34,523 nt of DNA from an uncultured Bacillota bacterium (lineage in GTDB: Bacteria; Bacillota; Clostridia; Oscillospirales; Oscillospiraceae): positions 1 through 34,523 of the forward strand of contig CANSXE010000014.1 in assembly GCA_947650875.1 (NCBI GenBank). Reading direction: 5' to 3'. Numbering within the stretch: the first letter of the stretch is position 1; every line of letters starts with the position of its first letter. This document shows positions 1-34,523 of this stretch, piece by piece. A program made the translations under genes and the position numbers. Below the pieces are notes generated by a model that worked only from the letters and a program-made list of their open reading frames with translations, had not been told where the DNA came from and searched no databases.

Positions 1-89
1 ACTTCGATGACAGGCGGCAGGTGGCCGACAGCCTTATTTCTCAAATCCGCGCCACAGGTGAATGTGTCGCCATTGAGTGGAAAATCTGA
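1..89 (+). CDS. C-terminal end of a probable large serine recombinase (partial)
   Basis: Only the last 28 complete codons are visible, in the frame that begins at base 3, ending with TGA at 87-89. The residues read FDDRRQVADSLISQIRATGE and close with the sequence IEWKI. An ending of this kind (a 'D-R-R/K-x-V' helix, then a short strand finishing W-K-I/V) is, as I recall, common at the C-terminus of large serine recombinases of clostridial mobile elements. That is family knowledge applied to a very short fragment. The catalytic N-terminal domain lies outside the window, so the identity is tentative. If correct, a mobile-element boundary lies just to the right, before ridA. Confidence 0.4.
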   Translation, partial: FDDRRQVADSLISQIRATGECVAIEWKI

Positions 90-107
90 CTTCAATTATT
101 CATCGCA

Positions 108-137
108 CTTGACTATGGGCTGTATGCCCTTGTCAAG
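108..137. repeat. Inverted repeat between recombinase end and ridA; possible attachment-site arm
   Basis: The arms CTTGAC (108-113) and GTCAAG (132-137) are perfect inverted copies. They enclose a second inverted pair, GGGC (117-120) and GCCC (126-129), around TGTAT. Nested dyads beside the 3' end of a serine recombinase gene are where an att site of an integrated element would be expected, but the other end of the element is not visible. It could instead be an operator or a weak hairpin in the ridA leader, since no convincing SigA promoter is seen for ridA here. Confidence 0.3.
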
Positions 138-170
138 AGATGTAAGAAATACAACATGAGGAGGGTTTTT

Positions 171-545
171 ATGAATCAAACCATTACCGCTCAAAACGCC
201 CCCGCCGCTGTGGGGCCCTACTGCCATGCCAAGCTGGCGGGCAATACCCTGTATACCTCCGGCCAGCTGGGCCTGATCCCCGCCACCGGCGAGCTGCCCC
301 AGGGGGTGGAAGCCCAGGCCACCCAGGCGCTGGACAACCTGAAGGCTGTGCTGAACGCCGCCGGGATGGACTTCGGAGATGTGGTGAAAACCACTGTTTT
401 CCTGGCGGATATGAACGATTTTGCCGCCATCAACGCCATTTATGCCAAATACTTCCCCGGCGAGGCCCCGGCCCGATCCTGCGTCCAGGTGGCGGCCCTG
501 CCCAAGGGCGCCCTGTTTGAAATCGAGGCCGTGGCGGTCCGGTAA
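171..545 (+). CDS. ridA: RidA family enamine/imine deaminase
   Basis: This 124-residue protein has the normal length and motifs of the RidA (YjgF/YER057c/UK114) family. RidA hydrolyses reactive enamines and imines such as 2-aminoacrylate to the keto acid and ammonia in the cytoplasm, protecting PLP enzymes. The start at 171 is chosen over an in-frame ATG at 156 because the GAGGAGG ribosome-binding site (158-164) lies between them, seven bases before 171. The family signature is near the C-terminus: Arg102 in ARSCVQV corresponds to the conserved substrate-binding arginine, and Glu117 lies in the FEIEAVA strand. The gene is followed by a terminator. The next gene is a PLP lyase whose reaction passes through 2-aminoacrylate, which fits a paired detoxification role. 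Family assignment is firm; in vivo substrate is inferred. Confidence 0.93.
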   Translation: MNQTITAQNAPAAVGPYCHAKLAGNTLYTSGQLGLIPATGELPQGVEAQATQALDNLKAVLNAAGMDFGDVVKTTVFLADMNDFAAINAIYAKYFPGEAPARSCVQVAALPKGALFEIEAVAVR

Positions 546-549
546 GCAA

Positions 550-585
550 AAAACGCCGAGGAGGGCCCGCCCCCTTCGGCGTTTT
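550..585 (+). terminator. Rho-independent terminator after ridA
   Basis: The arms AAAACGCCGA (550-559) and TCGGCGTTTT (576-585) form a perfect 10-bp outer stem. The GC-rich interior continues pairing with one mismatch, and a short T-rich run follows. The next gene has its own ribosome-binding site 29 bases downstream, so read-through could still occur. Confidence 0.75.
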
Positions 586-625
586 CTTATACGGAAATCA
601 ATTGTTTTGAATGGAGGAAAACAGG

Positions 626-1828
626 ATGACCAACCACATGAAATGGACCCTGAACCACCTGCCCCCCGGTGAGGACAGCCGCCTGGACATTATGTCCCTG
701 GAGAATGCGGCCAAGGCCCGGGCCTTTCACCGCTCTTTCCCCCAGTATGCCGCTACCCCGCTGGCTCGGCTGGACGGCATGGCCCGGCGGCTGGGCCTGG
801 GCGGCCTGTGGGTCAAGGACGAGTCCTTCCGCTTCGGCCTCAACGCCTTTAAGGTGCTGGGGGGCTCCTTTGCCATTGCCCGGTATATTGCCGGGGAGCT
901 GGGGCGGGATGTGTCGGAGATGACCTATGAGTACCTCACCGGCGCCCAGTTCCGGGAGGAATTCGGGCAGGCCACCTTCTTTACTGCCACCGACGGCAAC
1001 CACGGCAGGGGAGTGGCCTGGGCGGCCAGCCGGCTGGGGCAGAAGGCGGTGATCCATATGCCCAAGGGCAGCGCCAAGAGCCGCTTTGACAACATCGCCA
1101 GGGAGGGCGCTCAGGTGACCATCGAGGAGGTCAACTATGACGAATGCGTCCGCATGGCCGCCGCTGAGGCCGCCGGGACGCCCCACGGCGTGGTGGTGCA
1201 GGACACCGCCTGGGAGGGGTATGAGGAGATACCTTCCTGGATTATGCAGGGCTACGCCACTATGGCCGGCGAGGCGGCGGAGCAGATGGAGGAGCGGCCC
1301 ACCCATGTGTTCCTCCAGGCGGGCGTGGGGAGTATGGCGGGGGCCGTGGCCGGGTATTTTGTCAACCGCTATCCAGAGCATCCGCCGAAATTTGTGGTTA
1401 TGGAAGCGGAAGCGGCGGACTGCCACTATCGGAGCGCCCTGGCCGGGGACGGCAAGATGCGCACCGTGGGGGGCGACCTGAGCACCATCATGGCGGGGCT
1501 GGCCTGCGGCGAGCCAAACCCCATTTCCTGGGACATCCTGCGCAGCGCCACCGCCGCCTTTGTGTCCTGCCCCGACTGGGTGAGCGCCCGGGGGATGCGT
1601 ATGCTGGCCGCCCCGGTGAAGGGCGACCCGGCGGTGACGGCGGGGGAGTCGGGAGCCGTGGGCATGGGGGTGATCTCCGCCCTGATGGAGGACGACGCTT
1701 ATCAGGAGCTGCGGGAAGCTCTGGAGCTGGACAGCTCCAGCCGGGTGCTGCTGTTCTCCACCGAGGGGGACACCGATCCGGAGCAGTACCGGAAAATCGT
1801 CTGGGACGGGGCGTATCCTGCCGTATAA
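626..1828 (+). CDS. Diaminopropionate ammonia-lyase (PLP-dependent)
   Basis: The predicted 400-residue protein matches the YgeX-type 2,3-diaminopropionate ammonia-lyase family (EC 4.3.1.15), fold-type II PLP enzymes that convert 2,3-diaminopropionate to pyruvate and two ammonia through an aminoacrylate intermediate. Lys76 in the motif RFGLNAFKVLGG corresponds to the Schiff-base lysine. TATDGNHGRG holds the Asp/Asn-Gly-Asn-His element used for cofactor binding and catalysis. QAGVGSMAG is the PLP-phosphate glycine loop. The start at 626 is preferred over an in-frame ATG at 611 because GGAGG (613-617) lies between them at suitable spacing. ridA stands directly upstream, matching the enamine chemistry. 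A threonine/serine dehydratase paralogue is less likely given length and motif wording. The substrate has not been tested. Confidence 0.9.
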   Translation: MTNHMKWTLNHLPPGEDSRLDIMSLENAAKARAFHRSFPQYAATPLARLDGMARRLGLGGLWVKDESFRFGLNAFKVLGGSFAIARYIAGELGRDVSEMTYEYLTGAQFREEFGQATFFTATDGNHGRGVAWAASRLGQKAVIHMPKGSAKSRFDNIAREGAQVTIEEVNYDECVRMAAAEAAGTPHGVVVQDTAWEGYEEIPSWIMQGYATMAGEAAEQMEERPTHVFLQAGVGSMAGAVAGYFVNRYPEHPPKFVVMEAEAADCHYRSALAGDGKMRTVGGDLSTIMAGLACGEPNPISWDILRSATAAFVSCPDWVSARGMRMLAAPVKGDPAVTAGESGAVGMGVISALMEDDAYQELREALELDSSSRVLLFSTEGDTDPEQYRKIVWDGAYPAV

Positions 1829-1839
1829 GCGCAGCAAAG

Positions 1840-1876
1840 AACCGGGTCCGGCTGATTGACTCAGCCGGACCCGGTT
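1840..1876. terminator. Bidirectional terminator between convergent genes
   Basis: A perfect 16-bp stem, AACCGGGTCCGGCTGA (1840-1855) pairing with 1861-1876, encloses a five-base loop. It lies between the 3' ends of the plus-strand lyase gene and the minus-strand dehydrogenase gene. The T-runs on both sides are short, so termination relies mainly on the very stable stem. Confidence 0.8.
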
Positions 1877-1887
1877 TTCTGTGGAGA

Positions 1888-2754
1888 TCAGTCGCCCAGA
1901 GCTTTCTCCAGGGCCTGGTACATAACGTCCTTGTCCGGCTTCTGGCCGGTCCACATCTCGATATTCAGCGCGGCCTGGTTGATGAGCATGCCCGCGCCGG
2001 TGGCGCAGGGGATGCCCCGGCGGCGCATCTCACGGATAAAGGCGGTTTCGGTGGGATTGGGGATCACGTCCTGGACGAACATGGTGGGCTTGATGGAGTC
2101 CAGGTCGATGTTGGGCATGGCGTCCACATCGGGGTACAGGCCCACGGAGGTGGCGTTGACCACGATGTCGGTGCCCTCGGGGATGGAGAAGGGGCCGTCC
2201 CAGTCGATGTAGCGGCACTCGGTTTTGGTGTTCTTGCGCAGGATGTCCATCAGGGCGTCGCCCAAGGGGCGGTCCTGGGCCCGGTTGACAATGGTGATGT
2301 CGGCCACGCCGGCCAGGCCCATCTCCACGCAGATGGCCCGGGCCGCGCCGCCGGCGCCGAAGACCACCACCTTCTTGCCGGCCACCTCCACGCCGTTGGA
2401 GGTCAGGCTCATCATAAAGCCCTTGCCGTCGGTGTTCTCACCGAAGAGACGGCCGTTGTCGTTGACGATCATGTTCACCGCGCCGATGAGTTTGGCGCTC
2501 TCGGAAATCTCGTCCAGATACTGCATCACGGTGATCTTGTGGGGGATGGTGCAGTTGATGCCCCGCATTTTGAAGGCCTTCAGGCCGTTGATGGCGTTTT
2601 CCAGCTGGTCCTTGTCCACGTCCAGAGTGAGAAAGTGCCAGCGCTCCAGGCCCATCGCCTGGAAAGCGGCGTCCTGAATGACCACGCCGGGGTTCTCCGC
2701 CACGGGCTGGCCGAACACGCCCACCAGATGGTCCAGATAGTTTTGCTCTTTCAT
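1888..2754 (-). CDS. Shikimate dehydrogenase-family NAD(P)-dependent oxidoreductase, divergent substrate pocket
   Basis: This 288-residue protein (ATG at 2754, preceded by AAAGG) has the two-domain AroE fold. Catalytic residues of shikimate dehydrogenase are present: Lys73 in NCTIPHK and Asp109 in GENTDG. The Rossmann loop is GAGGAARA (133-140), followed by the VNR cofactor motif, and GAGMLINQAA matches the late conserved Gln motif. In contrast, the N-terminal loop that normally reads G-x-P-I-x-H-S-x-S-P is GQPVAENPG. Both serines that hold the shikimate carboxylate are therefore absent (Asn21 and Gly23 by my alignment). It is the last gene of a sugar ABC importer operon, 33 bases after a permease. 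I infer that it oxidises or reduces the imported cyclitol, sugar or a product, rather than serving aromatic biosynthesis. No other aro gene is nearby. Confidence 0.82.
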   Translation of the reverse strand: MKEQNYLDHLVGVFGQPVAENPGVVIQDAAFQAMGLERWHFLTLDVDKDQLENAINGLKAFKMRGINCTIPHKITVMQYLDEISESAKLIGAVNMIVNDNGRLFGENTDGKGFMMSLTSNGVEVAGKKVVVFGAGGAARAICVEMGLAGVADITIVNRAQDRPLGDALMDILRKNTKTECRYIDWDGPFSIPEGTDIVVNATSVGLYPDVDAMPNIDLDSIKPTMFVQDVIPNPTETAFIREMRRRGIPCATGAGMLINQAALNIEMWTGQKPDKDVMYQALEKALGD

Positions 2755-2787
2755 AGAAGACACGACCTTTCAAATCTTTTTAAGTTG

Positions 2788-3789
2788 TTACACCCGCTCG
2801 CGCTTGCGTTTGTTGTCATAGCTGTCCAGGAACAGGATGGCCACGATGACAAAGCCCTGGATAAGCTGGATGATATAGGCGTTGGGCACCAGATTTTGCA
2901 GGGTGATCTCCAGGGCGGAGAAGAACAGCACGCCGATGGCGGACTGCCACACGCCGCCCACGCCGCCGGCCATGGAGGTGCCGCCCACCACCACGGCGCA
3001 GTTGACGATCATGGCGGTCATGTCGCCATAGTTGGCGTTGCCGGCGCACAGATAGGAGGAGTTGACAATGCCTGCCACGGTGGTCAGCCCGGCGGAGAGG
3101 ACGAAGGCCATCCACTTCTGCCGCACAGCGGGGACACCGGCATACTCAGCCACGCCATAGTCGCCGCCAATGGCGTAGATGTTCCGGCCAAACTGGGTGT
3201 ACCGCAGAATCAGGCTGAAAATCAGCACGATGAGCAGCATAATAATGACCATGTTGGGGATTTTGGCCAGACCAAAGACCAGGTGGTTGCCCATAGCCAG
3301 GTCGTTGAAGGACAGATTGGCGGAGATGGGATGGGCGTTGGTGAGCTGAAGGGCCACGCCTTTCAGCAGTACGCCCATACCCAGGGTGACGATAAAGCCC
3401 TCCAGCTTCTGGTGGACGATGAAAAAGCCGTTGACAGCGCCCACCAGCATGCCGATGGCGATGGTGCAGATGATGGCCAGCCAGGCGGGCATGAACTCCA
3501 TAAACTTGATGACCAGTACGCCGGACAGAGCCAGCATACCGCCGATAGACAGGTCGATGGAGTGGACCATAACTGCAAAGGTGACGCCGCAGGCCACAAT
3601 AATGTTGACGGTGGATTTTTGGAAGATCAGCGTCTGGGAGTAGCTGGAGAAGAAGCTGGTGGTATTGCCAAAGCTGTAAAACAGCATAATCAGGTAGAGC
3701 AGGGCAATGGCGGCGATGGCCTTATGCCCATAGAGGAAGGCGCCGAAGCCCCTGGCTCTGTCCTGTAATGTATAAGCCTTCTGTTCCAT
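2788..3789 (-). CDS. Ribose-type ABC transporter permease (second)
   Basis: This 333-residue, strongly hydrophobic protein belongs to the BPD_transp_2 / RbsC family, the membrane subunit of ribose-class sugar importers. Family signatures include HSIDLSIGGMLALSG in the first third and ANYGDMTAMIVNCAVVVGGTSMAGG near the end, the latter being the permease loop around the conserved glycines. About eight to ten membrane segments are apparent. The start is supported by GAGGAGG seven bases upstream. It follows a related permease after 13 bases, so the importer probably uses a heterodimeric membrane channel. The oxidoreductase gene follows after 33 bases. Substrate is not predictable from the permease alone. 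Confidence 0.9.
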   Translation of the reverse strand: MEQKAYTLQDRARGFGAFLYGHKAIAAIALLYLIMLFYSFGNTTSFFSSYSQTLIFQKSTVNIIVACGVTFAVMVHSIDLSIGGMLALSGVLVIKFMEFMPAWLAIICTIAIGMLVGAVNGFFIVHQKLEGFIVTLGMGVLLKGVALQLTNAHPISANLSFNDLAMGNHLVFGLAKIPNMVIIMLLIVLIFSLILRYTQFGRNIYAIGGDYGVAEYAGVPAVRQKWMAFVLSAGLTTVAGIVNSSYLCAGNANYGDMTAMIVNCAVVVGGTSMAGGVGGVWQSAIGVLFFSALEITLQNLVPNAYIIQLIQGFVIVAILFLDSYDNKRKRERV

Positions 3790-3802
3790 TCTTCACACCT
3801 CC

Positions 3803-4792
3803 TCAGTTGCTCTGCAGGTTCTTGCGGTTGTCGGCCCAGATGGCAAAAATCAGCACCGCGCCCTTCATCACATACTGCATGTGGCTGGACACGCCCAGCA
3901 GATTCATGCAGTTGGAAAGCAGCGTGACCAGCAGCACGCCCAGCATGGTGCCCAGCACGTTGCCCTTGCCGCCGGCCAGAGAGGTGCCGCCCACCACCAC
4001 CGAGAGGATGGCGTCGTTGTCGTAGCCCAGGCCCACTGTGGGGGAGGCGTTGGTGACCCGGCTGACCAGCATCAGCGCGCCCATGGCAGTCATCATGCCG
4101 CCGATGGCCAGGGTGCGCATGATGGTCACGTTGACGTGGATGCCCGCCAGGTCGGCGGCGGTCTTGTTGCCGCCTGCCAGGGACATGCAGCGGCCGGAGT
4201 AGGTCCGCTTGTGGTAGAAGTTTAAAATCAGCATGACCGCTACAAAGAGGACCATGGCGATGGGAATCACCCCGAAGACGTTGTAGCTGCCCATGAACTT
4301 AAAAATGGTGTAGGGCTTGTCGCACCAGCGCAGCTGCTGGGTCTTGCCGTCGCTGATGAGCATGGCCGCCGCCGACCACACCTGGGACATGCCGAAGGTG
4401 ATAAACAAACCCTCCGCCTGGGTGGTGCCGCCGCTTCGGGTGATGAGGGCTCCGTTGAGGAAGCCGGCGAACAGGCCGAAGATCAGGGTCATAATCAGCG
4501 CGCCCACCTGGCCCAGGGGGTTGACCAGAATGACCGACATGACGGCGCAGATGTTCAGCATGCCAGGGATGGACAGGTCGATAAAGCCGCAGATGATGGC
4601 GAAGGTCAGGCCCAGGGCCACAAAGGACAGGGCGCCGAACTGGCGCATGATGTTGGTCAGGTTGCTGACCTTGAGGAACTTGGGCTCCACCATGGCGGTG
4701 ATGATGGCCAGCGCGATGAGGATGACCACCAGCATATGGTCCATGATGAAGCGGATGACGGTCTGAGAGTCGATTTTTTGTGTCTTTTTCAT
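3803..4792 (-). CDS. Ribose-type ABC transporter permease (first)
   Basis: This 329-residue BPD_transp_2 / RbsC-family permease has the signatures ICGFIDLSIPGML and GYDNDAILSVVVGGTSLAGGKGN. It is clearly related to the next gene downstream but not a recent duplicate, since the two differ through most of their length. The start at 4792 is preferred over an ATG two codons earlier, which would directly abut the AAGGAGGG ribosome-binding site; from 4792 the spacing is normal. The preceding ATPase gene ends 12 bases away. The tight packing shows one operon: binding protein, ATPase, permease, permease, oxidoreductase. Confidence 0.9.
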   Translation of the reverse strand: MKKTQKIDSQTVIRFIMDHMLVVILIALAIITAMVEPKFLKVSNLTNIMRQFGALSFVALGLTFAIICGFIDLSIPGMLNICAVMSVILVNPLGQVGALIMTLIFGLFAGFLNGALITRSGGTTQAEGLFITFGMSQVWSAAAMLISDGKTQQLRWCDKPYTIFKFMGSYNVFGVIPIAMVLFVAVMLILNFYHKRTYSGRCMSLAGGNKTAADLAGIHVNVTIMRTLAIGGMMTAMGALMLVSRVTNASPTVGLGYDNDAILSVVVGGTSLAGGKGNVLGTMLGVLLVTLLSNCMNLLGVSSHMQYVMKGAVLIFAIWADNRKNLQSN

Positions 4793-4804
4793 TGCCATCC
4801 CTCC

Positions 4805-6292
4805 TTAACCCAACACCTTATCCATGATGGTGTCCACGGAGTCGGTAACGGGGTTAAACTCGCCGGTGATCCGGCCCTCGCAGACGGCCAGCACCCGGTT
4901 GCTCATATTCAGCACCTCGGGCAGCTCCGAGGAGATGAGGATGATGGAGCCGCCGTTTTCCACGATGCGTTTCATCAGCAGGTAAATTTCAAACTTGGCG
5001 CCCACGTCGATGCCGCGGGTGGGTTCGTCCAAAATCAGCACCTTGGGGCTCATCTCCAGCCAGCGGCCCAGAACGCACTTTTGCTGGTTGCCGCCGGACA
5101 GAGAGACCACCTTGGTCTCGGCCGAGGGGGTCTTGATGAGCAGGTCCTCAATCTGGCGCTGGGAGAGCTCCTTCTCCTTGGAGCCGTTGACCACCTTCAG
5201 CGGCCCGCTGGAGATGTTTTTCAGGGCGGCCATGGAGATGTTGGAGCCCACGCCGAAGGGGAGCACCAGACCTTGCAGCTTCCGGTCTTCAGGGACCAGG
5301 GCCATGCCCAGGGCGATGGCGTCCCGGGGATTTTTGATATGGACGGGCTTGCCCTCCATCTTCACGTCGATGGAGCGGACGTGGTCCGCGCCGAAGAGGG
5401 CCCGGATCATCTCGGTGCGCCCCGCGCCCACCAGGCCCACCAGGCCAAGAATTTCGCCCCGGTGCAGCTGGAAGGATACGTCGTGGAGCTTGTGGGAGTT
5501 GAGGTTGCTCACCTCCAGCAGCACATCGCCTACGCACTCGGGGCGGGGCGGGTACTCGTTTTCGATCTCCCGGCCCACCATCTTTGTAATCATCTCGGCC
5601 CGGGTGAGATCGGCCACCGGTTTGCTGTCGATAACGTGGCCGTCCCGCATGATGGTGATGCTGTCGCACAACTCAAAAATTTCGTCCAGCTTGTGGCTTA
5701 TGTAGATCACCGAGATGCCCTGCTGCACCAGCTGGCGGACAATCTGAAACAGGGCCTTCAGCTCGTCAGCGGTGAGGGAGCTGGAGGGTTCGTCCATGAT
5801 GATGAGCTTGGAGTTGAAGGACAGGGCCTTGGCGATCTCCACCATCTGCATCTCAGAGGTGGACAGGTCTTTCACAAGCGCGTGGGTGCGGATTTTGCTG
5901 CCGATGCGGTCCAGCAGCTCCCGGGCCTTCTTGTGGGTGCCCCGCATGCCGCCCACTTCCTTAAAGCGGCCCATAAAAATGTTTTCGCCCACCGTCATGG
6001 TCTGCACCAGGTTAAACTCCTGATAGATAATGCTCATGCCCCGGTTGAGGGATTCCACAGGGGTGGTCTTCTCAATGACCTGCCCGTCGAAGACCACCTC
6101 GCCGCTGTCTTTGGTGTAGACGCCGGAGAGAATCTTCATCAGCGTGGATTTGCCGGCGCCGTTTTCGCCCACCAGGCCGTGGACCTCGCCCCGTTTGACC
6201 CGGATGGATACGTCGTCCAGGGCCTTGACGCCGGGGAAGCTCTTGTTCACATGGGACATGGTAAGGATGTACTCGCTGTTTTTAGTTTCCAT
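4805..6292 (-). CDS. Sugar ABC transporter ATPase with two nucleotide-binding domains (RbsA-like)
   Basis: The 495-residue protein contains two fused ABC domains, as in RbsA, MglA and XylG. Domain 1 has Walker A GENGAGKST, a degenerate signature LSTSEMQ and Walker B LIIMDEP. Domain 2 has the usual degenerate Walker A GLVGAGRTE, a canonical signature LSGGNQQ and Walker B LILDEPTRGIDVG. Such proteins energise uptake of monosaccharides, polyols, autoinducer-2 or nucleosides through RbsC-type permeases. GAGGAG stands about seven bases before the ATG. A 169-base gap rich in stem-loops separates it from the binding-protein gene upstream, which would allow unequal expression. Confidence 0.93.
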   Translation of the reverse strand: METKNSEYILTMSHVNKSFPGVKALDDVSIRVKRGEVHGLVGENGAGKSTLMKILSGVYTKDSGEVVFDGQVIEKTTPVESLNRGMSIIYQEFNLVQTMTVGENIFMGRFKEVGGMRGTHKKARELLDRIGSKIRTHALVKDLSTSEMQMVEIAKALSFNSKLIIMDEPSSSLTADELKALFQIVRQLVQQGISVIYISHKLDEIFELCDSITIMRDGHVIDSKPVADLTRAEMITKMVGREIENEYPPRPECVGDVLLEVSNLNSHKLHDVSFQLHRGEILGLVGLVGAGRTEMIRALFGADHVRSIDVKMEGKPVHIKNPRDAIALGMALVPEDRKLQGLVLPFGVGSNISMAALKNISSGPLKVVNGSKEKELSQRQIEDLLIKTPSAETKVVSLSGGNQQKCVLGRWLEMSPKVLILDEPTRGIDVGAKFEIYLLMKRIVENGGSIILISSELPEVLNMSNRVLAVCEGRITGEFNPVTDSVDTIMDKVLG

Positions 6293-6413
6293 GCCAATCT
6301 CCTCGTTACATCAGATTTGCGCTGCGGCACCGCTGCGCGTCCCAGCGGGCTTTTTGATGCCCTGGACGGCGGGGGAGTGTTCCAGGGCAGCCTAAAACCC
6401 GCCTGATATCAGG

Positions 6414-6448
6414 AAGGGCCCGCTTCGCTCGAAACGAAGCGAGCCCTT
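6414..6448 (-). terminator. Intercistronic hairpin after the binding-protein gene (attenuator-like)
   Basis: On the minus strand the arms form a stem of about 14 bp with one mismatch around the loop TTTCGAG (6428-6434). Only a weak T-tract follows on that strand. Further left in the same gap are a perfect 12-bp palindrome CCTGATATCAGG (6402-6413) and an 8-bp stem, GCCCTGGA (6359-6366) with TCCAGGGC (6381-6388). Leaky termination or 3'-end protection would give more binding protein than transporter, as is common for such operons. Confidence 0.6.
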
Positions 6449-6461
6449 TTGGTTCATTCGC

Positions 6462-7475
6462 TTACCACTCGGGAGCGGTGAAGTCGTTGATGTTGTCCAG
6501 GGTAACGATATCCATCTTGATGAAGTTGGTGGAGGGGACCTCCTCACCCTTCAGGGCCTTCACAGCCAGGGTCATGGAGTCCACAGAGTCGGTCTCAAAG
6601 TTATTCATAATGGTGGCGTACTGAGTGCCGTCGCTGACCTGGTCGAAGCCGGCGCGGCAGCCGTCCACGGCCACGATGAGCACGTCGTTCATGCCCTGCG
6701 CCTGGAGGGCGTTGATGATGCCGGTGGCGCCGTTGTCCCAGTGGCAGAAGACGGCCTCGATGTCGTCGCCATACTTGGTAACAAAGTCCTCAGCGATGGC
6801 CTGCGCCTCGTCAGAGGCCCAGTGCTCGGTGTTCTGGCAGTCCAGAATCTCAAACTCGGGGTGGTCCTTCATAACGGACATGAAGCCGTCGTGACGGAGA
6901 ATCTGGGCGTTGTGGCCGGCCTGGCCGCCGATCTCGACCATCTTGCAGCCGTTGGGGAACTTCTCGATGAAAGCGTTGGCGGCGGTGATGCCGGCTTCGG
7001 TGTCGTTGATGCCCACGAAGAAGTCGCGGTAGGCTTCCTCGGTGATGTCGGCGGAGTAGGTGGACAGGAGCACATCAGGGTTGTTCTCCTTGATGGCCTT
7101 GTAGGCGGTCACCAGACCGGCGGCATCGCAGGGGTTGACGATGATCCACTGATAGCCCTGAGCAGCGGCCTGCTGCACATTCTCGGCCTGCTTGGCGGCG
7201 TCGCCCTGGTCGTCCAGAACGTCAACCTTCATGCCAAACTCGGCCTCATGCTTCTGGAACATCTTGTAGGCAAAGGCCTGGGACTCGTTGTTCATAGAAG
7301 CGCAGTAGACGGCCTTGATAACGTCGCCGCCAGCGGAGGGAGTGCCGCTGCCTGTGGAGGGAGTGCCGGGATTGCTGCCGGTGGTAGAGGGAGTGCCGGG
7401 GTTTCCGCCGCCGCAGGCGGCGAGGGCCAGGGCCATGGACATGGCCAGCAGGAGAGCAGTAATTTTCTTTTTCAT
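6462..7475 (-). CDS. Sugar ABC transporter substrate-binding lipoprotein (ribose-type, Peripla_BP_4)
   Basis: The 337-residue precursor begins with a lipoprotein signal peptide: MKKK, a hydrophobic stretch, then the lipobox LAAC with Cys21 as the lipidation site. A Gly/Pro/Ser/Thr linker containing near-repeats of NPGTPSTTGS follows to about residue 55. The type I periplasmic binding fold comes next, with recognisable elements INDTEAGITAANAFIEKFP, the Gly-rich segment near EIGGQAGHNA and IVAVDG in the second lobe. The start at 7475 is chosen because GAGGAGG lies just before it and downstream of an in-frame ATG five codons earlier. It captures the substrate outside the membrane for the importer encoded next. 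The fold suggests a sugar, sugar alcohol or cyclitol; exact ligand unknown. Confidence 0.9.
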   Translation of the reverse strand: MKKKITALLLAMSMALALAACGGGNPGTPSTTGSNPGTPSTGSGTPSAGGDVIKAVYCASMNNESQAFAYKMFQKHEAEFGMKVDVLDDQGDAAKQAENVQQAAAQGYQWIIVNPCDAAGLVTAYKAIKENNPDVLLSTYSADITEEAYRDFFVGINDTEAGITAANAFIEKFPNGCKMVEIGGQAGHNAQILRHDGFMSVMKDHPEFEILDCQNTEHWASDEAQAIAEDFVTKYGDDIEAVFCHWDNGATGIINALQAQGMNDVLIVAVDGCRAGFDQVSDGTQYATIMNNFETDSVDSMTLAVKALKGEEVPSTNFIKMDIVTLDNINDFTAPEW

Positions 7476-7601
7476 GTTTTTCCTCCTCATATGGTTCGGA
7501 TTGATGTATTGTCAACAGGGGACGCTCCCTGCTGAGCACAGATTGGCGCTCCGTTAGGATGCACAAAATTTAGTTGGATTTCTGTGGTTTTATGTAAGTT
7601 C

Positions 7602-7670
7602 ATTCTAAGCGATTGTGAACAAAGTAAAAATCCTTAATCTGCGCTAATTAGTGCACAATCATGAACAAAG
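7602..7670 (-). promoter_or_regulatory. Control region of the ABC importer operon
   Basis: A minus-strand -10-like TAGAAT (7602-7607) lies about 125 bases before the start codon, with only a poor -35 (TTTTAC, 16-base spacing). Three operator-like signals surround it: the inverted pair GATTGTG (7611-7617) and CACAATC (7654-7660), the direct repeat TGAACAAAG at 7616-7624 and 7662-7670, and the near-palindrome GCGCTAATTAGTGC (7641-7654). Such repeats would suit the DeoR regulator encoded nearby. Base matches are direct observation; regulatory function is inference. Confidence 0.4.
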
Positions 7671-7675
7671 CGGAA

Positions 7676-8611
7676 TCAGCTCCGCAGCAGCTCGGCCGCG
7701 CCGATGATGCCGAAATCCTGTTTCAGCTGGGCAAAGCGGAAGTCCACCGGCTGGGGGATGTGGTTGTACCGGTCAAATTCGGTCCGCACCCGATCGAAAA
7801 GAAGGGGGCCAAAGTTGACCAATCCGCCGCCAAAGACATAGAGATTGACATTAAGCAGCTGATAAATGTTGAAGGCGCACACGCCGATGTAGTGGGCGGT
7901 CTGGTCCAGCATCTCCAGGGCGAAGGGGTCCCCCGCTTCGCAGGCCCGGCGCAGCTCAGCGCCGTCCAGATTGGGGCCCAGGTCCATAATGGTCTTCCGG
8001 CCGGCGGATTTTTTCCGAATCTGGGCGGGGAGATACCGGCCCGCCCCCCAGGACATGAAACAGCCCTTGTTCCGGCAGCCGCACAGCTCCCCCTCGTCGG
8101 GGGTGATGAGCATGTGGCCGCACTCGCCCGCCCAGCCGTAGCTGCCCCGAAAGAGCTGTCCGTTGAGAATCAGCCCGCTGCCGATGCCGGTGCTGGTGGC
8201 CATGTAGATCATGTGCCGGCTGCCCTGTCCCGCACCGAAGCGGTGTTCCGCCAGAGCGGCCACGTTGCTGTCGTTGTCCAGCACGATGGGAACCCCCAGC
8301 CGCTGGGCCAGGTAGTCCCGCATGGCGAAGTCCCGGATGTTTACCATGGCGGAGGTCATACACACATACCCCTGCTCGAAGAGGATAAAGGAGGGCATGC
8401 ACACGCCAATCCCCGCCAGGTCGGCCAGGGTGAGACGGTTTTTTTCCAAAATAGTGTGGATGGAGTCGATTACCATGCCGCAGAAGGCGGGGCCGTCGGC
8501 CTCGATGGGGGTGGGCTGCTGAAAGCGGTCCAGCAGATGGTTTTCTTCGTCGAACAGGCCGTAGGCCACTTTGGTGCCTCCGGCGTCGATGCCGATGCGA
8601 TAGGTGCTCAT
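7676..8611 (-). CDS. ROK family sugar kinase
   Basis: This 311-residue protein is a ROK (repressor, ORF, kinase) family sugar kinase lacking the N-terminal helix-turn-helix of ROK repressors. DAGGTK near the start is the ATP phosphate loop. LDNDSNVAA holds the catalytic aspartate. STGIGSGLILNG is the second glycine motif. The zinc site is His in AGECGH followed by Cys residues in LCGCRNKGC. The glutamate usually two residues after the last zinc cysteine is absent (CFMSW), a small departure that may affect sugar choice. The start at 8611 has AAGGAG eight bases upstream. Its position between the importer and the DeoR/GRE genes suggests that it phosphorylates the imported compound. Glucose or N-acetyl sugars cannot be excluded. 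Confidence 0.88.
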   Translation of the reverse strand: MSTYRIGIDAGGTKVAYGLFDEENHLLDRFQQPTPIEADGPAFCGMVIDSIHTILEKNRLTLADLAGIGVCMPSFILFEQGYVCMTSAMVNIRDFAMRDYLAQRLGVPIVLDNDSNVAALAEHRFGAGQGSRHMIYMATSTGIGSGLILNGQLFRGSYGWAGECGHMLITPDEGELCGCRNKGCFMSWGAGRYLPAQIRKKSAGRKTIMDLGPNLDGAELRRACEAGDPFALEMLDQTAHYIGVCAFNIYQLLNVNLYVFGGGLVNFGPLLFDRVRTEFDRYNHIPQPVDFRFAQLKQDFGIIGAAELLRS

Positions 8612-8702
8612 TGAATAGGCTCCTTCCATGAAAAAAGGTTACGGGGCGACAGGTTTATTTGGGGTTACCTTGGATCAAAAATTACGGATACATACAAAAA
8701 AT

Positions 8703-8716
8703 ATTTCATATGAAAT
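8703..8716. promoter_or_regulatory. Perfect 14-bp palindrome upstream of the kinase gene (candidate operator)
   Basis: ATTTCATATGAAAT is a perfect palindrome centred 98 bases before the kinase start, in an AT-rich stretch of the 168-base gap between the DeoR and ROK genes. Similar AT-rich dyads occur in the GRE/activase divergent promoter region. It is a plausible repressor site; no clear -35/-10 pair could be placed around it. Confidence 0.45.
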
Positions 8717-8779
8717 CTAAAACGGGCTGAAAAGGTGCGCCGTCTGGGTGGGACAGCGCATACCTTATCATCGTGCGGG

Positions 8780-9535
8780 TCAGTCCTCAGCCTGATGAAC
8801 CGTTACCCCTGCTCTCTCCAGGCAGCGGGTCTGTTCCCCGGTGAGACCGCAGTCGGTGACCACGGCGGAGGCCCCGGCGGGCAGATTCAGGGGGACCACG
8901 CCCCGCTGGAAAAACTTTTCGCTCTCGGTCACCACAATCACCTGTCCGGCGTGCTCGGCCATGTCCCGCACGGCCTGGACCCGCAGGTGGTCGTTGCCGG
9001 TGAAGCCCAGGGCAGGGGACCAGCCGTCCGCCCCCACAAAGAGCCGTTCTACATAGAACTGCTGGGCGCACACCTTGAGGATGGGCCCCACCATGACCTG
9101 GGCGTCGTTCTGGAAGTCGCCCCCCAGCAGAACCACCCGGGCCCCGTCCACCCGGCGAATGTAGCTGGCGATAAAGGCGCTGTTGGTGATGATGGTGGCT
9201 CCCGGCTTGCTGTGGGCGATCTCCTCGGCCAGCAGGGCGCAGCAGCTGCCGCTCTCGATCATCACCGTCTCCCCGGGGGAGACCAGTCGGGCGGCCCGGC
9301 GGGCGATGTGGCGCTTCTCCTCGTAGTGGATGGCCAGCCGGTTGTTCACGTCGTCCCCGCTGCCCGACACGGCAAAGCCGTGCTCCCGGCGGAGGATGCC
9401 CCGCTCCTCCAGGGCGTCCAGGTCCTTGCGCACCGTCACCTGGGACACGCCCAGCCGCTGGGCCAGGACGGAGACCTCCATCCGCCCGCACTGGGAAAGC
9501 AGCTCCAAAATCTGGGACTCCCGCGCTTTTCTCAT
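8780..9535 (-). CDS. DeoR/GlpR family transcriptional regulator
   Basis: The 251-residue length is standard for the family. The N-terminal winged helix-turn-helix includes LAQRLGVSQVTVRKDLDALEERG, the classic DeoR signature. A C-terminal DeoRC sugar-phosphate-sensing domain follows, with EKRHIARRAARLVSPGETVMIESGS and the late VADG/VTES-type elements VGADGWSPALGF and VIVVTES. These regulators usually repress sugar catabolic genes and respond to a phosphorylated sugar, which fits a kinase as next gene. The start at 9535 is set by GAGAGG and places the gene just after the activase gene (19-base gap), so the two are likely co-transcribed. Probable targets are the divergent GRE promoter, the kinase and the importer operon. 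Confidence 0.92.
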   Translation of the reverse strand: MRKARESQILELLSQCGRMEVSVLAQRLGVSQVTVRKDLDALEERGILRREHGFAVSGSGDDVNNRLAIHYEEKRHIARRAARLVSPGETVMIESGSCCALLAEEIAHSKPGATIITNSAFIASYIRRVDGARVVLLGGDFQNDAQVMVGPILKVCAQQFYVERLFVGADGWSPALGFTGNDHLRVQAVRDMAEHAGQVIVVTESEKFFQRGVVPLNLPAGASAVVTDCGLTGEQTRCLERAGVTVHQAED

Positions 9536-9554
9536 AAAAAACCTCTCAAAACTG

Positions 9555-10325
9555 TTATCGGAAGGTGCAGTCCAGGCCGGCGTCCAGGAAAATCTGCCGG
9601 TAGTCCGCCAGGTCCTCGGGATGGAGCTGCTCAATTCCGTGGTAGTCGTAGGGGACCCCCATCTGCTGGTATTTTTGCTCCCCAAACTGGTGGAAGGGGA
9701 GGAGATGGACCTCGTGAACCTTCAAATCGATGAGGAGGGCAGCCAGCCGTTTGGCGTCCTTCAGACCGCTGTTGAACCGGGGGATCACCGGGATGCGGGC
9801 GATTATGTCCTTGCCCGAAGTAGCGGCGGTGCGGAGGTTGTCTAAAATCAGCCGGTTGTCCACGCCGGTGCCCGCCCTGTGGACGGTGGGGTCGCTGTGC
9901 TTGACATCCAGAAGCAGGAGGTCCACCTCGTCCAGCAGCAGCCGGAATTGCTCCGGGGCGGCAAAGCCGGTGGTCTCGGCGGCGGTGTGGATTCCCTGGG
10001 CCCGGGCGGCCTGGCACAGGGCGGCGGCAAATTCCGCCTGCTGGAGCACCTCACCCCCGGAGAGGGTCATTCCGCCCCCGGACTGGTCGTAGAAGGCCTT
10101 GTCCTGCAATACCTCGGCCATGACCTCCTCCACCGTCACCTCCCGGCAGCGGCAGCGGTCGTCATCCAGCAGCTGGGCCTGGGCGGCATACCGGTTTTGA
10201 GACTCCGGGTTGGCGCACCAGCGGCAGGCCAGGGGGCAGCCCTTGAAAAATACGGTGGTGCGGATGCCCGGACCGTCGTTGATGCTGAACTTCTGAATAT
10301 TAAAAATTTGCCCGGTCTGTGCCAT
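9555..10325 (-). CDS. Glycyl-radical enzyme activating protein (radical SAM), compact form
   Basis: This 256-residue radical SAM enzyme would use S-adenosylmethionine and a [4Fe-4S] cluster to place the glycyl radical on the GRE encoded divergently next door. The cluster motif CxxxCxxC is at Cys30, Cys34 and Cys37 (KGCPLACRWC), preceded by DGPGIRT, the family signature. MTLSGGEVLQQ is the SAM-binding glycine motif. Most activases of GRE dehydratases carry an insert with two extra iron-sulfur clusters after the first motif. Here only about twenty residues, with a lone CRC, separate NPES from the next helix, so that domain is missing. The start at 10325 has AGGAGG eight bases before it. Partnership with the adjacent GRE is inferred from position and is very likely. 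Confidence 0.93.
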   Translation of the reverse strand: MAQTGQIFNIQKFSINDGPGIRTTVFFKGCPLACRWCANPESQNRYAAQAQLLDDDRCRCREVTVEEVMAEVLQDKAFYDQSGGGMTLSGGEVLQQAEFAAALCQAARAQGIHTAAETTGFAAPEQFRLLLDEVDLLLLDVKHSDPTVHRAGTGVDNRLILDNLRTAATSGKDIIARIPVIPRFNSGLKDAKRLAALLIDLKVHEVHLLPFHQFGEQKYQQMGVPYDYHGIEQLHPEDLADYRQIFLDAGLDCTFR

Positions 10326-10355
10326 ATGCCGCGCCTCCTGTTTGTTTACTCCGTT

Positions 10356-10385
10356 ATTATAGTGGGAGAGCCGCCCCATTGTAAA
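10356..10385 (-). promoter_or_regulatory. SigA-type promoter for the activase gene
   Basis: On the minus strand a TTTACA -35 (10380-10385), 18-base spacer and perfect TATAAT -10 (10356-10361) lie about 30 bases before the activase start codon. They stand back to back with the GRE promoter, so one operator region can control both. Confidence 0.7.
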
Positions 10386-10398
10386 GATGCAAAAATCC

Positions 10399-10422
10399 AC
10401 AAAATTTTAATTTGAAATTTGT
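10399..10422. promoter_or_regulatory. AT-rich imperfect palindrome between divergent GRE and activase promoters
   Basis: The 24 bases from ACAAAATTTT to AAATTTGT pair at nine of twelve half-site positions and contain a perfect 5-1-5 dyad AATTTGAAATT (10409-10419). The element lies between the two promoters, where a DeoR dimer could act on both. Assignment as an operator is inference. Confidence 0.4.
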
Positions 10423-10445
10423 ATACTTTCATTCGTAAGTTTTTG

Positions 10446-10474
10446 TTGACTTACCAAACGGGGTCTGTTATGAT
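10446..10474 (+). promoter_or_regulatory. Strong SigA-type promoter for the glycyl radical enzyme
   Basis: TTGACT (10446-10451), a 17-base spacer and TATGAT (10469-10474) each match the SigA consensus at five of six positions. The start codon is 58 bases downstream. A small hairpin GGGGAA-GGC-TTCCCC lies in the leader just before the ribosome-binding site region and may stabilise the transcript. Confidence 0.75.
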
Positions 10475-10532
10475 GAAGCCAAAACCGGGGGAAGGCTTCC
10501 CCGCTGACAGTTTTAACAGGAGGTCACAGACC

Positions 10533-12944
10533 ATGAAAAATACACAGCATTTCGGAGATCTGACGCCCCGGATGGAGCATTTCCGGGAGGAGCTGCTGGA
10601 GACCGAGCCCCAGGTGTGCGCCCAGCGCGCCATCCTCACCACCCAGAGCTATAAGGAGCACGGCGACCAGCCCGTCACCCTGAAGCGGGCCTATATGCTC
10701 CAGAACATCCTGGAGCACATGAGCATCTTTATCGAGCCTGACACCCTGCTGGCCGGCAACCAGGCCTCCACCAACCGGGCGGCCCCCATCTTCCCGGAGT
10801 ATGCCATGGACTGGGTCATCCGGGAGCTGGACGAGTTCGAGGGCCGGGACGGCGACGTCTTCCGCATCAGCGAGAAGACCAAGGAGGAGTTAAGGGAGAT
10901 CTACCCCTTCTGGCAGCACAACACCCTCCTGGACAAGGGCCTGGCCGCCATCCCCCCCGAGAGCCGGGTGTTCTACGACCTGGGTATCATCAAGGCGGAG
11001 GGAAATATCACCTCGGGCGACGCCCATGTGGCGGTGGCCTACGCCGACCTGCTGCGGCTGGGGCTGGTGGACTACCAGCGGCGCACCAGGGAGCATCTGG
11101 AGAAGCTGGACCTCACCGACTGTAAAAATCTGAAAAAATCCTACTTCTACCGGGCCATTCTCATTGTGATTGACGCTGTGCGGACCTTTGCCGCCCGGTA
11201 CGCCGCCCTGGCGGAGGAGCAGGCCAAGTCCGCCGCCCCGGAGCGGGCCGCCGAGCTGACCGAGATGGCCCGCATCCTGCGCAAAGTGCCCTATGAGCCG
11301 GCTGAGACCTTCCAGGAGGCGGTGCAGTCCCTGTGGCTGGTCCATCTGGTGCTCCAGATCGAGTCCAACGGACATTCCCTGTCCTACGGCCGGATGGACC
11401 AGTACCTCTATCCCTACTACGCCAAAGACCTGGCCGAGGGCCGGATTACCCAGGACAGCGCCTGCGAGCTGATGACCAACCTGTGGCTGAAGACCTTCAC
11501 CATCAATAAAATTCGCTCCTGGAGCCACACCCAGTTCTCCGCCGGCTCCCCTCTGTATCAGAATGTCACCGTGGGCGGCCAGACGGCGGACAAGAGGGAT
11601 GCGGTGAATCCCATGTCCTACCTGATTCTGCGCAGCGTGGCCCAGACCCGTCTGCCCCAGCCCAACCTCACTGTGCGCTACCACGCCGGCCTGTCGGAGG
11701 ACTTTATGTCCGAGGCCATCGAGGTGGTGAAGCTGGGCTTCGGTATGCCCGCCTTCAACAACGACGAGATCATCATTCCCTCCTTTATCAGCCGGGGGGT
11801 AAAGGAGGAGGACGCCTACAACTACTCCGCCATCGGCTGTGTGGAGACCGCCGTCCCCGGCAAGTGGGGCTACCGGTGCACCGGCATGAGCTTCCTCAAC
11901 TTCCCCAAGTCCCTGCTCATCGCTATGAACGACGGCGTGGACCCCCAGAGCGGCAAGAAGCTGACGGATGGCGCTGGCCACTTCACGGGCATGACCTCCT
12001 ATGACCAGCTGTCCCACGCCTGGGACGTGGTCATCCGGGACTTCACCCGCCACAGCGCCATCATTGAGAACGCCTGCGACATGGTGCTGGAGGAGGACGT
12101 GCCTGACATCCTCTGCTCCGCCCTGTGCGAGGACTGTATTGGCCGGGGTCTCACCCTGAAGGAGGGCGGCGCGGTCTACGACTTCATCAGCGGTCTTCAG
12201 GTGGGCATCGCCAACCTGGCCGACTCCCTGGCCGCCATCAAGAAGCTGGTGTTTGAGGAGAAGGTCCTCACCCCCACCCAGCTGTGGGAGGCCCTCCAGA
12301 CCGACTTCGCCGGCGAGGAGGGGGAGCGGGTCCGCCAGCTGCTGATTCACCAGGCCCCCAAGTACGGCAACGACGACGGCTATGTGGACCAGCTGGTGGT
12401 GGACGCCTACGACGTCTACATCGACGAGATTAAAAAGTACCCCAACACCCGCTTTGGCCGGGGGCCCATCGGGGGCATCCGGTATGCGGGCACCTCCTCC
12501 ATCTCGGCCAACGTGGGGCAGGGGAGAGGCACCCTGGCTACTCCCGACGGCCGCCACGCCGGCGAGCCCCTGGCCGAGGGCTGTTCCCCCAGCCACGCCA
12601 TGGACACCCACGGCCCCACCGCCGTGTTTAAGAGCGTGTCCAAGCTGCCCACCGCCGACATCACCGGCGGCGTCCTCCTCAACCAGAAGGTGACCCCCAC
12701 CCTGCTGTCCCGGGAGGAGAACAAGACCAAGCTTATCGCCCTGATCCGGGCCTTCTTCAACGCCCTCCACGGCTACCACGTCCAGTATAATGTGGTCTCC
12801 CGGGAGACCCTGCTGGACGCCCAGGTCCACCCGGAGGACCACCGGGACCTGATTGTCCGGGTGGCGGGGTACAGCGCCTTCTTCAATGTGCTGTCCCGCC
12901 AGACTCAGGACGACATCATCGCCCGCACCGAGCAGACCCTGTAA
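10533..12944 (+). CDS. Glycyl radical enzyme, dehydratase/PFL-like family, substrate unknown
   Basis: The 803-residue enzyme has the full ten-stranded GRE barrel. The active-site loop is IGCVETAVPGKWGYR with Cys436 as thiyl-radical cysteine and Glu438 as the general base position of the Cys-x-Glu dehydratase group; PFL proper has a Cys-Cys pair instead. The glycyl radical loop RVAGYSAFF places the radical on Gly779, 24 residues from the end. Known relatives act on glycerol, propane-1,2-diol, choline, hydroxyproline, isethionate and other small alcohols by C-O, C-N, C-S or C-C cleavage. Here the residues after Cys-Val-Glu are Thr-Ala-Val-Pro-Gly-Lys, unlike the CVEP of glycerol dehydratase and choline lyase. 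The start at 10533 follows AGGAGG (10518-10523). Neighbours (sugar importer, kinase, AroE-like enzyme) suggest a sugar- or cyclitol-derived substrate. No microcompartment genes are present. Confidence 0.93.
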   Translation: MKNTQHFGDLTPRMEHFREELLETEPQVCAQRAILTTQSYKEHGDQPVTLKRAYMLQNILEHMSIFIEPDTLLAGNQASTNRAAPIFPEYAMDWVIRELDEFEGRDGDVFRISEKTKEELREIYPFWQHNTLLDKGLAAIPPESRVFYDLGIIKAEGNITSGDAHVAVAYADLLRLGLVDYQRRTREHLEKLDLTDCKNLKKSYFYRAILIVIDAVRTFAARYAALAEEQAKSAAPERAAELTEMARILRKVPYEPAETFQEAVQSLWLVHLVLQIESNGHSLSYGRMDQYLYPYYAKDLAEGRITQDSACELMTNLWLKTFTINKIRSWSHTQFSAGSPLYQNVTVGGQTADKRDAVNPMSYLILRSVAQTRLPQPNLTVRYHAGLSEDFMSEAIEVVKLGFGMPAFNNDEIIIPSFISRGVKEEDAYNYSAIGCVETAVPGKWGYRCTGMSFLNFPKSLLIAMNDGVDPQSGKKLTDGAGHFTGMTSYDQLSHAWDVVIRDFTRHSAIIENACDMVLEEDVPDILCSALCEDCIGRGLTLKEGGAVYDFISGLQVGIANLADSLAAIKKLVFEEKVLTPTQLWEALQTDFAGEEGERVRQLLIHQAPKYGNDDGYVDQLVVDAYDVYIDEIKKYPNTRFGRGPIGGIRYAGTSSISANVGQGRGTLATPDGRHAGEPLAEGCSPSHAMDTHGPTAVFKSVSKLPTADITGGVLLNQKVTPTLLSREENKTKLIALIRAFFNALHGYHVQYNVVSRETLLDAQVHPEDHRDLIVRVAGYSAFFNVLSRQTQDDIIARTEQTL

Positions 12945-12975
12945 CAGGGGCGGGCCATACGGAAAAGGATTCAGA

Positions 12976-13007
12976 CGGAGCGGCGCGGCCTTTGCTGTGC
13001 CGCTCCG
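12976..13007 (+). terminator. Hairpin after the glycyl radical enzyme gene
   Basis: CGGAGCGGC (12976-12984) pairs perfectly with GCCGCTCCG (12999-13007) around a 14-base loop. The following bases are not T-rich, so this is either a weak terminator or an mRNA 3'-end stabiliser. Confidence 0.45.
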
Positions 13008-13078
13008 GTTATCCCTGTCAGCCGTTTGCTCTTTTTTCGGGTTTTGGAGGATATCTCTGACCAATTGCTTGAATTGCA

Positions 13079-13107
13079 TTGACACAGCGGGGAATTTCCA
13101 CTAGAAT
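13079..13107 (+). promoter_or_regulatory. SigA-type promoter for the NhaC-type antiporter
   Basis: A perfect TTGACA (13079-13084), exactly 17-base spacer and TAGAAT (13102-13107) precede the antiporter start by about 32 bases. The antiporter is therefore expressed independently of the GRE gene. Confidence 0.8.
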
Positions 13108-13139
13108 AAAGGGAACCGGTAAAAAAGGGAGGATTCCTT

Positions 13140-14459
13140 ATGGATCTGAAAGAGAGAAAACCGAAGCAAAATCCCGCAGCGCTGCTGCCCATTCTGGTGT
13201 TCCTGGTGCTGTATCTGGGCATGGGCCTGGTCTTTGAGTACGGCCTGGGCGTGGAGATGGCTTTCTACAACATCCCCATTGTGGTGGTATTTATGGTGGC
13301 GCTGCTGGTGGCCTGCATACAAAACCGGGGGCTGAAGTTTGATGACAAGCTGACCGTTATGGCCCGGGGTGTTGGGGACAAGAACATCATGACTATGATC
13401 CTGATTTTCCTGGTGGCTGGCGTGTTTGTGGGGGTTACCGGGCGGAGCAGCGCCGAGGCGGTGGCCTATTTCCTGCTGTCCGTCACCCCCGCCTGGGCTT
13501 CTGTGGCGGTGCTGTTTGTGGCCGCCTGCTTTGTGTCCACCGCCATGGGCACCTCAGTGGGCACCATCACGTTGATTACCCCCATTGCCGCGGCGGTGTC
13601 CAATGTGTCCGGCTTCTCTATGGCCCTGTGCGTGGGCTCGGTCATGGGCGGGGCCATGTTCGGAGACAACCTGTCCTTTATCTCTGATACCACCATCGCC
13701 GCCTGCAATACCCAGGGCTGTGAGATGCGGGACAAGTTCCGGGCCAACTTCAAGATCGCCCTGCCCGCCGCCGTTGCAACCCTGGCCGTGATTCTGGTCC
13801 AGTCCCTCAACGCGGGGGTTGGTCAGATTGACATCCCCGACTATAATCTGCTGCTGCTTATCCCCTATGTACTGGTGCTGATTGGCGGCATTGCCGGGCT
13901 GAACGTGTTTGTAGTGCTGCTGGTGGGCATTGTGGCGGGCGTTGCTATTGTGCTGCCTACCGGGACCATCGACTTTATGGGCCTGCTGGGGAGTATGGGC
14001 TCCGGGGCTTCGGGCATGTTTGAGACCATTATGGTTACCGTTCTGGTGTCCTCCATGTGCGCCCTCATCCGGGAGTTTGGCGGCTTCGAGGCCCTGCTGG
14101 CCTTTATCCGCCAGGTGTTCAAGGGCCGGGTGGGCGGACGGCTGGGCGTGGGCCTGCTGGTGGGGGCCATGGATATCGCCACTGCCAACAACACGGTGGC
14201 CATCGTTATGGCGGGCCCCATCGCCAAGGAGATCAGCGAGGAGTACGGCATCACCCCCAAGGAGTCCGCTTCTCTGCTGGACACCTTCTCCTGTGTGTTC
14301 CAGGGCGTGATCCCCTACGGCGCTCAGATGCTGGTGGCTATTTCCGCTTCGGGCGGCGTGGTGTCCGCCTTCCAGATTATGCCCTGTCTCTACTACCCCT
14401 ACCTGCTGGCAGCGGCTTCCATTGTATACATTCTGGTGGGCGCGGGAAAGAAAAAGTAA
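13140..14459 (+). CDS. NhaC family Na+/H+ antiporter
   Basis: The 439-residue membrane protein belongs to the NhaC-type ion-transporter family, with about ten to twelve membrane segments. Recognisable family elements are FVSTAMGTSVGTITLITPIA, the motif GGAMFGDNLSFISDTTIAA around the conserved Gly-Asp-Asn and Ser-Asp-Thr residues, and GAMDIATANNTVAIVMAGPIAKEIS in the second half, with its Asn-Asn pair. Members exchange sodium for protons; some exchange organic acids such as malate/lactate or amino acids. GGGAGG stands before the ATG. Its own strong promoter argues against strict co-regulation with the GRE gene upstream. Export of an acidic fermentation product cannot be excluded. Confidence 0.88.
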   Translation: MDLKERKPKQNPAALLPILVFLVLYLGMGLVFEYGLGVEMAFYNIPIVVVFMVALLVACIQNRGLKFDDKLTVMARGVGDKNIMTMILIFLVAGVFVGVTGRSSAEAVAYFLLSVTPAWASVAVLFVAACFVSTAMGTSVGTITLITPIAAAVSNVSGFSMALCVGSVMGGAMFGDNLSFISDTTIAACNTQGCEMRDKFRANFKIALPAAVATLAVILVQSLNAGVGQIDIPDYNLLLLIPYVLVLIGGIAGLNVFVVLLVGIVAGVAIVLPTGTIDFMGLLGSMGSGASGMFETIMVTVLVSSMCALIREFGGFEALLAFIRQVFKGRVGGRLGVGLLVGAMDIATANNTVAIVMAGPIAKEISEEYGITPKESASLLDTFSCVFQGVIPYGAQMLVAISASGGVVSAFQIMPCLYYPYLLAAASIVYILVGAGKKK

Positions 14460-14472
14460 ATGCTGACGCGAT

Positions 14473-14504
14473 GCCCCCGCCCAACGGCGGGGGCAAAAAA
14501 TTTT
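14473..14504 (+). terminator. Terminator after the antiporter gene
   Basis: GCCCCCGCC (14473-14481) pairs with GGCGGGGGC (14486-14494) around CAAC, followed by six A and five T. The stem is very stable; the T-run is displaced by the A-run. Confidence 0.7.
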
Positions 14505-14579
14505 TCAAAAAAAGAGGAATTGAGGAAGTTATTTCGTATAAGTAATCGGAACGAAAATATAGATGGGGAGGGTCAGCTT

Positions 14580-15584
14580 ATGACGCTGCGGGAACAGACC
14601 CAGGAGCGGGAGAAAATCACCTTATCTCCACTGGCCTGCCGGTCGGCGGAGAGCAGGGGACGGGTCCGGCCGGAGGAGGAGTGCGACATCCGAACCCCCT
14701 TCCAGCGGGACACCGACCGCATTGTATACTCCAAGGCCTTCCGGCGCTTGAAGCACAAGACCCAGGTGTTCCTCCAGCCCGAGGGGGACCACTACCGCAC
14801 CCGCATGACCCACACTCTGGAGGTCAGCCGCATCGCCCGCACTATAGCCAGAGGCCTGGCGCTCAACGAGGACCTGACGGAGGCCATCGCCCTGGGCCAC
14901 GATCTGGGCCACACCCCCTTCGGCCACGCCGGGGAGCGGCTGCTGGACGAGGTGATGCCTGGGGGCTTTGCCCACTATAAGCAGTCGGTCCGGGTGGTGG
15001 AGCGGCTGGAGAAGGGGGGCGCGGGTCTCAACCTGACCTGGGAGGTGCGCAACGGCATCGTCTGCCACACCAAGGGAACCCCCGCCGCCACCCTGGAGGG
15101 GCAGATCGTCCGCCTGGCCGACCACATCGCCTACATCAACCACGATATTCAGGACGCCCTGCGGGGGGGCATCATCTACCCCATGGATATTCCCCTAGAG
15201 ATTTCCAATGTGCTGGGATTTACCCACAGCAAGCGGATTGACACTCTGGTGACCGACGCCATTCAGGCCAGCCAGGGGCAGGCGGAGATTCGGCAGTCTC
15301 CAAAGGTGGGGGAGGCCATGCTGGCTATGAAGGACTTCATGTTTGCCAGCGTATACACCAACCCCATGGCCAAGGGGGAGGAGGGCAAAGCCCAGGACAT
15401 GCTCCGCCGCCTGTTTGAATACTATAGAAAAGATCCGGACCGGCTGCCTGATGACTTTCAGAACATCCGGGCGGAGGAGGGGGTGGACCGGGCGGTGTGT
15501 GACTATATCGCCGGCATGACCGACCCCTTCGCGGTGGACCGGTTTCAGGAGCTGTTCATCCCCAAGGGGTGGACGGTGTTGTGA
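14580..15584 (+). CDS. dgt: Deoxyguanosinetriphosphate triphosphohydrolase-like HD-domain protein
   Basis: This 334-residue HD-superfamily protein resembles the dGTPase-like proteins found before dnaG in Clostridia; they hydrolyse dNTPs to the nucleoside and triphosphate. The metal-binding HD residues are visible: His78 in MTHTLEV, His107-Asp108 in LGHDLGHTPFGH, and the later Asp in LADHIAYINHD. The N-terminal segment SRGRVRPEEECDIRTPFQRDTDRI is the typical substrate-side motif. The start at 14580 is chosen because GGAGGG lies at proper spacing; earlier in-frame codons are in the leader after the terminator. A 47-base gap leads into dnaG. A dNTP-pool or quality-control role is inferred from the family. 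Confidence 0.9.
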   Translation: MTLREQTQEREKITLSPLACRSAESRGRVRPEEECDIRTPFQRDTDRIVYSKAFRRLKHKTQVFLQPEGDHYRTRMTHTLEVSRIARTIARGLALNEDLTEAIALGHDLGHTPFGHAGERLLDEVMPGGFAHYKQSVRVVERLEKGGAGLNLTWEVRNGIVCHTKGTPAATLEGQIVRLADHIAYINHDIQDALRGGIIYPMDIPLEISNVLGFTHSKRIDTLVTDAIQASQGQAEIRQSPKVGEAMLAMKDFMFASVYTNPMAKGEEGKAQDMLRRLFEYYRKDPDRLPDDFQNIRAEEGVDRAVCDYIAGMTDPFAVDRFQELFIPKGWTVL

Positions 15585-15631
15585 TTGGGATAATTTGCCC
15601 GGAAAATGGATACAAATAGGGGGGAAAACCT

Positions 15632-17395
15632 TTGCCCTTGCCCGAGCGATTTTTGGACGAGCTGCTGGCCCGGACCGACATTGTGGACCTGGTGTCCGAG
15701 TCGGTGCGGCTGACAAAAAAGGGAAACAGCTACTGGGGCTGCTGCCCCTTTCACAGCGAGAAGACCCCCTCCTTCCATGTGGTGCCCGACCGGCAGATGT
15801 ACAAGTGCTTCGGCTGCGGCAAGGGAGGGGGCGCTGTCAACTTTGTGATGGAGCTGGAAAACCTGCCCTTTAAAGACGCTGTGGCAGTGCTGGCCCAGCG
15901 GGTGGGGATGCAGGTGCCGGAATTTGGCTCCTCCCCCGGGGCCAGAGAGCGCCGGGATAAAATCCTCACCATCAACAGGCAGGCCGCCCGGGCCTTCCAC
16001 CGCTGGCTCCACGGCCCGGAGGGAGCGGAGGGGCTAGCCTACCTCCAAAGACGGGGACTGTCAAAGCGGACCCTGACCAATTTCGGCCTGGGCTTTGCCC
16101 CCAACGGCTGGGACAGCCTGATTACCGAGCTGTCCGCCCAGGGCTACGACAAGCGGGACCTCCTCGATGCCGGCCTGGCCGTGAGCAACAAAGACGGCCG
16201 GATCTACGACCGCTTCCGCAACCGGGTGATATTCCCAATTATCGACGTGCGGGGGAACGTGATCGGCTTCGGGGGCCGGGTGATGGACGACTCCAACCCC
16301 AAGTACCTCAACTCCCCGGACACCCCGGTGTACAACAAAAGCCGCAACCTCTTCTCCCTGAACATCGCCAAGACTTCAAAGGCGGGACGGGTGATTCTGA
16401 CGGAGGGATATATGGATACCATCTCCCTCCACCAGGCGGGCTTTGACAGCGCGGTGGCCTCCCTGGGCACCGCCCTGACCGAGGAACACGGCCAACTGCT
16501 CTCTCGGTATTTTAAGGAGGCGGTGATCGCCTACGATGGCGACGGGGCCGGCATAAAAGCGGCCCAGCGGGCCATCCCCATCCTGGAGAAGGCGGGTTTG
16601 AAGGTAAAGGTGCTGCGCGTGGCCGGAGCAAAGGACCCGGACGAGTTCATCAAGGCCTACGGCAGAGAAGCCTTTGCCAGACTGCTGGACCAGAGTGAAA
16701 ACCAGGTGGACTACCGCCTGGCCCAAATTCAGAAAAAATACAACCTCACTGACGACAGCCAGAAGGTGGCCTTCCTTCAGGAGGCCGCCCAGCTGGTTTC
16801 CACCCTCCGCAGTGCGGTGGAGCGGGAGATCTATGGCGGCCACGCCGCCCAGACAGCGGGAGTCAGTCCGGATACCATGAAGCTGGAGGTGGAGCGGGCG
16901 CTGAAAGCCCGGCTGCGCAAGGCGAAGAAGCAGCAGGAGCGCCGGGACCTGACCCCGGCCAGCCAGCTCCAGCCCAGGGCCCGTTCCCTGCGGTATGAAA
17001 ACATCCGCTCCGCCCGGGCGGAGGAGGGGCTGCTGCGCCTGCTCATGCTGGACCCGGGGCTGGCAGGCAAAATGGCGGGGATTACAGGGATGGAGTTCTC
17101 CTCCCCGCTGCTGGGTCGGGCCTTCGATGCGCTGATCCGCCGGGCGGGGGAGGGGCTGTCCACCCAGCTGGCCGCCCTGGCTGAGAATTTTGACCGGGAG
17201 GAGATGGACCACCTGGCCCAGGTGGCCGCCCGGCCAGAGTCGGTGGCCAACAGCGAAAGGGCCATTGCGGACTACATATCCCTCATCCGCGGCGAGAAGC
17301 TGCTGCGGGAGGGCGGAGAGCAGGGGGACGACCTTCTGCTGGCCGTACAGAAAAAATATCAACAGAAGAAAGCATATATGGAGGAGAAGAAATGA
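15632..17395 (+). CDS. dnaG: DNA primase
   Basis: The 587-residue primase makes RNA primers for DNA replication. The N-terminal CHC2 zinc finger has Cys38, His41, Cys59 and Cys62 ([12 protein letters not shown] and [12 protein letters not shown]). The catalytic core follows with [10 protein letters not shown] and the TOPRIM motifs [16 protein letters not shown] and [12 protein letters not shown]. The C-terminal part, rich in charged helices, is the helicase-interaction region. Translation appears to start at TTG 15632, preceded by GGGGGG about seven bases upstream; no better ATG exists before the zinc finger. The stop codon overlaps the next start (ATGA), so dnaG and rpoD are translationally coupled. 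Confidence 0.96.
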
Positions 17396-18708
17396 GCACC
17401 AAAAAGAAAGACATCACCACCGGCGAGATGATTCTGGAGAAAAAGGAGAACCCAGGCGACATCCAGGCCCGGATGGAGACGGGCAAAATCGAGATCATGA
17501 AGGTGGTAGAGGGTATCCCCGGGGCCGAAAAGCTGGCCGAGCTCATCGAGCGGGGAAAGAAAAAGGGCAAGCTCTCCTCCTCCGAGCTGCTGGATGTGCT
17601 GGAGGACATGGAGCTGGGCACCGACCAGATGGATAAAATTTACGACACCCTGGAAAACCTGGGCATCGACACCGTGGGGGAGGACTATATGCCCGAACTG
17701 ACCGACACGGTGGAACCCCCGGTGGAGGAGATGGAGGAGATCGCTGAGGAGGAGATTGTCGATCCCAATTCCCTCATCGACAACTTCGGCACTGACGACC
17801 CGGTGCGCATGTATCTGAAGGAGATCGGCAAGGTGAATCTGCTCACCTCTGAGGAGGAGGTGGAGCTGGCCCAGGCCATGACCGCCGGCAACGAAGCCCA
17901 GGCCCAGATGGAGGAGCTGAAAGCATCGGGGGAGGAGATTCCCGAGGAGCTGCGCCGCGAGCTGGAGAAAACCATCAAAAAGGGAGAGAAGGCCCGCCAG
18001 CGGCTGGCGGAGGCCAACCTGCGCCTGGTGGTGTCCATCGCCAAGCGGTATGTGGGCCGGGGAATGCAGTTCCTGGACCTGATTCAGGAGGGCAACCTGG
18101 GTCTGATCAAGGCGGTGGAGAAATTTGACTATGTAAAGGGCTTTAAATTCTCCACCTACGCCACCTGGTGGATTCGCCAGGCCATCACCCGGGCCATTGC
18201 CGACCAGGCCCGCACCATCCGCATCCCCGTCCACATGGTGGAGACCATCAACAAGGTGATCCGGGTCTCCCGGCAGCTGCTCCAGGAACTGGGCCACGAC
18301 CCCTCCGCCGAGGAGATTGCCGAGGAGATGAACATGCCCGCCGAGCGGGTGCGGGAGATTTTGAAAATCGCCCAGGAGCCCGTCTCCTTGGAGACCCCCA
18401 TCGGTGAGGAGGAGGACTCCCACCTGGGGGACTTCATCCCCGACGAGGACGCCTCCGAGCCCGCCGAGGCCGCCTCCTTCACCCTGCTGAAGGAGCAGCT
18501 GGTGGAGGTGCTGTCCACCCTCACCCCCCGGGAGGAGAAGGTGCTCAAGCTGCGCTTCGGCATTGAGGACGGCCGCACCCGCACCCTGGAGGAGGTGGGC
18601 AAGGAGTTTAACGTCACCAGGGAGCGCATCCGCCAGATCGAGGCCAAGGCCCTGCGCAAGCTGAGACACCCCTCCCGGAGCAAGAAGCTGAAGGACTTTT
18701 TGAACTGA
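17392..18708 (+). CDS. rpoD: Housekeeping RNA polymerase sigma factor (SigA/RpoD)
   Basis: The 438-residue protein is the primary sigma-70 factor. Region 1.2 starts near [11 protein letters not shown], region 2 includes [15 protein letters not shown] and [17 protein letters not shown] (-10 recognition), region 3 follows [13 protein letters not shown], and region 4.2 [19 protein letters not shown] contacts the -35. Compared from memory with the 371-residue Bacillus subtilis protein, it is longer in region 1.1 and has an extra, mostly charged stretch of about thirty residues (roughly 168-200) between regions 1.2 and 2. Its promoters are visible in this window as TTGACA-17-TATAAT types. It overlaps dnaG by four bases and is followed after only 24 bases by the SEL1 gene. 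Confidence 0.97.
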
Positions 18709-18732
18709 TATAGAGAAAGGAAGCGAGTTGCA

Positions 18733-21700
18733 ATGGCCGGTGAGCAGAGCAAAAATCCGGAGTTTTTCGACCAGGATTCCATGATGATATATATTGACCC
18801 CAAGGTGATGAGCAGCCTGAACGACATGGCGGAGAAGAAGCAGGAGGACCTGAAGGCCCTTCAGGCGGCCGCTGAGGACGGCGATCTGGACGCCCAGTAC
18901 CGCTTGGGCCGCAGCTACTTCTACGGCGACGACGGCGCCCCCAAGGACGGAGAGAAGGCCCTGGAGTGGTTTACCCGGGCCGCCGAGGGGGACAGCATCG
19001 CCGCCCAGTACTATCTGGGCCTGTGCTACAGCCGGGCCGTGGGGACGGAGAAGGACCTGGTCCGGGCGGCGGAGCTGTTTACCGCCGCGGCGGACGAGGG
19101 CTATCCCCCCGCCATCACCGAGCTGGGCCTGTGCTACGAGCTGGGCCACGGCGTGGAGATGGACAAGGGCCGGGCCGCCGAGCTCTACCAGGAGGGGGCC
19201 GACCAGGATTACGCCCCCGCCCAGTGCAACCTGGGCTACTTCTACTACCAGGGCATTTACTTCGAGGAGAACAACGACGCGGCGGCGGAGCTCTTCGCCA
19301 AGGCCGCCCAGCAGGGCTACCCCCGGGCTCAGGTGCTGATGGGGGAGTGCTTCGAAAACGGCTACGGCGTGGAGAAAGACGTGGACAAGGCCCTGGAGCT
19401 CTACCGGGCCGCCTACGACCAGGGCTACCCCGACGGAGCCTGCACCCTGGGCCTGTGCTACGAGTCGGGCACCGGCGTGGAGGAGGACAAGGCCCGTGCG
19501 GTAGAGCTGTACCGGGAGGCCGCCGACCAGGGTTTCCCTCCGGCCATGTGCAACCTGGGCTTCTGCTACTACATAGGCATCGGCACCGAGGAGGACGTGA
19601 AGCAGGCGGTGGAGTGGTTTGAAAAGGCCGCCGAGCGGGAGTACCCCCGGGCCATGTTCCTGCTGGGGGAGTGCTACGACCGGGGCTACGGCGTGGAACA
19701 GAACTACGACCGGGCGGTGAAGCTCTACCAGGGGGCGGCGGACAAGGAATATACCTCCGCCTACTGCTCGCTGGGCCTGTGCTACGAGCTGGGCCAGGGG
19801 GTGGAGAAGGACCTGGACAAGGCGGTGGAGCTGTACCGCAAGGCCGCCGAGCGGGGGATGCCCCGGGCTCAGTGCAACCTGGGCTTCTGCTACTACACCG
19901 GCATCGGTGTGGAGGAGGACGAGACAGAGGCGGTCAAGTGGTTTGAAAAGGCGGCGGCTGAGGACTACCCCCGGGCCATGCAGCTGCTGGCCGAGTGCTA
20001 TGAGAATGGCTACGGCGTGGACAAAGACATTGACCGGGCGGTGGAGCTGTATACCAGGTCCGCCGACGTGGGCTACCCCCCCGCCATATGCGCGCTGGGC
20101 CTGTGCTACGAGCTGGGCACCGGCGTGGAGGAGGACAAGGCCAAAGCGGTGGAGCTGTACCGCCAGGCCGCTGAGAAGGGAGACGCCCGTGCCCAGTGCA
20201 ATCTGGGCTACTGCTACTATGTAGGCATCGGCGTGGAGGAGAACAACGAGGAGGCGGCCAAGTGGTTTGCCAGGGCCGCCGAGGATGGCTATTCCCGGGC
20301 GATACAGCTGCTGGGGGAGTGCTACGACCGGGGCTACGGTGTGGAGCAGGACATCAGCCGGGCCTTCCAGCTCTACCAGCAGGCCAGCGACAAGGGCAGC
20401 GTCCCCGCCATGTGCTCCCTGGGCCTGTGCTACGAGCTGGGCCGGGGCGTGGAGGAGGACAAGGCCAAGGCCCGGGAGCTCTACCTGAAGGCTGCGGAGC
20501 GGGGCTACCCTCGTGCCCAGTGTAATCTGGGTTACTTCTACTACCAGGGCATCGGGGTGGAGGAGGACAACGAGGAGGCGGTAAAGTGGTTTGCCAAGGC
20601 CGCCGAGCAGGACTACCCCCGAGCCATCCAGCTGTTGGGCGAGTGCTATGAAAACGGCTACGGTGTGGAAAAGGACGAGACTAGGGCGGCCCAGCTGTAC
20701 CAGAGGGCCCATGAGATGGGATATGTCCCCGCCACCTGCGCCCTGGGCGTGTGCTATGAGTACGGCGACGGGGTGGAGATGGACAAGGCCAAGGCGGTGG
20801 AGCTGTACCGTCAGGCGGCGGAGCGGGGCTACCCCCGTGCCCAGTGCAACCTGGGCTACTGCTACTACCGGGGGCTGGGCGTGGAGGAGAACGACAGCGA
20901 AGCCTTCCGCTGGTTCCAGGAGGCCGCGCAGCAGGAATTTCCCCGGGCGATGAGCCTGCTGGCCGAGTGCTATGAAAACGGCTATGGTGTGGAGGAGGAC
21001 ATCCAAAAGGCGGTGGAGTGGTACAGAAGGGCCATTGACGAGGGCTATCCCCCCGCTATGTGCTCCCTGGGGCTGTGCTATGAGCTGGGCACCGGTGTGC
21101 CAGAGGACAAGACCAGGGCGGTGGAGCTGTACCGCCAGGCGGCGGAGCGGGGTCACGCCCGGGCCCAATGCAACCTGGGCTTCTGCTACTACCAGGGCAT
21201 CGGCGTGGAGGAGAACAACGACCAGGCCTTCCACTGGTTTGAGAAAGCCGCCGCCCAGGGCTACCCCCGAGCCCTTCAGCTGCTGGGCGAGTGCTACGAA
21301 AACGGCTACGGCGTGGCGGAGGACATGGAGAAGGCTGTGGAGCTCTACCAGCGTGCCCACGACAGGGGCAGCGCCGCCGGCACCTGTTCCCTGGGCCTGT
21401 GCTATGAGCTGGGCCAGGGCGTGCCCGAAGACAAGGCCAAAGCGGTGGAGCTGTACCGCCAGGCGGCGGAGCGGGGCCTGCCCCGTGCGCAGTGCAACCT
21501 GGGCTTCTGCTATTATGAGGGCATCGGCACCGAGAAGGATGACGATCAGGCCTTCTACTGGTTCTCCAAAGCCGCGGAGGAGAATTTTGCCCGGGCACAG
21601 TGCATGCTGGGCCTGTGCTACGAGATGGGCCGGGGCGTGATGGAGGACAAGCTTAAGGCCACCGAGTATTACCGCCTGTCCGCTGAAAGCGGTTATGTCA

Positions 21701-22071
21701 CCGCCATGTGCAACCTGGGCTACTGCTACTACCAGGGCATCGGCGTGGCGGAAAATGACGATGAAGCGGTGAAGTGGTTCCAGAAGGCCGCCGGCCGGGG
21801 CCAGCCCCGGGCGCTGTTCCTGCTGGGCGAGTGCTATGAGGAGGGACACGGCGTTCAGGCGGACCTGAAAAAGGCGATGGAGTACTATCAGAAGGCCGCC
21901 GACAAGGGCTACAAGAGCGCCCAGGAGGCCATTGCCCGGCTGAACGGCCAGCCCTCCGGGACCTACACCTATGTGCCGCCCGCCGGTCCGGCGCCCACAG
22001 CGCCGCCCGTTCCCCAGCCCCCCAAGGAGAAGCCCAAAAGGGGCGGACTGTTCGGCTTTTTTAAAAAGTAG
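18733..22071 (+). CDS. Giant SEL1/tetratricopeptide-like repeat protein
   Basis: The 1112-residue protein is almost entirely SEL1-type (TPR-like) helical repeats. No signal peptide is seen, so it is probably cytoplasmic. After a 50-residue polar N-terminus, 28 full repeats of 36-37 residues run from residue 51 to 1060, each with the pattern A-x-x-x-L-G-x-C-Y-x-x-G-x-G-V. From residue 125 the units cycle strictly in three types: 'LGLCYELG' (B), '[10 protein letters not shown]' (C) and '[11 protein letters not shown]' (A). One A unit is skipped near residue 952. About forty cysteines lie in the repeats. The tail is Pro-rich and ends in a basic-hydrophobic [14 protein letters not shown]1 proteins act as scaffolds for protein complexes; no enzymatic domain is present. 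It follows rpoD by 24 bases with no terminator. Confidence 0.92.
18883..21912 (+). repeat. SEL1 repeat array with 324-bp higher-order period
   Basis: Twenty-eight units of 108-111 bp. Units 5-25 (19321-21588) form exactly seven A-B-C blocks of 324 bp (2268 bp) with no insertion or deletion. Units 3-4 (B-C) precede them, and units 26-28 (B-like, C, A) follow after one missing A. Synonymous codons vary between copies, so the expansion is not very recent. Confidence 0.93.
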
Positions 22072-22099
22072 AATATAGAATAAAAAGGAGTGCGCTTTT

Positions 22100-23674
22100 A
22101 TGAGGTTAAGAAAATGGGCAGGCAAATCGTTGTCCCTGCTGCTGGTTCTGGCAATGTGTTTGGGAATGACAACCCTTTTAGCGTACGCGGAGCAGGCGGT
22201 ATATCAGCCCGGCACGAATGTGGAGAGCGGCAGCGCGTCCCTCCCCAAGCTGTCGAAGCAGGAGATTGTTGATTTGCTGAGCGCCGCGCCTATTACCATG
22301 CCGGACGACGTATTTGTTTCTCTGCCCTCCTGTACGGCGCCCTATGCTGCGGGCAAGGTGAAGCAGGAGGTGCTGGATGCGGCGGCGGCCCGGCTGAGCG
22401 CGCTGCGGCGGATCGCCGGCCTGCCGGCCGTTACGGCGGACCCGGGCCTGTGTGAAGAGGCCCAGTACGGCGCGGTGATTCTGGGTAAGCTGGGAACGCT
22501 GAGCCACACCCCGTCCAAGCCTGCCGATATGGAGGATGGATTCTATCAAAAAGCCTATAGCGCTACCTCCAGCAGCAACATCTATGCGGGGCCGGCGCTG
22601 ATGAGCACGCCGGACGGCTTTATGGACGACAGCGACGGAAGCAATGTGGACCGCCTGGGCCACCGCCGCTGGCAGCTGAATCCCGCCCTGGGTAAGGTGG
22701 GCTTTGGATATGTGGACAACGGCAGCGGCTATGGAAGGTTTACCGCAGAGAAGGTCTTTGACAGGAGCGGCCGGACAACAGACTATGACTACATCGCCTG
22801 GCCCGCTTCGGGCAACTTCCCCAACGATCTGAGCTGTTTTGAAGCTAACACTGCCTGGAGCGTCTCCCTGAATCCGTCCCGCTACCAAAAGCCCGCCGCC
22901 TCGGCGGTGACCGTCTCTCTGACCCGGGAATCGGACGGGAAGACCTGGAGCTTTTCCGGCCGGAACAGCTACCAGGCCAGCAGCTCCGGCCTGTACTTTA
23001 ATATCAACAATGACGGTTACGGTGTGGACAACTGCATCATATTCCGTCCCGACGGGATCAGCAAATATGAGGGGGTCTATACCGTCACAATTGACGGCCT
23101 GAGCGCAAAGAGCGGCGGTTCCGACAGCCTGACCTATCAGGTGGACTTCTTTGCCACCAAGGGGATGGCGCCCACAACCCCGACCACCCCCACCACCCCC
23201 ACAATCACCGTGGACAACATCCCCGCCCGCGGTACCGCCTATGCCAGCAACCAGACGGTGACAGTAGACGGCAGGCCGGTGCAGTTCCAGATGTACGCCC
23301 TGAAGGACGCCAACGGCAACCTGACCAACTACATCAAGCTGCGGGACATGGCCTACATCCTCAACGATACCCAGGCCCGGTTTGCCGTGGGCTATGACGG
23401 TACCATCAGCGTTACCACCGGTCAGCCCTACAAAGCGGGCGGCACCGAGATGACCACCCCGTTCTCAGGCAACCAAAGCTACAAGGGCGGCGCCCAGGCG
23501 GTAAAGGTGAACGGCACGCCGGTGAACATGACCGCTATCACCCTTACGGATGCCAACGGCGGCGACTACAACTACTTCAAGCTCCGGGACCTGGGCAAAG
23601 CCCTGGGCTTCCATGTGGGCTACAGCAACGCCAGCGGTGTCTTTATCGAGAGCGGCAAGCCCTATACAGAGTAA
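22100..23674 (+). CDS. Secreted CAP/SCP-domain protein with two C-terminal copper-amine-oxidase-N-like (stalk) repeats
   Basis: The 524-residue protein has a Sec signal peptide (residues 1-30, cleavage probably after AYA). A CAP/SCP-like domain spans about 88-260, with His136 in LSHTP and His188 in RLGHRRW at positions expected for CAP-site histidines. After a beta-rich segment comes a Thr/Pro linker (about 357-368). Two similar modules follow, ending in NYIKLRDMAYIL and NYFKLRDLGKALGFHVGY; these resemble the stalk modules common in secreted clostridial proteins. No LPXTG or membrane anchor is seen. AAGGAG precedes the ATG, 28 bases after the SEL1 gene, so it appears to be the last gene of the rpoD operon. 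An extracellular or cell-wall role is inferred; bacterial CAP functions are poorly known. Confidence 0.85.
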   Translation: MRLRKWAGKSLSLLLVLAMCLGMTTLLAYAEQAVYQPGTNVESGSASLPKLSKQEIVDLLSAAPITMPDDVFVSLPSCTAPYAAGKVKQEVLDAAAARLSALRRIAGLPAVTADPGLCEEAQYGAVILGKLGTLSHTPSKPADMEDGFYQKAYSATSSSNIYAGPALMSTPDGFMDDSDGSNVDRLGHRRWQLNPALGKVGFGYVDNGSGYGRFTAEKVFDRSGRTTDYDYIAWPASGNFPNDLSCFEANTAWSVSLNPSRYQKPAASAVTVSLTRESDGKTWSFSGRNSYQASSSGLYFNINNDGYGVDNCIIFRPDGISKYEGVYTVTIDGLSAKSGGSDSLTYQVDFFATKGMAPTTPTTPTTPTITVDNIPARGTAYASNQTVTVDGRPVQFQMYALKDANGNLTNYIKLRDMAYILNDTQARFAVGYDGTISVTTGQPYKAGGTEMTTPFSGNQSYKGGAQAVKVNGTPVNMTAITLTDANGGDYNYFKLRDLGKALGFHVGYSNASGVFIESGKPYTE

Positions 23675-23678
23675 CAGA

Positions 23679-23708
23679 AAAGCGGCTCCCTGTTGGGGGA
23701 GCCGCTTT
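23679..23708. terminator. Bidirectional terminator between the CAP and LtaS-like genes
   Basis: AAAGCGGCTCCC (23679-23690) pairs with GGGAGCCGCTTT (23697-23708) around a six-base loop. A- and T-runs at the ends serve both convergent genes, although the T-runs are short. Confidence 0.8.
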
Positions 23709-23728
23709 GATCTGCCAAAGGGCGGGAG

Positions 23729-25552
23729 TTAGTCCATACAGAACATGGGCCGGGCTTCATCGAAGAGGTCCACCATGCCGCAGTAGTTGAGGACCTCATA
23801 TTTCCAAAGCCAGTCCTTCTGCGCCTGACTGAGCTCGTTTTTCTTCAAACACTGGCCATCGGCGGTGATAAAGCCCACCGGAGTGATGGCTGGCAGCTCC
23901 TGATACATCTGGAGCAGGAAATTCATATACCCCGTCAGGGGCAGGCCGGCCAGGTCGGCGGTGATGGCCCCCAGATAGTTGGGACTGACAACCATATCCT
24001 GCCGCTCCTCAATGTCGTAGTTGGCCCAGATGAAGAAGGGGACGGCGTACTGTTGGAGTACCTCCCCGGTGGTCCGTTCAGACAGTTTCTTGCCGTACAG
24101 CTCCTCATAGAAGGCGTTGGTCAGCGGGGGCTGGTGGTCGCCGAAGAAGACCACCAGGGTGGGCTCTTCGCACTGGCTGTAGTAGGTGATAAGCTCCTCC
24201 AGCGCCAGGTCGCTCTCCTTCATCAGGTCCAGGAACTGCTCCGCCGTCCGGTCCGCCGCCTTCAGCCTGGAGGGCAGCTCAATGTGTCGGGGCAGGTTGT
24301 TCCAGCCCTGGGCGTATCCGCTGTGGTTCTGCATGGTGACGTTGAAGAAAAAGCTGCGCTCCTCCGTCTCTGTGGACTTGTAGATCATCTCGTAATCCGA
24401 TTTGTCAGAGATATAGCTGCGGATGATGTGGGGGCTGGGGACGTCCTCCTCATACAGCTGCCGGTCGAAATCCAGATACTGGTAGGCCAGCACCCGGTTC
24501 CAGCCTGAGGACTTGTAGGGGTGGAAGGCGGTGGTGGCGTAGCCCTGGCTACCCGCCAGGGCGGCCAGGGAGGGCATGCCCTCCTCCACATAGAGCTGGT
24601 AGGCCACGGTATGGGGAGGCTGGAACAGGCTGGTAAAACCGGTGAGGTATTCAAACTCGACGGTGGCAGTTCCCCCTCCTGTAACGGAGGAGTACATCCA
24701 GCCTGAAACCGTGTTCTCCTTCAGGGAGTGGAGGAAGGGAGTGGGGTCCTCCGAGGGGTTCAGGCCGTCAAAAATCGTCAGGTCACCGAAGGACTCGTTC
24801 ATCACCACCACAATATTAACCGGTTTCCCGCCTGAATCAGCCGGCACACCGGGGTACTCCTCCATCAGACGGAGCACAGTGTCCTTGGAGTAGTCCTCCG
24901 GCTTGTCTACCGAGGAGTACCGCAGGGCGATAGAGAAATTTAAAAGGAATCCGTTGCGCTGAGTCACCCACTGCTGGGTGTAAATATCCAGGGCGGGGAG
25001 CATCCCGGTGAAAAAGAAGGCGTAGCAATAGCAGACTATACTCCCCCACAGGGCGATACAGCCCAGGGCGGGAATTTTAGCCCGCTTTCTTTGGGGAACA
25101 CAAAAAAGGACCAGAAACAGATAGGCCACCAGCAGGATAGAGGCCTGAGTGATGTACACATCTACGGAGTAGTTAAAGCCCCCGGCAACGTTGGCTGCGG
25201 TGCGCCAGCCGGTGATGTCAGCCGGAAAGAGGATGCGGCCCCGGAAGCGCAGGACATAGTGGTTCACCAGCCCGAACAGGAAGCACAGCACCGTTCCCAG
25301 GGCGGCGGCCCGCCGGTTCCGGCCCAGAAGCAGCCGCAGGGCGATGAAGATGCTGTAGTAAAACACCATGTTCATCAGCACCTGCCAGGCGGCCAGGTCC
25401 TTAAATATGTCGTTTTCATTTAAAATCTCCACCATCCACAGGCAGACCCAGGGCCCCAGCAGAAAAACCAGCCGGGACGCCCACTTGCCCGGATTGTTCC
25501 GCCAGTCCTTCACTAGCCGGGGGAAGGTGTCGTCATACAGCAGTGCTCTCAT
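23729..25552 (-). CDS. LtaS-family membrane sulfatase-fold enzyme (phosphoglycerol transferase-like)
   Basis: The 607-residue protein has about five N-terminal membrane segments (to residue 182) and a large extracellular sulfatase-fold domain. Catalytic features match lipoteichoic acid synthase: Glu253 in MNESFGD, Thr295 as the nucleophile in GGGTATVEFE (spacing T-x-x-x-E-F as in LtaS), His410 in MQNHSGY, and Asp472-His473 in FFGDHQPP. The family transfers glycerol phosphate from phosphatidylglycerol to a lipid- or glycan-linked acceptor. It is a stand-alone gene, read from the opposite strand to its neighbours, with an AGGAGG site before the ATG. Whether the product is lipoteichoic acid or a phosphoglycerol decoration of another polymer cannot be said. 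Confidence 0.9.
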   Translation of the reverse strand: MRALLYDDTFPRLVKDWRNNPGKWASRLVFLLGPWVCLWMVEILNENDIFKDLAAWQVLMNMVFYYSIFIALRLLLGRNRRAAALGTVLCFLFGLVNHYVLRFRGRILFPADITGWRTAANVAGGFNYSVDVYITQASILLVAYLFLVLFCVPQRKRAKIPALGCIALWGSIVCYCYAFFFTGMLPALDIYTQQWVTQRNGFLLNFSIALRYSSVDKPEDYSKDTVLRLMEEYPGVPADSGGKPVNIVVVMNESFGDLTIFDGLNPSEDPTPFLHSLKENTVSGWMYSSVTGGGTATVEFEYLTGFTSLFQPPHTVAYQLYVEEGMPSLAALAGSQGYATTAFHPYKSSGWNRVLAYQYLDFDRQLYEEDVPSPHIIRSYISDKSDYEMIYKSTETEERSFFFNVTMQNHSGYAQGWNNLPRHIELPSRLKAADRTAEQFLDLMKESDLALEELITYYSQCEEPTLVVFFGDHQPPLTNAFYEELYGKKLSERTTGEVLQQYAVPFFIWANYDIEERQDMVVSPNYLGAITADLAGLPLTGYMNFLLQMYQELPAITPVGFITADGQCLKKNELSQAQKDWLWKYEVLNYCGMVDLFDEARPMFCMD

Positions 25553-25592
25553 GTCTTGTTCCTCCTATGCGGTCCCGCCGCAATCAAAGATT

Positions 25593-25620
25593 AGAATAGC
25601 AATTTTTTTCAAAAAAGCAA
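25593..25620 (-). promoter_or_regulatory. Possible promoter of the LtaS-like gene
   Basis: On the minus strand TTGCTT (25615-25620), a 16-base spacer and TATTCT (25593-25598) lie about 40 bases before the start codon. Both boxes are imperfect. The surrounding AT-rich 382-base gap (25553-25934) holds no credible gene. Its other signal is the plus-strand promoter at 25848. Confidence 0.4.
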
Positions 25621-25847
25621 GTAAATTGTTTCATTTTAAAAAATTTTTAATTTTTGTCCATCCTCTCTTGATAGACGTAAAATTTCTCCAATCGTTCCCG
25701 TCTCCAAAACTATTTTTTAATCCCGGTATGAATAATAATTCCTGCCGAATGAATACTTTTGCCCGCCTGAATCCAATGCTTCCGGGCACTTATGTTTTTT
25801 TGCACAAAATGAGGGGAAACGTGGGGGGAATTTTGAATATTAATCTA

Positions 25848-25876
25848 TTGACTGTGAATATTTATCGGAGTATAAT
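25848..25876 (+). promoter_or_regulatory. Near-consensus SigA promoter of the amino-acid ABC operon
   Basis: TTGACT (25848-25853), exactly 17 bases, then perfect TATAAT (25871-25876). Transcription should begin near 25883. A small dyad GTCCG-GTATTT-CGGAC (25886-25901) lies at the very start of the leader and could be an operator or a 5' hairpin. Confidence 0.85.
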
Positions 25877-25934
25877 TCCCACAGTGTCCGGTATTTCGGA
25901 CCGATCATCCAGCATTTGAAAAGGAGTTTTAAAC

Positions 25935-26825
25935 ATGAAGAAGATTCTTGCTTTTGCCATGGCCGCGGCCATGACCCTATCCCTTGCCGCCTGCGGCGGC
26001 AACGGCGGTTCTGCCAGCTCCAACAAGGGCGGCACCTCCGCCAGCAACCCCGGTTCTGTCTCCGGCAGCCAGGTCGGCACAGGCTCTGCCAGCAACAGCG
26101 CCAGTTCCGTGCAGCCCTCCGGCAGCTTCACCACCGTGGAGTCCGGCAAGCTGCATATGTCCACCAACGCCGAATTCCCGCCCTATGAGATGCTGGACGA
26201 CGCCGGCAATCCCATCGGCATCGACGTAGAGGTGGCCCAGGCCATTGCCAACAAGCTGGGCCTGGAGCTGGTGGTGGACGACATGGGCTTCGACGCCGCC
26301 CTGCTGGCCGTGCAGAACGGCCAGAGCGATATCGCTATGGCCGGCATCACCGTCAGCGAGGACCGTCTGGCCAAGATGGACTTCACCGACTCCTACGCCA
26401 CCGGCGTGCAGGTGGTTATCGTCAAAGAGGGCTCCGACGTCACCATGGACAACCTGGGCGACCACATGATCGGCACCCAGATGGGCACCACCGGCTACAT
26501 CTACGCCTCCGATACCCCCGAAAACGGCGGCTACGGCGAGGACCACGTGATCGGCTATGAGACCGGCGCTGTGGCCGTTCAGGCCCTGGTCAGCGGCCAG
26601 GTGGACGCCGTTATCATCGACAACCTGCCCGCCCAGAGCTACGTGGAGGCCAACGCCGCCGCCGGGCTCACCATTCTGGAGGGCACCTGGGTAGAGGAGG
26701 ACTACGCCATCGCCCTGCAAAAGGGTAACACCGAGCTGATGGCCGCCGTCAACGGCGCGCTGAACGAGCTCAAGGCCGACGGCACCTTCCAGGGCATCGT
26801 GGACAAGTACATCACTGCTGACTAA
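25935..26825 (+). CDS. Polar amino-acid ABC transporter substrate-binding lipoprotein
   Basis: The 296-residue precursor starts with a lipoprotein signal peptide (lipobox LAAC, Cys20) and a Ser/Gly/Asn-rich linker to about residue 60. The SBP_bac_3 domain then begins with STNAEFPPYEM and the classic GIDVEVAQAIANKLG, followed by QNGQSDIAMAGITVSEDR. These binding proteins deliver glutamate, glutamine, histidine, arginine, cystine or related polar amino acids to the permease encoded next. AAAAGGAG precedes the ATG. A hairpin 20 bases after the gene separates it from the permease gene and may set higher expression. Exact ligand unknown. Confidence 0.93.
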   Translation: MKKILAFAMAAAMTLSLAACGGNGGSASSNKGGTSASNPGSVSGSQVGTGSASNSASSVQPSGSFTTVESGKLHMSTNAEFPPYEMLDDAGNPIGIDVEVAQAIANKLGLELVVDDMGFDAALLAVQNGQSDIAMAGITVSEDRLAKMDFTDSYATGVQVVIVKEGSDVTMDNLGDHMIGTQMGTTGYIYASDTPENGGYGEDHVIGYETGAVAVQALVSGQVDAVIIDNLPAQSYVEANAAAGLTILEGTWVEEDYAIALQKGNTELMAAVNGALNELKADGTFQGIVDKYITAD

Positions 26826-26844
26826 GAGAAAATAAAACGGGGGG

Positions 26845-26861
26845 CGGCCCACACCGGGCCG
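26845..26861 (+). terminator. Short intercistronic hairpin (attenuator-like)
   Basis: CGGCCC (26845-26850) pairs with GGGCCG (26856-26861) around ACACC, followed by the pyrimidine run TCTCTCTTA. It is short but GC-rich, and would allow partial termination or RNA processing between binding-protein and permease genes. Confidence 0.45.
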
Positions 26862-26892
26862 TCTCTCTTACTGTAAGAAGGGGGACGTGTCC

Positions 26893-27666
26893 ATGGACTG
26901 GGCGCAGTATTATGCTCAGCTGAGCGAGATGGCCAGAGCCGGACAGGAGCTTGGATTCTTCGAAAACTTCTTCCGTCTGTTCTACCAGGCTTTTATTGAG
27001 GGCAACCGTTGGCAGCTTTACCTCCGGGGGCTGGCTGTTACGTTACAGCTCACCGTCATTGCCCTGTGTATCGGCATTGTGCTGGGCGTGCTGGTGGCGG
27101 TGGTCCGCACCGCCCACGACCAGCAGCGGCTGGGACGGAGAAGCATTTTTCTAAGCTTCTGCAATATCCTGTGCCAGATCTATACCACCGTGATCCGGGG
27201 CACGCCCATGATGGTGCAGCTGCTCATCTGGGGCTTTGTCATTTTCAGTTCCAGCCGGAACAAGACCATGGTGGGTGCGCTGGGCATCGGCATCAACTCC
27301 GGGGCCTATGTGGCGGAGATTGTCCGGGCCGGTCTGATGAGCGTGGACGGCGGCCAGGCGGAGGCGGGCCGCTCCCTGGGCCTGAACTACTTCGACACCA
27401 TGCGGTATATCGTGATCCCCCAGGCCTTTAAAAATATCCTGCCCGCCCTGGGCAACGAGTTCATCGTCCTGTTCAAAGACACCTCTCTGGTCTCGGCCAT
27501 CGGCGGCGCTGAGCTGATTTACTACGCCAAGGCCGTGGGCTCAAAGACCTTCGAGGTCATGTTCCCCTACCTGGGCGTTGCCGTGATATACCTGACGGCT
27601 GTTTTGATACTTACCTGGCTCCAGGGCAAGCTGGAAAGGAGGCTGCGTCAAAGTGATCGACGTTAA
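26893..27666 (+). CDS. Polar amino-acid ABC transporter permease
   Basis: This 257-residue permease belongs to the His/Glu/Gln/Arg/opine (HisM/GlnP) family. The signature [20 protein letters not shown] opens the core, and the cytoplasmic ATPase-contact loop is visible in [25 protein letters not shown], just before the last membrane segments. An amphipathic N-terminal helix precedes the core. ATG 26893 is preferred over an in-frame GTG two codons upstream, which would be too close to the AAGGGGG site. Its end overlaps the ATPase gene start by 14 bases, implying coupled translation. Confidence 0.92.
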
Positions 27667-28375
27667 AAACCTGTCCAAGTCCTTCGGGGACCACCTGGTG
27701 CTGGACAACATCTCCGAGCACATCAGCCCAGGGGAGAAGGTGGTGGTGATTGGCCCCTCCGGGTCGGGCAAGTCCACCTTCCTGCGCTGTCTCAACCTGC
27801 TGGAGACCCCCACCGCCGGCACCATCACCTTTGAAAACACGGTCATCACCGACCCCAAGGTGAAGATCGACAAGGTCCGCCAGCAGATGGGTATGGTGTT
27901 CCAGCACTTCAACCTCTTTCCCAACATGACCATCCGGAAGAACATCACCCTGGCCCCGGTGCGCACCGGCCTGATGAAACAGGACGAAGCCGACGAGGTG
28001 GCTACCGCCCTCCTCAAGCGGGTGGACCTGCTTGACAAGGCGGAGGCCTACCCCAACCAGCTGTCCGGCGGCCAGAAGCAGCGCATTGCCATTGTCCGGG
28101 CTCTGGCCATGAAGCCCAAGGTGATGCTCTTTGACGAGCCCACCTCCGCTCTGGACCCGGAGATGGTGGGCGAGGTGCTGGACGTGATGAAGGAGCTGGC
28201 CCGGGACGGCATGACCATGGTGGTGGTCACCCACGAGATGGGCTTCGCCCGGGAGGTGGGCAGCCGGGTCCTGTTCATGGACGGCGGCCATATCCTGGAG
28301 CAGAATGAGCCCCACGCCTTCTTCGACCACCCACAGAACCCCCGGACCCAGCTGTTTTTGTCCAAGGTGCTATAA
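27653..28375 (+). CDS. Polar amino-acid ABC transporter ATP-binding protein
   Basis: The 240-residue ATPase is of the GlnQ/HisP type. Walker A is [10 protein letters not shown]-loop [11 protein letters not shown], signature LSGGQKQR, Walker [15 protein letters not shown] and the switch histidine is in [12 protein letters not shown]. It powers the permease encoded just upstream. Translation starts at GTG 27653 inside the permease gene, with GGAGG about 11 bases upstream. It is the last gene of a three-gene operon closed by a strong terminator. With one permease gene the channel is probably a homodimer. Confidence 0.95.
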
Positions 28376-28380
28376 TTTCA

Positions 28381-28407
28381 GGGCCGTCCACCGGACGGCC
28401 CTTTTTT
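28381..28407 (+). terminator. Rho-independent terminator of the amino-acid ABC operon
   Basis: GGGCCGTCC (28381-28389) pairs perfectly with GGACGGCCC (28393-28401) around ACC, followed by six T (28402-28407). A textbook terminator. Confidence 0.93.
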
Positions 28408-28472
28408 CATCTTCTTGGGGTAGAAATTACAAGAAGCTTGGTGTATAATCAGGGAAAAAGGAGGATTCGGAA

Positions 28473-29642
28473 ATGAGAAAAATACCTCACTTGATTTTGC
28501 TGACCGCTCTGACAGCAGCACTGCTCTGCAGCTGCGGGCAAGGTTCCGCCAATGCCGGCAGCGGTGTTCCCTCTGTCTCCGGCTCGGCTCCCACCTCTGA
28601 GCCGGACCCTGTCCCGCCCCCGCCGCCCTACACCCTGGACCGCTCGGGCATCCCGGAGGAGGTCAATATCGAGGTTGCTACCCTGACGTCGGAGACGCCG
28701 GTGACCTATGACCAGGTGCTGGACGAGGCGGAGCGCCAGGGGGACCTGGGCGGGCAGATCGACCTGACCGCCTACCGGCTCACTGTTCCCCAAATCAAGG
28801 ACGTGACCGCCCGGTGTAAGGACAGATCGGTGATGTGGCAGCTGGAGGTGGACGGCGTGGCTGTCACGCCCGATGTGATGACGCTGGACCTGTCCGGCCA
28901 CGACCTGGCCGGGCTGGAGGTGGACCTGTATGAGATATTTGAGGTCCTCCCCGGCCTGACCCGGGTGGACCTGTGTAAAACCGGCTTTACCAATGCGGAG
29001 TATGCCGCGCTTCAGGACACGTTCCCCGACATCCGCATGATTTGGGAGATCGTGTGGCACCACTGGACCTTCCGCACCGATGTGGTGGCCTTCTCCACCA
29101 TGAAGACCTGCGCGCAGACCTTCTTCCTCTACGACGAGGATGCCCAGTATCTGCGCTACTGCACCGACCTGGTGGCCCTGGACCTGGGACACAACCGGGT
29201 CCACGACTGGTCCTTCCTCCAGTACATGCCTAATCTGAAGATTCTCATTGCGGTGGATAACCAGGTGGAGGACCTGTCCTGGATTCAGTACACCCCCAAG
29301 CTGGAGTATCTGGAGTTCTTTGTGGGCTATGTCACCGATTTGAGCTTTTTGCAGTATACCCCCAACCTCAAGGACCTGAATATCAGCTACAACCGGGTCA
29401 GCGACGCCACTTACCTCTATGACCTGCCCAATCTGGAGCGGCTGTGGATGGAGCACACCAGAATCCCCTACAGCGAGTACCAGAAGCTGGTGGAGACCTA
29501 CCCCGATGCCAAGATCGTCCGCAACGGCGAGGGCTCCATCGACCAGGGCTGGCGGACCCATGAGCGGTATTACGCCATGCGGGATATGTTCAAAAACAAC
29601 TATGTTCATGAGCTGTTTATGGATCAAGAAGAAGCCGGATAG
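28473..29642 (+). CDS. Leucine-rich-repeat lipoprotein
   Basis: The 389-residue protein starts with a signal peptide ending in LCSC (Cys21 as probable lipidation site) and a Ser/Pro-rich linker including six consecutive prolines. The middle region (about 60-220) is not recognised. The second half has four to five leucine-rich repeats of about 22 residues, such as NLKDLNISYNRVSDATYLYD and LVALDLGHNRVHDWSFLQYM, typical of bacterial surface LRR proteins. It would be anchored outside the membrane; LRRs bind proteins or glycans. AGGAGG precedes the ATG. A TATAAT (28444-28449) lies 24 bases before the start codon without a good -35. No terminator is seen after it, so the small ORF and symporter downstream may be co-transcribed. 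Confidence 0.85.
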   Translation: MRKIPHLILLTALTAALLCSCGQGSANAGSGVPSVSGSAPTSEPDPVPPPPPYTLDRSGIPEEVNIEVATLTSETPVTYDQVLDEAERQGDLGGQIDLTAYRLTVPQIKDVTARCKDRSVMWQLEVDGVAVTPDVMTLDLSGHDLAGLEVDLYEIFEVLPGLTRVDLCKTGFTNAEYAALQDTFPDIRMIWEIVWHHWTFRTDVVAFSTMKTCAQTFFLYDEDAQYLRYCTDLVALDLGHNRVHDWSFLQYMPNLKILIAVDNQVEDLSWIQYTPKLEYLEFFVGYVTDLSFLQYTPNLKDLNISYNRVSDATYLYDLPNLERLWMEHTRIPYSEYQKLVETYPDAKIVRNGEGSIDQGWRTHERYYAMRDMFKNNYVHELFMDQEEAG

Positions 29643-29683
29643 CGTCGTTTTGTTCCTTAAAACCTATTGTTAGGAGCATGACT

Positions 29684-29776
29684 ATGTTCGAGGACATCCG
29701 GGGTATAGAGGAATATGTCAGCCCGGAAGTCAGAGCATACATGGAGGAAGAGATCGACCGGAAAATAGTGGAGTAA
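29684..29776 (+). CDS. Candidate 30-residue acidic small protein
   Basis: A short frame, beginning MFEDIRGIEEYVSPEV and ending EIDRKIVE, has a TAGGAG site seven bases before ATG 29684; an alternative ATG at 29678 is too close to it. The peptide is predicted helical and acidic, with no membrane segment. I do not recognise it. It lies between the LRR lipoprotein and the symporter hairpin and may be a small protein or a leader peptide whose translation affects that hairpin. Real translation is not proven by sequence alone. Confidence 0.45.
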   Translation: MFEDIRGIEEYVSPEVRAYMEEEIDRKIVE

Positions 29777-29794
29777 TCATGTCCCGCAAAGCTG

Positions 29795-29824
29795 CCGCAT
29801 ATCACTCACTGAGGTGATATGCGG
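29795..29824 (+). promoter_or_regulatory. Hairpin that masks the symporter ribosome-binding site
   Basis: CCGCATATCAC (29795-29805) pairs perfectly over 11 bp with GTGATATGCGG (29814-29824). The symporter Shine-Dalgarno GAGGTG (29811-29816) lies in the loop and right arm, and the GTG start codon begins at the last paired base. Six T occur shortly after the stem, so it could also act as an attenuator. Structure is seen in sequence; control function is inference. Confidence 0.6.
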
Positions 29825-31308
29825 TGGATTTTTTATCTCGGGTGGCAGACACCCTGTGGAACCCCTGGCTGCTGGGGCTGTTTCTGGTGACGGGGCTGAT
29901 ATACTCCGTTGGTTCCGGATGGTTTCAAATTTTCGGGTTTCGCATCTGGTGGCGGGCCACGGCGGGGTCGCTGTTCCGCAGGCGGGAGAAGGGGGGCGGC
30001 GGGCTGTCCCCCCTCCAGGCCCTGGCCACCGCCCTGGCATCTACTATGGGTACCGGCTCCATTGCCGGGGTGGCCGCCGCCCTCACGCTGGGGGGTCCGG
30101 GGGCGGTATTCTGGATGTGGGTGTCCGCCCTGCTGGGGATGATGACCTCCTGCGGGGAGAAGCTGCTGGCTGTGAAGTACCAGCGCGCCGGTCCCGACGG
30201 CAGGCTGCAAGGCGGGCCCATGTACTACATCCGGGACGGACTGGGCTCTGCGGCCCTGGCCGCCTGCTTCTGCCTGGCCTGCATCCCCGCCACTCTGGCG
30301 GGGGGAAACCTGGTCCAGTCCTCCTCCATCGCCGCCAGTCTGGAAGCGGCCTGGGGCCTTCCCAGGCTCTCTGTAGGCCTTGTCACCGCCCTGCTGGCGG
30401 GATTGGTCATGCTGGGCGGCCTGGGGCGGATCGCGGCGGTGTCCTCCACCCTGGTGCCCGCCATGGCCCTGCTCTATCTGGGCAGCGGGACGGCGGTGGT
30501 ACTGGCCAACTGGGAAAAAGTCCCCCGGGCCTTGGGGCTCATCCTCTCCTGCGCCCTCTCTCCTGCCGCCGCTGCGGGGGGCGGCGCGGGGTGGACGGTA
30601 TCCGCCGCCCTGCGCTATGGGGTGGCCCGGGGGGTGTTCACCAACGAAGCCGGTCTGGGCACCTCCGCCATGGCCCACGGGGCCGCCCGGACAGACCACC
30701 CCGCCCGCCAGGGGATGTGGGGCATCTTTGAGGTGTTCCTGTCCACTGTGGCGGTGTGTACCGTCACCGCCCTGGCCATCCTGGTCAGCGGGGTGTGGGA
30801 CCTCTCCAGCCCCGGCGCTCTCACCGGAGCCCCCCTCACCGCCGCTGCCTTCGGGTCTGTTCTGGGTCGCTTTGGGGAAGGGGCGGCGGCTGCGTCTCTG
30901 CTGCTGTTCGCCTTCTCGTCCATTCTGGGGTGGAGCTACTATGGGGAGCAGTGCATCACTTTCCTTTTTTCGGGACAAAGAGAGGGGAAAAGGTTTCCTG
31001 TTTTTTCCGGAAAATGTCTTGTATTCCTGTACCGGGTTGTGTTTTTAGGGTGTGCGGTCCTGGGAGCGGTATGGAGCCCCGGGATTATCTGGCAGCTGGT
31101 GGATTTGTGCAACGCTCTGATGGCCCTGCCCAACCTCCTGGCCCTGCTGTTCCTTGCGCCCCAGGCATTTTCTGCACTCCGGCAGTGGCAGAAAAGTGGC
31201 GCTGAAAAAATAATTGGAAAAAACCTATTGACAGCCAGACGAAATGTGCCTATCATAAGGGAGGAAACAGCGCTTAAACACATAAATAAAAGGAGCGACA
31301 CATTATGA
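29824..31308 (+). CDS. AGCS family sodium/amino-acid (alanine/glycine) symporter
   Basis: The 494-residue protein has about ten to eleven membrane segments and AGCS family signatures: ALASTMGTGSIAGVAAALTLGGPGAVFWMW, split here as the sodium/substrate region, GGPMYYIRDGLG, and FTNEAGLGTSAMAHGAA. Members import alanine or glycine with sodium. The start is GTG 29824 with GAGGTG upstream inside a hairpin. The last 35 or so residues are polar and run through the acpP promoter, overlapping the acpP start codon by four bases. This tail looks non-conserved, and an ancestral stop may have been lost. Substrate within the family is not determined. Confidence 0.9.
   Translation: MDFLSRVADTLWNPWLLGLFLVTGLIYSVGSGWFQIFGFRIWWRATAGSLFRRREKGGGGLSPLQALATALASTMGTGSIAGVAAALTLGGPGAVFWMWVSALLGMMTSCGEKLLAVKYQRAGPDGRLQGGPMYYIRDGLGSAALAACFCLACIPATLAGGNLVQSSSIAASLEAAWGLPRLSVGLVTALLAGLVMLGGLGRIAAVSSTLVPAMALLYLGSGTAVVLANWEKVPRALGLILSCALSPAAAAGGGAGWTVSAALRYGVARGVFTNEAGLGTSAMAHGAARTDHPARQGMWGIFEVFLSTVAVCTVTALAILVSGVWDLSSPGALTGAPLTAAAFGSVLGRFGEGAAAASLLLFAFSSILGWSYYGEQCITFLFSGQREGKRFPVFSGKCLVFLYRVVFLGCAVLGAVWSPGIIWQLVDLCNALMALPNLLALLFLAPQAFSALRQWQKSGAEKIIGKNLLTARRNVPIIREETALKHINKRSDTL
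31228..31256 (+). promoter_or_regulatory. SigA promoter of acpP inside the symporter coding sequence
   Basis: Perfect TTGACA (31228-31233), 17-base spacer and TATCAT (31251-31256). Transcription would start near 31262, giving a leader of about 43 bases before acpP. The promoter is wholly within the last codons of the symporter gene. Confidence 0.8.
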
Positions 31309-31538
31309 TCTTTGAAAAGCTGGCTGCCTTGATTGCCGAGCAATTCAATGTTGATGCCGACAGTATCACGATGGATACCTCTTTTACCGACGACTTGAAT
31401 GCCGACTCTGTGGATATCGTGGATTTGTCCATGGCCCTGGAGGAGGAGTTCGGTATTGAGGAGCTGGGCGAGGAGGAAGCTTCCTCCATTTCTACGGTAG
31501 GCGACCTGGTTCGTTTCTTAAAGAATAAAATCGACTAA
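31305..31538 (+). CDS. acpP: Acyl carrier protein
   Basis: The 77-residue acidic protein carries growing fatty acyl chains in type II fatty acid synthesis. Ser35 in LNADSVDIVDL is the 4'-phosphopantetheine attachment site (canonical Asp-Ser motif). Length and helix pattern are normal for the family. AAAAGGAG precedes the ATG. It has its own promoter. rnc follows after 84 bases, an arrangement common in Firmicutes, although plsX and fabD are not adjacent here. Confidence 0.96.
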   Translation: MIFEKLAALIAEQFNVDADSITMDTSFTDDLNADSVDIVDLSMALEEEFGIEELGEEEASSISTVGDLVRFLKNKID

Positions 31539-31544
31539 AACGAC

Positions 31545-31569
31545 GGAACTCCGCCTCCAGCGGAGTTCC
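31545..31569 (+). promoter_or_regulatory. Stem-loop between acpP and rnc
   Basis: GGAACTCCGC (31545-31554) pairs perfectly with GCGGAGTTCC (31560-31569) around CTCCA. No T-run follows, so it is not a standard terminator. It may be an RNA-processing or stability element in the acpP-rnc transcript. Confidence 0.55.
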
Positions 31570-31622
31570 ACTACTGTCAGAACCCGTCCGGCTGCCGTCT
31601 GGAGGGCTCCAAGGAGTTTGTC

Positions 31623-32300
31623 ATGAATACGTTGGAAGAAAAGCTTGGTTACACCTTTCAAGACCCCTCTCTGCTGGAAAATGCGCTGACTCACAGCTCC
31701 CGGGCCAACGAGAGCCGGGGAAAGCTGCTGAGCAACGAACGGCTGGAGTTTTTGGGCGACTCTATCCTGGGCATGGTGGTGGCGGACCACTTGTATCGCA
31801 ACCATCCTGACCTGCCTGAGGGAGATCTGACCCGCACCCGGGCCGCCCTGGTATGTGAGGAGAGCCTGGTAGAGGTGGCCCGTGAGCTGGGCCTGGGGGA
31901 GTATCTCCGGCTGGGCAAGGGGGAGAGCTCCGGCGGCGGCCGGGAGCGGCCCTCCATTCAGGCTGACGCGGTAGAGGCCGTTCTGGCCGCTATTTACCTG
32001 GATGGCGGCATCGGTTCAGCCCGGAAGTTTATCCAGAAATATGTTCTCAGCCGGGAAATTGCCGGACTTACCAAACCCCTGGACCACAAGACCGCCCTTC
32101 AGGAGCTGGTCCAGCGGGAGAGCGGACAGGTGCTCCGGTACCGCCTGGTGGGCGAGGAGGGCCCCGACCACAACAAGCGCTTCTTTGTAGAGGTGGACCT
32201 GAACGGCAGGTCTGTGGGTTCCGGCTCGGGCCGCAGCAAGAAGGAGGCCGAGCAGATGGCCGCCGCCGCTGCTATTCAGGCTCTGAACGCATCCCAATAA
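31623..32300 (+). CDS. rnc: Ribonuclease III
   Basis: The 225-residue enzyme cleaves double-stranded RNA in rRNA maturation and mRNA turnover. The catalytic signature NERLEFLGDSIL and the second metal-binding segment ADAVEAVLAAIYLDGG are intact. A C-terminal double-stranded RNA-binding domain starts near DHKTALQELVQRESG and ends with GSGRSKKEAEQMAAAAAIQAL. AAGGAG precedes the ATG. It is followed directly by a strong terminator; the smc and ftsY genes that often follow rnc in Firmicutes are absent here. Confidence 0.97.
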   Translation: MNTLEEKLGYTFQDPSLLENALTHSSRANESRGKLLSNERLEFLGDSILGMVVADHLYRNHPDLPEGDLTRTRAALVCEESLVEVARELGLGEYLRLGKGESSGGGRERPSIQADAVEAVLAAIYLDGGIGSARKFIQKYVLSREIAGLTKPLDHKTALQELVQRESGQVLRYRLVGEEGPDHNKRFFVEVDLNGRSVGSGSGRSKKEAEQMAAAAAIQALNASQ

Positions 32301-32303
32301 ACG

Positions 32304-32340
32304 AAAAAAGGGTCTCCCAGAGATGGGAGACCCTTTTTTT
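32304..32340. terminator. Strong bidirectional terminator after rnc
   Basis: AAAAAAGGGTCTCCCA (32304-32319) pairs with 32324-32339 around GAGA, ending in seven T. The A-run on the left gives a T-run for the convergent minus-strand gene. Confidence 0.93.
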
Positions 32341-32348
32341 GCGATATT

Positions 32349-33470
32349 TTAAGAAGTACAATTTCTAGATGCTACGTCGTCCCGTATCATTTGATAGAGG
32401 GCGGCTGCCAGAGGGACGGCCAGCAGCATCCCGCCGATGCCCAGTACACCGCCGCCGATGGTAACAGCGGCCAGCACCCAGATGCCGGGCAGACCGATGG
32501 AAGAGCCCACCACCCTGGGGTAGATCAGGTTGCCCTCCAGCTGCTGGAGGACAGAGATGAACACTAGGAACAGCAGGGCCTTGATGGGGGAGACGGTGAA
32601 GATCATAAACGCGCCCACCCCCGCGCCGATGTAGGCGCCGGCCACCGGAATCAGGGCGGTAAAGCCGATGAGGGTACCCACCATAGAGGCGTAGGGGAAC
32701 TGGAACACCAGCATTCCGCCCATACACAGCAGGCCCAGGATGACCGCCTCAGTACACTGCCCCACCACAAAGCGGCGGAAACAGTTGTGCAAAATCTCTA
32801 AAAAGTAGAGCAGGTGGCTGTACCAGCTGGGGTTGAGGTAGGTTTTCAGCACCAGAGCGCACTGTCGCGACAGCTTTTCCTTGTCCATCAGCAGGTAGAT
32901 GGAGAAAATGATGCTGACAATGGCGGTAAAGGCGGTGGATATGGTGGCGGAGACGAGAGACATCAGCGAGCCCATCACGCCCCCCAGGCCGGCCAGCAGG
33001 AAGTTTACCACCTTGACCGCCAGCTCCTGCCAGTTGACGGTGCCGTCCGCCGCAAAGAGACCGGACAGGGCGGCCAGCTGGTCCTGGTTCTCGTTGATGG
33101 TAACGCTTAATTTTTGAAGCAGAGGCACCAGCTCCTGGAGGAGCAGGGTGACGCTCTGGATGAGCTCGGGGAGTATCATTCGAATGATGAGGGCGACCAG
33201 GAGCACCAAGCTGGCATAGGACAGCAGAAGACAGACCGGCCGGCGGCTCTTTGCCACCCCGCGGCTTTTGGATTGGGGGAAATACCACCGCTCATACATG
33301 CTCATCAGGATGTTGACGGCATAGGCAATCACCGCCCCCACCGCCAGCGGAAAGCCGGCGGCAGCGGCCGTCTGGAGCAGAGCGGACAGGCCCTCCCAGT
33401 AGTGAACGACCAGATAGAGCCCCAAAAAAACCGCGCCGAAACGCAGCGGGGCCTTCCATTCCTGCTTCAT
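32349..33470 (-). CDS. AI-2E family transporter (PerM/YdbI-like membrane protein)
   Basis: The 373-residue membrane protein has the AI-2E_transport (PF01594) pattern: about eight membrane segments, a central amphipathic region following an extracytoplasmic helix pair, and the C-terminal signature FQFPYASMVGTLIGFTALIPVAGAYIGAG and QQLEGNLIYPRVVGSSIGLP. Members have been linked to autoinducer-2 export or to sodium/proton or osmotic transport; function here is open. The ATG overlaps the rimM stop codon by one base (TAATG), and GGAGGG lies at the end of rimM, so translation is coupled. Confidence 0.9.
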   Translation of the reverse strand: MKQEWKAPLRFGAVFLGLYLVVHYWEGLSALLQTAAAAGFPLAVGAVIAYAVNILMSMYERWYFPQSKSRGVAKSRRPVCLLLSYASLVLLVALIIRMILPELIQSVTLLLQELVPLLQKLSVTINENQDQLAALSGLFAADGTVNWQELAVKVVNFLLAGLGGVMGSLMSLVSATISTAFTAIVSIIFSIYLLMDKEKLSRQCALVLKTYLNPSWYSHLLYFLEILHNCFRRFVVGQCTEAVILGLLCMGGMLVFQFPYASMVGTLIGFTALIPVAGAYIGAGVGAFMIFTVSPIKALLFLVFISVLQQLEGNLIYPRVVGSSIGLPGIWVLAAVTIGGGVLGIGGMLLAVPLAAALYQMIRDDVASRNCTS

Positions 33471-33964
33471 TACAGGCCCTCCATCATGTTGACCCGGATA
33501 AAGCCGCCCTCCACGCTGGTCTCCGCAATGAACTGGGGGACGGCAGGGATCATCAGCTCCCGGGCCCCGCCCTTTACCACATAGACGTTGTTGGCGGGCA
33601 GGGTGAGCACGTCAGCGATTTTGCCCAGCACCTCGCCGGTGGCGGCGTCCCGCACCTCCAGGCCGTAGATATCGGCCAGGAAGAAGGCCCCCTCAGGCAG
33701 GTCCACGTCCGAGCGGTCGATATACAAAATGGCGTTGCGCAGGGACAGGGCGCTGGGCACATCGGTGGGGCCGTCAAATTTGATGATGACCATGTTCTTG
33801 TGGACCCGGGCCCGCTGTACCGTCATGGGGAAGTGGGCCTCGTCCACATACAGGGTTTTGAACTGGCAAAGAAACTCCGGCGAGTCGGCCCAGGGCTGAA
33901 CCTTCACCTCGCCCATCAGGCCGTGGACGTTGGTGACCTTGCCCACCTCTAAATATTGTTTCAT
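33470..33964 (-). CDS. rimM: 16S rRNA processing / 30S maturation protein RimM
   Basis: The 164-residue protein assists maturation of the 30S head and binds ribosomal protein S19. The N-terminal RimM barrel begins with LEVGKVTNVHGLMGEVKV, the standard signature, and the C-terminal PRC-barrel includes VYVVKGGARELMIPAV. GGAGG precedes the ATG, which overlaps the stop of the upstream gene (ATGA). In most Firmicutes rimM is followed by trmD; here an AI-2E family gene takes that place. Confidence 0.95.
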   Translation of the reverse strand: MKQYLEVGKVTNVHGLMGEVKVQPWADSPEFLCQFKTLYVDEAHFPMTVQRARVHKNMVIIKFDGPTDVPSALSLRNAILYIDRSDVDLPEGAFFLADIYGLEVRDAATGEVLGKIADVLTLPANNVYVVKGGARELMIPAVPQFIAETSVEGGFIRVNMMEGL

Positions 33965-34380
33965 GTGTGTTCCTCCATAAAATACTGGACATATCCCCGC
34001 TCATAGCCGTAATCCAATTCCTTTACATAGTCATCCACATAGATGGGGCTGACCCAAACGATCTGATAGCGTTCCTCCCCCAGGCAGTGGACGTTGATCT
34101 GAGAGTTGGGATCCTTATCCAGCTGTTCAAGGGCCTTGGCAATACGGGCGGGGGAGGGCACCCGCAGTTGATCCGATTTGAAATGGGGGGTATAAAGCAA
34201 TTTATAAAACGCTTTGATGTCCGAAATCTGAAATTCTGTGACATGGTAGTAGGAGAAGATAATAAGGACAAAACCAAGCTGGAGCTTGAGCGGAAGTCCT
34301 ACCAAGATTTTTGGTGTCCGGCTGCGGGTGCTGGTGCAGAAATACCTTATTTCGGCCAGCTGTGTCTTTGACCAGTCCAT
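33961..34380 (-). CDS. Unrecognised 139-residue protein between khpA and rimM
   Basis: I do not recognise this protein. It begins MDWSKTQLAEIRYFC, has one short hydrophobic stretch (LGFVLIIFSYYHV, about residues 35-48, too interrupted for a confident membrane span) and ends in an acidic, aromatic region with DDYVKELDYGYERGYVQYF. GGAGGA stands at good spacing before the ATG. The stop overlaps the rimM start by four bases, which strongly supports real translation. Base composition is visibly lower in GC than its neighbours. A terminator lies just upstream, and there is no room for a separate promoter between it and the start codon. An accessory ribosome-related role is possible from position only. 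Confidence 0.75.
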   Translation of the reverse strand: MDWSKTQLAEIRYFCTSTRSRTPKILVGLPLKLQLGFVLIIFSYYHVTEFQISDIKAFYKLLYTPHFKSDQLRVPSPARIAKALEQLDKDPNSQINVHCLGEERYQIVWVSPIYVDDYVKELDYGYERGYVQYFMEEHT

Positions 34381-34401
34381 AAAGTCCTCCGGTTTGAAAA
34401 G

Positions 34402-34429
34402 AAGGACGCAGGGAACCCCCTGCGCCCTT
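34402..34429 (-). terminator. Terminator after khpA
   Basis: On the minus strand a 12-bp stem with one G-U pair (right half 34402-34413, left half 34418-34429) and a four-base loop is followed by CTTCTTTTC. It would reduce transcription into the unknown gene and rimM. Confidence 0.8.
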
Positions 34430-34433
34430 GTTT

Positions 34434-34523
34434 TTAGTCGATGATCTCCACATTGATCCGCTTGCCGGCCCGCTGGGCGGCGGAGCGCATCAAAATGCGG
34501 ATCTCCTTGGCGATGCGGCCCTG
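34434..34523 (-). CDS. khpA: KH-domain RNA-binding protein KhpA, C-terminal end (partial)
   Basis: The last 29 residues, starting QGRIAKEIRILMRSAAQR and ending INVEIID, match the C-terminus of KhpA (YlqC), a small KH-domain RNA-binding protein. The GRIAKxIR helix follows the GxxG loop, which lies outside the window. KhpA usually sits between rpsP and rimM, as the order here supports. Confidence 0.85.
   Translation of the reverse strand, partial: QGRIAKEIRILMRSAAQRAGKRINVEIID

Follow-up and report, generated by a model that had tools for sequence, protein, structure and literature searches.

Radical-mediated glycolysis of 1,5-anhydroglucitol in Escherichia coli by YbiW/YbiY together with FsaA was reportedly described by Ma et al. 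in JACS in 2024, and in the YbiW/PflD pathway of this bacterium the FsaA/FsaB and GldA steps are said to follow the glycyl radical enzymes (GREs). The related E. coli system PflD/PflC-frw PTS-FsaB-GldA is built around a 1,5-anhydromannitol-6-phosphate lyase. According to the passages of PMC12441222 that bear on the pathway, YbiW was reported in 2024 to open 1,5-anhydroglucitol-6-phosphate; the same passages describe 1,5-anhydroglucitol as a main polyol of the human body, present in most foods, and name its 6-phosphate as the metabolite responsible for toxicity in two inherited neutropenias (PMC12441222).

Here we compare with these systems a gene block at positions 1888..12944 of a 34,523-nucleotide stretch of DNA (the window) from an uncultured bacterium of the family Oscillospiraceae. 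A description of this gene set was not found in those parts of the literature that the search covered: the kind of GRE has been known since 2024, and the importer, kinases, extra reductase and second GRE make up a version that we did not find described there. Judged from sequence, the delivery system and the reductase would be new, as would the second pair of GRE and kinase and the lower half of the pathway. We consider it reasonably probable that the block serves PTS-free catabolism of 1,5-anhydrohexitols; what was observed directly is which genes are present and how they are linked, their orthology and motifs, and, for one of the kinases (KIN2), a predicted ROK-like fold, and from these we infer all substrates and reactions.

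Organization of the block

The first GRE (GRE1) is encoded on the forward strand at 10533..12944 (ATG at 10533, 803 aa, in an open reading frame that opens at TTG 10419) and is transcribed divergently from all other genes of the block, across a putative divergent promoter region of 207 bases (10326..10532) that it shares with the activase gene. On the reverse strand lie the genes for the short-form radical-SAM activase (9555..10325, open reading frame reaching to GTG 10400) and a DeoR-family regulator (8780..9538, reaching to TTG 9685), with both starts picked by eye, followed by a ROK sugar kinase (7676..8629), the ribose-type binding lipoprotein (Peripla_BP_4; 6462..7490), ATPase with two ABC halves (4805..6292), permease A (3803..4798) and permease B (2788..3789) of a CUT2 importer, and an AroE-like oxidoreductase (1888..2763). 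The gaps in the run of AroE-like, permease and ATPase genes are 24, 13 and 6 bases and that between the DeoR and activase genes is 16 bases; the gaps between ATPase and lipoprotein (169 bases), lipoprotein and ROK kinase (185) and ROK kinase and DeoR regulator (150) are wider.

This inventory agrees with the original prediction in that positions 1888-12944 hold the genes for the activase, DeoR regulator, ROK kinase, CUT2 importer and shikimate-dehydrogenase-family protein, and the GRE carries G-C436-V-E438 and R-V-A-G779 exactly at the positions claimed. The proposed five-gene importer operon does exist as a run of five genes, but the importer proper comprises four, the fifth being the AroE-like gene. 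As had also been noted before, no microcompartment genes were seen when the open reading frames of the window were inspected by eye. Scans of the whole window with Rfam at gathering scores and for tRNAs gave no matches. An NhaC-type gene at 13140-14459 was rejected as a block member, given that, of the 86 GRE1 loci of our comparison set, none but the window and the near-identical L091 are represented in its cluster.

GRE1 and the YbiW group

GRE1 shows the features of GREs of the PFL2/glycerol-dehydratase type, namely an RVxGY radical loop, the Cys-x-Glu pair and a PFL-like domain (697 bits, with 114 bits for Gly_radical in Pfam). In phmmer searches against solved structures, the three YbiW sequences come first at 878-886 bits, followed by glycerol dehydratase at 594. 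GRE1 is 52% identical to E. coli YbiW and 37% identical to PflD; 52% identity falls under the level usually considered isofunctional for GREs. Across ten active-site motifs picked by eye, 129 of the 147 positions are equal between GRE1 and YbiW, and the 18 that differ, several of them conservatively, include W330G, Q334K, F335A, P442G and R650Y. Twelve residues (H165, S282, R287, H332, S336, S339, Y342, K444, W445, Y447, R448 and T450) are invariant in 84 aligned GRE1s and identical in YbiW, and six of these, H332, S336, S339, Y342, R448 and T450, are not kept in PflD and the second GRE (GRE2). In the phylogenetic tree, YbiW joins the GRE1s, apart from PflD, CutC and others, with support of 87/90, which is under the program's star level, and the program warns that the branches of YbiW, PflD and GRE2 are long and that such joins may be false. 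GRE1s linked to ABC and AroE genes interleave in this tree with FSA-linked GRE1s.

GRE1 is thus likely to be a 1,5-anhydroglucitol-6-phosphate ring-opening lyase, to judge from these comparisons. The candidate reading of GRE1 as a GRE of unknown type was ruled out by YbiW being its best solved match and by the grouping in the tree. Given the same grouping and the shared motif positions, the earlier impression that no known pathway fits is not supported for the GRE, while the idea that a sugar, polyol or cyclitol is imported, phosphorylated and/or oxidised and radically opened survives in a narrower form, with a cyclic sugar alcohol inferred as the substrate. It had been anticipated that placement inside a characterised cluster with identical pocket residues would speak against novelty; GRE1 does belong to such a cluster, but its pocket is not identical, given the 18 differences. 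The activase matches TIGR02494 (275 bits, cut-off 174) and is of the short form, which lacks the CxxCxxCxxxC ferredoxin insert. Charged by this activase, GRE1 would convert 1,5-anhydroglucitol-6-phosphate to 1-deoxyfructose-6-phosphate with opening of the ring.

The neighborhoods of GRE1 add to this comparison. E. coli ybiWY adjoins fsaA, and an FsaA-like aldolase gene lies near GRE1 in 39 of the 86 loci, no more than 500 bases away in 33 of these; the DeoR cluster is represented in 71/86. Lactose-type PTS genes, labelled by eye, occur in some relatives only. What the block has in common with the E. coli YbiW/YbiY-FsaA system is the GRE group, most active-site motif positions, the activase and an FsaA-like gene, which in this genome is present but unlinked. 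Unlike that system, the block has a CUT2 ABC importer and a ROK kinase in place of the PTS, a short activase, and an AroE-like enzyme and a DeoR regulator as extra components.

Importer, ROK kinase and AroE-like enzyme

The CUT2 importer is predicted to take up the free polyol, that is, 1,5-anhydroglucitol and/or 1,5-anhydromannitol, or a keto form, and the ROK kinase, a likely anhydrohexitol 6-kinase, would form the 6-phosphate. Such a PTS-free ABC/kinase route, if real, would enlarge the set of anaerobes that consume 1,5-anhydroglucitol. The kinase resembles ROK glucokinases (TIGR00744) in family membership, NDSN, ExGH and the zinc cysteines, but scores below the cut-off of that model (196 versus 260) and has CGCRNKGCFM where the glucokinase pattern is CxCGxxGCx(E/D). 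All 28 locus ROKs that have the zinc motif carry GCxM (the motif is altogether missing in 7 of the 35 members of the ROK cluster), whereas GCxE is found in 26/26 unlinked ROKs, drawn from 30 control loci that are the best-scoring ones, a choice that favours canonical ROKs. The Glu of the motif is taken here to contact O1 of the sugar. The presence of Met for this sugar-binding Glu in the linked ROKs is fitting for a sugar without an anomeric hydroxyl, and GCxM would then mark anhydrosugar kinases at the sequence level. Five residues bind the sugar, and the Glu is among them (PMC2742894; PMC5458393), if E. coli glucokinase Glu187 is equated with it, as we do from the residue order in PMC2742894. 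Passages of PMC13133996 have the corresponding Glu at O5/O6 instead of O1, and they place at O3 the residue Asp100, for which a role as catalytic base at O6 is expected; because of the latter placement, we doubt the residue numbering in those passages.

The best solved match of the AroE-like enzyme is 5-ketofructose reductase (244 bits, the next match reaching 187). Like that enzyme (PDB 7cok/7col), it belongs to the shikimate-dehydrogenase family, has ENP/DNP where SxS would stand and keeps the catalytic Lys-Asn-Asp set, and it differs in being linked to an importer and GREs. SxS, which we take to be the shikimate carboxylate-binding motif, appears as HSWS or HSLS in the AroEs aligned here. 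ENP occupies this position in 8/8 close members aligned, all of which retain the catalytic Lys, Asn and Asp, and a further AroE with HSWS is encoded on contig C143 of the same genome; on these two grounds, a biosynthetic AroE was rejected. That the protein is nevertheless a real shikimate/quinate dehydrogenase, in a block that degrades a cyclitol carboxylate, would agree with its score of 227 against TIGR00507 (cut-off 200) and with the genes named by eye as shikimate-pathway genes near GRE2 on contig C49, but the loss of SxS, the separate AroE and the fact that no shikimate genes were seen by eye beside GRE2 in the maps of other genomes make this exceedingly improbable. In our preferred reading, the enzyme is a putative anhydro-keto-sugar reductase that most likely interconverts a keto form of the 1,5-anhydrofructose type and the anhydromannitol type, in which case a group of misannotated 'shikimate dehydrogenases' would have to be renamed. 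Against the preferred reading, a shikimate-dehydrogenase homologue of C. pasteurianum did not reduce 5-ketofructose (PMC7954740).

The second GRE and the lower pathway

A PflD-like GRE2, its own activase and the putative ROK-fold kinase KIN2 are encoded on contig C49 of this genome. GRE2 and KIN2 do not adjoin the half in the window, because other genes flank that half on both sides. The notion that GRE and importer genes travel together holds in part: a binding protein of this type accompanies GRE1 in at least 7 of 86 loci only (28 of the 86 stretches are shorter than 15 kb), whereas AroE, importer, GRE2 with its activase, and KIN2 share a single stretch in 7/7 other mapped genomes with close AroE orthologues. 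AroE co-occurs with KIN2 in 5/5 and 3/3 genomes, this genome being one of the three (P = 2.6e-5 and 1.7e-5 with relatedness ignored, with an AroE identity cut-off fixed after the tables were seen, and with L089 included among the 50 genomes on account of KIN2 having been seen in it beforehand).

KIN2 of this genome has no NCBIfam match at 0.001 and a best Pfam E-value of 0.22; that of L014 matches no family, that of L089 reaches 0.14, and that of L056 hits a BadF-type model at 2.8e-4 (20.9 bits, under the cut-off of 31.5). The best of five AlphaFold2 models of KIN2 has a mean pLDDT of 78 (the other four, 56-64) and a pTM of 0.81, and its top Foldseek matches are ROK glucokinases with probability 1.00 but an rmsd of 6-8 A.

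GRE2 branches as the sister of the PflD clade (support 100/99, under the same long-branch warning), and GRE1 and PflD-type GREs are paired in E. coli as well as in L042, L065 and, as a partial gene, L030. It departs from the PflD/PflC-frw system in its identity of 41% to PflD, in the altered pocket loop after Cys-x-Glu and in being followed by KIN2 where PTS genes stand. Together with its activase and KIN2, GRE2 would probably form a parallel branch that handles the mannitol epimer or some close analogue of it. Alternatively, GRE1 and the ROK kinase might perform the known 1,5-anhydroglucitol chemistry, with the AroE-like enzyme, GRE2 and KIN2 serving a second substrate through the same importer, as neighbors since both substrates share a food polymer or glycoside source. 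The altered loop would suit this alternative, as would L089 (genome G109), with GRE1, GRE2 and KIN2 but no AroE above 33% identity in the genome, L169, a 7-kb contig with GRE2 and KIN2 alone, and KIN2 homologues in fetched stretches without GREs, where the neighbor is a ROK-like protein in L160 and L162 and an importer in L161; nevertheless, the sister position of GRE2 and the pairing of types in L042 and L065, which is that of E. coli, lead us to regard it as unlikely.

Returning to the parallel branch, a more detailed version appears possible to us, if doubtful: an undescribed module for 1,5-anhydro sugars, with two GREs and two kinases, in which keto forms released by eliminating enzymes (C-glycoside lyases, alpha-glucan lyase) would be imported by the ABC system, the 'shikimate dehydrogenase' would act as a 1,5-anhydrofructose-type reductase yielding the mannitol epimer, two ROK-fold kinases, one of a new family, would be dedicated to the module, two GREs would perform the opening, and the lower pathway would be neither FSA nor GldA.

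This genome, which is 77% complete, encodes one FSA, on contig C4 (NF009299, 238 bits, cut-off 214), and has no GldA-like protein at an E-value of 1e-15; one of the seven AroE-block genomes has such a protein (31% identity). PF00923 is missing from 15/50 GRE1 genomes, including the AroE-block genomes G085, G098 and G105, and also from G318 (96% complete) and G480 (98%). In four block-bearing genomes, both FSA/transaldolase and GldA-like enzymes are missing. Because PF00923 and GldA-like enzymes are absent from block-bearing genomes, the published lower half is not general, and the locus was rejected as the published pathway unchanged, only half of which is kept; a missing lower-pathway step would thereby be exposed. 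Among 16 loci of FSA-less genomes, only GRE1, ROK, DeoR, activase and importer genes recur in more than two, with no replacement gene beside GRE1.

The AroE-like enzyme could itself work downstream as a substitute for the FSA branch, for instance as a reductase of the GRE product or of one of its fragments, given that FSA-linked (39/86) and AroE-linked (5/86) loci do not overlap (0/86) and that PF00923 is missing from 5/9 AroE-block genomes. We hold this to be quite improbable: the non-overlap is weak evidence, with five AroE-linked loci, two of them near-identical, FSA and AroE are both present in this genome and in G033, the AroE-like gene of the window lies in the importer run, apart from the GRE, and the nearest relative with a solved structure takes its name from a keto-hexose that is not phosphorylated.

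As a separate observation, relatives of the C-glycoside oxidoreductase DgpA and of 1,5-anhydro-D-fructose reductase (Gfo/Idh/MocA) match no NCBIfam model at its cut-off and adjoin GRE1 in L012 and L031 and the ROK gene in L060. The window has no such gene; the likeness to these systems is that a non-homologous keto-sugar oxidoreductase sometimes accompanies GRE1. For these neighbors, the DgpA type is the better match of the two compared (110 and 138 bits).

Gene content of the block and the identity of GRE1

The block at 1888-12944 of the window (contig C14 of a 2.09-Mb assembly in 154 contigs, with a completeness estimate of 77%) consists of leftward genes for an activase, a DeoR-type regulator, a ROK kinase, a binding lipoprotein, a double ATPase, two permeases and a shikimate-dehydrogenase-family (AroE-like) protein, and one rightward gene for the glycyl radical enzyme GRE1. 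We count four importer genes where the original prediction had five; its assignment of C436, E438 and G779 in GRE1 is correct with numbering from the ATG start at 10533. As for the suggestion that the locus might be new, GRE1 is not novel in kind, being of the YbiW type; the novelty lies in the arrangement, a new variant in which an ABC/ROK-fed block combines two GREs, two kinases and an AroE-type enzyme without a recognised lower half. No description of this two-GRE, two-kinase, AroE-type gene set was found in the open-licence literature searched.

Among solved structures, the best phmmer matches of GRE1 (10533-12944, +) are three YbiW sequences (886, 878 and 878 bits), with glycerol dehydratase at 594; identity is 52% to Escherichia coli YbiW and 37% to PflD. 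In ten motifs picked by eye from an alignment of 84 GRE1 sequences, from which three shorter GRE fragments were excluded, H165, S282, R287, H332, S336, S339, Y342, K444, W445, Y447, R448 and T450 are invariant and identical in YbiW, and H332, S336, S339, Y342, R448 and T450 differ in both PflD and the second enzyme, GRE2. Across these ten motifs, the window GRE1 agrees with YbiW at 129 of 147 positions, the 18 differences including W330G, Q334K, F335A, P442G and R650Y. In a 47-row tree, YbiW joins the GRE1s with support of 87/90, below the star level of the program, which flagged YbiW, PflD and GRE2 as long branches; ABC/AroE-linked GRE1s are intermixed with those linked to a fructose-6-phosphate-aldolase-type (FSA) gene. 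Taken together, these comparisons identify GRE1 as a YbiW-type enzyme. Following PTS uptake, YbiW and PflD are described as opening 1,5-anhydroglucitol-6-phosphate and 1,5-anhydromannitol-6-phosphate, respectively, to 1-deoxyfructose-6-phosphate (PMC12441222).

The GRE1s seem to fall into two pocket types at residues 154-160, KAEGNxT (window and YbiW) and GMEGKxN, the latter with the lysine shifted from 154 to 158; residue 158 is N in 55 and K in 29 of the 84 sequences, and the replacement of W330/F335 by Q/S shows a similar split. FSA-linked loci include examples of each type.

For neighborhood comparison, the best 80 of at least 574 GRE1 relatives were kept and joined by four same-genus loci, one same-order locus and the window; absences among these 86 loci are lower bounds because 28 of the stretches are shorter than 15 kb. 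One locus, L091, is almost identical to the window (99%). By ORF comparison, an activase is present in 73 loci, DeoR in 71, an FsaA-like aldolase (31-42% identical to E. coli FsaA) in 39, ROK in 34, the window-type binding protein in seven, and the AroE-like protein and KIN2, a predicted second kinase, in five each; FSA and AroE-like genes occur together in 0 of 86. The FsaA-like gene lies within 500 bases of GRE1 in 33 of its 39 loci, and at most 5.7 kb away. The CxxCxxCxxxC ferredoxin insert is missing from 42 of the 78 activases with a radical-SAM motif, including that of the window (9555-10325), and present in the other 36, the four GRE2 partners among them. Some loci carry lactose-type PTS genes (labelled by eye).

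Several further neighbors were observed. In L231, on Enterococcus gilvus plasmid pCR1A (919 kb; GRE1 identity 68.9%), alpha-galactosidase, alpha-glucosidase and aldo/keto reductase genes adjoin the activase. A D-lyxose/D-mannose isomerase lies close to the block in L014, L049 and L056, and a seven-bladed lactonase in L013, L049, L056 and L164.

A second half with GRE2 and KIN2

In the genome of the window, contig C49 encodes GRE2, its activase and KIN2 (589 aa), with an AraC-like regulator upstream, and is not adjacent to the C14 block. In relatives the two halves are united: the order in L159 is GRE1, AraC, GRE2, activase, KIN2, activase, DeoR, ROK, binding protein, ATPase, two permeases and AroE, and L158, L163, L164, L165, L166 and L167 are rearranged versions of it. 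The stretches compared were retrieved around KIN2 or AroE, and in all seven of these genomes they hold GRE2 with its activase, KIN2, importer genes and AroE. GRE1, for which six of the genomes were searched (all but G318), shares that stretch in four and lies on another contig in two (L015 and L049). Among 50 of the 80 GRE1 genomes (L089 added by choice), AroE at 63% identity or more occurs in five, all within the eight with KIN2. Likewise, among 391 genomes of the class, the three with AroE at 83% or more, the window's own included, are all within the 11 with KIN2, which is absent from two further genomes with a 48-51% identical AroE.

On C49 (L096, 7098-11259), GRE2-activase-KIN2 is followed after 373 bases by genes for DAHP synthase, prephenate dehydrogenase, 3-dehydroquinate synthase and EPSP synthase, as read by eye from translations; none were seen beside GRE2 in the maps of other relatives.

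In the tree, GRE2 forms a single clade of 10 rows (support 100/100). The sister group comprises PflD and two PflD-like proteins (100/99), a join for which the program gave a long-branch warning. The top structure match of GRE2 is PflD (632 bits), closely followed by glycerol dehydratase at 584; identity to PflD is 41%, and the sequence after the Cys-x-Glu site differs. PflD-like GREs (57-59% to PflD) lie near GRE1 in L042 and L065, with a partial one (55%) in L030.

KIN2 carries the motifs GxDIGGTD and TLGTELGTGW. Pfam gave a best E of 0.22 for the window genome's own protein, 0.14 for that of L089 and no match for that of L014, and the L056 protein a BadF-type match (2.8e-4) below that model's cut-off; the own KIN2 has no NCBIfam match, and PDB sequences yielded no relevant match. 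The best of five AlphaFold2 models from a five-row alignment (mean pLDDT 78, pTM 0.81; others pLDDT 56-64) had the ROK glucokinases 2qm1 and 3vgk as its best matches in Foldseek (E 1.4e-9 and 2.8e-8, probability 1.00), at 15-16% identity and rmsd 6-8 Å; the TM score was 0.67-0.69 when normalised by target and 0.39-0.40 by query. Some homologues (31-44%) lie in stretches that contain no GRE; in L160 and L162 the neighbor is a ROK-like protein, in L161 a sugar importer with DeoR. The KIN2 family therefore extends beyond this block.

The ROK kinase and the AroE-like enzyme

The zinc motif is present in 28 of the 35 members of the cluster of the window ROK (7676-8629, -), ending in GCxM in every case, although close kinship between the window and L091, and among some others, means that these 28 do not count as independent cases; six of the seven members without it are in FSA loci. 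As controls we took the 30 best-scoring ROK loci from 25 related genomes, among which GRE1 (E 1e-150) occurs only in the window's own; apart from the window's ROK, 26 of the other 29 have the motif, all with GCxE, and three lack it. E. coli Mak and NanK are also GCxE. The ROK-motif glutamate is expected to face O1 of the sugar. The Glu/Asp ending GCx(E/D) is described as part of the ROK motif and of five sugar-binding residues (PMC5458393, PMC2742894), and glucose as bonded by Glu187 of E. coli glucokinase (PMC12312565), taken as the equivalent residue; one account, however, contradicts the O1 contact for the corresponding glutamate and gives O5/O6 instead (PMC13133996). Methionine at this position would suit a sugar that lacks the anomeric hydroxyl.

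The best solved match of the AroE-like protein (1888-2763, -) is 5-ketofructose reductase, which converts 5-ketofructose to D-fructose. The shikimate SxS is replaced by ENP in this protein and seven close orthologues (64-88% identity), as well as in four proteins at about 50%, and the active-site Lys, Asn and Asp are retained in the eight close proteins; the other AroE of the genome (contig C143) has HSWS there. By structure formulas, 1,5-anhydromannitol is beta-D-fructopyranose minus the anomeric OH, and therefore the anhydro counterpart of the reductase reaction is 1,5-anhydrofructose to 1,5-anhydromannitol, a conversion that the AroE-like enzyme may catalyze. A Clostridium pasteurianum shikimate-dehydrogenase homologue is described as inactive on 5-ketofructose (PMC7954740), so this family is not uniform.

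Lower pathway, possible sugar source and surroundings

The YbiW/PflD pathway of Ma et al. 2024 reportedly includes FsaA/FsaB and GldA steps. PF00923, the family of FSA and transaldolase, is absent from 15 of the 50 GRE1 genomes, and two of the other 35 have only matches near 1e-6; G021, with GRE1 and ROK and no importer in the fetched stretch, has none. Among nine AroE-block genomes examined, five (G318, G480, G085, G098 and G105) have no match, G063 and G064 have weaker matches only, in open frames of 345-461 aa, and G000 and G033 have FSA distant from the block. A GldA-like protein (31%) was found only in G085 of the seven searched, and therefore G318, G480, G098 and G105 lack both, several genomes in these counts being draft metagenome assemblies. 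This counts against the published lower pathway in these genomes. No recurrent gene able to replace FSA was seen in the loci compared.

A Gfo/Idh/MocA oxidoreductase follows GRE1 in L012 and L031, and another precedes the ROK gene in L060. DgpA is described as initiating C-glycoside cleavage, with proposed release of 1,5-anhydro-D-erythro-hex-1-en-3-ulose (PMC8563793); from these neighbors, such cleavage as the sugar source is a lead only.

Diaminopropionate ammonia-lyase and RidA genes border the C14 block at one end, and an NhaC-type gene borders it at the opposite end. The former, at 156-1828, comprise a RidA-type protein and then the lyase (TIGR03528, exceeding the cut-off), an amino-acid pair found beside the block only in the window and L091 among the 86 loci. 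Further along, 18733-22071 encodes a 1112-aa protein with many Sel1-like repeats (by eye), and a 1588-aa open frame antisense to it is probably a by-product of the repeats.
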